Source: Pararhizobium qamdonense
Lineage (GTDB): Bacteria; Pseudomonadota; Alphaproteobacteria; Rhizobiales; Rhizobiaceae
Reading direction: 5' to 3'
Assembly (NCBI RefSeq): GCF_029277445.1
Contig: NZ_CP119567.1
Span: forward strand, 1-64,000
Length of the DNA stretch: 64,000 nt
Shown here: positions 1-64,000 of the stretch, piece by piece
Layout: every line of letters starts with the position of its first letter
Position numbering within the stretch: position 1 is the stretch's first letter
Position numbers and translations under genes: made by a program
Notes under the pieces: model-generated
The model's input: the letters and a program-made list of their open reading frames with translations, nothing else
Told to the model about the DNA's origin: nothing
Database searches by the model: none

Positions 1-1215
1 ATGCCGCAAACCGCCGAAAAAACAGTCCCTTTAGCCGAAGGTTTGACAGCCTTGATGGAGCGGCATGCCGAAGCGCTGTCTACGCAGCTTCAGGCACATC
101 ACCTTAAGGTCTTCCCGCCGACCGCGCAAAAGGGAATCCGAACCTTTGGGCCATCGGAAACAGCCAAGCTGCTGGGTGTGGGCGAATCGTATCTTCGGCA
201 AATTGCCGGCGATATGCCGGAGCTCAATGTCAGCACCAGCCCAGGCGGGCGCCGGATCTTTTCGATTGAAGACATCCACGGCATCCGCAAACATCTGGAT
301 CAGATCGGCCGCGGCAACCGCCGCTATCTGCCGCACCGCCGAGGTGACGAGCAGCTTCAAGTCATTTCCGTGATGAACTTCAAGGGCGGCTCCGGAAAGA
401 CCACGACGGCTGCCCATTTGGCGCAATATCTGGCCATGCGCGGATATCGCGTTCTCGCTATCGATCTCGATCCGCAGGCAAGCCTTTCGGCCCTGTTCGG
501 CAGCCAGCCGGAAACAGATGTCGGCCCGAACGAAACGCTCTATGGCGCTATCCGTTACGACGACGAACAGCGGCCGATTGAGGAGGTGGTTCGTGGCACC
601 TATATTCCCGACCTACACCTTATACCCGGCAATCTCGAACTGATGGAGTTTGAGCACGATACGCCCCGCGCGCTCATGCAGCGCAAGGAAGGCGATACCC
701 TGTTCTACGGCAGGATCAGCCAGGTCATCGAAGATATCGCTGATAATTACGACGTCGTCGTCATCGATTGCCCGCCGCAGTTGGGTTATCTGACGCTGTC
801 GGCGCTTACAGCCGCTACATCGATCCTGGTGACTGTACATCCGCAAATGCTGGACGTCATGTCCATGAACCAATTTTTGGCCATGACGTCGAACTTGCTG
901 CGCGAGATCGAAAATGCCGGAGCCCGCTTCAACTTCAACTGGATGCGCTACCTGGTCACTCGCTTCGAGCCCAGCGATGGGCCGCAGAACCAGATGGTGG
1001 GCTATCTCCGCTCGATCTTCGGCGAGAATGTTTTGAACTTTCCGATGCTGAAGACAACAGCCGTCTCGGATGCCGGCCTGACCAACCAGACATTGTTCGA
1101 AGTCGAACGCAGTCAGTTCACGCGATCAACCTATGACCGCGCCTTGGAGGCGATGAACGCTGTGAACGATGAAATTGAATCACTGATCAAAAAAGCATGG
1201 GGTAGAACCGCATGA
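1..1215 (+). CDS. repA: RepA, ParA-type plasmid partition ATPase
   Basis: RepA is the Walker-type ATPase that segregates repABC replicons and, together with RepB, represses its own operon. The protein has 404 residues, the usual length. The N-terminal part (about residues 47-100) looks like a MerR-like helix-turn-helix. The deviant Walker A box KGGSGKTT lies at residues 128-135, followed by the A' motif with DLDPQAS and the Walker B stretch VVVIDCPPQLG. The ATG is the first base of the window, so the operon promoter lies outside it or at the far end of a circular replicon. The stop overlaps the repB start by four bases (ATGA), which implies translational coupling. The assignment is secure from motifs and gene order. 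Confidence 0.97.
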   Translation: MPQTAEKTVPLAEGLTALMERHAEALSTQLQAHHLKVFPPTAQKGIRTFGPSETAKLLGVGESYLRQIAGDMPELNVSTSPGGRRIFSIEDIHGIRKHLDQIGRGNRRYLPHRRGDEQLQVISVMNFKGGSGKTTTAAHLAQYLAMRGYRVLAIDLDPQASLSALFGSQPETDVGPNETLYGAIRYDDEQRPIEEVVRGTYIPDLHLIPGNLELMEFEHDTPRALMQRKEGDTLFYGRISQVIEDIADNYDVVVIDCPPQLGYLTLSALTAATSILVTVHPQMLDVMSMNQFLAMTSNLLREIENAGARFNFNWMRYLVTRFEPSDGPQNQMVGYLRSIFGENVLNFPMLKTTAVSDAGLTNQTLFEVERSQFTRSTYDRALEAMNAVNDEIESLIKKAWGRTA

Positions 1216-2237
1216 GCCGGAAGGATCTCCTCGGCGTTTCCGTAAACGTCCCGACTGTCGCGCAGGATGGCCCGCCAAAAAACCGCGCCATGCCGCTTCT
1301 GGGCGTCACTCGCAAGGAACGCGATCCCGCGACCAAGCTGACGGCCAATATTGGCAACGCCTTGCGTGAGCAGAACGACCGGCTCGGACGTGCCGATGAA
1401 ATCGAGCGGCGCCTGGCAGAAGGTCAGTCCGTGGTGGACATGAACCCTGCGGATATCGATCCGTCCTTTCTGCAGGACCGCATGCCGGGTGAAATCGACG
1501 GCCTGATGGATTCTATTCGCGAGCAGGGCCAGCAAGTGCCTATCCTCGTGCGCCCTCACCCGTCTTTGCCTGGACGTTACCAGGTCGCATTCGGCCACCG
1601 CCGCCTTCGCGCCGTGACGGAACTCGGCCTGTCCGTAAAGGCAATCGTTAGGGATTTGACGGACGAGCAACTCGTTGTCGCGCAGGGCCAGGAAAACAGC
1701 CAGCGTCAGGATTTGACCTATATTGAAAAGGCGCGCTTTGCAGACCGGCTGAAGGCGCAGTTTCCGCGAGAAGTGATCATGTCGGCCATGTCGCTCCACA
1801 AGGGCGATGTGTCGATCATGCTTTCCGTGGTTTCGCGCTTAACCGGAGACTTGATCGACGCGATTGGGGCCGCGCCGGGAGTAGGGCGCCGCAGTTGGGC
1901 AGACCTCGCGGACTTCCTGGAAAAAAACGATCGCTTCGGAGAAGCGACGGAATTCGTTTCTTCCGATGATATGCGCCGCCTGCCCTCAGATGACCGGTTC
2001 AAGGCCTTGCTCAGCTATTTGAAGCCAAAAGCGAAGAAGGCCGATCCTTTTATCTGGAAGACCAGTTCGGGTGTACCTTTGGCAAAGGTGACGAAAGCCA
2101 ATGCCAAGCTCGACATTTCCATCGACACGCGAAAAGCCCCGGAATTTGCGGCCTTCGTGCTTGAACATTTAACCGCGCTGTTTGAGGAGCATCGCTCCAA
2201 AGCCCGCGCAAAAGATCAACAGACCAACGGAGAGTAA
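1212..2237 (+). CDS. repB: RepB, ParB-type centromere-binding protein
   Basis: RepB binds the parS sites of a repABC replicon and loads RepA for segregation. The 341-residue protein has the ParB/Srx-like N-terminal domain: the GHRRLRAV stretch is the conserved ParB box II, preceded by the GLMDSIREQGQQ segment of box I. A central helix-turn-helix region follows, around SAMSLHKGDVSIMLSVVSRL and the next helices. The C-terminal part is RepB-specific and probably dimerises. The gene overlaps repA by four bases and is followed by the antisense control RNA region. Two candidate target palindromes lie downstream of repC, at 3634-3649 and 4032-4047. Confidence 0.96.
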   Translation: MSRKDLLGVSVNVPTVAQDGPPKNRAMPLLGVTRKERDPATKLTANIGNALREQNDRLGRADEIERRLAEGQSVVDMNPADIDPSFLQDRMPGEIDGLMDSIREQGQQVPILVRPHPSLPGRYQVAFGHRRLRAVTELGLSVKAIVRDLTDEQLVVAQGQENSQRQDLTYIEKARFADRLKAQFPREVIMSAMSLHKGDVSIMLSVVSRLTGDLIDAIGAAPGVGRRSWADLADFLEKNDRFGEATEFVSSDDMRRLPSDDRFKALLSYLKPKAKKADPFIWKTSSGVPLAKVTKANAKLDISIDTRKAPEFAAFVLEHLTALFEEHRSKARAKDQQTNGE

Positions 2238-2243
2238 GCCGGG

Positions 2244-2284
2244 AAAAGAAAAAGGCCCCCTAAACGTTGCCGTCGTGGAAGCCT
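2244..2284 (-). terminator. Intrinsic terminator of the antisense control RNA
   Basis: Read on the minus strand, AGGCTTCC (2284-2277) pairs over eight positions with GGGGGCCT (2260-2253), including two G-U pairs, around a 16-base loop. A T-rich run (TTTTTCTTTTC) follows directly. The same stem on the plus strand may act in the repC leader, where ctRNA binding is expected to alter folding. Confidence 0.8.
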
Positions 2285-2297
2285 CTCTCGTCTAAGC
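2244..2297 (-). ncRNA. Antisense control RNA (inc-alpha ctRNA type) in the repB-repC gap
   Basis: repABC replicons encode a small counter-transcribed RNA opposite the repC leader; it limits RepC synthesis and sets incompatibility. Here the minus strand of the 153-base repB-repC gap has a sigma70-like promoter (-35 at 2332-2327, TTGACT; 17-base spacer; -10 at 2309-2304, GATTCT). Transcription would start near 2297. An intrinsic terminator follows, with arms 2284-2277 and 2260-2253 and a U-rich run to about 2244, giving an RNA of roughly 50 bases. The start point is estimated from promoter spacing and has not been mapped. Position and architecture match the family. Confidence 0.85.
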
Positions 2298-2303
2298 AGC
2301 TAG

Positions 2304-2332
2304 AGAATCGCATTTCCTCGAATCACAGTCAA
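2304..2332 (-). promoter_or_regulatory. Promoter of the antisense control RNA
   Basis: On the minus strand, TTGACT (2332-2327) and GATTCT (2309-2304) are separated by exactly 17 bases. The -35 box matches five of six consensus bases. This is the only strong promoter-like arrangement in the repB-repC gap, and it faces repB, as expected for the ctRNA promoter. Confidence 0.75.
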
Positions 2333-2390
2333 GTGTTTTGGCGCCGTTTTGGCGAGCGAATTTCTTTTGCCTTCTGAAAGGTGAGAGAGA

Positions 2391-3602
2391 ATGCAGTTAG
2401 GAAGTGTGACGACGCCGTTCGGGCGGCGGCCGATGACGCTTGCGCATGTGCGGCGGCAAGTGGCATTGGCTGATATCAAGCCGGGCAAGACAGCAGACAA
2501 ATGGAAAATCTTGCGAGACGCCTCCGCGTCGATGAGCATGCTCGGGATACAATCCAACAGCCTTGCGGTGCTGGACGCACTCTTGAGCTTCCATCCGGAG
2601 ACCGAGCTGCGCGAAGGCGCCAATCTTATCGTCTTCCCGTCAAACATTCAGCTGGCGCTCCGGGCCCATGGAATGGCCGGCGCAACGCTCCGCCGTCACC
2701 TCGCCGTGTTGGTGGACGCCGGCTTGATCGCACGCAAGGACAGCGCAAACGGTAAACGCTACGCCCGCAAGGGCAGCTCAGGCACCATTGAAACGGCCTT
2801 CGGCTTCGACCTCTCACCTCTCCTCGCCCGCGCCGAAGAACTGGCCATTTCAGCCCAACAGGTAGTGGCCGACAGGGTCGCGTTGAAGGCAGCAAGAGAA
2901 AACCTGACAATATGCCGCCGCGATACCCGCAAACTCATCAGCGCCGCCCTCGCTGAAAGTGCTGACGGCGATTGGCTGGCGATCGAGGCCATGTACATTA
3001 CCCTCGTCGAAAAATTCCCGGCATCGCCAACGCTGGAGACTGTCACATACCTACTTGATAAAATGCGGAGACTTCAGGAAGAGGTTCTCAAGAGACTGAC
3101 TTTCAATGAAAAATCAGGAAATCTGAGCAGCAATGATGGTCATATTGAGCAGCACATACAGAATTCACATACCAATTATCCTACTGAATTTGAACCAAGC
3201 GCTCGAGCAGATCTGGCGCCAAAATCGAGTAATGTGCCACTCCACACAAAACCGATGAAGAATTTCCCACTCGGATTGGTCTTGAGGGCCTGCCCTGCGA
3301 TCCTCGACTATGGACCGGGTGGAGATATCGGCAACTGGCGGGACCTAATGTCTGCGGCTGTCGTGGTTCGATCCGTTCTGGGGGTAAGTCCTGCAGCCTA
3401 TCAAGATGCGTGCATGGCAATGGGTCAAGAGAACGCTGCCGTCGCAATGGCCGCTATCCTTGAACGAGCCAGCTTGATCAAGTCAGCCGGTGGATATCTG
3501 CGAGATTTGACCCGGCGAGCAGAACGAGGCGAGTTTTCGCTCGGGCCGATGGTTATGGCTTTACTGAGATACGGAGGTGACGGGGATAAACGATTGGGCT
3601 GA
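2391..3602 (+). CDS. repC: RepC replication initiator
   Basis: RepC is the essential initiator of repABC replicons and acts at an origin inside its own coding sequence. The 403-residue protein begins with the typical RepC N-terminus (GRRPMTLAHVRRQ), has a winged-helix-like DNA-binding region around residues 60-130, and keeps the conserved C-terminal domain (ILDYGPGG, then YLRDLTRRAERGEF). The ATG follows a good Shine-Dalgarno stretch, AAAGGTGAG at 2377-2385. A small stem (2370-2373 with 2378-2381) could mask part of that site, in line with leader-based control by the antisense RNA. The region around 3080-3200 is visibly A+T-rich. Confidence 0.96.
   Translation: MQLGSVTTPFGRRPMTLAHVRRQVALADIKPGKTADKWKILRDASASMSMLGIQSNSLAVLDALLSFHPETELREGANLIVFPSNIQLALRAHGMAGATLRRHLAVLVDAGLIARKDSANGKRYARKGSSGTIETAFGFDLSPLLARAEELAISAQQVVADRVALKAARENLTICRRDTRKLISAALAESADGDWLAIEAMYITLVEKFPASPTLETVTYLLDKMRRLQEEVLKRLTFNEKSGNLSSNDGHIEQHIQNSHTNYPTEFEPSARADLAPKSSNVPLHTKPMKNFPLGLVLRACPAILDYGPGGDIGNWRDLMSAAVVVRSVLGVSPAAYQDACMAMGQENAAVAMAAILERASLIKSAGGYLRDLTRRAERGEFSLGPMVMALLRYGGDGDKRLG
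3080..3200. other. Candidate oriV: A+T-rich tract inside repC
   Basis: In repABC replicons the origin lies within repC, in an A+T-rich segment near the middle or 3' part of the gene. Here bases 3080-3200 are clearly richer in A and T than the flanking repC sequence (runs such as AATGAAAAATCAGGAAAT). This is inferred from family knowledge and composition; no repeat array was identified. Confidence 0.4.
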
Positions 3603-3633
3603 TGGCTGGCTTCTATTGGAGTTTGCCACTGGA

Positions 3634-3649
3634 GTTTGCCACGGCAAAC
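3634..3649. promoter_or_regulatory. Candidate parS site 1, plus an adjacent half site
   Basis: GTTTGCCACGGCAAAC fits the repABC partition-site pattern GTT-N10-AAC with mirrored arms; only the central two bases break the symmetry. Thirteen bases upstream, at 3621-3627, a half site GTTTGCC sits in a repeat of the same flanking bases (TGGAGTTTGCCA at 3617-3628 and 3630-3641). The pair lies directly behind the repC stop codon. Confidence 0.75.
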
Positions 3650-4031
3650 TTCTCACTCGGCCTAAGTAAGCATGTTTTGAGGCAACCGCGAACAGGGCAC
3701 TCACGAGTGCTGTGCTTTCCACGTATCGCTTAAAATGTTTCTCAGAAAAGCTGATACCGTCGGCTTCATGACAGCTTCATTGACCTCAAGCTGAACGCTT
3801 TTTTTGAGCACGCGCTTTGCGGTATTAATTTTTGAAGGCAAGGATACTCGGTGCTGGACCGCGCAGATCGGTTGTTAACAGAGCTGGCGACTTGGGCTCG
3901 TGGTATGGGAAAGGCGGTCCCGCTTCGATGCGACGCGTTAGTCGAATCAGTGGATGTATACGCACAACTTCATATTTGGCGAAAGATCGACTTTGGACAC
4001 AGACACGCATCAACCATCGCTTGGAGTGGCA

Positions 4032-4047
4032 GTTTGCCGCGGCAAAC
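4032..4047. promoter_or_regulatory. Candidate parS site 2, perfect palindrome
   Basis: GTTTGCCGCGGCAAAC is a perfect 16-bp palindrome with the same arms as the site at 3634-3649 and the central GC expected of repABC centromeres. The two sites are 398 bases apart and share flanking GGAG and AGTTTGCC sequence, so they form a set for one RepB. Confidence 0.82.
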
Positions 4048-5695
4048 TTTAAAAACTCGATGACGCAACCCTGCAGTGCTGTTGTTAGATTATTGAATCT
4101 CCAGCGTCGCCTTGCGACATCGGTTTCAAATAACAGTCATGGAGGCGCAGCTGGCCGAGGTCATTTAAAACCGCAGTTGCGCGCACTTGAAAAAGCTGTC
4201 CCGATAAATACTTGATGCGTTTCTAGTAACCGATCGAAGGATCTTGGCATTCAGATGATTGGCAATCAGACCAGCAGAACCAGTGTTCATCTCCATGAAA
4301 GCGTCGCCATGCGGGTCTGCGGCTGATGCAAAGTGTTGTCCCGGCGATATCGACATGGGATTGCACACCGCACAGTTATCATCGGCCTTTGTTGCAATTG
4401 CATACGCCTCATCAAGCCAGATTGAAAAACTTCATTCGGTGCGGTGGGCAATTGCCTTTGTCATCCAGTCACTCCAATCGATCAGGTCCAAATTCGGCGA
4501 CTTGAGTGATGACGATCAATTGCCTGTTCGATGAGCAGCCAGTAGCGGATGGGCGGTAAAGCGTGGCCTGACAGATAATTGTACGAGCTGGAATGGTCGG
4601 CCGTCGCCCGAACAGGTCGAAGCGGGGAGGGGATCAAAAATGCTAGGCCCGGTCTCCTGCGTCAGCTGACAGTCACCAAATGACCGGTTTCGCTGGTGGA
4701 TATGTAGTTGATCTAATGTTTCGTGATTCGATCTTTTAACGCTGTGCGGGACAGCTAGGCGGTAGAGGCTTACGGTGAAGGTTGTCGGGCACCCATAGGA
4801 GAAATTGTCTGAATCGAGGCAGGCGAAAAAGGACTTATCGGACCGAAGCAAGACTGAGTTTTCGGCACCGGTACCTACGATGGTGTGAGTGTAGTTGCGA
4901 CGAAAATTCGCAGAGCAATCCCGGAACTGTCTACGCAGATTGAATTGCTGCTATGAGCGGGATACGCGGTCCTGGGCGCGTTCGCGCAGTGTCAGAAAAA
5001 AACTCCTCGGCCTGCCGGCGATTTCGGCCCTTTCATGGTTGCTCCAGCGTGTTCGGACCAGACGCTTCGCTGGTTCTGCAAGAACCTGGTTTCGCAACGG
5101 AGGCCGGTATCCGCCATCGCGTGGGTCCGCGATATAAGTCGTTTTATCACAGGCGGCCGCAACTGGGAGAATGCCAACCCGGCTTTAGCTTTTCCTCGGG
5201 AACGGTGCAGGTAACCGCAATAGGGCAGGGGTGTTGATGCAGGCAGAAAATTTCCCAGCCAGCGTCAAAAGGCGCCGGTTATGCACCGATCGAAGCTATA
5301 CAGACGTTGGTATTGCACGGTCGACGGCGGCGGACGAAATGGCAGGTTTCATGGCGAGAAGTTCGCTGGATTGGCGCTGCAGGTGATGGACGGCGATCAG
5401 TTAAACCAGTCCGTCAATCATCAAATGGTTTTGGGCGGGGATGAATGGCGAGCCGACGCCCCGTATGTTTTTGCCCACAAAACTCAGTGCAACAAAATTT
5501 CCGGGGCATGGTCGTCAATCGGGATACCTGTGATCGCTCCTTCACATCAGCTCCGAATAAGCTTTTTTTGACGAATGCTGCCTGGGGCATGACGTGTTAC
5601 CGTGGCACTTCCTCACCGAGAACTCATCCTGTCAGTTCACATAGGCAGTGGGACAGAAGTTTTGATATTATCGTTCGTTTCACACGATCTCTATA

Positions 5696-5735
5696 ATGTG
5701 CGGTTTATATAATTTTTATCGATTTAACCGCACAT
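5696..5735. repeat. Inverted repeat with 10-bp arms around an A+T-rich core
   Basis: ATGTGCGGTT (5696-5705) is perfectly repeated in inverse orientation as AACCGCACAT (5726-5735) around 20 A+T-rich bases. It lies about 220 bases upstream of the TonB receptor gene. It could be a pair of operator half sites or a hairpin; no T-run marks it as a terminator. Confidence 0.6.
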
Positions 5736-5862
5736 TGCTCTTATTACATCAATGAGTTTATTCGATCCTCGCGTGTAGATCACTGCCGCCTGTCTCCACT
5801 CGATACCACCTTTAACAGCCGCCTGCCAAAAAACCCTCACTCCATGAAAAATCATCCGGCGT

Positions 5863-5879
5863 CGATCGTCTTACGATCG
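5863..5879. promoter_or_regulatory. Short inverted repeat upstream of the TonB receptor gene
   Basis: CGATCGT (5863-5869) and ACGATCG (5873-5879) are perfect inverse copies separated by three bases, 75 bases before the receptor start codon. The position suits an operator or a 5' leader hairpin. I do not recognise it as a known Fur, Irr or RirA site. Confidence 0.4.
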
Positions 5880-5954
5880 TGTGTGTTTGTTTGATCCCTA
5901 TCGAGATCGAACGAGCAAAAAATTGACGTCAATTGCAGATCAAGGGGTGAGAGA

Positions 5955-8243
5955 GTGTCGAGGGGAATTTTGAGTGTGGTACCGCGTCGATGGAGCCGTG
6001 TAGCGCTGGCGGGGGTTTCGCTTGTTGCGATATTGGCTGCGTCTGCGAACGCGCAGGAAGAACAGCGAAATGGGCAGGCCGGCCGCCAGGGCAGAAACGC
6101 GAATGTCGTGAATGGAAATGCGACGGCGCTGGAAAAGATCGTTGTAACCGGGCGCAGCAATGGAGAGGCGGTGTCCACCAGTACGATGGGACAGCCTCCA
6201 GCGCCTTACGCGGGCGGTGAGGTGGCGACGGGCGCAAGCCTTGGCATGCTGGGAAACCGGCCGGTTCGCGAGACGCCGTTCAGCGTTACCGCGCTGACGT
6301 CCAAGCTCATTCGTGATCAGCAGGCGCAGACCGTTGCGGATTTGACGCTGAACGATCCCTCTGTGCGCCAGGACGCGCCGATCTTTAGCGAACGCGACTC
6401 GTTCTTCATCCGCGGCTTCTCGGTCACCAATCTCGATACATTCTACGATGGCCTTCCGTATCTCGCCAATCCGCGGCGCAGCTTCCTTGAAGGCATCGAG
6501 CGCGTCGAGATCCTGAAAGGGCCGACCGCGTTCGTCAATGGTGGTTTAGGCCGTGTGGGCGGCACGATCAATCTCGTTCCCAAGCGCGCAACCGACGAGC
6601 CGCTGACACGGGTGACGACGACCTATATGTCGGATTCACAGCTTGGCACGCATCTCGACTTTGGTCGCCGCTACGGGCCGGAAGGTGAATGGGGGGTGCG
6701 GTTCAATGGCGCCTATCGCGGCGGTGATACGCGGCTTGATCACAATGAAACCGAAGTGGGCGTTGCAGCCCTTGGACTGGATTACCGGGGCGACCGGGTG
6801 CGCGCCTCGCTCGATGTCACTGCCTCGAAACAGGACATCAACGCGCCGACATCGCTTTTCAACGGCGCGGTTCCCGGCATCGAGATCCCAGAGGCACCGG
6901 ACGGCGCGATCAATACGGCCAGCCCGTTCGAATATCATGACAGCACCCATCGCATGATTTCAGGCCGCGTCGAGTTCGACATTCTCGACAATACGACGAT
7001 CTATGCCGCAGGCGGTGCCAGCCGCTACCGGGAGGACTTTTTGACGTCGTCCTATACGATCCTCAATTCGAACGGCGATGCGACGGCGAGCCTTGCCATC
7101 CAGCCGCAGCAAATCCAGGGATTTTCAGGAGAAGTCGGCCTGCGCTCGGAATTCGACACGGGGCCGGTTGGCCACCAGCTGGCGATTTCGGTGTCGAAAA
7201 GCCTCAACGAAAACTATCGCGGCAGCTTCCTCCCGGGCGCGCTCGGCCTGCCGCCTGCCTATCCCACAAACATCTACGATCCCGTCTACCTGCCGGATGG
7301 CTCGGTCGATACGAGCGGTTTCCCGCGCTCAAACGACCTCGTCCTGTTTGCCGATCTTCTCTCCACCAGCGTCGCCATCTCGGACACGCTCTCCTTCTTC
7401 GACGACCGGTTTCTGCTAACAGTTGGTGGCCGCTATCAGGATATCCGTTCCAGAGGGTTCAATACGCGTCCCGGCAATCCGGCCTTCCCGGTGGGAGACA
7501 GAAACTACCTCTACGAGGAGGATCGTTTCAGCCCGGCCGTGGCCGCCGTGGTCAACATCACCGACGACCTGGCCGTCTATGCCAATTACGTCGAGGCCCT
7601 GACGGAAGGCCCGATCGCGCCAGCCACGGCAGTGAACGCGAACGAGGTGTTTGCACCCTATGTTCACGACCAGAAAGAGATCGGCATCAAGTATGATCTC
7701 GGCTCCTTCATGCTCACGGCTGCCCTGTTCGAGATCCGTCAGAAAAACGGCTTTACCAATCCCGTCACAAATGTGTTCTCCGTCGATGGCTTGCAGGTCA
7801 ACCGCGGCATCGAGCTTTCCGTCTTCGGCGAGCCGGTGAGCGGCGTGCGCCTTTTGGGAGGCGTGACGTTCATGGACGCACAACTGAAGAAAACGGCGGG
7901 CGGAACGTTCGACGGCAATGAGGTTCCCGGCGTGCCGAAGACGGCGATCAGTCTTTACGGCGAGTATGACACGCCCTTTGTCGAGGGCATGACCCTGACG
8001 GGCCGCGTCGTCTATGGTGGCAGCACCTATTACGACCGGGCCAACACGCAAAAGGTCGATGACTGGACCCGCATCGATCTCGGTGCCCGTTACGTCTATG
8101 AACGGGAAAACGGCAAGCCGATCGAATTCCGTGCGAATGTCGCGAACGTTTTCAACGAAAACTATTGGGCCTCGTCGGCTCGCGGCTTCCTCTCCGGAGG
8201 CGCACCGCGCACGCTGATGTTCTCCACGTCGGTTGATTTCTAA
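5955..8243 (+). CDS. TonB-dependent outer-membrane receptor, siderophore type
   Basis: This family imports ferric siderophores or other scarce ligands across the outer membrane using TonB energy. The 762-residue protein has a signal peptide (about residues 1-33, ending ASANAQ), a TonB-box-like EKIVVTGRS near residues 50-58, a plug domain (SFFIRGFSV, then IERVEILKGPTAF and GGTINLVPKR) and a long beta-barrel ending in phenylalanine, as usual for outer-membrane proteins. The start is GTG at 5955 behind AGGGGTGAGAG. The gene stands alone between two inverted repeats and a strong 3' hairpin. The plug resembles siderophore receptors; the ligand cannot be read from sequence. Confidence 0.92.
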   Translation: MSRGILSVVPRRWSRVALAGVSLVAILAASANAQEEQRNGQAGRQGRNANVVNGNATALEKIVVTGRSNGEAVSTSTMGQPPAPYAGGEVATGASLGMLGNRPVRETPFSVTALTSKLIRDQQAQTVADLTLNDPSVRQDAPIFSERDSFFIRGFSVTNLDTFYDGLPYLANPRRSFLEGIERVEILKGPTAFVNGGLGRVGGTINLVPKRATDEPLTRVTTTYMSDSQLGTHLDFGRRYGPEGEWGVRFNGAYRGGDTRLDHNETEVGVAALGLDYRGDRVRASLDVTASKQDINAPTSLFNGAVPGIEIPEAPDGAINTASPFEYHDSTHRMISGRVEFDILDNTTIYAAGGASRYREDFLTSSYTILNSNGDATASLAIQPQQIQGFSGEVGLRSEFDTGPVGHQLAISVSKSLNENYRGSFLPGALGLPPAYPTNIYDPVYLPDGSVDTSGFPRSNDLVLFADLLSTSVAISDTLSFFDDRFLLTVGGRYQDIRSRGFNTRPGNPAFPVGDRNYLYEEDRFSPAVAAVVNITDDLAVYANYVEALTEGPIAPATAVNANEVFAPYVHDQKEIGIKYDLGSFMLTAALFEIRQKNGFTNPVTNVFSVDGLQVNRGIELSVFGEPVSGVRLLGGVTFMDAQLKKTAGGTFDGNEVPGVPKTAISLYGEYDTPFVEGMTLTGRVVYGGSTYYDRANTQKVDDWTRIDLGARYVYERENGKPIEFRANVANVFNENYWASSARGFLSGGAPRTLMFSTSVDF

Positions 8244-8294
8244 CGACATCAACCTGGGATCATCAATGGATTGCTGCGATCGGCAATCTCAGTG

Positions 8295-8324
8295 AACTGA
8301 ACGCGCTCGTTGGCGCGTTCAGTT
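8295..8324 (+). terminator. Hairpin terminator behind the TonB receptor gene
   Basis: AACTGAACGCGC (8295-8306) pairs perfectly with GCGCGTTCAGTT (8313-8324) around a six-base loop, 51 bases behind the receptor stop. There is no clear T-run, so it may stabilise the 3' end as much as terminate. The rest of the 317-base gap to the next gene shows no coding signal. Confidence 0.65.
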
Positions 8325-8560
8325 GCCAACCGGGTATTTCTAGTCTTCGGCCAGCTGAGTTTTGGTCTAAGAGGACATGAACCCCGCACGATCGACCAGG
8401 AGCGTCGTCGCTCATGCTTCATCGCGAGGCCGTCATTTCTAAGAACGATTTTCTACCAACCTCATAGCGGTTAGCAAAATTGACCCGGTAGTAGCCGAAT
8501 AATACCTGCTTTCTTTTCTTCGCCTTATAGTCTTCAGCGGGAGTAAGGGAGAGGGATGGC

Positions 8561-8956
8561 ATGGCGAAGTTTGTGCACAGCATGATCAGGGTGTTGGATG
8601 AGGCCCGCTCAGTTGATTTCTATGGACGCGCCTTCAATTTGAAGGTTGCGGATCGTTTCGATTTTGAGAATTTCACACTCGTCTATCTCTCCAATCACGA
8701 AAATACCTTCGAACTCGAACTGACCGTCAACAAAGGGCAGGACGGGCCATACGCGCCTGGCAACGGCTATGGGCATTCCGCCTTTGTCGTGGATGATGTC
8801 GATGCCGAACATGCCCGTTTCGAGGAAGCTGGGTTTTCTCCGCGCAAACTGGTGGATTTCGAACATGACGGCCGCAAGCTGGCGCGGTTTTTCTTCGTCC
8901 AGGACCCGGACGGCTACCAGATCGAGGTCATTCAAAAACAGGGAAGGTATCGCTGA
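8561..8956 (+). CDS. VOC-family protein, lactoylglutathione lyase-like
   Basis: The 131 residues match the glyoxalase I fold. The N-terminal MIRV beta strand leads into the RSVDFYGRAFNLKV helix; there is a central GYGHSAFVVDDVD strand, and the C-terminal DPDGYQIEVIQ motif carries the metal-ligand glutamate. Glyoxalase I converts the methylglyoxal-glutathione hemithioacetal to lactoylglutathione, but many VOC proteins act on other substrates. The ATG follows AAGGGAGAGGG. The gene leads a three-gene set with a Tat-exported small protein and a GMC oxidoreductase, so a sugar- or aldehyde-related role is as likely as methylglyoxal detoxification. Confidence 0.85.
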   Translation: MAKFVHSMIRVLDEARSVDFYGRAFNLKVADRFDFENFTLVYLSNHENTFELELTVNKGQDGPYAPGNGYGHSAFVVDDVDAEHARFEEAGFSPRKLVDFEHDGRKLARFFFVQDPDGYQIEVIQKQGRYR

Positions 8957-8995
8957 CAGCGAACGGCACGACGCGTTTTATCATGGGAGGAAGCT

Positions 8996-9517
8996 ATGAA
9001 GACTACGAAACGGAGGCTGCTGATCGGCAGCGCGACGGCAGCATTGATGACATCGACCTTGGCGAAGGTTGCCTTTGCCAAATTGCCGCTTGGCCAGGGA
9101 AGGTATCCAGACAGCCATAAGACCCTGGTGCGGATGATCAAGGTCATGTTCCCGCACAAGAAGTTTGGGGACGGTCCATACGAGCGAACGGCCGACACGG
9201 TCTTCACCGTGGCGGCCAAGACCCCCGCCGGCAATCTCGCCTTGTTAAGCGCGTTGCAGGACCTGCAGGAGAGCGGCTTTAACGCTCTGGATGGCAAGGC
9301 CGCCCTCGCCAAGCTTCAATCCATCCAGGACACCGACTTCTTCAAGCTCGTGAAAGGCACCACCGTCACGACGCTCTATGACGACGCGGAGGTCTGGAGT
9401 GCTCTCGGTTATGAAGGGCCGAGCTTTGACAAAGGCGGTTACCTCAAGCGCGGCTTCAACGATCTGACATGGCTGCCCGAGCCCAGAATTGAGGAATATG
9501 CGGGAGCAGGCCAATGA
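8996..9517 (+). CDS. Tat-exported small subunit-like protein (gluconate 2-dehydrogenase subunit 3 type)
   Basis: The 173-residue protein starts with a twin-arginine-like signal (KTTKRRLLIGSATAALMTST) and continues with an all-alpha domain of the type seen in the small subunit of membrane-bound, flavin-linked sugar dehydrogenases. It overlaps the downstream GMC oxidoreductase by four bases (ATGA), the usual arrangement for the two subunits. The likely role is export and maturation of the flavoprotein partner, which lacks its own signal peptide and would be carried across the membrane with this subunit. No cytochrome c subunit gene follows. Confidence 0.75.
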   Translation: MKTTKRRLLIGSATAALMTSTLAKVAFAKLPLGQGRYPDSHKTLVRMIKVMFPHKKFGDGPYERTADTVFTVAAKTPAGNLALLSALQDLQESGFNALDGKAALAKLQSIQDTDFFKLVKGTTVTTLYDDAEVWSALGYEGPSFDKGGYLKRGFNDLTWLPEPRIEEYAGAGQ

Positions 9518-11079
9518 AACAGATCGCAAAAGACGAACAGGCTGTCGTGATCATCGGATCGGGAGCGGGCGGCGGGACGTTGGCCTATGAGCTGACCAAG
9601 GCGGGTATTGCCTGCGTTCTTCTCGAAGCCGGCGCCTATCTGAAGAACGAAGACTACCACAATAACGAATGGGAAGCGTTCCAGCAGATGGCTTGGCTTG
9701 ACGCTCGCACCACCAGCGGTTCCTGGCGGATAGCCAAGGACTTCCCCGGCCTGCCAGCGTGGATCGTCAAGGCCGTCGGCGGTTCGACCACCCATTGGTC
9801 GGGTGCAACGCCGCGCTTCAAGGACTATGAATTCAAGGCGCGCACAACCTATGGCGAAATCGCCGGGGCGACGCTGCTCGACTGGCCGATTACGCTCGCC
9901 GATCTGGCGCCCTACTATGACAAGGCGGAGATCGCGATGGGATCGACCCATCGCCATGGCCGCCCGGCACTGCCGGCCAACAACAACTATAAAGTCTTTG
10001 CAAACGGCGCTGAACGCGTTGGCTACAAGCTCTATGCGACCGGGCCTTACGCGACAAATGCCGAGCCCTATGACGGCCGGCCGGCATCGATCCAGGACGG
10101 TTTCAACTTCCAGGGCGACAAGAGCAAGGCCAAGTGGAGCACGCTCGTGCGCGAAATCCCTAGAGCTCTGGAGACAGGTCTTTTGGACTTGCGCCCGGAA
10201 AGTCATGTCGTGCGAATAACCCATGACACGTCCGGAAAGGTCGATACGGTCGTTTACGCAGATAAAAGCGGCGCGCTGCATGAGCAGGCTGCCAAAATCG
10301 TTTGCGTCGCCGGCAATTCCATCGAAACGGCACGGTTGCTGCTACTGAGCGAAAGCAGCAGGTTCCCCAAAGGACTAGCCAACAGCTCGGACCAGGTGGG
10401 CCGCAACTACATGCGGCATCTGACCGGATCCGTCTACGCACGATTCGACAAGCCCGTGCATATGTACCGGGGCGAGACCATGGCCGGTATCATTGCGGAC
10501 GAGTCCGTTCACAAACCCGATCGCGGGTTTGCCGGCGGCTATTACATGGAAACGCTGTCTCTGGGTCCGTCATTCCTTGCCGCCTTTGCCGAGCCGGGTG
10601 CATGGGGTCCGGAGTTTGCTGAAATCATGGATGCCTATGACAACACGGCGGGCATGTGGATCGTCGGCGAGGACATGCCGCAGGCAACGAACCGCATTAC
10701 TCTTTCCGCTACCGTCAAAGACCAATGGGGCCTTGCCGCCCCAAACGTGCATTTTGACGATCACGCCAATGATGTGGCGATGCGGACATATGCCTATGAT
10801 CACGCACAAAAGCTCTACGCGGCTGTTGGCGCCATCGATTCCCACCGCACTCCGCCCTATCCTTCGACCCATAACCTTGGGACATGCCGCATGAGCGAGA
10901 AGGCGGAAGACGGGGTTGTCGACAGATGGGGCCGCGCGCATGACGTTCCCAACCTGTTCGTCTCGGACGGATCGGTGATGACGACGGGCGCTGCCGCCAA
11001 CCCGACCTTGACGATCGTCGCACTGGCCATCCGGCAGGCCGAATATATCGCGGATGAGCTCAAGAAGGGCAATATCTGA
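9514..11079 (+). CDS. GMC-family FAD-dependent oxidoreductase, large subunit
   Basis: This is the catalytic flavoprotein of a gluconate- or sorbitol-dehydrogenase-like enzyme that oxidises a sugar, sugar acid or polyol. The N-terminal dinucleotide-binding motif is IGSGAGGGTLAYEL (about residues 14-27) and is closed by the strand VLLEAGAY. The C-terminal half has the GMC signature region: HNLGTCRMS with the catalytic histidine, then SDGSVMTTGAAANPTLT with the second catalytic residue. Length is 521 residues, normal for this branch. It is translationally coupled to its small subunit. Two features are absent: an own signal peptide, and a cytochrome c partner, so the electron acceptor is unknown. 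Confidence 0.9.
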   Translation: MKQIAKDEQAVVIIGSGAGGGTLAYELTKAGIACVLLEAGAYLKNEDYHNNEWEAFQQMAWLDARTTSGSWRIAKDFPGLPAWIVKAVGGSTTHWSGATPRFKDYEFKARTTYGEIAGATLLDWPITLADLAPYYDKAEIAMGSTHRHGRPALPANNNYKVFANGAERVGYKLYATGPYATNAEPYDGRPASIQDGFNFQGDKSKAKWSTLVREIPRALETGLLDLRPESHVVRITHDTSGKVDTVVYADKSGALHEQAAKIVCVAGNSIETARLLLLSESSRFPKGLANSSDQVGRNYMRHLTGSVYARFDKPVHMYRGETMAGIIADESVHKPDRGFAGGYYMETLSLGPSFLAAFAEPGAWGPEFAEIMDAYDNTAGMWIVGEDMPQATNRITLSATVKDQWGLAAPNVHFDDHANDVAMRTYAYDHAQKLYAAVGAIDSHRTPPYPSTHNLGTCRMSEKAEDGVVDRWGRAHDVPNLFVSDGSVMTTGAAANPTLTIVALAIRQAEYIADELKKGNI

Positions 11080-11082
11080 AGT

Positions 11083-11116
11083 TGGACAGGGGCCGCAGCG
11101 CTGCGGCCCCTGTCCA
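11083..11116 (+). terminator. 34-bp perfect palindrome behind the GMC oxidoreductase gene
   Basis: Positions 11083-11099 and 11100-11116 are exact reverse complements, forming a G+C-rich 17-bp stem four bases after the oxidoreductase stop codon. The loop is minimal because GCAGCGCTGC at the centre is itself symmetric. A short ATATTT follows. It separates this operon from the next gene. Confidence 0.75.
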
Positions 11117-11165
11117 TATTTCCAAGCCATGCTATCCTGATTGCGGAGTGGAGAAGGACCGGACC

Positions 11166-11546
11166 GTGTGCAGATTGTTCATCGGCGCAAATTCGCAGCT
11201 TTGGGAAAGCCAGACGCGCTCCATCCGCATGGATGGAATGGTGACGAGCGTACGGCTTGAGACGATGTTCTGGACAGTGCTGGAAGGGGTCGCCGCAAAA
11301 GACGACATGAATGTTCCCCAGCTTCTGCACCAGCTCTACAACGAGTCCATCGACGAGGGTCACGATCTCGGCAATTTCACATCGTTCCTAAGGGTCTGTT
11401 GCCTCCGGTATATCGATCTCCAGCTTAAAGGCCTTCTGGCGCCGAACGGTCAGAATATCCTCTCGACGGACGAGATCCTCACCATGGAGGCAAAACTCCA
11501 CCATCTGCAGACCGAAAAAGTCACGGTCCCCTCGCAAAAACATTAG
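11166..11546 (+). CDS. Ribbon-helix-helix domain protein
   Basis: The 126-residue product begins MCRLFIGANSQLWES and has a short ribbon-helix-helix segment (TRSIRMDGMVTSVRLETMFW) followed by helices (NVPQLLHQLYNE; FTSFLRVCCLRYIDLQ). It matches a family of small alphaproteobacterial RHH proteins, presumed DNA-binding or regulatory. The start is GTG at 11166 behind GGAGAAGGACC; that family typically begins with MCR, which supports this choice over the longer frame from 11082, which lies inside the preceding palindrome. The target is unknown. Confidence 0.75.
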   Translation: MCRLFIGANSQLWESQTRSIRMDGMVTSVRLETMFWTVLEGVAAKDDMNVPQLLHQLYNESIDEGHDLGNFTSFLRVCCLRYIDLQLKGLLAPNGQNILSTDEILTMEAKLHHLQTEKVTVPSQKH

Positions 11547-11709
11547 GTGTTGCGGTACTTTTTATGAGACCGAGGATATTGGAGCTTTTGGAAATATCCG
11601 GAAGCCGTTCGCTCTGTTGCGGGCTCTTGATCCGAAGAACTGTGGAGCCACCAGGACAACCTTCTGTCGTCCACCACTCTCGCAAACTCAAAGTAGGCAA
11701 TCCCCGACG

Positions 11710-12607
11710 CTACATTTTGGCAGGCAAGGCCTTGGCCAACTCGTCGATCGCCAACCGGACACCGAACGGCACATGCGCCGTCTTCATCCACACCGCATGC
11801 ACCGGATACGGAAACCGGCTCTCGTTAGGAAAGACGTTGACAAGAGCGCCAGCGTCGAGCCTGCCTTTGACCAGCCATAGCGGCAGCCACGCAAGGCCTT
11901 CTCCTGCGACTGCGGCGTCGGCGATTGCGTCCAGATCGTCAAGACGAAAGCGTCCGCTGACAGCGATCTTCACATCTGGCCCGGGCTCTCGTGGGAATAC
12001 CCATGGAGCGACAATTCCTGAGCGGCGGTAGAGGATCGCCTTGTGAGCCTCGATGCCGGAAATCGTTGATGGCGCCTCGCTCGCTTGCAGATAGGCGGGA
12101 GATGCGACAACGATCATGTTCTGCGTTGCGAGCCGCCGGGCGATATGATCCGTCCTGTCCGCCAGCTCTCCGGTGCGGACAGCGAAGTCGTATCCCTCTT
12201 CCGCAAGGTCGCTGATGCGATCAGTCAAGGAGAGGTCGAGCTGGAGCGCCGGGAAGCGGCGCGCCAACTGCAAAAATATAGGCATCACGCAAAGCCTGCC
12301 GAAATGGACAGGCAAACTGACCCTCAGCCGCCCGCGGGGCTGCGCCAGATCCTCAGCGACCAAAGCGTCGGCGGCGTCTGCCTCCGCCAGGATCGAGCGG
12401 CATCGTTCGTAATACGCTTTGCCGGGCTCCGTCAAACTTTGCTTTCGCGTGGTACGATGCAGCAGCGTGACACCAAGACGGTCTTCGAGAAATCGTACAT
12501 GCTTGCCCGACCATCGGTCCGGAAATCTCGAAAGCGTCCGCAGCGGCGGCGAACGATCCAAGCTCCACCGCCTTGACGAAAACTGCCATGCTGGTCAAAC
12601 GATCCAT
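11710..12607 (-). pseudogene. LysR-family regulator gene with a frameshift
   Basis: The reading frame from ATG at 12607 encodes a typical LysR N-terminus (MDRLTSMAVFVKAVELGSFA, ending ISGPMVG). At about 12505-12510 it shifts: a run of three G on the minus strand reads GTCGGGCAAGCAT, where GTCGGCAAGCAT would continue in frame. Beyond that, another frame carries the rest of the helix-turn-helix (KHVRFLEDRLGVTLLHRTTR) and a full effector domain to 11710. One extra G therefore breaks an otherwise intact 298-residue regulator. A homopolymer sequencing error is as likely as a real mutation. It is divergent from the dehydrogenase gene at 12708, its probable target. Confidence 0.85.
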
Positions 12608-12707
12608 ATTCGAAACCACTGGTTAGTTCTGGGGTTAGCGATCGGCCATTTATTCCTTCGCGCACGAGATTCATAGATCATTCCAAACAATATTGGGAGT
12701 GATCATC

Positions 12708-13697
12708 ATGGCACGCGCTATCGTATTCCACCGGCATGGCGGACCGGAGGTGTTGCGGATCGAGGACATCGACACGCCTGTTCCTGGCCTCAGTGAGGTT
12801 CGCATCCGCGTAAAAGCGTTGGGGCTTAACCGCGCCGAAGCGCTGATCCGGGAAGGCACTTACATCGAAAAGCCGACATTTCCGGCACGGCTCGGACTTG
12901 AGGCATCCGGCATCATTGACGCGGTCGGCGCAGGCGTCGAAGGATTGTCGCTTAGTGATGCGGTCAGCGTCATTCCTCCGCTATCGATGACCACCTATCC
13001 GACCCATGGCGAGTTCGCCGTCCTGCCGGCCGGCCATATCGTCAAACACCCCGCAAACCTTGGCTGGGAGGAAGCCGCCGCTGTCTGGATGCCATTCCTG
13101 ACGGCCTATGGCGCCCTTGTGGATCTGGCGCAATTGCGTCCGGGCGAGCCCGTTGTCATCACCGCAGCATCGAGCAGCGTGGGCATTGCCGCGATCCAGA
13201 TTGCCCGCAGGATCGGCGCCATCCCTCTTGCGCTCACCCGCACATCGGCGAAGCGGCAGGCTTTGCTCGACGCCGGAGCGGAACATGTGATCGCCACCAT
13301 GGAAGAGCCGCTTCCCGAGCGGCTGCGGCAGATTGCCGGTTCCAACAATATCCGGGTCATTCTCGACGCGGTCGGCGGGCCGATGGTCGGCGCGCTTTCG
13401 GATGCCATGTCAAAAGGCGGCATCCTCATCGAATATGGCGGTCTCGATCCGCTGCCGACACCGTTTCCACTGGCTGCAGCTTTATCAAAGAGCCTGACCT
13501 TGCGAGGATATCTGGTGCACGAACTCATCCGCAATTCGGCCCGCCTGGAACTTGCGAAGGCCTTCATTGTCGAGGGACTGACCTCCGGCGCGTTCACGCC
13601 GCAGATCGCCAGGACCTTCGTGTTTGACGATATCGTCGAAGCTTACCGCTATCTCGAATCCAACACGCAGTTTGGCAAGGTTGTCGTCACTCTTTAG
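12708..13697 (+). CDS. Zinc-independent MDR dehydrogenase, NADPH:quinone oxidoreductase-like
   Basis: The 329 residues form a medium-chain dehydrogenase: a GroES-like N-terminal half (GLEASGIIDAVGAGVEG) and a Rossmann domain with the AASSSVGIAAIQIARRIGA nucleotide-binding motif. The catalytic and structural zinc cysteines are missing, which places it with quinone oxidoreductases and enoyl reductases and not with alcohol dehydrogenases. ATG at 12708 follows GGGAG and is preferred over an upstream TTG. The start lies about 100 bases from the divergent, frameshifted LysR gene, a common regulator-target arrangement. Substrate unknown. Confidence 0.85.
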   Translation: MARAIVFHRHGGPEVLRIEDIDTPVPGLSEVRIRVKALGLNRAEALIREGTYIEKPTFPARLGLEASGIIDAVGAGVEGLSLSDAVSVIPPLSMTTYPTHGEFAVLPAGHIVKHPANLGWEEAAAVWMPFLTAYGALVDLAQLRPGEPVVITAASSSVGIAAIQIARRIGAIPLALTRTSAKRQALLDAGAEHVIATMEEPLPERLRQIAGSNNIRVILDAVGGPMVGALSDAMSKGGILIEYGGLDPLPTPFPLAAALSKSLTLRGYLVHELIRNSARLELAKAFIVEGLTSGAFTPQIARTFVFDDIVEAYRYLESNTQFGKVVVTL

Positions 13698-13834
13698 GCG
13701 CGGGTAAATGCTGGACGAGCAGCCATGGGAACATGGCGCCAACGTTCAACGAACTGCATGCGTCGGAGTAGAAGGCGCCGAAGCGGGTATCGAAGAATAT
13801 CTCGAAATCAAGGCTTTCCACATGGCTGGCCTCA

Positions 13835-13856
13835 CCTGAGCCCGGTTAAACTCAGG
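13835..13856 (-). terminator. Weak hairpin behind the phosphonate operon
   Basis: CCTGAG (13835-13840) and CTCAGG (13851-13856) form a six-base stem about 20 bases beyond the stop of the last gene of the minus-strand operon. There is no long T-run. It is the best end signal in the gap; another short stem, GCCATG/CATGGC, lies at 13722-13737 and would serve the opposite strand. Confidence 0.35.
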
Positions 13857-13876
13857 AGCACTAAAGGCGCACCCAG

Positions 13877-15415
13877 TCATCGTCCAAACTGACGTTGCGC
13901 GTATCTCTCTCCATAGAGCCGGTCACCCACAGCTTGAAGGCAGGACAGTTCTTCGTTCTCATGGCTGAGCCGATGGTTGAGCAGCCGTTCAAGGCCTTCG
14001 GTGCGAAATGTCCGCATTGCGGGATCGGCGGTGCGATCGGTTGACTCGTGAGGGTCTTCTGTGAGGTTGTAGAAGACCGGCGGAAGGCCGGGAAAATGGA
14101 CGTATTTGAATTCCGATGTGCGGACGACATGAAGGTTACAGAGTGCGGAAGGCAGGCTCAGTTGGCGTTCGAATGTGAGGTCGCGCAAATTCCGGAAATC
14201 GTGGCTCCAATATACGGCATCCCGCCACGCCGTCGATTGCCCCATCAGATGCGGCAGAAGGCTTCGGCCATCGAGATTGATATCGTGTTCCAAGCCCAGG
14301 AGATCGATGAGTGTCGGAAAAACGTCGACGGCTTCGGTGAACGCGCCGATGGTCTTGCCGCCGGGCATTCCAGGTGCCCGGATGATCAGCGGGATGTGGG
14401 CTGAAGCGTCAAACCAGCCCAGCTTTCCCAGCAGGCCATGATCGAAAAGCTGTTCACCATGGTCGCCGGATAGGATGAAAATCGTGTTCTCCCACGAATT
14501 CCCAGCCTTTAGCGCGTCGATAATACGCCCGACGTGAAAGTCGACCTCCAGGGCGAGTGCGGCATAGGCCCGGCGAATGGCGCGGATCACCTCGGGGGAG
14601 GCTTGGTGCGGCGCTCCGCTCGCGTTCGGAACAAAGCTTCCAACACTGAGCGTGTTTCGGTAGGCTTGCATCAATGGGTGTTCGGCTTTCGCCCTGTAAG
14701 GAATTTGGGGCAACTCGACAGACTGCATGTCGATCTGTTCAAGCCAATGGCTCGCTGCGGCAAACGGTGGATGCGGTGCGATATAGGATATGTGGGCAAA
14801 GAGGGGCTCGGTCCCCTGTGTCGAAAGATGGGCCAGAAATCGATCGGTGAGGAAGGCCGTCTCGGAATCCTCGGCGTCGAAGACGGTGGGTTCCCCAAGA
14901 TTGCGAAGTTTGAAGACCTGGTCCCGTCCTTTCGACGGATCGGGAACATTGATGCCTTTTTTTATTAGATGGGCGATCCATGGCCGCGCCGCCTCATCGA
15001 GCAGGCAGCCGATGTCGAGGCCGGGAGCGACATTTTCATAATTCGCCCGCGCCGGATCGCCGGCCGTCAGCTGACGCGGGTCCAACGTCGTATCGGTGTA
15101 GCCGAATAGAATGGGCGCATATCCTACCGCGCGTGCCGCCTGAAACAGCGTACGATGCCGGGCATCCAGAGGACTGCCATTTTGAATGGAGCGATGTTTG
15201 TGCGGATACAGTCCCGTCAACAGGCTGGCGCGGGCTGGTCCACATGGATAGGCTTGGCAATAATGCGCGGCAAAACTCACGGCTTCTGCCGCCAGGGCAT
15301 CCAAATTGGGCGTGTTCAGCCAACTCTTGCGGCCAGGTGCAAGATCGCCGCGCCACTGATCGACCGTGATGAAGACCACATTCGGGCGTTTTGAGACGTC
15401 AGTTTGCGAAGACAT
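13877..15415 (-). CDS. Sulfatase-superfamily hydrolase, phosphonate monoester hydrolase-like
   Basis: The protein belongs to the formylglycine-dependent branch of the alkaline phosphatase superfamily. Cys58 in CGPARASLLTG sits in the C-x-P-A/S-R motif that is oxidised to formylglycine. Metal ligands are visible as VDQWRGD (near residue 19) and SGDHGEQLFDHG. From ATG 15415 it has 512 residues; rhizobial phosphonate monoester hydrolases are about this size with the nucleophile at about position 57. There is no signal peptide, so it is cytoplasmic. It ends a phosphonate operon and overlaps the transporter ATPase gene by 17 bases. Release of a phosphonate such as 2-aminoethylphosphonate from an imported ester is inferred. 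Confidence 0.8.
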   Translation of the reverse strand: MSSQTDVSKRPNVVFITVDQWRGDLAPGRKSWLNTPNLDALAAEAVSFAAHYCQAYPCGPARASLLTGLYPHKHRSIQNGSPLDARHRTLFQAARAVGYAPILFGYTDTTLDPRQLTAGDPARANYENVAPGLDIGCLLDEAARPWIAHLIKKGINVPDPSKGRDQVFKLRNLGEPTVFDAEDSETAFLTDRFLAHLSTQGTEPLFAHISYIAPHPPFAAASHWLEQIDMQSVELPQIPYRAKAEHPLMQAYRNTLSVGSFVPNASGAPHQASPEVIRAIRRAYAALALEVDFHVGRIIDALKAGNSWENTIFILSGDHGEQLFDHGLLGKLGWFDASAHIPLIIRAPGMPGGKTIGAFTEAVDVFPTLIDLLGLEHDINLDGRSLLPHLMGQSTAWRDAVYWSHDFRNLRDLTFERQLSLPSALCNLHVVRTSEFKYVHFPGLPPVFYNLTEDPHESTDRTADPAMRTFRTEGLERLLNHRLSHENEELSCLQAVGDRLYGERYAQRQFGR

Positions 15416-16439
15416 GCGCATCCTCGGACCGAAAAGCAACATTCAGCTGGTCTCCAGCGCGCACAGTTCTTACGTCGCGGCTTGCAGCGTCGAGGCTGAG
15501 GCGAATCTGGCCATCGGGACCTTCGGCGACGAGGTTGAGGCGCGTGACAGGCCCCTGATATAACCGGGCCTCGACCTGGGCCCGCAGCCCCTTTCCGTCG
15601 CCACAGATCATCAGGTCTTCGGCGCGAACGAAGATCGGCACGGGGCCGCTCTGCGCCGGTGACGGCAGCGTGAAAAAGTCTCCAAGGCGAAGCATGCCGT
15701 CCCGTGGCTCAAGGAGAATTCGATTGCGTGTCCCAACGAAATTGGCAGCAAATTCGGTTGCCGGGCGATCGTAAAGTTCTTCGGGGCTGGCAACTTGATC
15801 GATATATCCGCCTTGCATGATGACGACGCGATCGGCGATGGCCAGCGCCTCGGCCTGATCATGCGTGACGAGGATTGCCGTTGTGCCAACCGCCTTTTGG
15901 ATACGTGCGATTTCATCGCGCAAATGATGGCGAACTTGCGCGTCCAGTGCCGATAAAGGTTCGTCCAGCAAGAGGACATCCGGGTTTGGAGCAAGTGCTC
16001 TGGCCAGAGCGGTGCGTTGCTGTTGGCCGCCGGACAACTGGTTCGGATGGTGATCGGCCCGCTCCGACATCCCAGTCAGATGCAGCAATTCGTCAACCCG
16101 CTTGGCAATCAATTTGGACGCTTCACCTGCGACCTTGAGCGGAAAGCCGATGTTTTCACGGACGGTCATGTTCGGGAACAGCGAATACCCCTGAAACACC
16201 ATGCCAATACGGCGCTTTTGCACGGTCAATGCGGTGACATCCTTGTCTCCAAACAGAATACGTCCGCCATCCGGCTTGGCAAGCCCTGCGATGATGCGCA
16301 GCAATGTGGTCTTGCCGCATCCCGAGCTTCCAAGCAGCGCAATCATCTCTCCCTTTTTGATCTGGAGATTGATGCCGCGCAGGGCAGGCTTGTCATTGAA
16401 GCTCTTCGTGATGCTATTGATTGAGATCGGGGTGCTCAT
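15399..16439 (-). CDS. ABC transporter ATP-binding protein, phosphonate (2-aminoethylphosphonate) uptake
   Basis: The 346-residue ATPase has Walker A GSSGCGKTT, the signature LSGGQQQRTALARAL, Walker B VLLLDEP and the H-loop ILVTHDQAEAL. The C-terminal regulatory domain is of the TOBE type found in PotA, FbpC and PhnT-like importers. It overlaps the upstream permease gene by four bases and the downstream hydrolase gene by 17. Function is assigned from the operon, which also encodes phosphonoacetaldehyde hydrolase. By fold alone it could serve iron, spermidine or sulfate transport. Confidence 0.85.
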   Translation of the reverse strand: MSTPISINSITKSFNDKPALRGINLQIKKGEMIALLGSSGCGKTTLLRIIAGLAKPDGGRILFGDKDVTALTVQKRRIGMVFQGYSLFPNMTVRENIGFPLKVAGEASKLIAKRVDELLHLTGMSERADHHPNQLSGGQQQRTALARALAPNPDVLLLDEPLSALDAQVRHHLRDEIARIQKAVGTTAILVTHDQAEALAIADRVVIMQGGYIDQVASPEELYDRPATEFAANFVGTRNRILLEPRDGMLRLGDFFTLPSPAQSGPVPIFVRAEDLMICGDGKGLRAQVEARLYQGPVTRLNLVAEGPDGQIRLSLDAASRDVRTVRAGDQLNVAFRSEDAHVFAN

Positions 16440-17257
16440 TTGGAAATCTTTCCGTTTGTCATGGCGTTGCCGTTGAGCCAGATCACCGCAACCGAAAGGA
16501 CCAAGGTCACGACGAAGTTGATGATCGTCATTACTGCCAGAAGATTGTAGTCCGCATCCGCGCCCTTCAACATGTTCAAGAGATAGAGTTGAGCCGTCTC
16601 GAACCGCGTTCCCACCAGCATCTGCGCCAGGGCGATTTCGTTAAAGGACGTTCCGAAGGCCATGATCAAAGCGGTTGCGATGCCTGCCGTAACGTTCGGA
16701 AGAATGACATGCCCGATGGCTTGCCCGGTGTTTGCGCCGCAGCAGCTGGCAGCCTCGGTCAATTGTTCGACCCGTGCAGCGGCCATGGCATTGTCGAGCG
16801 TCCAGTATACGAACGGAAAGGCGATAGCGACATGCGAGAACATCAATAACCCGATGGTGCCCTGAAGCGACGGGAAATAGTCGCCCGTGAACTGGAGCAG
16901 CCCGAGTGCGATCACCAGGATCGGCAGTGCAAAGGGAATAGCCGCCACGACCTGCAGAACATTCTTGATGGCAGGGTTGACCACCCGCTGCCAGTAGATC
17001 GCCGGCAGTGCGAGGATCACCGTCACCAACGCGACGACGACAGCGAGCATTATTGTTCGCAACAGCACTGCCGTAAAGCGGCTGTCATGCATCGATTTGA
17101 TCCAATGCGCGATCGTGTAACCCTCAGGCAAAGGGTTGGTCGTCCAGACCGTTGCAAGCGAATACAAAAATGTCGCAATCATTGGAAGGGTGACGTAGGC
17201 AACGATCAGGCTGAGAAAGCCCAGACCGTTCCAGCCGAACTGCGGTTTCAAAGCCAT
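16436..17257 (-). CDS. ABC transporter permease, phosphonate uptake, second subunit
   Basis: The 273-residue inner-membrane protein has about six hydrophobic segments, starting with FLSLIVAYVTLPMIATFLYSL, and the EAA loop variant EAASCCGANTGQAIGHVILP that contacts the ATPase. It belongs to the PotC/PhnV type of permease. It overlaps the upstream permease by ten bases and the ATPase by four, so the transporter subunits should be made together. Substrate assignment rests on the neighbouring phosphonate enzymes. Confidence 0.85.
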   Translation of the reverse strand: MALKPQFGWNGLGFLSLIVAYVTLPMIATFLYSLATVWTTNPLPEGYTIAHWIKSMHDSRFTAVLLRTIMLAVVVALVTVILALPAIYWQRVVNPAIKNVLQVVAAIPFALPILVIALGLLQFTGDYFPSLQGTIGLLMFSHVAIAFPFVYWTLDNAMAAARVEQLTEAASCCGANTGQAIGHVILPNVTAGIATALIMAFGTSFNEIALAQMLVGTRFETAQLYLLNMLKGADADYNLLAVMTIINFVVTLVLSVAVIWLNGNAMTNGKISK

Positions 17258-18159
17258 CTTGCGCCCCTTTTCAAGAGAATGCGGTAAAACAGCAGGGATA
17301 CGAAGGCAAAGATCATCAGCAGCGAGGCCATGACCGGCATCCGGTTGTTACCAAACAGCGAGCCGAGCATGGTGCGGCTCATATCGAGCGTAATCAGCGG
17401 ATAGGCCGGGCGTCCTTCGGAGGACAATGCAATCGGCAAACCGTAAAGGCTCAGCGATGACGTGAAGATCAGGATCCAACCGGCACCGATATAAGGAAGC
17501 AGCACGGGCAGCCCGACATATTGCCAGAACTGCCTTCGGCTCGCACCGCAGCATTGGCAGGCCTCCCACCAGTCGTCACGAATGAGCGCGACGGCAGGCA
17601 GGGTAAGAAGGACGAACATCGGCACGAAACTATATTCATAAGCGATCACAAAACCCCAAAAGCTGCTCGGCGGCGGCGGTGCGAAGTCCAGGCCAAGCGA
17701 GCGCATGGCCAAGGTGATCATGCCGTAAGCACCCAGCGTGGCCATAAAGCCGAAAGCCAAACCGATACCCGAGAAATTCTGAGCGACTGTCAAAAGTCCG
17801 AGATTGAAGATGCGCGACGCGTGTCCCATTTTAGTGATCAGCCAAGTCAAGGGCGTGCCAACAATTGTTGCAATCGAAGCCACGGTTGCAGCCAGCAGGA
17901 TGCTGTTCAAGATTGCCTGCCGGGCAGAGCGGCTTGAAAGCACGTCACTCCAGTTGCTCAAGGTGAATCCAGATCCGGTGGCGTCTGCGAAACTGCCACG
18001 GATGAGGATCAAGCAGGGTATGACCAACAGGGAAATGCTAACGAGGATGATCGGCAGGGCCGGTCCCCATGCGAAAAGCCAGTGCCGGAGAGCCGCGACG
18101 AGGACTGATCGCCCCCGCCGGCTTTCCGGCGCAACGTCCTGTGCGCCGATGATCGACAT
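17248..18159 (-). CDS. ABC transporter permease, phosphonate uptake, first subunit
   Basis: The 303-residue inner-membrane protein has a cytoplasmic N-terminus (residues 1-30), about six membrane segments, and the EAA loop WEACQCCGASRRQFWQYVGL. It is a PotB/PhnU-type permease that pairs with the product of the next gene. The ATG lies two bases after the stop of the binding-protein gene. Known 2-aminoethylphosphonate systems have either two separate permeases, as here, or one fused protein. Confidence 0.85.
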   Translation of the reverse strand: MSIIGAQDVAPESRRGRSVLVAALRHWLFAWGPALPIILVSISLLVIPCLILIRGSFADATGSGFTLSNWSDVLSSRSARQAILNSILLAATVASIATIVGTPLTWLITKMGHASRIFNLGLLTVAQNFSGIGLAFGFMATLGAYGMITLAMRSLGLDFAPPPPSSFWGFVIAYEYSFVPMFVLLTLPAVALIRDDWWEACQCCGASRRQFWQYVGLPVLLPYIGAGWILIFTSSLSLYGLPIALSSEGRPAYPLITLDMSRTMLGSLFGNNRMPVMASLLMIFAFVSLLFYRILLKRGARWL

Positions 18160-18161
18160 TG

Positions 18162-19262
18162 TCAGCCTCCGGCGACTTCATCGACCCAATACTGCGCCAG
18201 TTGCGCGACATCAACGGCCGACCAATCGTCGATCTTGATGACATGCGCATACTGTTCGTCGGGCAGCCAGCCTTTGCGGGCCTCGGAAGGCAGGTTGAGA
18301 TCGCCGAGCACCCACCGGATCGGACGCGCGCCGAATTTGGCGAAAGCGGTTTGAGCCTCGTCCGAAAGGACATAGTCCAAGAAAAGTTTGGCGATATTCA
18401 TCTTGGCCGTATGGAAGCCGTTGATCATTGCCGCCGAGGGGGCGTAAATCGTCCCTTGCGGAATGATGACCTCGCAGTTGATACCCTTCTCCCGCAAGGC
18501 TGCAGCCTGTGCGATGCAATTGAAGTCGTACTTGAGCTGGATCGGCACTTCGCCACGCTCCATTGTCGCCGCATTGTTCGCGCCGGATGCCATCTGCGGC
18601 AGCAGCTTGCGGGCATAGTCGGCGCCCGGAGCCATATCCTTTTCAGAGCCGCCATGTGCATATGACCAGGCAAGAAACAGAGCCATCTGGGTGCCACCCA
18701 TTCCAGATGCATCCACCGCACTGACGAGACCCTTGTACTCCGGCTTTAAAAGGTCGTCCCAGGTGCGCGGGACGTTCTTGACGACATCGGTATTGACGAT
18801 CATCGCGGGCACACCGGCAAAGGTTGCCACCCAGCCACCCGTCTTCGCCTTCAGGCCGTTGGGAAGCTTGTCCGCTGATGGCGGCAGATAGGGCGGCAGC
18901 ACGCCCCGCGCTTCGGCAACCGGTCCAAAGAGAATGCCGATGTCGCCAGAAACTGCGACAGGGTTGCCGCGCTCGGCCTCATATTTCAGAATTTCTTCCA
19001 TTGATCCCATGTCAGTATCGATATGGGTATACGTAAAATCGTATTTCTTCGCCATCAACGCCAGCACTTCCCCATAGTTCGCCCAGTTATCGGGCATGCC
19101 ATAGGTGATGTAGGTCTCGGCTTCCTTGCGCGCTGCTTCCACATCGGCAGCAGCCTTCCAATCGTCATTTGCGGCGAAAGCCGCACGGGGCAGCAGCGCT
19201 GCTCCGGTGGCCAGGGCCGTCATCGTCAACATCTTGCGGCGGCTCATCATTGTTGTGGTCAT
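18162..19262 (-). CDS. Periplasmic substrate-binding protein of the phosphonate ABC transporter
   Basis: The 366-residue protein carries an N-terminal export signal with a double arginine (SRRKMLTMTALATGAALL, ending AAFA) and then an extracellular solute-binding domain of the family that includes iron, thiamine and aminoethylphosphonate binders (TYGMPDNWANYGEV; GDIGILFGPVAE). It should capture the substrate in the periplasm and deliver it to the two permeases encoded downstream. An alternative start at the Met before SRRK would shorten it by five residues. The ligand is inferred from the operon. Confidence 0.82.
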   Translation of the reverse strand: MTTTMMSRRKMLTMTALATGAALLPRAAFAANDDWKAAADVEAARKEAETYITYGMPDNWANYGEVLALMAKKYDFTYTHIDTDMGSMEEILKYEAERGNPVAVSGDIGILFGPVAEARGVLPPYLPPSADKLPNGLKAKTGGWVATFAGVPAMIVNTDVVKNVPRTWDDLLKPEYKGLVSAVDASGMGGTQMALFLAWSYAHGGSEKDMAPGADYARKLLPQMASGANNAATMERGEVPIQLKYDFNCIAQAAALREKGINCEVIIPQGTIYAPSAAMINGFHTAKMNIAKLFLDYVLSDEAQTAFAKFGARPIRWVLGDLNLPSEARKGWLPDEQYAHVIKIDDWSAVDVAQLAQYWVDEVAGG

Positions 19263-19297
19263 GGTGACATCTCCAAATCGGAAGGTTTCAGGTTGGA

Positions 19298-20101
19298 TCA
19301 GGGGCGCTCGCCGGCGGCGAGATGACGGTCAATTTCGTCGATCACCGGCAGGAGATCGGCAATGGTTTCGATCGTGAAATGGGCACCGGCTTCGCGGAAT
19401 TTCGCGGCGGCCTTCTCGGCCATTGCGGCGCGCTCAGCGGGCGTCACGGCGGCCAGTTCCTCTTCAGACAGACCAGTCTCGTTGCCGCTTAAAGTAAGGC
19501 CTATCGTCCAGGAACCGGCATTGCGGCCCTCGGAAATCCCGACGGGTGTGTCATCGACCTTGACCGTGAGATGGGCTGCGCTCAGATCAAGTTCGACGAA
19601 ATTCAGAAACATGCCGGCTGCCGATGGCCTGCCGGCGATGACTTCGTCGCAGCAAACCAGGAAATCGGTTTCGACCTTCTGCTGCGCGGCGATAGGAAGA
19701 ACCTGTTGCATGATTGTGCGCGTATAGCCCGTTGTCGATCCGATCTTCAGGCCTCGCTCGCGCAGAGCCATCAACGCGTCTGCAGCCCCTGGTATCGCCG
19801 CCGAATGGCTTGCGGCAGACGCGATATTGAGCGGCAGGAACGTCTCATAAACGAGATCGATAGCGGCTTGATCGGGGGCCTTTCCATAAACGCTCGCCCA
19901 AGCTTCGGCAACGCGCGGCTGGGTAAGGATTGCCTCGATATGGTCCCGTTTGGCACGGCCCATCGGCGCGCGCGCTTCCTCCAACAGAATAGTAACGCCG
20001 AGGCTGGCGAATGCTTCGATAAATGCGCCCATCGGGGCGCGCGATCCGAAATCGACGAGCGTGCCCGCCCAGTCGAAAATGACAGCTTCAATCTTGCTCA
20101 T
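19298..20101 (-). CDS. phnX: Phosphonoacetaldehyde hydrolase (phosphonatase)
   Basis: PhnX splits the C-P bond of phosphonoacetaldehyde, giving acetaldehyde and phosphate. The 267-residue HAD protein has the phosphonatase form of motif I, FDWAGTLVDFGS, with nucleophile Asp10 and alanine in place of the usual second aspartate. Lys51 in MGRAKRDHIEAIL is the expected Schiff-base lysine of this family. Motif II lies in KIGSTTGYTR and motif III near VKVDDTPVGI. It overlaps the upstream FAD oxidoreductase gene by four bases (ATGA), which suggests that the oxidoreductase supplies its substrate. Among HAD proteins this assignment is strong. Confidence 0.92.
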   Translation of the reverse strand: MSKIEAVIFDWAGTLVDFGSRAPMGAFIEAFASLGVTILLEEARAPMGRAKRDHIEAILTQPRVAEAWASVYGKAPDQAAIDLVYETFLPLNIASAASHSAAIPGAADALMALRERGLKIGSTTGYTRTIMQQVLPIAAQQKVETDFLVCCDEVIAGRPSAAGMFLNFVELDLSAAHLTVKVDDTPVGISEGRNAGSWTIGLTLSGNETGLSEEELAAVTPAERAAMAEKAAAKFREAGAHFTIETIADLLPVIDEIDRHLAAGERP

Positions 20102-21252
20102 GCGAGGGCCTTTGCCGTTTCAGATTTGGGATTATAGAGGTCGGCGATCACTTGCTCTGCGAGAGCAAAGCCGGTGGACGCGCCCGTTCCGCCCGTGACC
20201 ATGACCAGCCGGATGTTTTGTGCAGGGCGCTCGACCAGGATCGTGCGGGTCGCCGAAGACGTGTAACTGCCGCACCAGCGTTCCGTGACCTTCCGCGCCG
20301 GTAGGTCGAGGACCTCGTCAAAAACCTGAAGGATCAGATCATCGAAATCGGCGCGAGCGAAGGGGTCGGGCTGGGGGCCATAGGAGTGGCTGTCCCCCAC
20401 GATCAGCGAACCATCCGCCGATTGAACAGTGATCAGATGGACGCCTGCTGCCCGGATCGCGGCCGCTTCGGCGTCGAGGCGGGCGATCAAAGGTTGCGCA
20501 CACTCGAGTTGGGAAAAGCCCTCATACCGGGCGAGCGAGTGGTCCGACATCATCGCCGATGCAAATGCCGGCATATTCTGAGCGGTCACGCGCAGCATCT
20601 GCAACGTGCATTTCGTCAGATCGCGCGATGCGATCAGTTCCGGAAACAGGGTGCTGAAATCGTCGCCGGGGCAAACAACGATGCTTTCGCCTTTGACCAT
20701 GCCGCCAGCCGTGACAACGCCGTCTTCCGTGACATCCCGTGCGGCCGTGCACCAGCGGAAATCGACGCCGTGGTGCTGTTCCAGCCATGCCGCGATTTTC
20801 GGGAGCGCCTCCCGGCTTTCGACGCGCAGTTCATGGGGCGAATAAAGGACATCTAGGAGACCGCCCTGCCTCAGAGGCGGCAATTTTTTTATCGCTTCAT
20901 CCTGCGACAGAAGCCTGCAACCAGCGCCCATGTCTGTGGCAAGAAATCCGTGCAGGACATCTGAGGCCTCTGGCCGGTAGGCCGGCATCACCAATCCGCG
21001 TTGCAAAATCTGGATTCCGGCCAGATCCGCGACTTCAGCCCAAATGTCACGGCTGCGCCGGGCACGCGCCCAGTGAGCGCCCGCCTTCTGGCCGCTGATG
21101 GTGATAAAACCGAAATTGCGGATGGAAGCACCGTTGGCGCGTGCATCGCGATCGATCACGCAAACCGTTTTCTGAGCCTTGGTTGCAGCCAACGCCACGC
21201 CGAGGCCGACGATTCCACCCCCTACAATGACAACGTCATATTTGTCTCGCAT
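20098..21252 (-). CDS. FAD-dependent oxidoreductase of phosphonate catabolism (glycine-oxidase fold)
   Basis: The 384-residue protein has an N-terminal FAD motif (VVIVGGGIVGLGVALA), the DAO-type segment RANGASIRNFGFITISGQ and a C-terminal flavin-contacting stretch (VMVTGGTGASTGFALAEQV). It belongs to the family of FAD oxidoreductases recurrent beside phosphonatase genes; members oxidise N-methyl-2-aminoethylphosphonate, and some also 2-aminoethylphosphonate, to phosphonoacetaldehyde. It is the first structural gene of the operon and is coupled to phnX. No PhnW-like transaminase is present nearby, so this enzyme is the probable source of phosphonoacetaldehyde. The exact substrate preference is not readable from sequence. 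Confidence 0.85.
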   Translation of the reverse strand: MRDKYDVVIVGGGIVGLGVALAATKAQKTVCVIDRDARANGASIRNFGFITISGQKAGAHWARARRSRDIWAEVADLAGIQILQRGLVMPAYRPEASDVLHGFLATDMGAGCRLLSQDEAIKKLPPLRQGGLLDVLYSPHELRVESREALPKIAAWLEQHHGVDFRWCTAARDVTEDGVVTAGGMVKGESIVVCPGDDFSTLFPELIASRDLTKCTLQMLRVTAQNMPAFASAMMSDHSLARYEGFSQLECAQPLIARLDAEAAAIRAAGVHLITVQSADGSLIVGDSHSYGPQPDPFARADFDDLILQVFDEVLDLPARKVTERWCGSYTSSATRTILVERPAQNIRLVMVTGGTGASTGFALAEQVIADLYNPKSETAKALA

Positions 21253-21292
21253 AAGTCATTCCGTGCCGTTTGAGTACGACAGGACCTATGCC

Positions 21293-21309
21293 ATTTGTAT
21301 GTAACAAAT
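21293..21309. promoter_or_regulatory. LysR-type box upstream of the phosphonate operon
   Basis: ATTTGT (21293-21298) and ACAAAT (21304-21309) form a 17-bp interrupted palindrome with the T-N11-A pattern typical of LysR-type regulators. It lies 41 bases upstream of the FAD oxidoreductase start, in the 86-base gap behind the LysR gene. The likely ligand is the neighbouring LysR protein. Confidence 0.55.
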
Positions 21310-21338
21310 TGATGAAATCAAAAATGTATTTGTCTAAA

Positions 21339-22220
21339 TTATAAAAAAGCCGCAGCTGTCTCCTGGGCGATTTCGATGAACGACGCGATCTGCGGCCTGA
21401 GTTCGGCTCCCTTCAGGCAAACGAGATATTGGCCCACTTCGGCGCCATCTGCTTGTAACGACGCGATTTTTACATACTCATCCTCCTGAACCTCATGTTC
21501 CACCGCAACGCCAAGCCCGATACCTGCAGCGACTGCGGCATAGGAGACGTCGAGCGTGTTGACCGCCATCGCAACCTTTGGGAAAATCTTTTGGGCGGCG
21601 CAGATCGTGTCGAACTGACGGCGGGAGCCGGAGTTTTCGTTCCAGAGGACCATGGAGACACCGTCGAGGTCTGCAAGATCGATATGGGCATTGGCAAGCA
21701 GCGGATGATCGCGTTTCCCATAGACAACAAGCTTGCGGCGCGCCACCTCGACGGCATGAAGCCCTGCAGGCGCCTCCGGCGATGAAATTGAAGCCAGATG
21801 GATTTCCCCCCGCTTCACCGCCTTTAAGAGATCAAAACTGGGAGCGCCAAGCGTCGAAATCCGTATATCCGGATGGTGTGCAACAAATTTGGCGAGCGCC
21901 GGCATAATCAACCGGTGAGCGGAAAAACCCAGTGATAGCGTGCTGGCTTCCATCGCACTTTGTGCAGTCAAGCCGGTCTCGATCTCGTTAAAAAGGTCGA
22001 GCGCCAATCTGATACGCCCCAGCAATGCCTCTGCATCGGGCCGCACCGTGATGGTATAGCCATCGCGGTCAAAGAAGCGAATTTGCCATGCCGCCTCAAA
22101 AGTCTGGATCTGGTTCGAAATGGATGGCTGAGATAGACCCAAACTCTGTGCTGCGCGCGAAATTTGGCCGTGACGGGCAACCGCATCGACAGCACGGAGT
22201 TGGGCAAGAGACAAAGACAT
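21339..22220 (-). CDS. LysR-family transcriptional regulator of the phosphonate operon
   Basis: The 293-residue protein begins MSLSLAQLRAVDAVARHGQ, a typical LysR helix-turn-helix (ISRAAQSLGLSQPSISNQIQ), and continues with a periplasmic-binding-like effector domain. ATG at 22220 is chosen because the longer upstream frame has no LysR similarity. It is co-directional with, and 86 bases upstream of, the phosphonate operon, and a LysR-type palindrome lies in the gap. It may sense an aminoethylphosphonate-type ligand, which would allow induction independent of phosphate starvation; that is inference. Confidence 0.87.
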   Translation of the reverse strand: MSLSLAQLRAVDAVARHGQISRAAQSLGLSQPSISNQIQTFEAAWQIRFFDRDGYTITVRPDAEALLGRIRLALDLFNEIETGLTAQSAMEASTLSLGFSAHRLIMPALAKFVAHHPDIRISTLGAPSFDLLKAVKRGEIHLASISSPEAPAGLHAVEVARRKLVVYGKRDHPLLANAHIDLADLDGVSMVLWNENSGSRRQFDTICAAQKIFPKVAMAVNTLDVSYAAVAAGIGLGVAVEHEVQEDEYVKIASLQADGAEVGQYLVCLKGAELRPQIASFIEIAQETAAAFL

Positions 22221-22487
22221 CGGCACACTTTCAAAATTGCATTGTGTCGTCGGACGAAACGAAGGCGCAGATATCCGGAAACGGAAATGGGCCAGGGCCA
22301 ATAAGCCACACCTTCCAAATGCGTATAATGCGGAATGCCTGTTCCGACAAACCTCTCGGTGTAATTGCGGAACGGCCATGGTCTCAAAGTGCGAACAATG
22401 GGGGCCGCGTCGATGGAAAGGCCGGGCGGACAATTTTGTCCGGTCTTTCCCCGGCCGCGTTGGTGGGTTATCGACTGCCTGTTTGGC

Positions 22488-23699
22488 TTATGCCTCGAGC
22501 TGCATGGAAAAACGTCCAATCAGACGGCTGACATTTCCCGGTGAGAATACGTCCTCCAGCAGCAGATAGGCAGCACCGAACAGCGCGCTGTCGTCCTGTG
22601 CGGTGGAAAGCTCGATGGTGAGGTCGCGGGTCGCCAGGGGTAGGCAGCGTTGGTAGACCAGTTCGCGCACGCCAGACAGCAATAGGTCGCCGCTCTGCGC
22701 CAGTGTTCCGCCGATGACGATGAGGCTCGGGTTGATGATGCTGACGACATCGGAGATGACTTCGCCAATCGTGCGCCCCGCTTCCCTCACCAGCATCAAC
22801 GCTTCAGGCTTGCGCTGTTCCACCAGTTCGATCACGTCGCGGGCGGTCTCGGCTTTAAAGCCGCGGGTGGAGAGATCGCGGGCGATCGCCCAGCCGGCGG
22901 CGCGGGCCTCGACGCAGCCGAACTTGCCGCAGCGGCAGAGGGGAGCATCGTCGGACAGGAACTGGATATGGCCGATATCGCCTGCGGCGCCCTGTGCGCC
23001 ACGGAACAGATGGCCAGCCGCGATCATGCCGCTGCCGATGCCGGTGCCTATTTTCACGAAGAGCATGTCATCTGTGGGCGGAAAGCGGCGCCTGTGCTCG
23101 CTGATCGTCATCAGGTTCACGTCGTTTTCGACTGAAACCGGAACGTCGAAACGGGCTTTCAGGCGGCCGATAATATCGAAATCGTCCCAGCCGTGCAGAA
23201 CCGATGGGCCGACGACGCAGCCACGCTTGAAATCCACCGGTGTCGGCAGGCTGAGGCTGATGCCCACGAAGAAATTGTGGGTTTTTGCTGCCTCCGCAGC
23301 CAGATCGGCAAATGCGTCCTCGATCTGCGTCAAGATGACGTACGGTCCGCTTTCGACGGTGAAGGGAATCGTCGTTTGCGCGATGATGGCGGGCTTGAGG
23401 TCCATGGCGGCGAGGTGGATATGCGTCTCGCCGATATTGGCGACGAGCACGAAGCCGCTTGCGGCATTGACGGCCAGCACCCGCGTCGGCCGCCCACCGC
23501 TTGGGAGCGTTTCCTCCGTTTCGCGCACGAGGCCGCTGAGGAGCAACGCGTTCAGACGCTGGGTGACGGTGACGCGAGACAGTCCGGATGCCTGCAGCAA
23601 TTCGGCGCGCGATGATGCGCGTCGGGTGGCGATCAGAGAAAGTATGCCGCCGGCATCTTCCAGTGCCGGCTTGCCGTGTCCCTGTTCTGGCCTATCCAT
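22488..23699 (-). CDS. ROK-family transcriptional regulator
   Basis: The 403-residue protein has an N-terminal winged helix (ASSRAELLQASGLSRVTVTQRLNAL) followed by a sugar-kinase-like ROK domain. Conserved features are the GISLSLPTPVD loop, the VENDVNLMT metal-site region, KIGTGIGSGM, and the zinc motif region CRCGKFGCVEA. Such proteins (NagC, Mlc, XylR types) repress sugar genes and respond to a sugar or sugar phosphate. The start at 23699 follows AGGAG. It is divergent, over a 342-base gap, from a sugar ABC transporter operon, its probable target. Confidence 0.9.
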   Translation of the reverse strand: MDRPEQGHGKPALEDAGGILSLIATRRASSRAELLQASGLSRVTVTQRLNALLLSGLVRETEETLPSGGRPTRVLAVNAASGFVLVANIGETHIHLAAMDLKPAIIAQTTIPFTVESGPYVILTQIEDAFADLAAEAAKTHNFFVGISLSLPTPVDFKRGCVVGPSVLHGWDDFDIIGRLKARFDVPVSVENDVNLMTISEHRRRFPPTDDMLFVKIGTGIGSGMIAAGHLFRGAQGAAGDIGHIQFLSDDAPLCRCGKFGCVEARAAGWAIARDLSTRGFKAETARDVIELVEQRKPEALMLVREAGRTIGEVISDVVSIINPSLIVIGGTLAQSGDLLLSGVRELVYQRCLPLATRDLTIELSTAQDDSALFGAAYLLLEDVFSPGNVSRLIGRFSMQLEA

Positions 23700-23897
23700 G
23701 CATTGCTCCTATTCAATGCCCCGTTTAACGGCAAAGCCGGTGGAGATAAAGGACGCGTTTTCACGTTTCAGCACGGTTATGTACAATTTCATCCATAATT
23801 AGGTTCCGTTTATCACAAGCCATTGGACTGCACGAACGGCCTCGAAGCGTCGTGTTGCCACGCAATAACGCCCCTAAAAATCGGTTGCGACGCAATA

Positions 23898-23917
23898 TTT
23901 GTATAATAATATACAAA
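23898..23917. promoter_or_regulatory. Candidate operator of the sugar operon
   Basis: TTTGTATA (23898-23905) and TATACAAA (23910-23917) are perfect inverse copies separated by ATAA, forming a 20-bp A+T-rich palindrome 125 bases upstream of the binding-protein start, in the gap to the divergent ROK regulator gene. The rest of the 342-base gap holds promoters that I cannot place with confidence. Confidence 0.5.
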
Positions 23918-24041
23918 AGAGTTGTTTTACATATTTGACTTTATGCAAAAGTGATGCCCTAATCCTCTTGGCCTTTGAGGAGAGGCCAAGCTCGCCAGGA
24001 GCCGGAGGGGCTCCGTGGCATTGCTCTTTTGGGAGGAATTC

Positions 24042-25055
24042 ATGCCGTTTCATCGCATGTGCGTATCCGCACGTTCCAATGCATTCAAAGCCGGGATCAG
24101 CGTGCTCGGTCTTTCGTTTGGCTTCGCTCTGAGCGCAGGCGCCGCTTCCGCGCAGGAAGTTATTGTCGGCCTCGTTACCAAGACGGAGGTCAATCCATTC
24201 TTCGTCAAGATGCGCCAGGCGGCGGAGGCCCGCGCCAAGGAAAAAGGGCTGAAGCTGATCGCCCGCGCCGGCAAGTTCGATGGCGATAACGAAGGCCAGG
24301 TTGCCGCGATCGAGGATCTGATCAGCGCCGGCGCCAAGGGCATTCTCGTGACGCCGAACAATTCGTCCGGCATGCTTGATATCATCAAGAAGGCGCGGGA
24401 AGCCGGTGTGCTGGTAATCGCGCTCGATACGGCGACCGACCCGGCCGAAGCCGTCGATGCGACCTTTGCGACCGACAATTTCGAAGCCGGCGTGCAGCAG
24501 GGTGCCTATGCCCGCAAGGCCATGGGCGACAAGAAGGCGGTCGTTGCCATGCTGGATGGGACGCCGGGCGGCACGGTCGATACGTTCCGCCATGATGGTT
24601 ACCTGAAGGGCTTCGGCATTGCCGAAGGCGATCCGTCGATTGCGGGCGCCGCTATTACCAACGGCGCGCAGGACAAGGGGCAGGTCGGTATGGAAAACCT
24701 CTTGTCCAAGAATGGCGATATCAATGCCGTTTACACGATCAATGAGCCCGCTGCGGCCGGCGCCTATGCGGCATTGAAATCCTTCGGCAAGGAAAGCGAC
24801 GTGATGCTGACGTCCATCGACGGCGGATGCGCTGGCGTTCGCGATGTCAAGGACGGCAAGATTGCCGCTACCGTCATGCAATTCCCTTACAAGATGGCCT
24901 CCATGGGCGTCGATGCCGTCGCCGATTATGCCGCCTCCGGCAAGAAGCCCAGTGGCTTCGTCAATACCGGCTCTTTCCTGATCACCGACAAGCCAGCGGA
25001 GGGCCTGGAATCCAAGGACACCGCCTGGGGTCTGGAAAACTGCTGGGGTGATTGA
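24042..25055 (+). CDS. Sugar ABC transporter substrate-binding protein (FrcB/RbsB type)
   Basis: The 337-residue periplasmic protein has a signal peptide (hydrophobic core GISVLGLSFGFALSAGAA, cut after ASAQ) and a type-I sugar-binding domain: GLVTKTEVNPFFVKM at the start, ISAGAKGILVTPNNSSG and ALDTATDP in the middle. It resembles fructose- and ribose-type binders of rhizobia. ATG at 24042 follows GGGAGGAATTC and is preferred over an upstream in-frame codon. It is followed after 117 bases by the permease; this gap may hold a processing or attenuation signal that keeps the binding protein in excess. Confidence 0.9.
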   Translation: MPFHRMCVSARSNAFKAGISVLGLSFGFALSAGAASAQEVIVGLVTKTEVNPFFVKMRQAAEARAKEKGLKLIARAGKFDGDNEGQVAAIEDLISAGAKGILVTPNNSSGMLDIIKKAREAGVLVIALDTATDPAEAVDATFATDNFEAGVQQGAYARKAMGDKKAVVAMLDGTPGGTVDTFRHDGYLKGFGIAEGDPSIAGAAITNGAQDKGQVGMENLLSKNGDINAVYTINEPAAAGAYAALKSFGKESDVMLTSIDGGCAGVRDVKDGKIAATVMQFPYKMASMGVDAVADYAASGKKPSGFVNTGSFLITDKPAEGLESKDTAWGLENCWGD

Positions 25056-25172
25056 TCCTCTTTCTCCCGGTGGGATCGCGTCAGGCTTATGCCGGTCGCG
25101 GTCCCGGCCGGGCGATCGTCCGTCGCGCTGGCGTGAAGCCTATAGCGCAAGACTTTGAGGCATGAGGTTTCC

Positions 25173-26159
25173 ATGAACACAGCCATTGCTTCCGCACCCG
25201 ATAGGCCGCGAAGCTGGAAGGCCCGTATTGTCGGTGCTCCTTCGGCGGGACCGCTTCTGGTTCTGATCGCGTTCTGCGTGATTTTCGCATTCACCAATCC
25301 GAGATTTCTCGCAACGCAAAATCTGTCGATCATCCTGCAGCAGACCGTCATCATCGGTGTTCTGGCCATTGGCCAGACGCTGGTCATCCTGACAGCCGGC
25401 ATCGATCTGGCCGTCGGCGCGATCTGCGTGCTCGGCACGATCGTGGCGGGAAAGCTCGTCAATCTCGGCTATGACCCTGTTCTCTCGATGGGCTTTGCCG
25501 TGCTGCTCTGCACGATATCGGGACTTGCGGCCGGAGGGCTGGTCAGCGGGCTGAAGCTCCCGCCCTTCATCGTAACGCTTGGTATTCTCGGCATCCTGAC
25601 AGCAGCCCTTCGTCTGATATCCGAAGGCGGTGCCTTTGCCGTGCGCGATCCGTTTTTGTCCTGGACGGGCAATACGATGAGGCTGAGCGGTTTTGTGATC
25701 ACCTATGGTGTGGTGATCATGTTCGCGCTCTATGCGATCGTCTGGTATTTTCTCAATGAGACGAAATGGGGCCGGCATGTCTATGCCATCGGCAACAATC
25801 CGGAGGCCGCCCGCCTTGTCGGGATTCCCGTTCGGCGCCATCTCATGTCCGTTTATGTGCTGGCAGGCCTGATCTATGGCATCGGCGCCTGGCTGGCGCT
25901 AGGGCGTATTCCCAATGCCGATCCGAACGCAATGCAGACCGCAAACCTTGATTCCATCACTGCCGTCGTCATCGGCGGTACCAGCCTCTTCGGCGGGCGC
26001 GGCGGGCTGATCGGTACCTTGATCGGCGCCTTGATCGTCGGCGTTCTGCGCAACGGCCTGACACTCGCCGGCATTGATCCGCTCTGGCAGGACCTCGTGA
26101 CGGGCATCCTCGTCATCATCGCGGTTGCGCTCGACCAGATGTCCCGGAGGAGACGATGA
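25173..26159 (+). CDS. Sugar ABC transporter permease (FrcC/RbsC type)
   Basis: The 328-residue membrane protein belongs to the BPD_transp_2 family of ribose/fructose-type permeases. It has about eight to ten hydrophobic segments and the family hallmarks LTAGIDLAVGAICVL, GRHVYAIGNNPEAARLVGI and VVIGGTSLFGGRGG. ATG at 25173 has TGAGGTTTCC upstream. The stop overlaps the ATPase start by four bases. The transported sugar is not determined by these motifs. Confidence 0.92.
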   Translation: MNTAIASAPDRPRSWKARIVGAPSAGPLLVLIAFCVIFAFTNPRFLATQNLSIILQQTVIIGVLAIGQTLVILTAGIDLAVGAICVLGTIVAGKLVNLGYDPVLSMGFAVLLCTISGLAAGGLVSGLKLPPFIVTLGILGILTAALRLISEGGAFAVRDPFLSWTGNTMRLSGFVITYGVVIMFALYAIVWYFLNETKWGRHVYAIGNNPEAARLVGIPVRRHLMSVYVLAGLIYGIGAWLALGRIPNADPNAMQTANLDSITAVVIGGTSLFGGRGGLIGTLIGALIVGVLRNGLTLAGIDPLWQDLVTGILVIIAVALDQMSRRRR

Positions 26160-26947
26160 TGCCGGCCGATATCGCTCAATCTTCCGCCGCACCCGCGCAT
26201 GTTGTCTTGGAAGCACGCAATGTGGTGAAGACCTATGGTCATGTCACGGCTCTCAACGGCGTCGATTTCGAATTGCGGGCCGGCGAAATTCTCGCCGTGG
26301 TCGGCGACAACGGTGCTGGCAAGAGCACGCTGATCAAGGCATTGACCGGCGCGTTGCATCCGACCAGCGGTGAAATCCTTCTCGATGGTGAGCCAGTTCA
26401 TTTCAGGGGGCCGCTTGATGCCCGGTATGCCGGCATCGAGACCGTTTATCAGGATCTCGCCGTGGCGCCTGCGCTTGATATCGCGTCCAATCTGTTTCTC
26501 GGCCGCGAATTGCGCGCGCCCGGCATCATGGGCAGCCTGTTTCGCCGCCTCGACAAAACGCGGATGCGCGAGGAAGCCCGGCGCGTGATGGACGAGCTGC
26601 AGTTCCGGCTGCCGGCGATCGATAATCCCGTGGAAATGCTGTCCGGCGGACAGCGCCAGGGGGTGGCTGTCGCCCGTGCCGCGCTGTTCGCACGCAAACT
26701 GGTCATCATGGACGAGCCGACTGCAGCACTCGGCGTGCGCGAGACCGGGCAGGTTCTCGAACTTATCCGGTCAATCCGCAGCCGCGGTCTGCCCGTCGTG
26801 CTGATCAGCCACAACATGCCCAATGTCTTCGACCTTGCCGACCGCATCCACATCATGCGTCTCGGCCGGCGTGCCGCCGTGGTGACGCCGAAGACTCACT
26901 CCATGAACGACGTTGTCGCCATCATGACTGGCGCCGCCACTGCTTAA
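26156..26947 (+). CDS. Sugar ABC transporter ATP-binding protein (FrcA type)
   Basis: The 263-residue protein is a single-domain ATPase with Walker A GDNGAGKSTL, signature LSGGQRQGVAVARAA, Walker B LVIMDEPTAALG and H-loop VLISHNMP. Ribose-type importers usually have a duplicated ATPase of about 500 residues; the single-domain form, as in the rhizobial fructose system, fits this length. It is coupled to the permease gene. A 7-bp-arm hairpin follows nine bases after the stop codon. Confidence 0.92.
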   Translation: MMPADIAQSSAAPAHVVLEARNVVKTYGHVTALNGVDFELRAGEILAVVGDNGAGKSTLIKALTGALHPTSGEILLDGEPVHFRGPLDARYAGIETVYQDLAVAPALDIASNLFLGRELRAPGIMGSLFRRLDKTRMREEARRVMDELQFRLPAIDNPVEMLSGGQRQGVAVARAALFARKLVIMDEPTAALGVRETGQVLELIRSIRSRGLPVVLISHNMPNVFDLADRIHIMRLGRRAAVVTPKTHSMNDVVAIMTGAATA

Positions 26948-26955
26948 ACCATCCC

Positions 26956-26978
26956 GTCCGGTTCTCGTACGACCGGAC
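26956..26978 (+). repeat. Intercistronic hairpin between transporter and aldolase-like genes
   Basis: GTCCGGT (26956-26962) and ACCGGAC (26972-26978) pair perfectly around nine bases, directly behind the ATPase stop and 22 bases before the next start codon. It has no T-run, so it is more likely an mRNA-stability element or a partial attenuator than a full terminator. Confidence 0.5.
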
Positions 26979-26999
26979 ACCACCGAACGGAGCAAACTC

Positions 27000-28031
27000 A
27001 TGTATCGCCTGGATCAGAAACTCGCGCGCATTCGTGCCGGCCAATATACCCGCAACGACTTCATCATCGCCGACGCAAAAGACGGCGATATGGGACCAAG
27101 CATGACCTCATGTGGTCCCAAACGCGAGAAGGACGGAAGCTGGTCACGTCACTACACGCGCCCGGAATTTCTGGACAATATCCGCGCCGTCGTCGAGCAG
27201 GATATCGTCGATATCATGCTGACATCCGCGTCCAACATGGAAGCGCTAACCGACATGGGCGTCTTCCGCAACAGCGCGGTCAAACCGGCGATCCGCGCCA
27301 ACGATACGACGGATGTATGGGTCTGCCGCGGGGCCACGTATTCGAAACAGCCGTCCCGGCCTTTCCGCTCGGCATCGCTGTCGCGGGTTGCGACCGGTAC
27401 GGTCGATCCGGCACCGGGCGCCCCGATCACCGGTACGGATCTTGGCCTCTATTCCATCACCTTCAACAACGACCTTGACCATGATTACCATGCGCTGGAA
27501 GCGTTCACCGATTTTCGCGACGATGCCGCGCGCAACAATTTCAAATATTTCCTCGAGGTGTTCAACCCGAACGTCGATTCCGGCATCGATCCGGAACTGC
27601 AGCCGCATTACGTCAATGATGTCATGATGCGCTGCCTTGCGGGTGTGATGAAAGCGGATCGTCCGCAGTTCCTGAAGATCCCCTTCAACGGCGCAAAGGC
27701 GCTGGAGGAGCTTGCATCCTACGACCCGAGCGTCATTGTCGGCGTCCTCGGCGGCGGTGCCGGCACGACCCGCGATTGCTTCGAGCTGCTCTATCAGGCT
27801 GAAAAATATGGCGCCCGCGTTGCGCTCTTCGGCCGCAAGATCAACCTGGCGGAAGATCCGCTGGCCATGGTCCGGTTCATGCGCGAGGTCGCTTCCGGCA
27901 ATGTTTCACCAGGTGAGGCGGTCAAGGCCTATCACGGCCAGCTGGAAAAAGACGGCATTGCACCGCACCGTGATTTGTCCGCCGACAATCTCGTCACCGA
28001 AGCTGTCCTCAAGCCGGAACAGACAAAATGA
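27000..28031 (+). CDS. Class I aldolase-like protein (DhnA/DeoC type barrel)
   Basis: The 343-residue protein looks like a Schiff-base aldolase. Lys226 in the strand FLKIPFNGAKALEEL is the candidate catalytic lysine, and the phosphate-binding turns VGVLGGGAGTT and ARVALFGRKINLAEDPL follow as in DhnA/DeoC/LsrF-type barrels. The N-terminal segment DAKDGDMGPSMTSCG is distinctive. It lies between a sugar importer and a PfkB kinase and overlaps the kinase gene by four bases, which suggests cleavage of the phosphorylated form of the imported sugar. The specific substrate is unknown; a standard fructose-bisphosphate role would be only one possibility. Confidence 0.75.
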   Translation: MYRLDQKLARIRAGQYTRNDFIIADAKDGDMGPSMTSCGPKREKDGSWSRHYTRPEFLDNIRAVVEQDIVDIMLTSASNMEALTDMGVFRNSAVKPAIRANDTTDVWVCRGATYSKQPSRPFRSASLSRVATGTVDPAPGAPITGTDLGLYSITFNNDLDHDYHALEAFTDFRDDAARNNFKYFLEVFNPNVDSGIDPELQPHYVNDVMMRCLAGVMKADRPQFLKIPFNGAKALEELASYDPSVIVGVLGGGAGTTRDCFELLYQAEKYGARVALFGRKINLAEDPLAMVRFMREVASGNVSPGEAVKAYHGQLEKDGIAPHRDLSADNLVTEAVLKPEQTK

Positions 28032-29050
28032 GCAATGAAAGGCGGGGTATTCTCACCGGCGGTACATGGTGCGTGGATTACAACCGCAGTCTCAGCCATT
28101 GGCCAGCCGAAGACGGCCTTGCCGAGCTGTTTGAGGAGGAGCGCCATGGAGGCGGGTCGAGCTGCAATCTGGCGCTCGATATCAGGCAACTCGACCCGTC
28201 CATCCCGATCGAGACGATCGGTCTGGTCGGGAACGATGGCGACGGCCGCTACCTCAGGGAGGCCTCCGCCAAAGCCGGGATCGATATCAGCCAGATGGCG
28301 GTGACCGATGCTGCCGCGACGCATTTCTGCAACGCCTATGTGTCGCGTACGTCGCACCGGCGCACCCATATCTTTCATGCCGGTACGGCAGCACTCCTGA
28401 CGCCCGATCACTTCGACTTTTCGGCGACGCGCATGCGCTATCTGCATCTCGGCCTGCCCGGAGTGCATCGCATTCTCGATGCGCCGTGGAAGGATGAACC
28501 GAACGGCTGGGTCGCCGTTCTCAAGCAGGCGCGGGCCTCGGGCCTGATGACCAATCTGGAGCTTGCGAGCGTTGAAAAGGGGTTGATGGCTGCCCTGGTC
28601 GCACCCTGCCTCCCACATCTCGATTTCCTGATCGTGAATGATCTCGAGATCGGGGCGATCGCCGGCGTTGATACGTTGCGTGGCGACGCGACGGATCGTG
28701 ATGCCTGCGAACAGGCTGCCCGTGCCGTGCTGGAAAAGGGGGCCATGAAGCTGGTTGCCGTACACTGCCCGTCCTTCGCCCTTGTTGTGACCCGCGATGG
28801 TGAAAGGACCATCCTACCTTCCGTTGCGATCCCCGAGACTGAAATCATGGGCGCAAACGGTGCCGGCGATGCCTTTGCGGCCGGCATGCTCTATGGCATC
28901 CACGAAAGCTGGAGCACGAACGAGAGCCTGAGCCTTGCCCATGCCTGTGCTGCTGTCTCTCTGCGCAGTGTTTCCACCACGGGTGCCATCATGTCCTGGC
29001 GCGAATGCCTCGATCTCGCGCAACGCTGGGGCTCGCGTCCATTTCTGTGA
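28028..29050 (+). CDS. PfkB-family sugar kinase
   Basis: The 340-residue protein has the ribokinase fold: an N-terminal glycine motif (HGGGSSCNLALDIRQL), the GLVGNDGDGRYL region, and the C-terminal PfkB signature GANGAGDAFAAGML with the catalytic aspartate. Kinases of this family phosphorylate sugars or sugar phosphates with ATP. The gene overlaps the aldolase-like gene by four bases and ends the sugar operon. The likely sequence is import, phosphorylation, then aldol cleavage. A small CCCC-TTCA-GGGG stem lies at 29088-29099 in the gap to the convergent next gene. Confidence 0.88.
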   Translation: MSNERRGILTGGTWCVDYNRSLSHWPAEDGLAELFEEERHGGGSSCNLALDIRQLDPSIPIETIGLVGNDGDGRYLREASAKAGIDISQMAVTDAAATHFCNAYVSRTSHRRTHIFHAGTAALLTPDHFDFSATRMRYLHLGLPGVHRILDAPWKDEPNGWVAVLKQARASGLMTNLELASVEKGLMAALVAPCLPHLDFLIVNDLEIGAIAGVDTLRGDATDRDACEQAARAVLEKGAMKLVAVHCPSFALVVTRDGERTILPSVAIPETEIMGANGAGDAFAAGMLYGIHESWSTNESLSLAHACAAVSLRSVSTTGAIMSWRECLDLAQRWGSRPFL

Positions 29051-29113
29051 GGGTTTTTTTGGGCTGGAGAAATGCACACCAACGATGCCCCTTCAGGGGT
29101 ACCGCTGCGGTGA

Positions 29114-29467
29114 TCATTGCGAGGACGTCTCCGCAGGCTGGGCGCCATTATTTTTCCAGTGGTGATCGATTATATATCGCCCGTTGCTGACGATCCGCTC
29201 CCCGATCACGGGGTCCCCGCCCTCGAAGGTGTTGGGATCGCCACCGCAGAGTCGGACAAACAGCACCTGCTGGGCTGCAAAGGTGAAATAGTCGCGCTCG
29301 GTCGGGCGGATGTCTATGCCTGCCGAGCGCACCCTTTCAGCCATCTCCGCAGCGGCATCGTCGATCGCCTTGTAGATGGTCTCGAGCATGGCTTTCTCGG
29401 TGGTCTCCCGGATCTCCATAAACTGTCTTTGCTGAGGTGAGGGGGGTGTGCAACTTTTCTCGGACAT
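29114..29467 (-). CDS. Hypothetical protein, 117 residues
   Basis: I do not recognise this family. The product is soluble and rich in charged residues, with predicted helices (IRETTEKAMLETIYKAIDDA; AAAEMAERVR) and a C-terminal stretch PVIGERIVSNGRYIIDHHWK. There is no signal peptide or membrane segment. The start at 29467 has a good Shine-Dalgarno site (TAGGAGTTTTCC), and codon usage agrees with neighbouring genes, which supports a real gene. It converges on the kinase gene. The 194 bases upstream, to the lipoprotein gene, contain no other coding signal. Confidence 0.6.
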   Translation of the reverse strand: MSEKSCTPPSPQQRQFMEIRETTEKAMLETIYKAIDDAAAEMAERVRSAGIDIRPTERDYFTFAAQQVLFVRLCGGDPNTFEGGDPVIGERIVSNGRYIIDHHWKNNGAQPAETSSQ

Positions 29468-29661
29468 GGAAAACTCCTAAAGTGATTCCGCGACGGCTTG
29501 GGCCCGTTCACGGGGTGGTGAGCAGAATGGCCAGTTCTTGATTTGGCCGCCTCGGATGAGCGTTGTCCATCCGGCTTTCGACAGATCATGGTCTTGATCG
29601 TCATCTCTTGTATCGGCCTGGGTCGCTGCTTTTGCGAGGCCGGGCACACGCGCCGGGGAAA

Positions 29662-29949
29662 TCAGTATTCACCGCGTCTCCTTCTGATTTCCCTCAGCAT
29701 CCGCAGGTTCTCGCGCGCCTGCTCCGCGTTGATCAGCGCCTTTTCCTGATTGATGAGCTGCTCGCGGTCGCGGCGATGCTGCTGAATGGACATGCAGTCA
29801 TAGCGATCACGCGACCCGGAACACCGCCGTCTGTCGCCGTAATCGTCTGCTCCGGCCGTCGTGCAACTCGCCAAGGTCAGGAGAATCATGCCGCCTGCGC
29901 AGATCGGCATCAGGGTTTTCATCACAGGATTGGATTTCGTCATTGTCAT
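29662..29949 (-). CDS. Small putative lipoprotein
   Basis: The 95-residue product starts MTMTKSNPVMKTLM and has a lipoprotein signal ending in LASC (lipobox), followed by a charged helical tail (HRRDREQLINQEKALINAEQ; LRMLREIRRR) with two more cysteines near CSGSRDRYDC. It should be anchored in the periplasmic face of the envelope. ATG at 29949 is chosen because a lipoprotein signal then begins directly; the longer frame from 30093 would bury it. An element shared with other genes of this envelope region lies upstream at 30093-30119. Confidence 0.7.
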   Translation of the reverse strand: MTMTKSNPVMKTLMPICAGGMILLTLASCTTAGADDYGDRRRCSGSRDRYDCMSIQQHRRDREQLINQEKALINAEQARENLRMLREIRRRRGEY

Positions 29950-30092
29950 AGTTCTCTCAGGAAAGTTCATTTGAATGGATTGATCTCCGGTTCTCGCAGA
30001 CGCCGTACCGGCGGCCTTGCGCGTCCGCTTGACGATGGCTTTCTTGTCCTTCGCCAAGACTTCGGCACCACACGGCGAATTCTGCCGTGGCA

Positions 30093-30119
30093 ACGTTGTG
30101 ACAACATTGCAGGTTTCGG
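30093..30119. repeat. Copy 1 of a short element shared by three promoter regions
   Basis: TTGCAGGTTTCGG at 30107-30119 recurs exactly at 35396-35408 before the response regulator. On the minus strand the stretch reads CGAAACCTGCAATGTTGT and matches CGAACCCGCAATGTTGT before the gene at 34845-35153. All three lie upstream of genes of the same envelope region. Confidence 0.45.
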
Positions 30120-30138
30120 AAGGAGACTGAAAAAGGCG

Positions 30139-33100
30139 TCAGCGCGCCTTTTCCGCCGCGCGGCTGTCCGGCCCTTTCGGAAACAGCGAAGCGGCGCGCA
30201 TGCCGAAACCGTCGAGATAGGTCAGAACGACCGGAACGAAGACCAGCGTCAAAAGCGTTGAGGAGATCAGTCCGCCGATGACCGCGTGGGCCATCGGCGC
30301 CCGGGATTCTCCGCCTTCGCCCATGCCGATGGCCATGGGCAACATGCCGAAGATCATGGCGAGCGTCGTCATCACGATCGGTCTGAGACGGACGGCGCCC
30401 GCATTGGCGAGGCTGTCTTCCAGTGATTTTCCGGCCTGCCGCTCCTGGTTGGAGTAATCCACGAGAAGAATGGCGTTCTTGGTGACGAGCCCCATCAGCA
30501 TGATGAAGCCGATGATCGAAAACATATTCAGCGTCGATCCCGTCACCAGAAGTCCGATCAGGACGCCGATCAGCGAAAGCGGCAGGGTCATCATGATGGC
30601 GATCGGCTGGATGAACGAACCGAACTGGGAGGCCAGAATGATGTAGATGAAGATGATTGCCAGCGCCAAGGCCTGCACCGCATAACCAAGACTTTCTTCG
30701 AGGTTTTGCGCATCGCCGCCGAAAGAAACGCGGTAGCCCGCTGGAATATCCATCGCTGCGATGGCAGCGTCCAGGTCTTGGCGCACATCGCCAAGTGTTC
30801 GTCCCTCGACATTGCTGGAGATGCGGATTTCCCGCGACAGGTCCTTGCGGGTGATGGCATCCGGGGCCGTGCTTTCGACGACGTCGGCGACCTGATCGAG
30901 GAGTACCGTGATCGGTTTGCCGTCCGCGTCAGTGCGGTTGGTGGAGATCGTCAGGTTGCGGAGCTGGGCCGCGTCACGGCGGCCGGTGGCAGGAAGCCGG
31001 ACCATGACATCGTAGGATTCTCCGTCGGGTGCGTTCCAGACGGAGACGGCATCGCCCGCAACAAGGGGTCTCAACGTGTCGCCGATCATCGCGATGGAGA
31101 CCCCGAGATCGCTTGCCGCTTCGCGCCGGACCTTGACGGCCAGTGTCGGCCGTTCGTTCTCGATGGAAGACTCCACCTCCGTCGCCCCGGGAATTTTCGA
31201 AAGCGCAGAGGTGATCTGGCCGGATATCTTCCGCAATTGGTCGTCACCGTCGCCGAGTATGGAAAGCTGGAGCGGCTTGGCGGTCGCGCCGGCGTCCGAC
31301 TGGCTGACGGAAATCTTGAGACCGGCAATTGCCGAAAGCCGTTGGCGAATGGGTTCGAGCGCTTCGGCCGTCGTGATGTCGCGGCGGTCACCGGCAGTGA
31401 GCTGCACCGCGACGACGGCCTGGTTGAAACCGCGCGCGCCGCTGGCATTGATCGTCGAGTAGATCGTATCGACATAGCCGAATGCCCGCAGCGCCGTCTC
31501 GACCTGTCCGACCTTGGCCGTCATGTATTCCAGCGATGCTCCCTGGTTTGCTTCCAGAGAAATCGACACCTCGCCCTGGTCTGCAGGCGGCAGGAATTCA
31601 GCACCAATCATCGGCACCAGCATCAGGCTCGCGACAAATAGGGCAACCACGGCGCCGATCGTCGTCTTGCGATGCCCGAAGGTCCAGTGGATCAATGTCC
31701 TGTACCGGCCGGCAAGCCTTTCGAACCAGCGGTCGAAGCGCAGGATCAACCGGCCGAGCGGTCCGCGACGGGCATCCTTCTCCGACTGCGGATCGTACCA
31801 GACGCTGGAAAGCATCGGATCCAGCGTGAACGAAACGAACAGCGAGATCAGCACGGCGACAGCCACCGTTACGCCGAACTGCAGGAAAAAGCGGCCGATC
31901 AGCCCGCCCATGAAGGCGATGGGGAGGAACACGGCAACGATGCACAGCGTCGTCGCAAGCACGGCAAGACCGATCTCGTTGGTGCCATCCAGTGCCGCCC
32001 GCACGTGGTCCTTGCCCATATGCAGATGGCGCGTGATGTTTTCCCGCACGACGATGGCATCGTCGATCAGAATGCCGATCGACAGGGAGAGCGCCATCAG
32101 GGTCATGGTGTTGAGCGTGAACCCGAGGGCGTAGATCACCGCGAACGTGCCGATAACCGAGATCGGCAAAGTCAGACCTGTGATGACAGTCGAGCGCCAT
32201 GAATTCAGGAACAGAAACACGATCACCACGGTGAGGACGCCGCCCTCGATCAGCGTTCGCTGCACCTCGGAAACCTGTGCTGCGATGGCGCGCGCGTTGT
32301 CGCGGGTGATCTTGAGCTCGATGCCCTCGGCCTTGAGTTCGGAATTCAAGGCTTCGATCTCCTTGCGCAGATCTTTAGCGACGGCGACGGTATTGGCGCC
32401 CTGGACCTTGACGATATCCAGTCCAAGCGACGGCACCCCCTGATAGGTCGCCCGGCTGGTCACCTCGGCGCCTGTATCGACCACGGTCGCAACATCGGAA
32501 AGGTAGACGGGATATCCGCCGCTCTGGGCGACGATGATGCTGTTGAACCCTGCGACATCCTCGATCCGGCCCTCGACGGTGACGATCCGCTGGTTGATGC
32601 CGGATATCAGCGTGCCGGCGGCGCGGTCCTGGTTCTCGCGCCGGATGGCATCCATCACCGAGGCAACGCCGACGCCGTAGGCCTCCAGCCTGTCGGGATC
32701 GACGACGACGAGCATCTGGCGTTCGCTGCCGCCGACGAGCGTGATCTTGCCGACCCCGGAAATGACACTCAGGCGGCTGGTGATGACACGGTCGGCGAGC
32801 GTGGTGATCTCGGAAAGCGAGCGTTTGGACGACGAGACCGCGAGCGACACGATGGGTGCGTCCTCGGGATTGAACCGCGTGACCTGCGGGCTGTCCACGC
32901 CGTCCGGAAATCCGGCTTCGAGCCGCGCCACGCGGTCTCTGACCTCTTGCGCGGCCGCCTGGGAATCAACGTCGAGTTCGAACTGTACGACGACCACGGC
33001 GCGGCCTTCGTAAGATTCGGACGTGATCGTGTCGATGCCGCCGATCGTGTTGAGTGCTGACTCGATCGGCCGCGCGACCTCGCTCTCGACGGTTTCGGGG

Positions 33101-33264
33101 GATGCTCCCGTATAGCCGGCAGTGATGACCACGATGGGAAGGTCGGTCTCGGGGAACTGGTCGATGCCGAGCCGGTTGAACGAAAACAGGCCGATGACCA
33201 GGATGGTCACCATCATCATGGTGGCAAAGACCGGGTGCTTCACGCTGATATGGGTGAGGAACAT
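30139..33264 (-). CDS. RND-family efflux transporter, inner-membrane pump
   Basis: The pump has 1041 residues from ATG 33264, the normal RND length. It begins with the family N-terminus ([21 protein letters not shown]), has the two large periplasmic loops, and shows conserved membrane motifs: [14 protein letters not shown] in the fourth segment with the proton-relay aspartates, and [13 protein letters not shown] near the end. Such proteins export drugs, metals or lipophilic compounds by proton antiport. It starts four bases after the adaptor gene, forming a two-gene pump operon. No outer-membrane TolC partner lies in the window. The longer frame from 33492 antiparallels the adaptor and is not used. 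Confidence 0.93.
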
Positions 33265-33268
33265 GGCG

Positions 33269-34354
33269 TTACTGACCTTCCACGATGACCGGTACGCCGG
33301 CAACGAGCTGCGGCAAGGGCGCAGACACGACGACATCGCCGGAAAACAGCCCTCTAACCTCGACCAGATCCTGATCGCTCCATACCGTTCCCAGCGAAAC
33401 CTCGCGTCTGCGCAAATATCCCTCCTCGACCTTGAGGACGAACGGGCCGCCGCTGTCGTGCCGGATCGCCGGCATCGGCAGTGCGATGACATTCTGCTGA
33501 TCGTCCACCCTCAGGACACCCGTCGTGAACATGCCGCCCTTCAGAAGCAGATCGTCGTTACGGATGGCGACGAAGACCCGGACGGCGCGCGATCCCGCGA
33601 CCGCGGTTGGCGCTATCCGCGTCACTTCGCCGGTGAACTTGCGGTCCTGAAACCCTTCGACGGAAAGCTCCACCGGCTGTCCGATCCGCACGCGCGGAAT
33701 CCGGCTTGTAGGCACACCCGCATCGACTTCCATGCGTTTTGGATCGACGACCGTCAGCAATTCGCCGTTGACCGGAATGGTCTGCCCTTGCTCGACAGGG
33801 CGAGCGGCGATCACGCCGTCGAATTCGGCATGAACCTCGCCATCGTCAAGCGCGAGCTTCGCATCTGCGACCATCGCCTGTTTGGACCGGAGCTGCGCCC
33901 TGAGATTGAGAACCTGCGCGTTCGCCTCGAGGCGGGATGCCTGCGAAGACGCGCCGCGATCCTGCAGGCTGATATTGCGCTGGAGAACGTTTTCGGCCAG
34001 TTCCAGCTGGGCAGCGATCGCCTCGAGTTCGGCTGAGCGGGCGGTCAGTGCTGAGTTCAGCCCCTCGGTGTCGAAGCGCACCAGCAGATCGCCCTTTTTG
34101 ACGACGTCGCCGATCTGCACCGGGAGCTCGACGATCGTACCGGCGACCCGTGCCGTCAGACTGGTCCGGCGGATCGGGGTGAGGGAGCCGGATATCCGCA
34201 CCTCGCTGCCGATGTTGCGTGGAACGACTGTGCTGACATCGACGCTGGCCAGTTCCACCGGTCCGCCTGGCGCGGTCTGTGGAAACGCTTTGCCTGCAAA
34301 GCCGGCACCGAGGATCAGCATGACTGAAAAGATAATGGGTCTGGTCGGGAGCAT
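33269..34354 (-). CDS. RND efflux periplasmic adaptor (membrane fusion protein)
   Basis: The 361-residue protein has a signal peptide ([21 protein letters not shown]) and the adaptor architecture: lipoyl half-motifs ([26 protein letters not shown] and [15 protein letters not shown]), an intervening coiled-coil hairpin (about residues 100-170), and a beta-barrel domain ending in [11 protein letters not shown]. It bridges the inner-membrane pump to an outer-membrane channel. It precedes the pump gene with a four-base gap. The Shine-Dalgarno site before ATG 34354 is weak. Confidence 0.9.
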
Positions 34355-34425
34355 GGACGGTTCCGCACAAGGAGGTGTTTGGGAGGGTCTTTGGCCGGTT
34401 GGCTTTTATGCCTGACAATCAAGCA

Positions 34426-34490
34426 CCTCTGCGCCACCCGCCGCGTATGCGGGACTGGAGGAGCCCGCCTCACGGAAGATGGCGCAGAGG
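34426..34490. repeat. Inverted repeat between EF-hand and efflux genes
   Basis: CCTCTGCGCCA (34426-34436) and TGGCGCAGAGG (34480-34490) are perfect 11-bp inverse copies enclosing a G+C-rich loop with further short symmetry (CCGC/GCGG). It lies just behind the EF-hand gene and before the adaptor gene on the minus strand, so it may end or modulate transcription between them. Confidence 0.5.
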
Positions 34491-34514
34491 CAACGTGATT
34501 GCCAGTCTTGGATC

Positions 34515-34799
34515 TCAGCCTTTCAGCTTGGCGGCCTCAGCCAGCGCGGCGTCCATCTCCGCCTTTGACAGGAAACCGTCCTTGTCGGTGTCCAGAGCGT
34601 CGAAATACGTTACCAGGATCGCATTCGCCTTGGCCTCTTCCCCGTCGATCTTGCCGTCCTTGTTCGTGTCCATGCCGGAAAATGCCTTGTCGATCATCTC
34701 CTTGTCGCCAGGTTTTTCATCGACAGGTTTTTCCTGCGCGATGGCTGGGGCGAAAGTGACGGCCATCAAGGCGGCGGCAGTTGCGAGCAATGTTTTCAT
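34515..34799 (-). CDS. Exported EF-hand calcium-binding protein
   Basis: The 94-residue protein has a signal peptide (KTLLATAAALMAVTFAPAIAQ) and two EF-hand loops, DTNKDGKIDGEE and DTDKDGFLSKAE, each with the alternating acidic ligands of calcium sites. It is probably a periplasmic calcium binder or sensor. ATG at 34799 is preferred over 34808 because AGGA lies at a proper nine-base distance from it. It sits upstream of the efflux operon on the same strand, near a two-component system, and calcium- or metal-linked envelope regulation is plausible but unproved. Confidence 0.85.
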   Translation of the reverse strand: MKTLLATAAALMAVTFAPAIAQEKPVDEKPGDKEMIDKAFSGMDTNKDGKIDGEEAKANAILVTYFDALDTDKDGFLSKAEMDAALAEAAKLKG

Positions 34800-34844
34800 G
34801 TCATTCATTCCTGTGTTCCAAGTCTTACCTTTGTTTTCGTCTTC

Positions 34845-35153
34845 TTAGCGCCAGTCGCGGCGGTGGGGCCGTCTGTGATCCCAGCGGTCGTCACGCCATG
34901 AGCGGCGGTCTTGGTGCCAGTCCCGTCTATCCCTGTGGGCAGCACCTCCAATAAGGCCGCCGGCGACCGCTCCGCCGATGACGGCGCGGGGGTCGCCGTT
35001 CGAGGCGAGTGCGCCGCCGAGCATACCGATGCCGATCCCGAGCGCGATGGCGCGTTCCTTCTTTCCGGCTTCGGCAATGTCCGGAGCCATCAGCGACAAG
35101 GCAAGCGCCAGAGCCAGGGCGGGCCTGCCGTACAATTTCATTCCTGTGTTCAT
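34845..35153 (-). CDS. Small exported glycine-zipper protein
   Basis: The 102-residue product has a signal peptide (ALALALALSLMAPDIAEA), then a glycine-zipper segment (ALGIGIGMLGGALASNGD; VIGGAVAGGLIGGAA) and a tail rich in Arg, Asp, His and Trp (HRDRRDWHQDRRSWRDDR). Glycine-zipper proteins are usually envelope-associated and insert in or line the outer membrane. The ATG at 35153 follows GGGAGAATAAG. A copy of the shared promoter element lies at 35231-35253 upstream. It is divergent from the response regulator gene. Confidence 0.72.
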   Translation of the reverse strand: MNTGMKLYGRPALALALALSLMAPDIAEAGKKERAIALGIGIGMLGGALASNGDPRAVIGGAVAGGLIGGAAHRDRRDWHQDRRSWRDDRWDHRRPHRRDWR

Positions 35154-35230
35154 CTTATTCTCCCGTGCGCCAGACAAATGGCGCGGTTTCGGTCCGGCGC
35201 ATGGCCGGACTTCCACAGTCGGGGACCGAC

Positions 35231-35255
35231 ATTGCAACAACATTGCGGGTTCGAA
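35231..35255. repeat. Copy 2 of the shared promoter-region element
   Basis: On the minus strand this reads CGAACCCGCAATGTTGTTGC, upstream of the glycine-zipper gene, and matches the sequence upstream of the lipoprotein gene at 30093-30119 over GCAATGTTGT plus the flanking CGAA and CC. Confidence 0.4.
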
Positions 35256-35395
35256 ATATCACCGCTAATTTTCGATAGCGAGCTGCAGATGATCTAAAAG
35301 CTACGGAAAATCCGATGTTTAACAGGAAGCCCTTGCCTGCTCGCCAGCGTTGATACAGGCTTACCGGCACTTGCACGGAGCGCTGGTAAGCGGCG

Positions 35396-35408
35396 TTGCA
35401 GGTTTCGG
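35396..35408. repeat. Copy 3 of the shared element, before the response regulator
   Basis: TTGCAGGTTTCGG at 35396-35408 is identical to 30107-30119 and ends just before the Shine-Dalgarno sequence of the response regulator gene. Its closeness to the start codon suggests either autoregulation or a 5' untranslated element. Confidence 0.4.
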
Positions 35409-35423
35409 CAGAGGAGGGTGACG

Positions 35424-36098
35424 ATGCGATTGCTGCTGGTGGAGGACGAGCCCGAGATGGCTGCCGCGATCATCACCGTCCTGTCGAAACACGGCAATAT
35501 CGTCGATCACGTCCCGACCATCGAGCAGGGTCGCGAAGCCCTGAAGGAGGGTGTTCACGAAGCCGTTCTGCTGGACCGCCAGCTGCCGGACGGCGACGGC
35601 ATGAGCCTTCTCTCGGACATGCGCCGCACAGGCGACACGACGCCTGTCATCATCCTGACGGCGCACGACACATCCAAGGACCGCGTCACAGGTCTGGACG
35701 AGGGCGCCGACGACTATATCGGTAAGCCATTCGTGGCGGAAGAGTTGCTGGCGCGGATCAGGGCGGCGGCACGGCGGGCTTCCAACTACGCCTCCAACAT
35801 CGTCTCCGAAGGCAATCTGTCGATGGATATCAGCACTCTGCAGGTTCTGGTCGGCGGCACCAATCTCGACCTCCCGAGACGGGAGGCACTTGCGCTGCAA
35901 ATCCTCATCAGACGGTCCGGACGTACCGTCATGCGGCCTTCGCTCGAGGAGGCGGTGTACGGCTTTGCTGACGAAATACAGTCCAACGCCCTGGACAGCC
36001 ATATATCGCGGCTGAGGAAACGGCTGGCCGACGCCGGTGCCGAAGCGATGATCCACACGATCCGGGGTGTCGGATATATGCTCAAGGGGGCCGAGTGA
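35424..36098 (+). CDS. OmpR-family response regulator
   Basis: The 224-residue protein has a receiver domain with the acidic pocket VEDEPE (residues 6-11), phospho-acceptor Asp51 in VLLDRQLPDGDG, and the conserved lysine in YIGKPFVAEELLARI. A winged-helix output domain follows, with the recognition region SNALDSHISRLRKRL and the wing IRGVGYML. ATG at 35424 is six bases after GGAGG and is chosen over the GTG at 35418. The stop overlaps the kinase start (GTGA). It is divergent from the glycine-zipper, EF-hand and efflux genes, which are its likely regulon. Confidence 0.93.
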   Translation: MRLLLVEDEPEMAAAIITVLSKHGNIVDHVPTIEQGREALKEGVHEAVLLDRQLPDGDGMSLLSDMRRTGDTTPVIILTAHDTSKDRVTGLDEGADDYIGKPFVAEELLARIRAAARRASNYASNIVSEGNLSMDISTLQVLVGGTNLDLPRREALALQILIRRSGRTVMRPSLEEAVYGFADEIQSNALDSHISRLRKRLADAGAEAMIHTIRGVGYMLKGAE

Positions 36099-37465
36099 AA
36101 TATCTGTTCAAACCACGATCGCTGAAATGGCGCCTTGTCTCCCGCTTTTCCATCGCTCTCGCCCTGATGATGGTGGTCTTCTATGCCGCGCTGATCTGGC
36201 TGATCGTCGCTGCAACGTCCGATGCCACGCCCGTGGACGATACGATCAAGGCCGAGATCGCGGCGTCGATCCATCTGGACGGCGGCACGCTGCGCATTTC
36301 CCCGACCGGCGCCATCCAGACGATCATCCGCGACTACCCTGATTTCTGGCTGGTCGCCAGGGACGACAAGGGCAGGGAGGCGCGGATCGGCCGGTCCCCG
36401 GCGGGGCTCGACTCGGTGCTGGCGAACCTCGATATCATCAGCGCGCTCGATGTGCGCGTCGGCCATGATTCCCCGATGACAGCAATCTTCGCCCTGCTCG
36501 AAACCGACGCTGGTCCCGTGAAGGCGATCTATGGCGGAAAATCGGCGCCGGGGTCGGTGTTGGAGTATATGGTGCGCACTCTGCACGTCATCTATCTCCC
36601 GACAACGCTCATTCCGCTTATTCTGGCTGTGGTGATCATTCCGCTTGTGGTCAACAGTTCCCTCAAGGGCATGAAACGCATCACGGCACTTGCAAGCCAG
36701 ATCGACGTCAACAAGCCCGGCGTGAGGCTGCCGACCGACGATGTCGTCGAGGAAATCGCGCCTCTGGTGAAGACGATCAACGCGGCGCTGGCGCGGGTGG
36801 ACACCGATGTCTCCGCCCGCGAGAGATTTCTCGCAGATGCGGCACATGAGCTTCGCACCCCCATTGCGATCCTGCAGACACGGATCGAAGGCTATGAAGA
36901 CACCGAGCAAAACCGCCGTCTCCTTCTGGACGTCTCGCGTATCGGAGCCGTCGCTGAGCAGTTGCTGGACATACAAAGGTTCGCAGTTATGCCGACCCGG
37001 GCCGACACGGACCTGGTAGGGCTCTGCCAGCAGGTTGTTGCCGATCTCGCGCCGCTGGCGATCAATGCCGGGTATGATCTCGCATTCGAAAGCGATTGCA
37101 GTTCCATGGTCGTTGTCGCCGACCGGCTCTCCGTCGAAAGAGCGATTACAAACCTCGTGCGCAATGCCATCCAGCATGCGGGAAACCACGGCCAGATCAT
37201 GGTTCGCCTCTGCCCTGACGGTGCAATCGAGGTCTTGGACGAGGGCGAGGGCATACCGGACGAGGAACGCGAAAAGATTTTCGATCCATTCTATCGCAGC
37301 AAGCCCCAATCGTCCGGTGCCGGGCTCGGCCTGAACCTCGTCCGCCAGATCGCCCGCCTGCATGGAGGCGATGCGGTGGTACTTCCAACGAAAGGCGGCG
37401 CGCTGTTCAGGCTGACGCTCGAACCTGAACGGCTGCCAGGCGGCGTGAAACGAGCAACGCTCTGA
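36095..37465 (+). CDS. Sensor histidine kinase
   Basis: The 456-residue kinase has a first membrane segment at about residues 18-41 (FSIALALMMVVFYAALIWLIVAA), a periplasmic sensor of about 120 residues, and a second segment near 167-187. Then come a HAMP-like linker, the H box with His251 (ADAAHELRTPIAIL), the N box (NLVRNAIQHA), the G1 box (VLDEGEGIPDE) and the F/G2 region (FDPFYRS, then GAGLGLNLVRQI). The start is GTG overlapping the regulator stop. It should phosphorylate the regulator encoded just before it. The stimulus is unknown. Confidence 0.92.
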   Translation: MKYLFKPRSLKWRLVSRFSIALALMMVVFYAALIWLIVAATSDATPVDDTIKAEIAASIHLDGGTLRISPTGAIQTIIRDYPDFWLVARDDKGREARIGRSPAGLDSVLANLDIISALDVRVGHDSPMTAIFALLETDAGPVKAIYGGKSAPGSVLEYMVRTLHVIYLPTTLIPLILAVVIIPLVVNSSLKGMKRITALASQIDVNKPGVRLPTDDVVEEIAPLVKTINAALARVDTDVSARERFLADAAHELRTPIAILQTRIEGYEDTEQNRRLLLDVSRIGAVAEQLLDIQRFAVMPTRADTDLVGLCQQVVADLAPLAINAGYDLAFESDCSSMVVVADRLSVERAITNLVRNAIQHAGNHGQIMVRLCPDGAIEVLDEGEGIPDEEREKIFDPFYRSKPQSSGAGLGLNLVRQIARLHGGDAVVLPTKGGALFRLTLEPERLPGGVKRATL

Positions 37466-37641
37466 GACCGTCCACAAAGTTCTCATTCCAAGCGTCTTTG
37501 AGGCGTTCAGACCTCAAAAATACTGACATGAAAAAATTCTAAGGTTAGATCACGTTGACGTTTGCGGATGCTCCACGCATTTGTTTTGTGATCACATCAG
37601 CAGTTCTTGACGATATCCGGAAGGCAAATTACGGTCCCGAA

Positions 37642-38826
37642 ATGCAGCAGACTGTCTTGAAACGCGCCGTATTCTTCATTGGTGGCTATGAGCCAAAAAC
37701 GCCCGAGGTTTTTTTCAGCCGGCTTTTTAGACAGGTTTCCCGCTTCGATGCGCTTTGGGGCTATCGCTCGGAGATCTCGCCTGTTGATGTCTCCCAGAAC
37801 AATGAAGCCGGTGCCGCAACAATCTCGACGCGCGCGCCTGAGGAACGTTGGTCGACACGCACCGATTTCAATTTCCTGTCTCTGGACAAGGTCGTGCTTC
37901 GCGATTTCGCCCGACCGATGCCCGTAAGATTGTTCCATTATCTTCGCGCCTTCTTCGATTTTTGGGTTTCGGGTGCAGCGTTCCATTTCTTCAACAAGGC
38001 CTGGCGCTTCGGGCTGTATTTCGTCTATCCATTTCTCGTGCTGATGATGTTTGCACTGGTGGCTTACAGTGCCGCGCAGGTCACCGCCCAATGGCTGGGT
38101 GCAGCAAGTTGGCTGGTGGGCGTGTTGACTTTTGTCCTGGCTCTATCCTTGGCCGGGAAACGATGGTCGATCCATCATCTGATGGACCTGTGGTCGTTTT
38201 CGCTGGACTTCATCCGTGGCCGGCGGGCGGATGCCGATGCAACCTTGCAGCGCTTTGCCGAGACCATCGTCGCCAAAGCAAGGGCAGAAAGCTATGACGA
38301 GATCCTGTTGATCGGCCATAGCACCGGCGGCCTGCTGATGATCGATGTCGCCGCACGCTGCCTTTCCATCGACAAGGATTTTGCAGGCTCGGCACGAAAA
38401 GTGGTTCTCCTCACCTTGGGATCGACAGCACTCAAGGCAGGCTATCATCCGGCTGGCCGGAAGTTCCGGAAATCCGTGGAGCAACTCATCAATGCCGATC
38501 AGTTGGAATGGGTGGAGATTCAATGTTTGACGGATGCCATCAATTTCTACAGGACGGATCCCGTTGCGGAAATGGGTCTTGCGCCGAAGGCCGGTCAGGA
38601 TTTCCCCGTCGTTCGAACTATAAAAGTCAGGGATATGCTGCAGTCTGAGACGTATGCGCGCATCAAAAGAAACTTTTTTCGCGTGCATTATCAATATGTT
38701 TACGCGAATACGAAGCCGTATTGGTATGATTTCTTCCAGATTTGCTGCGGACCAATGTTCTTGTCGGCAAGAGTAGAAGGCCGCGTTGTTGGCGGACTTC
38801 CTAAGAAAGAGGCGACGTCCCTATGA
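37642..38826 (+). CDS. Membrane-anchored alpha/beta hydrolase-like protein
   Basis: The 394-residue product has two adjacent hydrophobic segments (about residues 125-145 and 152-172) between an N-terminal domain starting VFFIGGYEPKTPEVF and a C-terminal domain with the nucleophile elbow IGHSTGG (Ser227). This looks like a lipase or esterase at the membrane. An in-frame TTG at 37555 would give 29 more residues; ATG 37642 is preferred because the conserved-looking beta strand begins soon after it, but neither has a good Shine-Dalgarno site. It overlaps the next gene by four bases. I cannot place it in a named family with confidence. Confidence 0.7.
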   Translation: MQQTVLKRAVFFIGGYEPKTPEVFFSRLFRQVSRFDALWGYRSEISPVDVSQNNEAGAATISTRAPEERWSTRTDFNFLSLDKVVLRDFARPMPVRLFHYLRAFFDFWVSGAAFHFFNKAWRFGLYFVYPFLVLMMFALVAYSAAQVTAQWLGAASWLVGVLTFVLALSLAGKRWSIHHLMDLWSFSLDFIRGRRADADATLQRFAETIVAKARAESYDEILLIGHSTGGLLMIDVAARCLSIDKDFAGSARKVVLLTLGSTALKAGYHPAGRKFRKSVEQLINADQLEWVEIQCLTDAINFYRTDPVAEMGLAPKAGQDFPVVRTIKVRDMLQSETYARIKRNFFRVHYQYVYANTKPYWYDFFQICCGPMFLSARVEGRVVGGLPKKEATSL

Positions 38827-39407
38827 CACCGACACTGGCTGCAATCGTATGGGCCGTTGGTCTCGTCGCGTGGGTGATCATTCGCGTGCCCCATCGGAGC
38901 CGCGCGCGCAAAACGCGGGTGGCAAGCAGCGCCAAGACGCTGAGAGATCGCCTGGCTTTGGCCGCCGCCGCCGCTGGGCTCAGTCTCGTCCCAATCGTTT
39001 TTGTCGCGACGGGGTTTCCGGCGTTTGCCGACTATACGTTTCAACCTTGGCTTGGCTGGCTGGGGCTTTTGATCGAGCTGGCATTTCTCTGGCTCTTTTA
39101 CGCCAGTCACCGGCAGCTTGGTAAAAATTGGTCGGTGACATTGGAAATCCGCAACGAACATAAGCTCGTGACCGACGGTCTTTACCGTTACGTCAGACAT
39201 CCGATGTATCTGTCATTCTGGCTTTGGGCCGCTGCTCAGTTTTGTCTTTTGCCCAATGTCATTGCGGGGGCAGCCGGTCTGGTGGGAGTTGGAATCCTCT
39301 ATTTCTCCCGCGTTCGTCACGAAGAGGCAATGATGCGAGACGCGTTTGGAGCATCCTACGACGAATATGCCAGAAACACCGGCCGCATCATTCCCAAACC
39401 TTGGTAA
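38823..39407 (+). CDS. Isoprenylcysteine carboxyl methyltransferase-like membrane protein
   Basis: The 194-residue protein has about four hydrophobic segments and the conserved C-terminal ICMT region: LVTDGLYRYVRHPMYLSF (RHPMY at 125-129) and RVRHEEAMMRDAFGASYDEYARNTGRIIP. Bacterial members use S-adenosylmethionine to methylate small lipophilic or isoprenoid substrates; no bacterial prenylated protein is implied. It overlaps the upstream hydrolase gene by four bases and is followed five bases later by another hydrolase gene, so the three form one operon. Confidence 0.87.
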   Translation: MTPTLAAIVWAVGLVAWVIIRVPHRSRARKTRVASSAKTLRDRLALAAAAAGLSLVPIVFVATGFPAFADYTFQPWLGWLGLLIELAFLWLFYASHRQLGKNWSVTLEIRNEHKLVTDGLYRYVRHPMYLSFWLWAAAQFCLLPNVIAGAAGLVGVGILYFSRVRHEEAMMRDAFGASYDEYARNTGRIIPKPW

Positions 39408-39411
39408 CGCA

Positions 39412-40041
39412 ATGAAGAAACCTCTAACGCCGATTGAACACTTAACCAGCCGCCGCTCCTTTTTGGCCTCAATTCTGGCCGTCACCGTCACCGGTTTGCA
39501 GGTGGAGCCGGCCGTTGCGGCGGTTAAGCGCAGGCGTGGCGGACCTCCGCAGGTCTATCTCTTTCGCGGATTGGCAAATATCTTTTCGACGGGCCTCGAT
39601 GAAATTGGCAGAAAGCTACGGGCGGCGGGCGTCGATGCCCATGTCGAGGGCTTCATGGCCTGGCGGTCAGCCCTTAACAAAATCCTAGCCGACCGGCAGA
39701 AATTCGGGCCGTCGCCCATTATCCTGGTCGGACATTCGCTTGGAGCAAACGCTATCATCTCATTAGCGCAGGCGTTGGAACAACGCGGTATCCGGGTGGA
39801 TTACATGGCGTCGTTTGCAGCAACGAGCCCCAGCCCCCTGCCAGCCAATGTCACCCGCGTCGTGAATTTCTATTTCTCCAGCCATAGCTGGGGCGCGATC
39901 TTGACGAAAGGCCCCGGCTTCAAAGGCAAGCTCGACAACCGCGACCTATCGCGCGACCTGCGCGTCAATCATTTCAATGTCGAGAAGCAGGCCTCGCTTC
40001 AGGACGAGGTGGTCAAGGGTATTCTTCGGGTCGTGAGGTAG
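39412..40041 (+). CDS. Tat-exported alpha/beta hydrolase-like protein
   Basis: The 209-residue product begins with a twin-arginine signal (SRRSFLASILAVTVTGL, Arg14-Arg15) and then an alpha/beta hydrolase core: the strand PPQVYLFRGLANIF, the nucleophile elbow VGHSLGANA (Ser109), and the later strand YMASFAATSPSPLP. The C-terminal HFNVEK could hold the catalytic histidine. The short length suggests a lipase- or thioesterase-like fold without a lid. It ends the three-gene operon with the membrane hydrolase and the ICMT-like methyltransferase. Confidence 0.78.
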   Translation: MKKPLTPIEHLTSRRSFLASILAVTVTGLQVEPAVAAVKRRRGGPPQVYLFRGLANIFSTGLDEIGRKLRAAGVDAHVEGFMAWRSALNKILADRQKFGPSPIILVGHSLGANAIISLAQALEQRGIRVDYMASFAATSPSPLPANVTRVVNFYFSSHSWGAILTKGPGFKGKLDNRDLSRDLRVNHFNVEKQASLQDEVVKGILRVVR

Positions 40042-40739
40042 GGAGTTGGGCAGCCTGTTTTAGGAGCGGCAACAGGTTCGTCCCTGGCTGAGACCCGAAA
40101 GCGCACATCTCCCGCAGTGGAACGAATTTTCGCATGTCTGCGCAAGATTGAAATAACCAGCGTTTACCTCGTTAAACGAACCGCATGTCAGGTCGCTTTC
40201 CGACCGCACACATGATCGACGAGGGATAGGCGCTGGCAAACTGTTGACGCGACAGATGAAAGATACCGAACGCAGCCTCGGTGCTACGATCACACTCGTC
40301 ACGCATGAGATCACCGTGATCCAAATCTGCGAAATCGTTCGTTTTCAAACAGGGACGCATTGTCGAGGCCCTGTTTGACAGGTCTTCGGCGCGCCGAAGC
40401 ACGATGCGACGCGCGCCGCTGACGCCCGCCCGGCCATCGCTACGATCGCCGCCACCGACGGTCCGCTTGCCCACTTTCCGCAGGATCATTTTTCGCTCTT
40501 AAAGTGTTGCGGGTCGGTCGTTCTGAGGCGCAGAAGCGTTTCTCGAATGTCCGGAGCGTGGTGAAAGCATCGTTTTAAATAGATCGTCATTAAAATGTTA
40601 ACGAACGGAAATACGATAAGGCCTCTGTGATTTCTTATTGTCATAAATATACATTTTGCGACTGTCCCGGGCGAAATAGTGTCCAAAAGTCCCGAGAATT
40701 GATCCATCTGTAGATTTATGGCTGCGAAGAGGAATGCTG
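40042..40739. other. Intergenic region before the PstS-like gene
   Basis: The 698 bases hold no gene I can support. A minus-strand frame of 105 codons (40172-40489) lacks a good ribosome site and known motifs. The part from about 40560 to 40720 is A+T-rich and contains TTGTCATAAAT (40638-40648), which resembles one half of a rhizobial Pho box ahead of the phosphate-binding protein gene; the second half is poorly conserved. Confidence 0.45.
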
Positions 40740-41831
40740 ATGGGGCGTTTTTTGCAGCAGGTGTTCGGTGCGCGCGCAGTGGCTGGTGGCTTGGCCAGAC
40801 TGGCGATCTCTGCCGGCTCGTTGCTGTTGGCGCCACCTGTCATGGCGGAGCCCATCCGCGGTGCCGGCTCGACATTCGCGGCGCCCATCATCGCAAAATG
40901 GGCAGAGAACTACGAGACAGCGCGGATGGATGATGGCGACTTTAGTTCGCCCGACTGGACGGTTGATTACGAACTCGTCGGCTCGCTGGCAGGTTTGATG
41001 CGCCTTGACCAGCCTGAGATGGACTTTGCTGCCACGGATGTACCCGTCTCGCACGAGGAACTCTCGAAGCTCGGGCGGCAGCAGTTTCCGATCGTGCTTG
41101 GCAGCGTGGCGATTGCTGTCAATCTCGACGGCATCGAAACGGGCCGCATCAACCTCACTGGTCCGCTGCTGGCAAATATCTATCTGGGGAAGATCCAGTC
41201 CTGGGCCGATCCGGCCATCAAGGTTGTCAATCCGGATATCAACCTTCCGGACCTCAAAATCAGTCCGGTCAGCCGCAAGGACGGATCAGGCACGACCTTT
41301 ATGTTCACCGAATATCTGTCCTCGGCGAGCCCGGAATGGAAAGCGGCTTACGGCGCCGATACGCGGATTGCCTGGCCGGCCGGGACCAGTGTCGAGGGAA
41401 CGCAGGACCTCCTGCGCACGGTGCTGGCGACCAAGGGGGCGATTGCCTATGCCGATTTCGGCCAGGTCGAACGTGCAAATCTGCCCTATGCCGTAGTTCA
41501 AAACAAAGCGGGCCGGTTTGTGCGGCCCGGCCCGGATGGTGTCCGGGCGGCGGCCAGCGCCACCTTATGGGACGAAGCAAACGATTTCTCGGTGTCGCTG
41601 ACCGATCAGCCAGGCGAGGGGGCCTATCCGATCAGCGGCGCGACATTCGCGGTTGTTCCGGTAACCGGACAGCAGCCCAACCGGTATCATCGCGTGCGTG
41701 ACTTTTTCCGGCTTGCTTTCGAGGCGGGTAGTGGCGATGCCGAAGCACTGGGCTATGTGCCTTTACCGCCGCAACTGGTCAGCCGGGTGGTCAAATACTG
41801 GCTGGCTGAGGACGTTTCTGCCAGCCAGTAG
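40740..41831 (+). CDS. PstS-like phosphate-binding protein
   Basis: The 363-residue protein has a signal peptide (LARLAISAGSLLLAPPVMA) and the PstS phosphate-binding domain: IRGAGSTFAAPIIAKW at the N-terminus, DFAATDVPVS, and RKDGSGTTFMFTEYLS. It should bind phosphate in the periplasm. ATG at 40740 lies seven bases after AGAGG and is preferred over ATG 40734. No pstC, pstA or pstB gene follows; the next gene is a Na/Pi cotransporter. It may therefore serve a transporter elsewhere or act in phosphate sensing or scavenging. Confidence 0.88.
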   Translation: MGRFLQQVFGARAVAGGLARLAISAGSLLLAPPVMAEPIRGAGSTFAAPIIAKWAENYETARMDDGDFSSPDWTVDYELVGSLAGLMRLDQPEMDFAATDVPVSHEELSKLGRQQFPIVLGSVAIAVNLDGIETGRINLTGPLLANIYLGKIQSWADPAIKVVNPDINLPDLKISPVSRKDGSGTTFMFTEYLSSASPEWKAAYGADTRIAWPAGTSVEGTQDLLRTVLATKGAIAYADFGQVERANLPYAVVQNKAGRFVRPGPDGVRAAASATLWDEANDFSVSLTDQPGEGAYPISGATFAVVPVTGQQPNRYHRVRDFFRLAFEAGSGDAEALGYVPLPPQLVSRVVKYWLAEDVSASQ

Positions 41832-41957
41832 TTCGCGCGCGGCCTTGGCCAGCGGGATCATTCCGATCGCATGAGGAAAGCATTCAAGACCTGTGCAACG
41901 CAGGGCTTGGGCAATGTTTGAATTGCGCCATCGTGGCGCCAAGGGGGTTAAGGCGTA

Positions 41958-43691
41958 ATGGACATTGACATTTTCAAGGATATTCTTGTGCCTGTCATCG
42001 GCGGGCTTGGGATATTCATGCTTGGCCTGGAATTTATGTCGAACGGCATTCAGGCGCTCTCCGTCAACAAGATGCGCGCATTTCTTGCGAAGGCTGCGGG
42101 CACACCGATCAAGGGTGTCATTGCCGGAACGTTGATCACGGGCGTCATTCAATCGTCGACCGCCATGACGGTCATGGTTGTCGGCCTTGTCAATGCCGGC
42201 GTGGTCGGCCTGCGGCCGGCCATCAGCGTCATCATGGGCGCCAATATCGGCACGACGCTGGGCAACGGCCTGATCGCCTTGCCGCTCGGACCGCTCGGGT
42301 TAATTTTCGCCGGTCTTTTCTCGCTCGTTTATTGCTTTGCCAAGAACGAACGCGTCCGCAACATCGCGTTGGCCTGCATGGGTTTTGCACTAATCTTCTA
42401 CGGCCTCAATCTGATGACCGGCGGTCTGCGCCCGCTGCGCAACATACCGGAGGTCATGGCCGTCTTATCGACGCTGACCGCTGACTCCTACTATAACTTG
42501 ATCAAGTGCGTGCTGATCGCCGCCGCTGTCACGGCCATGATCCACTCGTCGTCCGCGACCATCGGGATTGTCATGGGTCTTGGTGCGGCTGGTGTGCTCG
42601 ACTGGACGACGGCGGTTGCCTTCTCGCTGGGTGCTGATCTCGGTACCACGATCACATCGTGGATCGCCTCGATCAATCTGTCGAAGAACGCCAAACGCGC
42701 CGCTTACGCCCATATGTCCTTCAATATCATCGGCGTGTGCATAACCGTCCCGCTGTTTTTCGTCTCGATCGATATCCTCGCCTGGGCAATGCAGTGGTTC
42801 GGCGGCGATCCGGGCGTCGCGGTGGTCATCGAAGGCAAGGATACATTCCCGCTGGTTCCTGTAGCCGTCGGTCTCTATTCCACCTTCTTCAATGTCTTCA
42901 ACACTGCGCTGCTGTTTCCGTTCGTCGGCGTCTTCGACCGTGTCCTGTCGCGTATCGGCCGCACCGATGCCGAGGATGCGGAAGACTATTCGACGCCGAA
43001 ATTCCTCGACCGTAAGCTTTCCGGAGATTTTGCACGCGCTGTGCCGGCCGTGCAGCAGGAAACCGCACGGCATCTGCAAGCCGGCGCGATGTTTCTGGAT
43101 ATCGCCCGGTCCGCCAAGTCGGCGCCATCGGATCCGGGCGAACACTATCTCGCAACCGATATTCTCAGCCGTGACATCCGGGACTACACCGCATTGCTGA
43201 TGAAAGAGGATCTGCCCTACGAACAGCTTGATCTGGTCGCCAGCCTGATCGAGGAGGCAGATTTCACGGCGGCTTTGACGGAATCGATGCATCAGGTCGC
43301 CCGGCGCGTGAAGCGTGAAAAATTCAGCGATCCCGCCTTTTTGATCGTTGACCTGGCGCTGAGCAAACTCGACGCTTCCTTGCAGGATATCATGCCGGAC
43401 TATGGCGTGGTTCGCCCGTCCATGCCGGCCGGACATGTCAGTCTTCCATCCGTCACCGAACTGCGGGACCGGACATTGGCGCTTGGGCCGAATGCAGGCG
43501 CTGCAGAACGCGGGACGATCCTGGCGCTTCTCGGTTCCGTCGAACGGGCGGAAATCCTGATCCGCTGCATCGATGAGGAGCGCAAGTCCGTCAACCGGCA
43601 GAGTGTTCTCTCACGGGTTTCCCCGAAACGGGAGCTACAGGCCCGTCCCCCGCTGAACGAGGGTGGGCTGACCCCGGTACCCGCCGAGTAA
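41958..43691 (+). CDS. Na+/phosphate cotransporter with PhoU-like C-terminal domain
   Basis: The 577-residue protein has the two inverted NptA/PF02690-type repeats (GTLITGVIQSSTAMTVMVVG and IHSSSATIGIVMGLG, both with the QSS/HSSS core) in the N-terminal membrane half (to about residue 330). A soluble helical domain of the PhoU type follows (ARHLQAGAMFLDIARSAK and onward). It imports phosphate with sodium or balances phosphate at low cost. ATG follows AAGGGGGTTAAGG. It lies 126 bases behind the PstS-like gene, so the two form a phosphate pair, and ends at a strong hairpin. Confidence 0.92.
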   Translation: MDIDIFKDILVPVIGGLGIFMLGLEFMSNGIQALSVNKMRAFLAKAAGTPIKGVIAGTLITGVIQSSTAMTVMVVGLVNAGVVGLRPAISVIMGANIGTTLGNGLIALPLGPLGLIFAGLFSLVYCFAKNERVRNIALACMGFALIFYGLNLMTGGLRPLRNIPEVMAVLSTLTADSYYNLIKCVLIAAAVTAMIHSSSATIGIVMGLGAAGVLDWTTAVAFSLGADLGTTITSWIASINLSKNAKRAAYAHMSFNIIGVCITVPLFFVSIDILAWAMQWFGGDPGVAVVIEGKDTFPLVPVAVGLYSTFFNVFNTALLFPFVGVFDRVLSRIGRTDAEDAEDYSTPKFLDRKLSGDFARAVPAVQQETARHLQAGAMFLDIARSAKSAPSDPGEHYLATDILSRDIRDYTALLMKEDLPYEQLDLVASLIEEADFTAALTESMHQVARRVKREKFSDPAFLIVDLALSKLDASLQDIMPDYGVVRPSMPAGHVSLPSVTELRDRTLALGPNAGAAERGTILALLGSVERAEILIRCIDEERKSVNRQSVLSRVSPKRELQARPPLNEGGLTPVPAE

Positions 43692-43713
43692 GGCTGTTCC
43701 CGTCAATTTCCAA

Positions 43714-43745
43714 ACGTGGCATCGTCCGACCGGACGATGCCACGT
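43714..43745. terminator. Strong hairpin terminator between convergent genes
   Basis: Fourteen-base arms (43714-43727 and 43732-43745) pair perfectly around GACC, 22 bases behind the cotransporter stop. It lies between convergent genes and could serve both strands; a short T-rich stretch (CTTGCTTTG) follows on the plus strand. Confidence 0.8.
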
Positions 43746-43854
43746 CTTGCTTTGAAGAGTGACGATCCCGCCGCTATGACAATGCAATCTTCCGATCGAC
43801 GCAGCTTCAGGGGAACTTCCAGCGGCCCCACAATCAGCTGTTTCTCCTAGCCTA

Positions 43855-44820
43855 TCAGATCCAGCGAGCACGCTTGAAGCGGATGAAAAGGGCGATGCAC
43901 ATGATGGTGATAATCCCGAGAACGGCAAAATAGCCGTAGGTCGTTTTCAGCTCCGGCATGTTTTCGAAATTCATCCCGTAAATGCCTGCGATCGCCGTTG
44001 GAACGGCGAGAATGGCGGCCCAGGCCGCCAGTTGCCGGGTGATGGTGCCCTGTCTTTGCTGCTCGAGCAGGTTGCTCGCTTCGAACACCGAGGTGATCAC
44101 ATCACGCAAACTTGCAACCATCGTTTCGACGCGATGCATGTGCTGAAGCGCATCGCGGAAATAGGGCTTTGCTTCCCTGTCGATTGACGGCAAATCGAGA
44201 TGGTATAGCTTGCCGCAGAGATCGAGCATTGCGTCGAGCACCCGCTGAAACAGGATGACCTCCCGGCGCAACTTGAAAATACGCTTGATCTGGTTGCGAT
44301 CAAGAAACGCGTCGAGCATTTTGCGTTCCATGTCGAGAACGGCATCCTCGATCGTGCGCACGATAGGCAGATAACCATCGATGATGAAGTCGAGAATGGC
44401 ATGTAGAATGTAATCCGTGCCGTGGCAAAGCGTTTGAGGCGACGATTCAAGCCGGTGGCGCAATTCGCCATGGCCGCGCTCCGAGCCATTGCGGACGGTG
44501 ATGATGTAACGCTTGCCGATGAAAATCGCCGTTTCGCCATAGGCGATGCTGTCACCCGCAAGCTGCGCCGTCTTTGCGATAACGAACAGCTGATCGTCAT
44601 AAACACTGAGCTTGGGCATCTGCAACGAACTGAGCGCGTCGGCAATGGAAAGTTCGTGAAGCCCAAAACGGCTTTGCAGCAATAGAAGCTCGTCCCGCGT
44701 GGGCTTATGCAGCCCGATCCAGATGAATTCGTTGTCCATAGCCGGGACGAAAGCCGCCTCGAACGGCACAGCTTCAATCCGCCGCCCGCCACGATAGAGA
44801 TAACATGCGGCGACGGTCAT
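43855..44820 (-). CDS. CorA-family magnesium/cobalt transporter
   Basis: The 321-residue protein has the CorA plan: a cytoplasmic N-terminal domain, a long helix (about residues 140-250), and two C-terminal membrane segments with the selectivity motif YGMNFENMPEL between them, ending in a basic tail (RFKRARWI). It mediates passive, regulated uptake of Mg2+ and related ions. It is a single gene, convergent to the phosphate cotransporter. Confidence 0.92.
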   Translation of the reverse strand: MTVAACYLYRGGRRIEAVPFEAAFVPAMDNEFIWIGLHKPTRDELLLLQSRFGLHELSIADALSSLQMPKLSVYDDQLFVIAKTAQLAGDSIAYGETAIFIGKRYIITVRNGSERGHGELRHRLESSPQTLCHGTDYILHAILDFIIDGYLPIVRTIEDAVLDMERKMLDAFLDRNQIKRIFKLRREVILFQRVLDAMLDLCGKLYHLDLPSIDREAKPYFRDALQHMHRVETMVASLRDVITSVFEASNLLEQQRQGTITRQLAAWAAILAVPTAIAGIYGMNFENMPELKTTYGYFAVLGIITIMCIALFIRFKRARWI

Positions 44821-44958
44821 CTAGCCTCCTGGGCTCGTATAATCATGAAAAACCTTGAGAAGGTCGGGCTCACGATGTGTACCCGCAAGGTCACGACTGT
44901 TTTGTGACTATGGCAGCGCAGTTGTTGGGTGTTGAATACTATGCGGCGCGGTAAGGCA

Positions 44959-44977
44959 CGTGTCGTGCAGCGACACG
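44959..44977. repeat. Short hairpin behind the GH3 glycosidase gene
   Basis: CGTGTCG (44959-44965) and CGACACG (44971-44977) pair around five bases, about 107 bases beyond the GH3 stop. The 263-base gap between the corA start and the GH3 stop otherwise shows nothing I can name. The lack of a T-run makes terminator function uncertain. Confidence 0.35.
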
Positions 44978-45083
44978 GCGGGATTGACGGTCAAAGGAAT
45001 GTACGCGACGGGAGCAGATTCTGGGAAGGATGAGGCGGTATTGTGCGTTCAGGCCGTGCACAGATCGCTGGTAGATACGATGG

Positions 45084-47432
45084 CTATTCCTGCATCTCGT
45101 TCAGCCTCTCAAGCACGATGGCGATTTCACCTTCCGGGACGCTATCACCCACAAACCAGCTCAATGTATCGTAGAAGCTGAGGAATGACCCGCGCACCTT
45201 GTCGAAAATGGCAACAGCCTCCTCGTCAGAAAGCGATAATCTTAACTTGAGGAAATCTCCCAAAACCGTTTCCGCTTCCGGATGGGCAAAGACCAGTGAC
45301 GGGGGGGATTGAGGGGAGAGTTTTTCTGGAGGAAAGATTTGGGATTTGCAGGCGATCGTTTGGCTCAGGCGCACATCGCGTGACGATGCAGCGGCCTCGA
45401 TGATGAAGGTCTCTGCATCCAGCACCCATTGCGCGCGCGCGACGTCGAAATACTGGAAATCGCGCGGCTGCAGAGTGAGTTCAACCGTTTTTGCTTCGCC
45501 TGGCTCCAGTTGCACCTTGGCAAACGCCTTCAGTTCCCGGACCGGGCGTTTCAGTCCCGGCTCGACGGGCTGTATGTAGAGCTGAACAATTTCCTTGCCG
45601 GCAACCTTCCCGGTATTGCGAATGGTGACGGTGACGGTGCAACTCCCGCCGGGTGTGATCACTTCCTTGTCGAGAGACATGGTTTCATAGGAAAACTCGG
45701 TGTAGCTCAGGCCGTGTCCGAAGGGGAAAGCCGGTGTGATGGCCTTCAGGTCGTAGTAGCGGTATCCGACGAAAATGCCTTCGCTATAGACGTGGCGCCC
45801 GTGGTCGCCGGGATAGGTGTGCCAGCCGGGGATATCCTCGATGCGGACGGGCATGCTGGCCGACAGTTTGCCGCACGGGTTCTGGTCGCCGAAAAGAACG
45901 CCGGCGATGGCCTCGCCACCGCCTTGTCCGGGGAAAAAGCAAACGAGAACCGCATCCACTTCATCAAGCCAGGGCATCTCCACCGTATCCGGTATCGACA
46001 GCACGACGATAACGCGCCGGCCGGCAGCTGCTAAGGCGCTGATGAGGTCATCATGGCCTCTCAACAGTTTCAGCGTATCGCGATCATTGCCTTCGCCGTT
46101 GCGGCTCTTGGCGTTTTCGCTGAAGATCAGGACGGCATCGCTGTCTTCAGACGCATGCAAAACTGTATTGATGGCGGATGCTATCGCTGTCGCGTCGTCA
46201 ACGTCAAACGGCATGTAACGGATGGTGCAGTGTTCGCCCGCTCTTTTGCAAATCTGCTCGAAGGGAATATCGACCCGGTAAGGATTGGTGGTCGCCGAGC
46301 CGGAGCCCTGGATGACCGGTGCGATTGCTCCATTTCCCACGACCAGGATTTGGGGTGACGCGGTCGCGTCAAACGGCAAAGCCGCGTTTTCGTTGCGCAG
46401 CAGAACGATCGATTCTGCTGCAATCTCGCGGGCGAGCGTGTGGTGATCTTCGAGATCAACCGGAATGCCCGGCCTCTCGTTCGCTTTGCAGCGCTGGACC
46501 AGCTCGAGCACCCGCACGCAGGCTGCGTCAACTGTTTCCCGGTCGACTTTGCCGGTTTCAATTGCAGCAAGAAGCTGCGCCTTGCGCGGTTTGCTTTCCG
46601 GCATGTCCAGATCAGTTCCCGCTGTGAGCGAAGCCGGCCTGTCCTTGATCGCATGCCAGTCGGAGAGAACGAGCCCGTCATAGCCCCATTCCTCGCGCAG
46701 CACCGTCGTCAACAGCCATGCGTTTTGCGTCGCATGAATGCCGTTGACCGGATTATAGGCGCTCATGACAGTCCATGGCTTGCCTTTTTCGATGGCGCGC
46801 TCGAAGCCGGCCAGGTAGATTTCGCGCAGGGCACGCTCATCGACATCGGAACTGGTCGTGGTGCGGTCGATCTCGGAATTGTTGCAGGCGAAATGTTTCA
46901 GCGATGCGCCGACGCCGTTATCCTGCAGGCCGCAGATCAAGGCTGCGGCGAGGTCGCCGTTGATGACCGGGTCCTCGGAATAATATTCATAGGCACGGCC
47001 GGCAAGCGGCGTGCGCCGCGTGTTGATCCCCGGCCCGAGCAGCAGGTGGACGCCGAAATTCTGGCACTCCGCCGCAAGGGCAGCCCCCATGCGGTAAGCT
47101 AGGTCCAGGTCCCAGGAGCAGCCGAGCAGATTGCCATTGGGAAAACAGGTGGCCGGCCGCGTCGTGCCAAACATGGTGCCTGCGTCATCAGCCTGCTGGT
47201 TGACCAGCGCCAGAAACCCTTGCAGGCTGTTGTCGTCGCTATCGCCGGCGTCGATCTGCGTGGTCGAGTATCGCACACCATAGGCGCCGTCGGTCATCAG
47301 AATGGAGGGAATACCGAGTCTTTCGATGGCAGCCGTTTTCCAAAGGCCCCGGCCGCTCAAAAGATCGGCCTTTTCCGCAGCCGTCATTTGATCGGCAAGC
47401 AATGTCAGATCGCCATGAGTGTCCTGAACCAT
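45084..47432 (-). CDS. Glycoside hydrolase family 3, beta-glucosidase-like
   Basis: The 782-residue protein has the GH3 layout: an N-terminal barrel with the catalytic nucleophile Asp258 in LVLSDWHA and the substrate-binding motif KHFACNN, a middle sandwich domain starting around ESIVLLRNENAALPF, and a C-terminal fibronectin III-like domain (VTVTIRNTGKVAGKEIVQLYI), plus about 90 further residues. Family members release terminal beta-linked glucose or other sugars from glycosides. There is no signal peptide, so it acts on imported substrates. ATG 47432 is preferred over the TTG just before it. It lies 27 bases behind the MarR gene. Confidence 0.92.
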   Translation of the reverse strand: MVQDTHGDLTLLADQMTAAEKADLLSGRGLWKTAAIERLGIPSILMTDGAYGVRYSTTQIDAGDSDDNSLQGFLALVNQQADDAGTMFGTTRPATCFPNGNLLGCSWDLDLAYRMGAALAAECQNFGVHLLLGPGINTRRTPLAGRAYEYYSEDPVINGDLAAALICGLQDNGVGASLKHFACNNSEIDRTTTSSDVDERALREIYLAGFERAIEKGKPWTVMSAYNPVNGIHATQNAWLLTTVLREEWGYDGLVLSDWHAIKDRPASLTAGTDLDMPESKPRKAQLLAAIETGKVDRETVDAACVRVLELVQRCKANERPGIPVDLEDHHTLAREIAAESIVLLRNENAALPFDATASPQILVVGNGAIAPVIQGSGSATTNPYRVDIPFEQICKRAGEHCTIRYMPFDVDDATAIASAINTVLHASEDSDAVLIFSENAKSRNGEGNDRDTLKLLRGHDDLISALAAAGRRVIVVLSIPDTVEMPWLDEVDAVLVCFFPGQGGGEAIAGVLFGDQNPCGKLSASMPVRIEDIPGWHTYPGDHGRHVYSEGIFVGYRYYDLKAITPAFPFGHGLSYTEFSYETMSLDKEVITPGGSCTVTVTIRNTGKVAGKEIVQLYIQPVEPGLKRPVRELKAFAKVQLEPGEAKTVELTLQPRDFQYFDVARAQWVLDAETFIIEAAASSRDVRLSQTIACKSQIFPPEKLSPQSPPSLVFAHPEAETVLGDFLKLRLSLSDEEAVAIFDKVRGSFLSFYDTLSWFVGDSVPEGEIAIVLERLNEMQE

Positions 47433-47459
47433 CAAAGTCTCTTCAAATTCTGGCTGAGA

Positions 47460-47948
47460 TCAACAGATCTTCTGAAGCAGTTCCATCAGCATCATCCGTT
47501 CTGCCGGTGTGAGCGTGCTCAGAGTCTCCTGCGAAATTTCCAAGGCAATCGAAAGATTGCGATCAACCGTTGCATCGCCTTCCGCCGTCAGTGTCAAAAC
47601 CAGCCGGCGTGCGTCTGCCGGATCCGGTTCGGTGTGGACGAGACCGCGCTTGACGAGGCGATCGACGACGCCCTTGATCGTCGCCATGTCCATCGCCGTT
47701 TCGCGCCCCAGGTTGCCTTGCGAACATGGCTGCAAATCCTTGAGCTTCACGAGCGCTGCCCATTGGGTGGTCGTCAGCTTTTCCGAAATCAGGCTGGCAA
47801 AGATGGCGACATGGCGCTGGTTGGCCTGGCGCAGATAAAAACCGATCTGTTCACCGAGCGTATAGTGCGTCTGGCCGCCGTTCATCTGCGCGCTTGATGG
47901 CGGCGCACTGGCTGGCAAACCAGACTTGTCTTTTAACGGAACATCCAT
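47460..47948 (-). CDS. MarR-family transcriptional regulator
   Basis: The 162-residue protein shows a MarR winged helix: dimerisation helix GEQIGFYLRQANQRH, then LTTTQWAALVKL, recognition region MDMATIKGVVDRLVKRGLV and the wing TEPDPADARRLVLTLT. Such proteins usually repress nearby genes and respond to aromatic or phenolic ligands. It lies between the cysteine hydrolase and GH3 genes on the same strand. Candidate palindromic sites TTTGTGTACAAA and TTTGTATACAAA lie upstream of the transporter operon, but linking them to this protein is speculative. A NicR-like role in nicotinate control cannot be excluded. Confidence 0.87.
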   Translation of the reverse strand: MDVPLKDKSGLPASAPPSSAQMNGGQTHYTLGEQIGFYLRQANQRHVAIFASLISEKLTTTQWAALVKLKDLQPCSQGNLGRETAMDMATIKGVVDRLVKRGLVHTEPDPADARRLVLTLTAEGDATVDRNLSIALEISQETLSTLTPAERMMLMELLQKIC

Positions 47949-47999
47949 CCGGATCCCTCAATCATGCTGCGCTACGAAGTCCGTGGGCCGTGTCTCAAG

Positions 48000-48596
48000 T
48001 CATGCCTGCCATAGCTTTAGAATAGCGTCCGTCGATAAAACTTCGACCTGATCCGAGAGCCTGGGGACGAGCGTCTCCAAAACGGCGTTATGCGCCTGCA
48101 CATTGCTGCTGGCCAGGGCATCGGCGGCGAGTATGACGCGGTAGCCCGCATCGACCGCATCCAGCACACTGGCATAGACGCAGACATCGGTCTCCACGCC
48201 GGAGAAAATCAGCGTATCGATGCCTGCGGCCTGCAGCCGTTCGGAAAACCCTTTTGAGCCGAAAATCGAGTAGGTTTCCTTATCGACGACGGAGCGGTCA
48301 TCCGCGATCGCCACCAGCGGCGCGACGAGACCGAGCATGGCCGGATCGATCGCATCGAGCGTAACGGACGACCATCGCCTGTAATAGGTTTTCCACGCGC
48401 CTTTTGCAGCATCGGCATTTTGGGGAACGACGAAGCGTGCGAACAGCGTATCCGAGGGCCGGGCTCTCGAAAGTTTCAGGACGTTCGGAAGAATGACGGC
48501 AATCGCCGGTGTGTGCCATTCGGTTTCTTCGGCAAAGAGGCGTTGCATATCGATGACGAGATGCAAGGTATTTTTTGAGAACGGGACCGTTTCCAT
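48000..48596 (-). CDS. Isochorismatase-family cysteine hydrolase
   Basis: The 198-residue protein shows the catalytic triad of the family: Asp16 in HLVIDMQRLF, Lys106 in VDKETYSIF and Cys139 in FSGVETDVCVYAS. Members hydrolyse amides, carbamates or N-carbamoyl compounds, or isochorismate. ATG at 48596 overlaps the end of the ATPase gene region, so it belongs to the transporter operon and may process the imported substrate. The nicotinate-pathway maleamate amidase is in the same superfamily, but this position and partner set argue for another role. Confidence 0.85.
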   Translation of the reverse strand: METVPFSKNTLHLVIDMQRLFAEETEWHTPAIAVILPNVLKLSRARPSDTLFARFVVPQNADAAKGAWKTYYRRWSSVTLDAIDPAMLGLVAPLVAIADDRSVVDKETYSIFGSKGFSERLQAAGIDTLIFSGVETDVCVYASVLDAVDAGYRVILAADALASSNVQAHNAVLETLVPRLSDQVEVLSTDAILKLWQA

Positions 48597-48598
48597 GA

Positions 48599-49648
48599 TC
48601 AATCCGCGACTGCGACAGTGTGGTCGGCAGCCCAGCTCAGGGTAATGTCGTCGCCTTCGCTGAGCACGGTGCCGTCGCGGTTCTGCGCAAACAGCTTGAG
48701 CGGCAGGCCATCGGCCGTTTCCAGATGATAGGAGAGCACCGGGCCCGCATAGATGACGGTGGTGATGCGCGCCTTCATGGTGTTTTCACCGGCCTGACCC
48801 GGCGAGATCGACATCTTCTCCGGGCGTATGGCAAGCGTCACGGTGGAACCCGCCGATGGCAGGGGGCTCGTGCTTTTGACCAGAGAGCCGTCCGCCAGGC
48901 GAACGGCGCCGTTTTCGACGGTTCCGCTGAGGAAATTGGAATCGCCGAGGAATTCGGCGGCAAAGCGGGTCAGCGGCTTTTCATAGACCGTTTCCGGTTC
49001 GCCGATCTGGACGATGCGGCCCTTGTCGAGAATGGCGACCTTGTCCGACAGCGTCAGGGCTTCTTCCTGATCGTGCGTGACGAAAATGGTCGTCAAGCCA
49101 CTCTCGCGCTGGATGCGCAGGAGTTCCACCTGCATTTCCTGGCGCAGTCTCCGGTCCAGTGCCGATAGCGGTTCGTCGAGCAGGAGCACGCTCGGCTTGA
49201 TGACGATGGCGCGCGCCAGGGCGACGCGCTGCTGTTGGCCGCCGGACAGCTGCTTGGGCGTGCGGTCGCCGAAGCCGGGGAGGCGTACCATCTCCAGGGC
49301 ACGGTCGACTTCCTTGCGGGCGGCTGCTCCCTTGATGCCGCGCCGCTCCAGGCCGAAGGCAACATTCTGGGCGATCGTCATATGCGGAAACAGGGCGTAG
49401 GACTGGAACATCATGCCGATATTGCGGCCCCAGACCGGGACATCGGTGACATCCTTATTGCCGATCATCACCACGCCGTGGTCCGGCTTGATGAAGCCCG
49501 CAATGATGCGCAGCAGCGTAGTCTTGCCCGAGCCCGATGGTCCAAGAAGGCTGGTGAAGGAGCCTTCGGTGAACTCGGTGGTGATATCGGCGAGAACCGG
49601 TGTGGTGCCATAGGTCTTGGCGACGGAATCGACTTTAACGTTTGTCAC
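48599..49648 (-). CDS. ABC transporter ATP-binding protein (PotA/PotG type)
   Basis: The 349-residue ATPase has Walker A GPSGSGKTT, signature LSGGQQQRVALARAI, Walker B VLLLDEP, H-loop IFVTHDQEEAL and a C-terminal TOBE domain (TLAIRPEKMSI). It fits the polyamine/opine/spermidine-type importers. The start is GTG at 49648, six bases after GGAG and overlapping the permease stop; a longer frame from 49678 lacks support. It energises the two permeases encoded upstream. Confidence 0.9.
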   Translation of the reverse strand: MTNVKVDSVAKTYGTTPVLADITTEFTEGSFTSLLGPSGSGKTTLLRIIAGFIKPDHGVVMIGNKDVTDVPVWGRNIGMMFQSYALFPHMTIAQNVAFGLERRGIKGAAARKEVDRALEMVRLPGFGDRTPKQLSGGQQQRVALARAIVIKPSVLLLDEPLSALDRRLRQEMQVELLRIQRESGLTTIFVTHDQEEALTLSDKVAILDKGRIVQIGEPETVYEKPLTRFAAEFLGDSNFLSGTVENGAVRLADGSLVKSTSPLPSAGSTVTLAIRPEKMSISPGQAGENTMKARITTVIYAGPVLSYHLETADGLPLKLFAQNRDGTVLSEGDDITLSWAADHTVAVAD

Positions 49649-50414
49649 TTGTGTCTCCGGGCTTGGCGAAGCGCGCAAAAATCAGGATGACGGTCATGGA
49701 GCCGAGCAGAAGCACGGTCGAGATCGCATTGATTTCAGGGGTGAAGCCCTTGCGGATCGAGGAATAGATCTGCACCGGCAGCGTCGTGTAGCCGGGCGTT
49801 GCGAGAAAGTAGGAAATCACGAACTGATCGAGCGAAACCGCAAAGGCAAACAGTGCCGCACCCAGAATGCTGGGATAGAGCAACGGCAGCGTCACGGAGA
49901 AGAAGGCATGGACCGGCGTCGAGCCTAAGCTCATGGCGGCTTCTTCAAGATCGGCACGGATCGTCTTGAAGCCCGTGCCGACAACGAGGACGACATAGGG
50001 GATGGCCAGTGCGACATGGCCGATCAACAGCGCATGCATGCCACGGCCGATCCCGCTCCAGTAAAAGAAGATCAGCATTGCAGTGCCGGTGATCAGCCAG
50101 GGAATGGCGATCGGCGGGAGCAGCATCAGTTGCAGCAGGCTCTTGCCGCGAAAGGTGCGCCGCGACAGCGCCACCGATGCCATCGTTCCCAGCGCCGTTG
50201 CCAGAACGGCGGTGATGGTGGCGATGACGATACTGTTGAAGCCCGCCTTCAGAAGAACCGTATTGCTCCAGAGCGCTTCATACCATTGGGTCGAAAACGA
50301 AAAGGGCAGCTCATAGAGCAGTGAGGCGTTGAAGCCCATTGCCATCATCACGAGGATGGGGGTGTAGAGAAAAACCAGGATGGCGATGAGATAGAAGCGG
50401 CCAAGCGATGTCAT
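49635..50414 (-). CDS. ABC transporter permease (PotC/PotI type)
   Basis: The 259-residue membrane protein has six hydrophobic segments beginning FYLIAILVFLYTPILVMMAM and the EAA loop LEEAAMSLGSTPVHAFFSVTLPLL. ATG at 50414 is chosen because the extra N-terminal 21 residues of the longer frame overlap the preceding gene and are not hydrophobic. It forms the channel with the product of the gene at 50425-51339. The substrate class is probably a polyamine-like or other small cationic compound, from the transporter family alone. Confidence 0.88.
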   Translation of the reverse strand: MTSLGRFYLIAILVFLYTPILVMMAMGFNASLLYELPFSFSTQWYEALWSNTVLLKAGFNSIVIATITAVLATALGTMASVALSRRTFRGKSLLQLMLLPPIAIPWLITGTAMLIFFYWSGIGRGMHALLIGHVALAIPYVVLVVGTGFKTIRADLEEAAMSLGSTPVHAFFSVTLPLLYPSILGAALFAFAVSLDQFVISYFLATPGYTTLPVQIYSSIRKGFTPEINAISTVLLLGSMTVILIFARFAKPGDTSDKR

Positions 50415-50424
50415 CAGCGTCTCC

Positions 50425-51339
50425 TCACAGTGCCGTGCCACGGCGCAGGACGCCGGAGAAGGTTGCGAAAATGGCAAGCACCACGGCGAGCAGCGTGAAC
50501 GACAGGGATGCGCCGAGCGGCCAGTTGAAGGCCTGCGTGAACTGATCCTCGATTACCGTCCCCATGGTCACGCCGACGCGGCCGCCGAGAATACGGGGCT
50601 CCATGAACGAGCCGATCACCGGGATGAAGGTCAGCACGGCGCCGGAAATCAGGCCGGGAGCTGCCAGAGGCAGAAGTATCTTGAAAAGGATGGTCCACCA
50701 GCGCGCGCCAAGGCTTGCGGCTGCCGCGATGATCGCGTCATCAATCGTCGAAAGCGCGATATAACAGGTCAGGATCATATAGGGCAGGTAGCCGTGAACA
50801 AGGCCGACGACGATGGCATAGCGCGTGTAAAGGAAACCGATCGATCCGGCTTCAGGCGCCACCATGTGCAAAAGGCTGTCCAGAAAGCCGTTTTCGCGAA
50901 GCACCATCGTCCAGGAAAAGACGCGGACCAGACCGTTGGTCCAAAACGGCAGGAGAATCAGGATCAGCAGCATTTCGCGCGTCTTGCCGAAGGTCGAGCG
51001 CACCAGCGCAACGGCGGCGAGAAAGCCGAGAATGGCGCAAAACAGCGTCGTCCAGAAGCCGATCAAAAGCGACGTGATGCCGATCCCGACCAGATAGGGC
51101 TGATCGATGAAGGCCCGGTACTGCTTGAACGTGAATACGATCGGCGCCTTGCCCATCGGCGTTGCCGACAAAAAGCTGAAGGCGAACATCGTCAAGAGAG
51201 GCAGAAAAACCGCAATCGTGAGCCAGCCATAGGTCGGCATGAGCAGGGCCGTCGTCGAGACCCATGACGGGAGCGAGCGCTGGCTGCGCGGACCCGAAGG
51301 TCCGCGCGCTGACGCCAATGTCAGCTGATCATTCTGCAT
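50425..51339 (-). CDS. ABC transporter permease (PotB/PotH type)
   Basis: The 304-residue membrane protein has a hydrophilic N-terminus (residues 1-30), six hydrophobic segments and the EAA loop variant IIAAAASLGARWWTILFKILLP. Its start overlaps the stop of the substrate-binding protein gene by about ten bases, and it is followed ten bases later by the second permease. It belongs to the spermidine/putrescine family of permeases. Confidence 0.88.
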   Translation of the reverse strand: MQNDQLTLASARGPSGPRSQRSLPSWVSTTALLMPTYGWLTIAVFLPLLTMFAFSFLSATPMGKAPIVFTFKQYRAFIDQPYLVGIGITSLLIGFWTTLFCAILGFLAAVALVRSTFGKTREMLLILILLPFWTNGLVRVFSWTMVLRENGFLDSLLHMVAPEAGSIGFLYTRYAIVVGLVHGYLPYMILTCYIALSTIDDAIIAAAASLGARWWTILFKILLPLAAPGLISGAVLTFIPVIGSFMEPRILGGRVGVTMGTVIEDQFTQAFNWPLGASLSFTLLAVVLAIFATFSGVLRRGTAL

Positions 51340-52408
51340 AGAAAGCCTTCACTTCCTGCCAGACATTGTTGAAGGCTTCGCGGCGGTCATCCGGAATTCC
51401 TGATACGATGCCCATCGTCTTCAGATATTCCGGCTTGTGCACCTGGCGGCTGAGGTCGTCAGCGGGAAGGGCTTCCAGAGCAGCCGAGTTGGAAGACGCC
51501 GGAGCGCCGACCTTGGTTGCCCATTCGACGTAGAATGCCGGATCGATCATCCAGTTGGCGAAGGCAAGCGCGCCCTCGGCGTTCGGAGCCGATACCGGAA
51601 TGCCGAGACCATCGACCCAACCGATGCCGCCTTCTTTTGGAACGACGAAGGTGACCGGCAGCTTCGAATTGCGCTTGGAACGAACGGAACCACCGGACCA
51701 GAACAGCGACAGGTCGAATTCCTTGGCTGCAAAAGACTTGTTCCACTGATCTTCCGTCGACCATAGAAGCTTTACGTTCGGTTTGATCGACTTCAGCGCT
51801 GCAGTCACAGCGGCCAGATCTTTCGGATCGTTGATGTCCTGTCCGCTCATCAGGGCGCCAACGCCGACATTGATGATCGCGTCGTCGTCCATGGCGACAC
51901 GGCCCTTGTACGCCGGATCGGCCAGAGCGGCATAGCTATCGGGAACAGGCATGCCCTCGCGAATGGCAAGCGACGTCATGCCCCAGACCCAGGGAACCGC
52001 ATAGCCCTTGCCGTCCTTGCTGAAGTTCGGATTGGACAGGAGGTTGTCATCGACGGTCTTGGCGTTCGGGACCTTGGTGAAATCGATCGGCTGGAGCAGA
52101 TCTTCGGCGACGGCCTGTGCACAGCGGGCCGCATTCAGAACGACCAGATCATAAGTGCCTGGATTGGTGCGCAGCTTTGTCAGCATTTCCGATTCGGAGC
52201 TGTAATAATCGTGCACGACTTCAATGCCCGTCTTTTCGGTGAAAGCCTTGAGGGACCAGGCTTCGTCGGTGCCGTATCCCTGCCAGTTCAGGACCGTGAT
52301 GGTGCCGGCCGCAAAGGCCTTGCCCGGCAGGCTGGAAAAGCCGACGCCCGCTAAAAGCAGCGCTGTGGTCATCAGTTTCAAAGTATTGCGTCTAGTGATC
52401 TCTGTCAT
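51329..52408 (-). CDS. Periplasmic substrate-binding protein (PotD/PotF type)
   Basis: The 359-residue protein has an N-terminal export signal with a double arginine (TRRNTLKLMTTALLLAGVGF, ending AFA) and a PotD-like domain (ITVLNWQGYGTDEAWSLKAF; YDLVVLNAARCAQAVAEDLL; WVWGMTSLAIREGMPV). ATG 52408 gives this signal directly. It is the first gene of a transporter operon that also encodes an ATPase, two permeases and a cysteine hydrolase. Polyamines are the best-known ligands, but many rhizobial members bind other amines or opines. Confidence 0.88.
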   Translation of the reverse strand: MTEITRRNTLKLMTTALLLAGVGFSSLPGKAFAAGTITVLNWQGYGTDEAWSLKAFTEKTGIEVVHDYYSSESEMLTKLRTNPGTYDLVVLNAARCAQAVAEDLLQPIDFTKVPNAKTVDDNLLSNPNFSKDGKGYAVPWVWGMTSLAIREGMPVPDSYAALADPAYKGRVAMDDDAIINVGVGALMSGQDINDPKDLAAVTAALKSIKPNVKLLWSTEDQWNKSFAAKEFDLSLFWSGGSVRSKRNSKLPVTFVVPKEGGIGWVDGLGIPVSAPNAEGALAFANWMIDPAFYVEWATKVGAPASSNSAALEALPADDLSRQVHKPEYLKTMGIVSGIPDDRREAFNNVWQEVKAFYAE

Positions 52409-52442
52409 TTTTGGCACCCCTCTTGAAAATACACAGTTGCAC

Positions 52443-52559
52443 GTGATCGTGACCGCAGTCATCGATCTCAACGGGATCGGCAGAGCCGAAGCGTCAGCGC
52501 GAAAAACGCGCCATAATAGTTTGTGTACAAAGTAAAATCAGGGAAGTGATCGTGACCGC
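52443..52559. repeat. 14-bp direct repeat in the transporter promoter region
   Basis: GTGATCGTGACCGC occurs at 52443-52456 and again at 52546-52559, 103 bases apart in the same orientation, flanking the palindrome at 52520-52531. It could be a paired regulator site. Confidence 0.55.
52520..52531. promoter_or_regulatory. Candidate operator 1 of the PotFGHI-like operon
   Basis: TTTGTGTACAAA, a palindrome with one central mismatch, lies 112 bases upstream of the binding-protein start. It shares its arms with the site at 52733-52744. Confidence 0.55.
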
Positions 52560-52732
52560 GATGTCGATTTTCAGCGCAAGACAAGGCCTGTCCCGAACAA
52601 GAGCGGAACAAAACATCCGAGCCAACAATGCATTTCAAGTCGCGATGCGGGACCTGTGCGGAAAACTTGGGTTTTCCAATTCAGTCCTCAGTTCAAACCC
52701 TCTGATCTTAACGTCAGTCTTTTCATTTTTTA

Positions 52733-52744
52733 TTTGTATACAAA
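52733..52744. promoter_or_regulatory. Candidate operator 2 of the PotFGHI-like operon
   Basis: TTTGTATACAAA is a perfect 12-bp palindrome in an A+T-rich stretch, 213 bases from the first copy. Both lie in the 390-base gap between the binding-protein start and the stop of the upstream glycoside hydrolase gene. This spacing would allow looping by one dimeric or tetrameric repressor. Apart from these sites and the direct repeat the gap holds no gene I can support. Confidence 0.55.
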
Positions 52745-52798
52745 CTATTATGGATGAATCTTTTTCTGTCAAGGTCTTCTTAGTGTCATCGAAGCATC

Positions 52799-55024
52799 CT
52801 AAGACGAAAAATAGACCTCCAGGCGTTGCACGTCAGCGCTTTCCGCGATCTCAACGCGAATGCCTCCGGCGTTTGTGTCGTGACGGATGACGGTTCCGTC
52901 CATACGGGCAACAGTGGCGTTGCCCGCCTGGATGCCTCCCAGGTCGATAAAGCCGCCGCTGGCAACGGGCGCGATGGTGAAGGCAAACCGTCCGGCGCCG
53001 ATTTCGATCTGAGACAAGCTCGTCTGCAGGTCCGTCTGCAGCACAATCCGGTCATTGATCGTCATGGACAGAACGGTAGCGTTTACGGAGACATGCAATG
53101 TCCCCGCCGGGCATAGCATGGGGCCGATCGACAGGTCCTCACCCGTATTGCGCACAGTCCACCCGGACCAGGGATCGAAATCGATGATTTCGCCCGCCGC
53201 CATCAGCGGGAGCATTGCTGCCCAGATATAGAAGGGATCGGTATCGCCCTGGTCCATCGCCTCGCCGGTCACCGCGTTATAATTCTCCGACGCGATGCGG
53301 TCCTTGCTCCAGGATGTCATGAACAGTTCATAGCTCTGGCTGGCGAGCTTGCTCGCCTCTGCCATAAAGCCGTAACGGCGCAGGCCGAGCCAAACCATAT
53401 AGTTGACGTTCGGCCAGATGCGCCCGCGCCAATAAACGTTGTCGGCAAAGGCGGGGTCGTCGCGCGTGGCGTTCGGCAGGACGAAATCGCCGCCGAACGT
53501 CGCCTCGTTGCTTAAGTGCTCCAGCAATCGCGCGGCCTGCTCCGGCGTGGCCGCTCCGCACAGCAACGGGTAGAAACTGGTGGGTGACAGCGAGCGCACG
53601 AAGCCGCCATTGCGCTGGCGGTTGGCGAAGAGACCGCGGCTCTCATCCCACAATGTTTCGGAAATCAGCGTCCGGCAGCGTTCTGCAATCTGCGTAAATT
53701 CCTGTGCGTCCGCATGCTTCCCAAGCACCGTGGCCATGTTCGCCAGCATTTCGGCATCGAGTGCGGCCGCGCAGTTCAATCCGAGATCGAACGTCGACAA
53801 GGTGCGAGTGACGGGGTCGTAGATCGCCTCGTCATGGGTCGCCGAATTGTCCATGCCTGTCTCGTTGCGGGCACCGAACGCAGTCCCTTTGTAGAGGCCT
53901 TCGCCGACATTGGAGGTGCCGCAGGACAGGAGGCCGAACGCATCGGGATCACGGTTTTCCCACCACCAGCGTTGATTGCGGGCCAGCGCATCATAGTTCG
54001 CTGTCAGCATCGAGCGTTCGCCGGTGCGCTGATAAAGCTGCCAGGCGACGAGTGCTCCATTCGGGTGCTGGCTGCGATCGACCCAGGCATCGTTGGAGGT
54101 GACGATGCAGGCGATATTGCCTTGCGGCGTGGCGCTGGCCATGGCTGTCGCCATGTTTTCGCGCGCGAGGTCCGCATCGAAAACACCGGCCAGAAGTGCT
54201 GCGAACAGCTGGTCGTTGTACCAGACCGCAAATTTTCCGAGGTTCCAGATCCGGGTCACTGCGGTGTAAGGCCGCGCATTGGTGTCGTCCCAGATTGTGT
54301 TCCAGGCGACCACATCGCGAACCGCGTCAAGCGACCCATGAAACAGACCTGTCTGCGCATCTGGTATCTGCGCCGGCATCTGTTCTGCAAGGCAGGCGCG
54401 CGCTTTTGCGATGGCAAGGCCCGCACTGTCGGCGACGGCGGCAGCGTATGCGCCCTTGCGCATCATTTCGAGATTGAAGCGCAGCGCAATGACAGGTGCC
54501 TCGTTGCTGCGGGTTGCGGTATAAAAATATCCGTTTTCCTCGAAATCGACGCGCAGCGCTTCGATCGTCTCATGACCGGTGACGTGGACCGGCGCTTGCG
54601 CGGTGACCACAGCCACAAACCGGGTGCCGATCTTCAGGAGGGTTGTATTGCCACCGCCGTCATAGACACCAATCTCGCCGCCATCGGATGAAATCGCCAG
54701 CGTCACCCAGAACCGGAGGCCCCATTCAGCCGATACCGTTCCCTCCCAGCGTCCGCAAACGGCAAATGGATCCGTTTTCGTGGAGGAGAAGGCGACCGTT
54801 GTGCCGGTGTGGTCCGTTTCGAGTTCGATCGTCGAGCCGTCGATGGCGTGACGTCCCAGGCGGACAGGGTTGCGCCGGGGTTCGATCGCCGACGTCGTCT
54901 TGCTGCGCGTGGAATAGAGCACCGGCGTGATCCGCACTCCAAGCGGCAGGAAAACCATTTCGGCTGGCCGGTCCGACCAGCTGTTCCAGGCGCGCATCAG
55001 GGGGATTGTCGAGTGTTTTGGCAT
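52799..55024 (-). CDS. Cytoplasmic glycoside hydrolase, MGH/GH63-like (alpha/alpha barrel)
   Basis: The 741-residue protein resembles mannosylglycerate-hydrolase/GH63-type glucosidases. Recognisable segments of the barrel are WNTIWDDTNARPYTAVTRIW, NRDPDAFGLLSCGTSNVGEG, ETGMDNSATHDEAIYDP with a likely acid residue, NVYWRGRIWPNVNYMVW, and ASENYNAVTGEA with a likely catalytic glutamate. A C-terminal beta domain follows from about residue 640. There is no signal peptide, so it acts inside the cell on an imported glycoside. The start lies 13 bases after the stop of the next glycosidase gene, placing it in the same operon. Confidence 0.82.
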   Translation of the reverse strand: MPKHSTIPLMRAWNSWSDRPAEMVFLPLGVRITPVLYSTRSKTTSAIEPRRNPVRLGRHAIDGSTIELETDHTGTTVAFSSTKTDPFAVCGRWEGTVSAEWGLRFWVTLAISSDGGEIGVYDGGGNTTLLKIGTRFVAVVTAQAPVHVTGHETIEALRVDFEENGYFYTATRSNEAPVIALRFNLEMMRKGAYAAAVADSAGLAIAKARACLAEQMPAQIPDAQTGLFHGSLDAVRDVVAWNTIWDDTNARPYTAVTRIWNLGKFAVWYNDQLFAALLAGVFDADLARENMATAMASATPQGNIACIVTSNDAWVDRSQHPNGALVAWQLYQRTGERSMLTANYDALARNQRWWWENRDPDAFGLLSCGTSNVGEGLYKGTAFGARNETGMDNSATHDEAIYDPVTRTLSTFDLGLNCAAALDAEMLANMATVLGKHADAQEFTQIAERCRTLISETLWDESRGLFANRQRNGGFVRSLSPTSFYPLLCGAATPEQAARLLEHLSNEATFGGDFVLPNATRDDPAFADNVYWRGRIWPNVNYMVWLGLRRYGFMAEASKLASQSYELFMTSWSKDRIASENYNAVTGEAMDQGDTDPFYIWAAMLPLMAAGEIIDFDPWSGWTVRNTGEDLSIGPMLCPAGTLHVSVNATVLSMTINDRIVLQTDLQTSLSQIEIGAGRFAFTIAPVASGGFIDLGGIQAGNATVARMDGTVIRHDTNAGGIRVEIAESADVQRLEVYFSS

Positions 55025-55037
55025 GGCTCTTATCCGG

Positions 55038-57716
55038 TCAGTTTGAAAGCGGGATGAGTTTTGGTGCGGCGGTCAATCCGCTTTTATCTGCGGTATCGCC
55101 GCGATAGGGCGTATGGCTGTAATAGCGGTTTGCTGCGGTGTTGGCGACGTGAAGCTCCAGACTGTGCGTGCCGGGGCTGAGAGTGCTAAGCGCAAACCGG
55201 TAGGGCCGCCAAGCCCGGCGCCCGATCTCTTGGCCGTCAAGAAACGCGGTCACAGCTGTTTCCACCTGCGGCAATTCCAGAAGCCAATCGCCTTGCGTTG
55301 CTATCGTCAGGGAGCATCGGTAAATGCCCGTGCCGGAAAAATCCGCGAACCCTTGCGTTTCCCAGCCCGCATCGACAGAGATGGATTGGAAATCCGCGTC
55401 AAGCGCGGGAGAAAAACGCCAGCCATCGGCAAGCGATATCGTTTCCCCAGGATCGTGAATGGCCCCGGTCTGCGTGGCTGCTTGATCCGCCACGAACTCG
55501 GATGCTTCGCGCAACCGGATGCATCGAACCTCGTGCGGCTGGAGCACGACCAGCGACCGTTCAAGATTGACCGGCGCATGGATCACGCCATCCGCCGGCG
55601 ACCATTGCTCGGATTCAAAACCACAGCCATATGAGATTTCAACGGCAAGTTTGTCCGATCCGTCGTTGAACAGCACAAGTCTCCACCAGCCGTCCGCCTC
55701 ATATCCGATCCACTGCCATGGTTTGCCGCCTGAAGCACTCTCGACTTTCGGCCCCTCGGCTGGAAGGGACGACACCAGAGCGGCAATATCCCGGCTGTCC
55801 GGATGCCCTTCGATATGCGTGGAAACCTTAAAACACGTCATCGGCGCGTCGCTGTCGCAGATGACGGACAGGCGTTCGCCGGATGACCAGATCGCGCCGC
55901 CGGCTGTCTTGAAAGCCTCCAGTGTCCGCAAGGTATCGACAGTTTCAAGCACGGTTACGGACGGCAGCACGACGGCATCGAAAACCAGCCCCGATGCGAT
56001 GAGCTTCCCGTTTTCGATTGTTGCAGCAGCAAGATCGGCCTCGCTCACGAACATAAAATCGCATCCCCGCGCGAGAAGATGTTCGCACCATGCGCCGATA
56101 TGCGTTGCGTGGCCGTTGCGCGGTCCCTGCGCAAAGGCGGTGTAGAGCGGATAGAGAATGGCAACCGGCGTGCGTGGTTTGGCCGGTTCGATGAAGACGG
56201 AAATCCGGGCGGTCTCGCCGGCAAACAGATCGTGATAGTGCCACCATGGCTCGAAGTTGATGCCGGGAGCGAAATCGAACCTCGGATTGACGAACGGCGT
56301 CGGGTCATTGTCGCGGCCATCGGTCTGATAGACGCCGTGCCAGATGAATTGCCGCATGCCAAGGCAATGCAGGCGGATCGCTTGTGCGCGTGCCGTTTCC
56401 AGCGTCAGTTCCCATTGGCCTGCGGCACGCCGGGTGGTCCGTTCGGCGCTGGCATAGGTTTCGACCATGCAGCGGCTACGCCCATTGGAGCGCGCAACGG
56501 AATCGCCGAGTTTCGGCGCCAGTTGCGCACTGAAATTGTTGGAATCCACGGCGGTTTCATGCCGATAGGCATCGATCCCGAAGAAATCGACGGCTGGCGC
56601 CACGCGCGGATCGATGCTGGTAAAGCCGCCGTTCAGCGACCATGACGCGATATGCGGCAGGATTTCGTGTCCGGTCAGCGCGATGCCGTGCATGTCGGAC
56701 CATCGTCGCAGGGTGCCGAAAAAGGCTTCGTTCATCAAAGCCGAATATCCGGCGTAAAATTCTGCCCGCAGCCGTAGCGTGCCGCTGCCGATATCTTTGA
56801 GCAGCGCCAGAAGGACTTTCGCAAAGGACACGCCGGTTCGGTGCGCCATTGTTTCCTGCAATGCCGGTGCAAAAAGCAGGCTGTTGCCGAGATCACCGGA
56901 CATCTGGTCCCAGCGATAAAAGCCTGCCGCCGGCTGGTCGTAAAATACGAAGGCGACCGGGTCCGGCAACAGACCCTCCAATGTCTTGACGAGCGGATTG
57001 AGGCCGACGTCTATAAAGCGCTCAGCCGCTTCCGGCAGCAGGTAGTTGATCAGGCGGGACGTCGAGGAGCGGGCGCTGATGAAAACAGTGAGCGCCTGAC
57101 CCGCCTCGATCCGGCCATCAAAGGCATAGGCACAGGATACAGCGTCGCTTGCGGTGATGATGATTTGCGCCGTCACATCGGAGATCGCCTCCAGAGTTTC
57201 AATGCCTGAAACGGGGTGCAGGACGGCGGCCTCGACCGTCCAGTCGCACCACTCGACCTTGCCCGCCTCATATTGCCACTCCAGAATATCCGGACCCATT
57301 GTCTCGACGAAAGGCGGATGGATGCCGCTGATCGTGCCTTCAGATGCGGATGTTGACGACCAGAACAGGTGCCGTTCGCGCACGGCATCGCAGCCATCAA
57401 CCGTGCGTCCTCCGGCATGACCGCTGACCCAGTTATAATCGTCATAGATGCCCAGTTTCAGGCCGAGCTCACCGGCAATGCAGGCAGCGTATCGATAGGC
57501 GGCGAGATAATCAGGCGACAGATAGTCTTCGCGCGGCAGCGCAAGACGGGCCTGAATGAGGATCGTCCCGATCCCTTTTGCCTGGAAATCAGCCAGCTGC
57601 GCGCGGCAGATGGCTTCGTCGGGAATGGAATGCCAGAACCAATAGGCCGACGGGCGAAAGGCAGCCGTCGGATTTGCAAACAGCGCCCGGTTTGTGATCT
57701 GCATATGATCACACAT
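55038..57716 (-). CDS. Glycoside hydrolase, GH106-like (possible alpha-L-rhamnosidase)
   Basis: The 892-residue protein has an N-terminal barrel resembling GH106-type enzymes: the opening RPSAYWFWHSIPDEAICRAQ, ELGLKLGIYDDYNWVSGHAG, and later ALTGHEILPHIASWSLNGG and FFGIDAYRHE. A C-terminal galactose-binding-like beta domain follows (about residues 760-870; TGIYRCSLTIATQGDWLLEL). GH106 enzymes remove alpha-L-rhamnose. Family membership is by overall layout and not by a certain catalytic residue, so the sugar is tentative. There is no signal peptide. The start overlaps the xdhC stop by eight bases (ATGTGTGA), so translation is coupled to the molybdoenzyme operon. Start at the internal Met 57704 is an alternative. 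Confidence 0.7.
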   Translation of the reverse strand: MCDHMQITNRALFANPTAAFRPSAYWFWHSIPDEAICRAQLADFQAKGIGTILIQARLALPREDYLSPDYLAAYRYAACIAGELGLKLGIYDDYNWVSGHAGGRTVDGCDAVRERHLFWSSTSASEGTISGIHPPFVETMGPDILEWQYEAGKVEWCDWTVEAAVLHPVSGIETLEAISDVTAQIIITASDAVSCAYAFDGRIEAGQALTVFISARSSTSRLINYLLPEAAERFIDVGLNPLVKTLEGLLPDPVAFVFYDQPAAGFYRWDQMSGDLGNSLLFAPALQETMAHRTGVSFAKVLLALLKDIGSGTLRLRAEFYAGYSALMNEAFFGTLRRWSDMHGIALTGHEILPHIASWSLNGGFTSIDPRVAPAVDFFGIDAYRHETAVDSNNFSAQLAPKLGDSVARSNGRSRCMVETYASAERTTRRAAGQWELTLETARAQAIRLHCLGMRQFIWHGVYQTDGRDNDPTPFVNPRFDFAPGINFEPWWHYHDLFAGETARISVFIEPAKPRTPVAILYPLYTAFAQGPRNGHATHIGAWCEHLLARGCDFMFVSEADLAAATIENGKLIASGLVFDAVVLPSVTVLETVDTLRTLEAFKTAGGAIWSSGERLSVICDSDAPMTCFKVSTHIEGHPDSRDIAALVSSLPAEGPKVESASGGKPWQWIGYEADGWWRLVLFNDGSDKLAVEISYGCGFESEQWSPADGVIHAPVNLERSLVVLQPHEVRCIRLREASEFVADQAATQTGAIHDPGETISLADGWRFSPALDADFQSISVDAGWETQGFADFSGTGIYRCSLTIATQGDWLLELPQVETAVTAFLDGQEIGRRAWRPYRFALSTLSPGTHSLELHVANTAANRYYSHTPYRGDTADKSGLTAAPKLIPLSN

Positions 57717-58734
57717 TGCCGTTGAACTTCATGGTGGAGCGCGCCGCAGCGACATCGGCGAGAATGGACAGCGCCAGTGCATTTCCATCACGGGCCGGTC
57801 CGAAGAGGCCAATCGGGGCCTTGATGCGATCCATATCGTGATCGCTATATCCATGTTTCCGCAAGTCTTCACGGCGCTTTTCATGCGTGCGCTTGCTGCC
57901 CAGCGTGCCGATATAGAAAGGATTGCGTTGCAGTGCGACTTTCAGGAATGGCAGTTCCTGGGCGAGATCGTGAAACAGCAGCGCGACTGCGGTGTCGGCA
58001 TCAACAAGCGTTTCATCGAATCGTGGTTCCGCTTGTCCGTCAAAGGCAAACGTCTCGAAACCCGTGTGACGTGCGACCCGCGTTGCGCAATCCAGTTCGA
58101 TGCCTCGGCCGCAGATCACCAGTCGTGGGCGCGGTCTGTAGCGGCGAATATAGGATGCACCGTTTTCCGTGTCCTCGATATCCGTGATGCTCTGTTTCAC
58201 GGCGTCGTAGCAGAGCGCGCCCACCTTACGGGACCGAAGACTGGCGAGCACACGGCGAAGCGGACCCACGTCTTTCAAAACGTGGATGGCAAGCGTGATA
58301 CCGCCACCGCAGGGAAGCTGGATGTCGAAAAAGGTCGATCCCTCGCCAAGAAGCAGAAACCGGTCGGCTCCCCGCTTCATCGCATCGACCGCCTCGGCGG
58401 CAACGGCTGCCTCGGTGCAGCCGCCCGAGACATAGCCGCAATAGCCACCATCCATACCAACAGCCATCTGGGCGCCAAGCGCGCGTGCGGACCCGCCGCG
58501 GATGTCGACCAATGTTACCAGCGCGCTTTTTCCTTCTTTCTCAAAACGCTCGGCGGCATAGTTCAAGATCGTTTCCGGATCATCCGTCATGATGGCGCAG
58601 AAAGGCACAGTGGGGATAACGTCATAAAGCGATCGCGTGTTCGATACGGCGGCGTGTCGCGCACTGCCGCTGACAAAAATGCCCTCGCTCTCGAAGAGCC
58701 CGCGTGCGGTGATGCCGGTCTCAAACTGCTGCAC
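57709..58734 (-). CDS. XdhC/CoxI-family molybdenum cofactor maturation protein
   Basis: XdhC proteins bind sulfurated molybdenum cofactor and insert it into xanthine-dehydrogenase-type enzymes. The 341-residue protein has the N-terminal XdhC domain (SALVTLVDIRGGSARALGAQMAV; YVSGGCTEAAVAAEAV) and the C-terminal Rossmann domain (RPRLVICGRGIELDCATRVA; NPFYIGTLGSKRTHEKR; KAPIGLFGPARDGNALALSI). It lies 13 bases after the stop of the nicB-like gene. The start is GTG at 58734. It should mature the dehydrogenase encoded just upstream. Confidence 0.9.
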   Translation of the reverse strand: MQQFETGITARGLFESEGIFVSGSARHAAVSNTRSLYDVIPTVPFCAIMTDDPETILNYAAERFEKEGKSALVTLVDIRGGSARALGAQMAVGMDGGYCGYVSGGCTEAAVAAEAVDAMKRGADRFLLLGEGSTFFDIQLPCGGGITLAIHVLKDVGPLRRVLASLRSRKVGALCYDAVKQSITDIEDTENGASYIRRYRPRPRLVICGRGIELDCATRVARHTGFETFAFDGQAEPRFDETLVDADTAVALLFHDLAQELPFLKVALQRNPFYIGTLGSKRTHEKRREDLRKHGYSDHDMDRIKAPIGLFGPARDGNALALSILADVAAARSTMKFNGNV

Positions 58735-58747
58735 GTTGCCCGCTCCT

Positions 58748-61700
58748 TCAGTGGCTCGCCGCCGTTACGCGCTGCATGGCGCCTGCCGTATCTGTCCATG
58801 CCGGTTTTCCCGGCGCAAAACGCGCCCTAAGATAGGCTGCGAGATCCTTGATCTGGTCCTCGTTCAACGTATCGCCGAAAGCGGGCATAGACATGACTTC
58901 CGGCGCTTCGCGTCCGCTGGTTTTGGCAAGGATGGCCGGTGCTTCGACACCGTGCAATATGACCTGCAGAATGTTATCCGGCGTATCGGCATGCAGGTTG
59001 CTGTTCAGCGCCAGCGACGGCAGGATGGTGTTGCCGGTATGGCAGGTCGCGCATGCCCCGTTGAAGATCCGTTCGCCCTTGGGCGACAAAAGAGCTGCGG
59101 TGGACTTGGCCGTTTCGCTCGCGGCAATGGCAGCCTCTCTCTGGGCGGCGGCGACGGCGGGTTCGGTCCCCTCGTTCAAGCTTGCGAGATAGCTGGCCAT
59201 GGCGCGGATGTCGCTATCGGGAAGCGGCTGCATGACATCGACCACCTGCGCCATCGGGCCAGCGGCACTGCCGTGGTCGCGCGAATGCCCGGTGCGCAGA
59301 TAGTCGTAGAAGGCGTCGGCCGTCCAGCCGACAGGGCCTTTCGCAAAGGTGTTGAGCGCGGGCGCTTCCCAGCCATCCGCAAACCCGCCGGACAAGCGGG
59401 CATTGCCGGTCTTTTCCGCACCCAGCACATTGCGCTGCGTATGGCAGGCCGAACAGTGGCCAAGGGTTTCGACCAGGTAGGCGCCGCGATTCCATTGTGC
59501 ATCGCGCGTCTCGACATAGCGGAACGGCTCGGCCTTCAGAAACAGGGCATTCCAGCCAGCCATCATCGCGCGAATATTATAGGGAAACGTCAGCTTGGTT
59601 TCCGGCGGCTTATCGGGAGCCGGACTTTGCGTCATCATATAGGCATAAAGCGCCTGGAGGTCGGCATCCTCTGCGCCGGCAAACGATGTATAGGGATGGG
59701 CGGGATAGAGGTGATGGCCGTCGCGGCTGATACCCTCGCGCATGGCGCGCTCGAAGGCAGGGTAGGACCAGGCGCCGATACCGTTTTTCGCATCAGGGGT
59801 GATGTTGGTGGCATAGACCGCGCCGAACGGCGTGTCGAAACGCCGTCCGCCAGCGAACGGGGTTCCGTCGGGGCCGGCATGGCAGACATTGCAGGCGCCC
59901 GCAGCAGCAGCCATGCGTCCGCGTTCGATCGTTGCAGCGCTATAGACATTGCTGTCGGGTGTCGGGATCGTGCCGATCGCGGGGCGCCATGGCGAGGCCA
60001 TGGTGACAATCCCCGAAAGGGCGGCGACGGCCCCTGCGGCGGACAGACCGACTGTCCACCATCTGCGTTTCTTTGCGGGTTCGGCCGGCGATGCCGCGTT
60101 CTTGCCGCTGTTCAGCGTGGCCAGCACCAGTTCCGGCGTCAACGGCAATTCGCGGAAACGGATGCCGGTTGCGTCATAGACGGCATTGGCGATGGCCGAG
60201 GCGCTGGGCACGGATGCGGACTCGCCGACGCCAAGCGGCGGCTCGTCCTGCCGTGGGATCATCAGGACATCGATATCGGGGACTTCGGGGAAGGTGATGA
60301 GCGAATAGCCGCCCCATTCCTTCGAGGTCACGGCTGTCGATGAAAACTCCACCTTTTCCTTCAGCACCCGGCTGGTGGACTGGATGATATTGCCGTGGAT
60401 CTGGTGACGGACGCCATCGGGATTGATCATCATCCCGGAATCCTGCGCGCAGGTCACTTTCGTGACCGCCACCTCGCCGGTCTTGGTATTCACGGCGACA
60501 TCAGCGACCCATGCGGCCCAGGCCGCCGCCTTGCCGGGAAAGGGGCCATGGATATAGACGGCATAGGCAAAGCCGCGACCGTAGAGAAGATCGCCTTCGC
60601 CGCCCAGCGTACCCCATGTGGTGTGCGGCACCCAGTTTGCCCGCTCGGCCAGTGCCTTGACCAGATCGACCGCGCGCGGATCCTGCAGATAGCGCAGCCG
60701 GTATTCGATCGGATCGACACCGGCTGCGGCCGCCAGTTCGTCCACATAGCATTCGTGCGCGAAGGTGTTGGGCATGGCCGAAACACCGCGAAACCAGGAG
60801 GCGCGGGCGATCGGCGGCATGTCATGCACGGTGACGCGCAGATTGCCATAGGCATAGGGCGGGATCGCGGTGCGGTCGCCCATCTGCACCACGTCTGAGA
60901 CCGGCGGCACCTTGCCGGTGAGGATGAGCGGCAGGGTCGGGGCGAGGTTTGAGGGATAGCGTGTTTCGAAATCATAGGCCGAGGGGCCGCCCTCCAGATC
61001 GAGGCCGCCGCGAACGTCCATGATCTGTGCTGCCCCCTTGGGCTCCCAGGCATGTTCCTGCTCGCGGCTCAATTGTACCCTGACCGGCGCTTTGACAGCG
61101 CGCGATAGAAGGGCTGCATCGGCGGTGACGTCGTCGGCGCAGTTCCGGCCATAGCATCCGGCCGCTTCAAGCCGTTCGACGAGGATCAAGTCTTCGGGCA
61201 TGTCCAAAAGCAGGGCGAGGTCGCGGCGCATGGGAAAAGGGTTTTGCGTCCCGGACCAGACGGTCAGGCCATCGTCGCGATAGTCTGCCACGGCGCAGGA
61301 CGGTCCGATTGATCCGTGCATCTGGTAGGGCCAGACATAGGTTCGGTTCATCGGCTGGGCGCTGCCGGCGAGCGCCATATCGACATTGCCGCGATCGGCA
61401 AGCTTGCGCGGGGTCGAAGGATTGGCGCGCAGCGCTGCTTCCGGTGCGTTGAGGTCCGGGCGTTCCTGCGCGGCACGCCAGACCACCTTGAGTGTCTTTG
61501 CCGCTTCGATGGCGATTTCCTCGCGCAAGGCGACAACCCCGACGAAATCGCCGATGGCGACCACGCCAACCAGGCCGTCGATACCGGCAACGGATGTCTC
61601 ATCGATGGAGATCAGACTGTTGCCGACATGCTCGCCATGATCAAAGCCGGCATAGGGCGGGCGGATGACGCGGCCATGCAGCATGCCGGGTACGCGTACG

Positions 61701-62296
61701 TCGTGCACATAGGTCCAGCGCCCCGTCGCTTTCGCGGGAATATCGACGCGCGGACGCGAGGAGCCGACAATCGTATAGGCAGAGGCCGGTTTGAGTTCGG
61801 CAGAAGCGTCGATCGACAGACGCACATGCGCGCCGGCGACGAGATCGGCAAAGCTCAGGCTCCAGTTTTCACCGGTCGCAGCGCGAATGATGCCGTCGTC
61901 CAGGATGAGCTTTTCGACCGGCGTGCCGGTCCGCATCGACGCCCTGACAAGCAGGTGACGCCTTGCGGTCGCTGCGGCATGGCGCAGGGGAACGGCGGTG
62001 ATCTGGATGGTTTCGCTGGCAATGGTCGCGCCCTGGTTGGGGGCGGCCGATGTTGCTCCAAGCACCATATCGACCTGCTCGAACGGGACATGGAGTTCTT
62101 CGGCGACGATCTGCGCCAGCGACGTCCGGATGCCCGTTCCCAGATCGACGTGGCCATTGAACGCCATAACGCGCCCATCCGGTCCGATGGCGATAAAAAG
62201 CTCGGCCGCGTCGCCCAGTTCCACATCGGAAACGATCAGCAGCATCTCGGCGGCGGCCATATAGGCCGATTTGGGTGTTTCGCGGTGCAGGGTCAT
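58748..62296 (-). CDS. nicB: Nicotinate dehydrogenase large subunit: molybdopterin domain fused to three cytochrome c domains
   Basis: The 1182-residue protein combines a molybdopterin-binding domain of the xanthine dehydrogenase family (residues 1-720; GHVDLGTGIRTSLAQIVAEEL; GATSAAPNQGATIASE), a membrane segment (about 745-770) and a cytochrome c part with three CXXCH sites: CNVCH near 802, CSACH near 948 and CATCH near 1082. This layout and length match NicB, which hydroxylates nicotinate to 6-hydroxynicotinate and passes electrons to cytochromes. Related isoquinoline and other dehydrogenases share it. The divergent NicC-like gene strongly supports nicotinate. The start overlaps the small-subunit stop by four bases. 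Confidence 0.85.
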   Translation of the reverse strand: MTLHRETPKSAYMAAAEMLLIVSDVELGDAAELFIAIGPDGRVMAFNGHVDLGTGIRTSLAQIVAEELHVPFEQVDMVLGATSAAPNQGATIASETIQITAVPLRHAAATARRHLLVRASMRTGTPVEKLILDDGIIRAATGENWSLSFADLVAGAHVRLSIDASAELKPASAYTIVGSSRPRVDIPAKATGRWTYVHDVRVPGMLHGRVIRPPYAGFDHGEHVGNSLISIDETSVAGIDGLVGVVAIGDFVGVVALREEIAIEAAKTLKVVWRAAQERPDLNAPEAALRANPSTPRKLADRGNVDMALAGSAQPMNRTYVWPYQMHGSIGPSCAVADYRDDGLTVWSGTQNPFPMRRDLALLLDMPEDLILVERLEAAGCYGRNCADDVTADAALLSRAVKAPVRVQLSREQEHAWEPKGAAQIMDVRGGLDLEGGPSAYDFETRYPSNLAPTLPLILTGKVPPVSDVVQMGDRTAIPPYAYGNLRVTVHDMPPIARASWFRGVSAMPNTFAHECYVDELAAAAGVDPIEYRLRYLQDPRAVDLVKALAERANWVPHTTWGTLGGEGDLLYGRGFAYAVYIHGPFPGKAAAWAAWVADVAVNTKTGEVAVTKVTCAQDSGMMINPDGVRHQIHGNIIQSTSRVLKEKVEFSSTAVTSKEWGGYSLITFPEVPDIDVLMIPRQDEPPLGVGESASVPSASAIANAVYDATGIRFRELPLTPELVLATLNSGKNAASPAEPAKKRRWWTVGLSAAGAVAALSGIVTMASPWRPAIGTIPTPDSNVYSAATIERGRMAAAAGACNVCHAGPDGTPFAGGRRFDTPFGAVYATNITPDAKNGIGAWSYPAFERAMREGISRDGHHLYPAHPYTSFAGAEDADLQALYAYMMTQSPAPDKPPETKLTFPYNIRAMMAGWNALFLKAEPFRYVETRDAQWNRGAYLVETLGHCSACHTQRNVLGAEKTGNARLSGGFADGWEAPALNTFAKGPVGWTADAFYDYLRTGHSRDHGSAAGPMAQVVDVMQPLPDSDIRAMASYLASLNEGTEPAVAAAQREAAIAASETAKSTAALLSPKGERIFNGACATCHTGNTILPSLALNSNLHADTPDNILQVILHGVEAPAILAKTSGREAPEVMSMPAFGDTLNEDQIKDLAAYLRARFAPGKPAWTDTAGAMQRVTAASH

Positions 62297-62817
62297 GGCG
62301 AAACCTCCGTCGTGCCGTCCGTCATTGTCGTATGTGCTAGCTCCGCCTTGGCATAGGCAACGGCGCGCCGCGCGGCGGCCAGTATCTCAAGATGCGTGCC
62401 GCACCGGCAAAGATGATGCTTTAGTGCCTCGCGAATATCGCTTTCGTCAGGATCGGCATTGCGTTTGAGCAGTCCGACCGTAGCGATGATCATGCCGTTG
62501 AGGCAATAGCCGCATTGCGCCGCCGCTTCCTCGATAAAGGCGCGCTGCACCGGGTGCAGATCTCCGGCCACCGAAAGCCCCTCGAGCGTAGTCACGCGCC
62601 GCGTCCCGATTGCGCCAAGCGGCACGGTACAGGAGCGCACCGGGCGGCCGTCAACCAGAACAGCGCATGCGCCGCATTCGCCCAGGCCACAGCCGTATTT
62701 CGGGCCGTTCAGGGAAAGGTCGTTGCGCAGAATATAGAGGAGCGGTGTTTCCGGCTTGGCGTCAACGTGCCAGAGGGCGTCGTTTACAGTCAATGAAACG
62801 GAAACGGGCCGCGTCAA
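62293..62817 (-). CDS. nicA: Nicotinate dehydrogenase small subunit, [2Fe-2S] protein
   Basis: The 174-residue protein has the plant-type [2Fe-2S] site YGCGLGECGACAVLVDGRPV and the second cluster site CGYCLNGMI with CRCGTH. It carries electrons from the molybdenum centre to the cytochrome part of the large subunit. The start is TTG at 62817 after GGAGCAGG; no ATG or GTG is available before the conserved VSLTVNDALWHVDA stretch. It heads the operon and faces away from nicC. Confidence 0.87.
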   Translation of the reverse strand: MTRPVSVSLTVNDALWHVDAKPETPLLYILRNDLSLNGPKYGCGLGECGACAVLVDGRPVRSCTVPLGAIGTRRVTTLEGLSVAGDLHPVQRAFIEEAAAQCGYCLNGMIIATVGLLKRNADPDESDIREALKHHLCRCGTHLEILAAARRAVAYAKAELAHTTMTDGTTEVSP

Positions 62818-62970
62818 GGCACCTGCTCCGGCGCCGCGTCAGCGGTTCGGCCAAAGCCTTTTGCACCCGGACCGATCGCTATCAGGCTGGCCCCTTTGTG
62901 GTGCCTGTTCCTCATAACGATGCGACTGTCACCGACATCACGCATCTGCTGCCCCTTATTTTTATATAAA

Positions 62971-62984
62971 AAGCGTATACGCTT
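62971..62984. promoter_or_regulatory. Operator copy 1: 14-bp perfect palindrome
   Basis: AAGCGTATACGCTT is fully symmetric and lies about 155 bases from the nicA start. The identical 12-bp core is found again at 63100-63111, so a shared repressor or activator of the divergent genes is likely. Confidence 0.7.
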
Positions 62985-63099
62985 CATATGGTAAGCTGGC
63001 AAGTCAAATTTTACCGTTGCAAACGGCGAGAAACCCGGTAGGCTTTGATTTATAAATTGCAAAGCCGAGAAAAACTGACGCCTGGTGCTTGCTATTTAA

Positions 63100-64000
<901 letters not shown>

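Follow-up and report, generated by a model that had tools for sequence, protein, structure and literature searches.

A minus-strand run of eight genes in Pararhizobium qamdonense is, taken as a whole, probably best explained as an aminoethylphosphonate (AEP) operon in which a PbfD-PhnX pathway is extended by a phosphonate monoester hydrolase (PMH). The core, an oxidative route through the FAD oxidase PbfD and the phosphonoacetaldehyde hydrolase PhnX, very probably functions as such and is already known; the apparent novelty lies in the last gene, the PMH. Natural AEP is largely bound as esters in lipids and glycans, and to our knowledge the hydrolytic pathways published so far take the free acid as their starting point. 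As PMH genes recur beside this route in other bacteria, the PMH may free aminoethylphosphonates from esters after uptake, a role to which we give about even chances.

The window, meaning the whole stretch of DNA analyzed, comprises 64,000 nucleotides (contig NZ_CP119567.1, positions 1 to 64,000). A preliminary description had placed a LysR regulator, an FAD oxidoreductase, PhnX, a four-gene ABC importer, and a formylglycine-type hydrolase in a single minus-strand run, and eight open reading frames were found there as described:

21339..22220, minus strand, LysR-type regulator, 293 amino acids (PF00126 and PF03466)
21253..21338, strand not applicable, 86-bp LysR-FAD gap, possible operon promoter (6+6 inverted repeat of the T-N11-A type)
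20098..21252, minus strand, FAD oxidoreductase of the PbfD/HpnW type (TIGR03364, PF01266)
19298..20101, minus strand, phosphonoacetaldehyde hydrolase PhnX (TIGR01422)
18162..19262, minus strand, ABC importer binding protein (PF13343)
17248..18159, minus strand, ABC importer permease 1 (weak match to an AEP-type permease model)
16436..17257, minus strand, ABC importer permease 2 (PF00528; weak PotC/PhnV-type matches)
15399..16439, minus strand, ABC importer ATPase, PhnT2/PotA-like (TIGR03265)
13877..15442, minus strand, D-type PMH by signature (PF00884; CGPAR motif; PDB relatives)

By their coordinates, genes overlap at four of the seven junctions: FAD-phnX (4 bp), permease-permease (10 bp), permease-ATPase (4 bp), and ATPase-hydrolase (44 bp, or 17 bp if the hydrolase starts at ATG 15415, a start suggested by a 512-amino-acid database copy). 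The remaining junctions are gaps of 86 bp (LysR-FAD), 35 bp (phnX-binding protein), and 2 bp (binding protein-permease). The 4-base FAD-phnX overlap had been read as fitting a direct hand-over of the intermediate; substrate channeling was rejected, as overlaps of this kind are common in operons, and the overlap points instead to translational coupling. The same core operon (LysR, FAD oxidoreductase, phnX, binding protein, two permeases, and ATPase, in the same order and with the same 4-bp pbfD-phnX overlap) is found on a Rhizobium tumorigenes plasmid (PR017_RS24110-24080), which argues that the arrangement is not due to chance. Its proteins are 44 to 62% identical to those of the window, but it has no PMH and is followed by an IS3-like element. 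A nucleotide search of the plasmid collection gave no match.

The FAD enzyme scored 406 bits against TIGR03364 (curated cutoff, 285.1). PhnX scored 313.5 bits against TIGR01422 (cutoff, 220), and its nucleophile Asp and Schiff-base Lys both aligned with those of the solved PhnX 2iof; we take the aligned Asp to be the catalytic nucleophile. Lys53 of PhnX is named in PMC11203657. The ATPase had TIGR03265 (PhnT2) as its best model, with 375 bits (cutoff, 458). The permeases and binding protein gave weak matches only, to PhnUV/PhnS-type and other importer models, all below cutoff (PhnS type, 52 bits versus 310; PhnV, 55 versus 359; PhnU type, 53 versus 247), and permease 1 matched no Pfam family at an E value of ≤0.001. 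The nearest solved chain to the binding protein was 5t1p; its N terminus, judged by eye, resembles an export signal.

The operon would act as a substrate-induced catabolic unit for aminoethylphosphonates. LysR may sense the compound, and the ABC importer may take up AEP, N-methyl-AEP, or small esters of both. A putatively cytoplasmic D-type PMH, activated to formylglycine, would cut the ester to give the free aminophosphonate; glyceryl or glycosyl AEP are guesses at the ester. The PbfD-type oxidase would then convert the aminophosphonate to phosphonoacetaldehyde, ammonia or methylamine, and H2O2, and PhnX would convert phosphonoacetaldehyde to acetaldehyde and phosphate, a reaction known for its family.

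The PbfD reaction has been demonstrated for the family: as described in PMC10590968, TIGR03364 enzymes convert N-methyl-AEP to phosphonoacetaldehyde, one of them oxidizes AEP almost equally well, and they can replace PhnW; the preliminary description had stated both activities for FAD oxidoreductases of this type. The transaminase-free pathway, which that description had put forward as an idea, is therefore not new, and we rejected novelty of the PbfD-PhnX core, since such gene sets are described in PMC10590968 and PMC11203657. A close precedent is PbfD2-PhnX of Mariniblastus fucicola (PMC10590968), where the same type of FAD oxidase lies beside phnX, with phosphonoacetaldehyde made oxidatively and PhnW missing from the cluster and apparently from the genome, as in the window, although that organism belongs to a different phylum. 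The gene context of the window's pbfD (phnX without phnW) would fit PbfD2, the AEP-active subgroup that acts as a surrogate of PhnW; the enzyme itself may be of the D1 or the D2 type. Clusters of phnX with an FAD oxidoreductase instead of phnW are also described in PMC11203657, namely, hpnW-phnSXUT with a LysR gene in Achromobacter and a cluster in Ochrobactrum anthropi GPK 3; these share with the window PhnX, an importer, LysR, and HpnW in place of PhnW. The O. anthropi genome is said there to be without phnW; unlike the window genome, Achromobacter has phnW elsewhere as well as a PhnHD oxygenase. Salmonella phnRSTUVWX (PMC11203657) shares the importer, regulator, and PhnX with the window, where an FAD oxidase replaces PhnW and the importer model cutoffs are not reached.

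The absence of PhnW, noted earlier for the locus, extends to the whole genome (6.24 Mb), in which profile searches found none: the best matches were 37.9 bits for TIGR03301 (cutoff, 360.8) and 41.9 bits for TIGR02326 (cutoff, 400.8). By the same model, PhnW was over the cutoff in 11 of 20 genomes searched together, these being the family-sample genomes in which a TIGR03364 match exceeded its own cutoff (20 of 297 genomes). These 11 were exactly the genomes without PhnX in the stretch around pbfD, and none of the nine genomes with a pbfD-phnX pair had PhnW; this exclusion would have a chance of 1 in 168,000 if genomes were independent, which they are not. One of the 11 (G232) has pbfD at a contig end, with the upstream side not covered. 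Agrobacterium salinitolerans fits the pattern (PhnW present, no phnX in the stretch).

The window genome also holds a second, different pbfD-phnX pair, with a PbfD of another lineage, and a phnJ gene of C-P lyase, which points to a possible use of AEP independent of PbfD. The proposal of a complete oxidative pathway with its own uptake and regulation thus stands as far as its parts go (FAD family, PhnX, importer and regulator genes, and no PhnW), but the operon need not be the sole route, and growth of deletions of this operon alone could mislead. Such a background also favors an alternative that we consider rather unlikely, in which the FAD enzyme serves chiefly N-methyl-AEP or another N-substituted aminophosphonate and plain AEP is handled by C-P lyase or the second pbfD-phnX pair; the operon would then supplement these routes and would not stand in for PhnW. 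Both PbfD enzymes assayed prefer N-methyl-AEP, PbfD1 by about 18-fold (PMC10590968), and the substrates predicted in silico for HpnW are N-substituted glycine-type compounds (PMC11203657). Against this, PbfD2, from a cluster without phnW, oxidized AEP just fourfold less well (PMC10590968), and PhnW was found in none of the nine family-sample genomes with a pbfD-phnX pair, an indication that PbfD handles AEP in these genomes.

The preliminary description had a formylglycine-type hydrolase at the end of the run; the gene is there, and its role, which was not given, is where the reading of a PMH-extended operon goes further. The protein has the CxPxR formylglycine motif as CGPAR, and the genome encodes one FGE-family protein (PF03781, 256 bits). 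Its GYTDT segment aligned with GYTTT of PDB entry 2vqr and GYTDT of 4uph, which puts Tyr and Asp at RlPMH positions 105 and 107; at these diagnostic positions PMHs have Tyr and Asp/Thr, and arylsulfatases of the branch have Lys and His (PMC5488252). With Asp and no His at the position of RlPMH Thr107, the last gene is predicted from its signature residues to encode a D-type PMH. It shares family, CxPxR motif, and diagnostic Tyr with the PMH/PehA enzymes (RlPMH 2vqr, 2w8s, 4uph, and 4upk), but is of the Asp type whereas RlPMH is of the Thr type, and it scored 412 bits against the PehA equivalog NF045661 (cutoff, 900). The phnX-linked PMH of Bosea (527 bits) was also below that cutoff. No signal peptide was seen by eye in the window PMH.

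Neighborhoods of pbfD were surveyed in 104 loci, including the best 80 of 570 confirmed loci from an alignment-based contig search, so that shares apply to the nearest relatives only (a search with a single protein query gave 63 pattern matches, none confirmed). Of these 104 rows, 101 differ; three pairs look like the same genome twice. Several stretches end at contig ends, so an absent neighbor is one absent from the stretch. The survey covered open reading frame clusters that occurred in five or more loci and were not judged antisense by base composition. Sixteen of the 104 loci had a PMH gene at most about 10 kb from pbfD: 13 of the 80 named loci (best 80 of 570), two family-sample genomes (G171 and G231), and the window. 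Among those 13, again from the best 80 of 570, phnX was also present in 12, and PMH stood directly behind phnX in 10. Three types of importer accompany PMH and pbfD (PhnSTUV-like, Pot-like, and Opp/Dpp-like).

In the family sample, three pbfD-PMH pairs were seen against 0.024 expected by chance (P, ~2e-6), or two with one genus counted once (P, ~3e-4), if genes are taken to be placed uniformly in 5-Mb genomes. At least six changes of the PMH label were required on the PMH tree and at least seven on the PbfD tree; the pairing has thus been gained or lost more than once. A close counterpart is Xinfangfangia sp. strain CPCC 101601, with the same seven genes in the same order, PMH included (57.5 to 72.5% identical), and the same 4-bp pbfD-phnX overlap; its regulator differs, being an AraC-type helix-turn-helix protein read divergently, and phnM, a C-P lyase pathway gene, is nearby. 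Aureimonas AU20 has a decayed copy with unchanged gene order, in which remnants of LysR, of both permeases, and of the ATPase are followed by an intact PMH.

The PMH is optional, as 88 of the 104 loci (including the best 80 of 570) have none in the stretch examined. PMH genes (E value, ≤1e-80) occur in 101 of 394 family genomes, most of them not tied to pbfD; none was found at that threshold in seven other genomes of the window's genus. Neither pbfD nor phnX was found in 18 further PMH contexts, some cut by contig ends, or in the stretches around L102 and L103, which are among the closest relatives of the window PMH.

Such unlinked genes bear on a second alternative, which we judge unlikely: the core works as proposed, and the PMH scavenges phosphorus separately, as a phosphodiesterase that has only importer and induction in common with the core and does not feed PbfD and PhnX. 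PMHs are promiscuous and hydrolyze phosphodiesters as well as phosphonate monoesters (PMC5649143, PMC5488252). The chromosomal surroundings of unlinked PMHs are conserved and include a glyoxalase-like gene and, in some cases, a DAGK-type gene, and RlPMH, unlike the window PMH, has no pbfD neighbor and sits with an Opp-type importer, with no pbfD or phnX in the annotated stretch. Scavenging leaves unexplained the position of PMH directly behind phnX in ten loci whose importers differ (best 80 of 570), the recurrence of the pairing with pbfD on both trees, and the arrangement in G184, a genome with PhnW, where just 7 bp lie between the end of a PMH gene and a phnW-phnA-phnY cluster. A sulfatase supplying sulfur, with its operon position incidental, is very improbable: the PF00884 (Sulfatase) match and generic names of relatives such as "sulfatase" would allow it, but the four best solved relatives (4uph, 374 bits; 2w8s, 324; 2vqr, 319; and 4upk, 297) belong to the PMH group, and the solved sulfatase 4upi has Lys and His where the window enzyme has Tyr and Asp.

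For the PMH-extended operon, these neighborhoods allow a wider reading, held tentatively and at slightly less than even weight: D-type PMHs may be the missing first enzyme for esterified aminoethylphosphonates, with phosphonolipid head groups or AEP-decorated glycans as substrates. A module of import, cytoplasmic ester cleavage, PbfD oxidation, and PhnX C-P cleavage would have been assembled several times in Alphaproteobacteria, drawing on PMHs of different branches and on different importers and regulators; one of its most compact forms would be that in the window. If true, the recurrent module would explain bacterial access to the bound AEP pool and assign a physiological function to some members of a group that is structurally well studied and known mainly for catalytic promiscuity. 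The transaminase-free core alone would be one further instance of a published pathway; the PMH reading predicts a type of substrate that can be tested directly.

Among the open-license papers surveyed, including the main texts of PMC10590968, PMC10574752, PMC12366243, PMC8154272, and PMC11203657, none was found to mention a PMH together with pbfD or phnX in a cluster or to assign the name PbfE, and no natural substrate of D-type PMHs is named in the open-license literature surveyed. The words sulfatase, monoester, and phosphodiester are absent from the main text of PMC10590968, as is "monoester" from that of PMC11203657. For marine Sulfitobacter carrying C-P lyase, PMC5649143 proposes that alkaline-phosphatase-like enzymes, including a PMH, release phosphonates that are bound as polysaccharide esters, but makes no pbfD-phnX gene link.

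Regulatory signals were also searched. Pho box control was rejected, as the window had five matches, none before the operon, a number at chance level; promoter and terminator scans likewise gave chance-level counts. The inverted repeat in the 86-bp gap is a weak candidate for a LysR box: a repeat as long occurred in 327 of 2,000 shuffles, and all 11 relatives checked lacked the repeat found here. The best NCBIfam model for the LysR protein was TIGR03339 (aminoethylphosphonate-associated LysR), at 172 bits (cutoff, 341). A longer LysR gene, with an alternative TTG start at 22433, is possible.

All eight operon genes are intact and run collinearly along the minus strand, from 22220 down to 13877, and overlap at four of their seven junctions, which bears out the single run seen in the preliminary description. 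The run is bounded, because it lies between two genes recognized by model matches:

22488-23699, ROK-type regulator gene, preceding the operon
12693-13697, strand opposite to the operon, quinone-oxidoreductase-like gene, following it

Directly upstream, 22488-28031 holds the ROK regulator gene and an opposite-strand monosaccharide-type ABC importer set (permease, ATPase), probably a separate sugar locus. The flavin adenine dinucleotide (FAD) oxidoreductase PbfD (TIGR03364, 406 bits) and the phosphonoacetaldehyde hydrolase PhnX (TIGR01422, 313.5 bits) both score above curated cut-offs, and PhnX retains its nucleophilic Asp and Schiff-base Lys. The LysR regulator, the importer subunits, and the last gene matched phosphonate-related models, all below their cut-offs.

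PhnW, the aminoethylphosphonate (AEP) transaminase of the textbook pathway, was not found by two models across the whole 6.24-Mb genome; its absence had first been noted for the operon. With the same PhnW model, 11 of the 20 genomes carrying a TIGR03364 gene had PhnW over the cut-off; these are the ones whose stretch around that gene is without phnX (in G232, pbfD is at a contig end and its upstream side is outside view). The remaining nine, including this one, have a pbfD-phnX pair, and PhnW was not found in them. Among 80 pbfD loci (the best 80 of 570), phnX was in the stretch in 73 and PhnW in 1, from Agrobacterium salinitolerans, which has no phnX in the stretch, yet a PbfD of the window's type. 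This distribution agrees with a passage of PMC10590968 in which pbfD outside the PbfD1 group is mostly accompanied by phnX alone.

Passages of the same source show oxidation of N-methyl-AEP to phosphonoacetaldehyde by PbfC and PbfD and acceptance of AEP by PbfD2 of Mariniblastus fucicola (efficiency only fourfold lower) in a genome apparently without PhnW, and give TIGR03364 as the annotation of PbfD1. Parts of PMC11203657 describe a LysR gene plus hpnW-phnSXUT in Achromobacter (HpnW being of the PbfD type), together with a comparable cluster in the phnW-lacking genome of Ochrobactrum anthropi GPK 3. The gene set thus fits the proposed transaminase-free oxidative pathway, but on these descriptions the pathway is already published, and the PbfD-PhnX core is a further instance of it. 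An annotated core operon on a Rhizobium tumorigenes plasmid is like the window's but lacks its last gene, a phosphonate monoester hydrolase (PMH) gene. In the 85 pbfD-linked PhnX compared (window 19298-20101 included), Asp and Gly occupy the positions of Gly185 and Asp190 of the Bacillus enzyme throughout, and Ser replaces its Cys22 in 78; the same three changes occur in Achromobacter, and such changes have been linked to slow enzymes (both from parts of PMC11203657).

The window hydrolase shares about 37% identity with the characterized, solved enzyme RlPMH (2vqr) and scores 297 to 374 bits against four solved PMHs. By a rule given in a passage of PMC5488252, PMHs have Tyr and either Asp or Thr where related arylsulfatases have Lys and His; the window hydrolase has Tyr and Asp, and is a predicted D-type PMH. 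It carries CGPAR, the formylglycine conversion motif; a single gene of the formylglycine-generating enzyme family (PF03781, 256 bits) is present in the genome. No signal peptide was seen by eye, and the enzyme should therefore act after import.

Within the best 80 of 570 pbfD loci, 13 have a PMH gene in the stretch. It starts directly behind phnX in 10 (Bosea [two], Pannonibacter, Amorphus, a Rhizobiales metagenome-assembled genome, Roseibium [three], Roseicyclus, and a Rhodobacterales isolate), converges on phnX in Tepidamorphus, and follows pbfD in Bosea vaviloviae, where phnX is not in the stretch. In the 13th, from Xinfangfangia (L122, 4209-9555), it closes the seven-gene block also found in the window, here under a regulator with an AraC-type helix-turn-helix instead of LysR; a gene for the C-P lyase pathway protein PhnM lies about 5 kb from that block. 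G171 and G231, genomes of one genus, carry a Pot-like importer divergent from pbfD-phnX and, some 6 kb away at the importer end, PMH (MocR regulator and importer tested directly in G171, assigned by clustering in G231). With these two and the window, PMH is linked to pbfD in 16 of 104 loci. Within 6 kb of pbfD, counting kept gene clusters only and importer subunits aside, PMH is the commonest enzyme after PhnX (14 of 104 loci; G171 and G231 fall just beyond). Three pbfD-PMH pairs were seen in the family sample versus a roughly estimated 0.024 expected by chance.

Of the 12 pbfD loci associated with PhnW, none had PMH in the stretch. In one PhnW genome, G184, a PMH gene and a phnW-phnA-phnY cluster stand tail to tail, the PMH gene ending 7 bp from the cluster, and the tie of PMH to AEP breakdown is therefore not confined to pbfD. 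That cluster (L204, 1296-7682) also has a phosphonate-associated membrane protein gene; the G184 pbfD is on another contig.

The 16 linked PMHs lie in at least three separate branches of a 41-member PMH tree and require no fewer than six state changes there; for the PMH label on the PbfD tree the minimum is seven (bootstrap incompletely converged). In each tree the label clusters more strongly than in any of 500 shuffles. By these counts the pairing was made or lost many times. Paired loci have PhnSTUV-like, Pot-like, or Opp/Dpp-like importers (Opp/Dpp type tested in members from Amorphus and Roseibium, other loci by clustering), and the RlPMH gene itself adjoins an importer whose binding protein is of family 5. 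One copy of the operon has decayed:

10257-13479 of L064, Aureimonas sp. AU20 plasmid pAU20c, several genes lost, PMH intact

In operon order it retains LysR residues 1-113, permease 1 (its end only), permease 2 (its first half), and most of the ATPase, whose remnant the intact PMH gene overlaps; pbfD, phnX, and the binding protein gene had no match at this locus, where a glycerol/glycerol-3-phosphate gene set follows. In this second family, PMH was thus part of the block as well, and it survived when the rest decayed, a warning that it can be useful without PbfD.

Also counting against the tie, PMH is far commoner than pbfD (101 of 394 family genomes at an E value of ≤1e-80 versus 20 of 297), pbfD and phnX were not seen in 18 further PMH contexts (L104-L121) or near relatives L102 and L103, and no PMH reached that threshold in any of the sample's other seven genomes from the window's genus. 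The role of the PMH group as a whole is therefore a different or wider one, with aminophosphonates served by only part of it; the enzymes are promiscuous. The family's unlinked chromosomal PMHs (L104-L119) have conserved surroundings, with a glyoxalase-like gene in 15 loci and a diacylglycerol-kinase-type gene in eight (one member of each tested).

For the window, the module would import its substrate through the operon's importer, cleave an ester with PMH, oxidize the product with PbfD, and break the C-P bond with PhnX, all under LysR control. We consider it very probable that the PbfD-PhnX core works in this way; the chances that ester cleavage by PMH feeds it are evenly balanced, and whether plain AEP is a main substrate is about an even call. 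The operon's supposed own uptake and regulation stand insofar as importer and LysR genes are present; regulation has little support, as the inverted repeat before pbfD is not clearly better than chance and no Pho box was found before the operon. No description of a PMH-extended pbfD-phnX module was found in the open-licence literature searched, and as far as this shows the extension is undescribed; the core is known, and a passage of PMC5649143 had suggested such enzymes for release of ester-bound marine phosphonates.

The genome has a second TIGR03364 gene (423 bits) on its main contig, with its own phnX (324 bits):

4278592-4280471 of the main contig (L034, 8575-10502), second pbfD-phnX pair, of another lineage than the window pair

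The PbfD tree puts both copies in separate, well-supported groups, the window's with Rhizobium, Brucellaceae, Bartonella, Xinfangfangia, and others and the second with its own genus and Rhizobium herbae. Since the genome also has the C-P lyase gene phnJ (495 bits), growth on AEP may survive loss of the operon. The second pair has an AstE/AspA-type deacylase gene upstream and metallo-beta-lactamase-fold and M29 peptidase genes downstream; these deacylase and peptidase clusters were seen again at 9 of 104 pbfD loci, every one a Rhizobium or Rhizobiales record and two of them from the same genome.

Near pbfD, 11 loci (L137, L138, L145, L150, L154, L161, L162, L184-L186, and L198) have an omega-aminotransferase gene, on the opposite strand in 10, whose product might have an amino compound from this pathway as substrate (L154, AptA type, 561 bits; others by clustering). 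Five (L036, L125, L126, L134, and L136; L036 and L126 look like one genome) have a polyphosphate kinase 2 gene (PF03976 in L036, others by clustering), which would fit storage of released phosphate.
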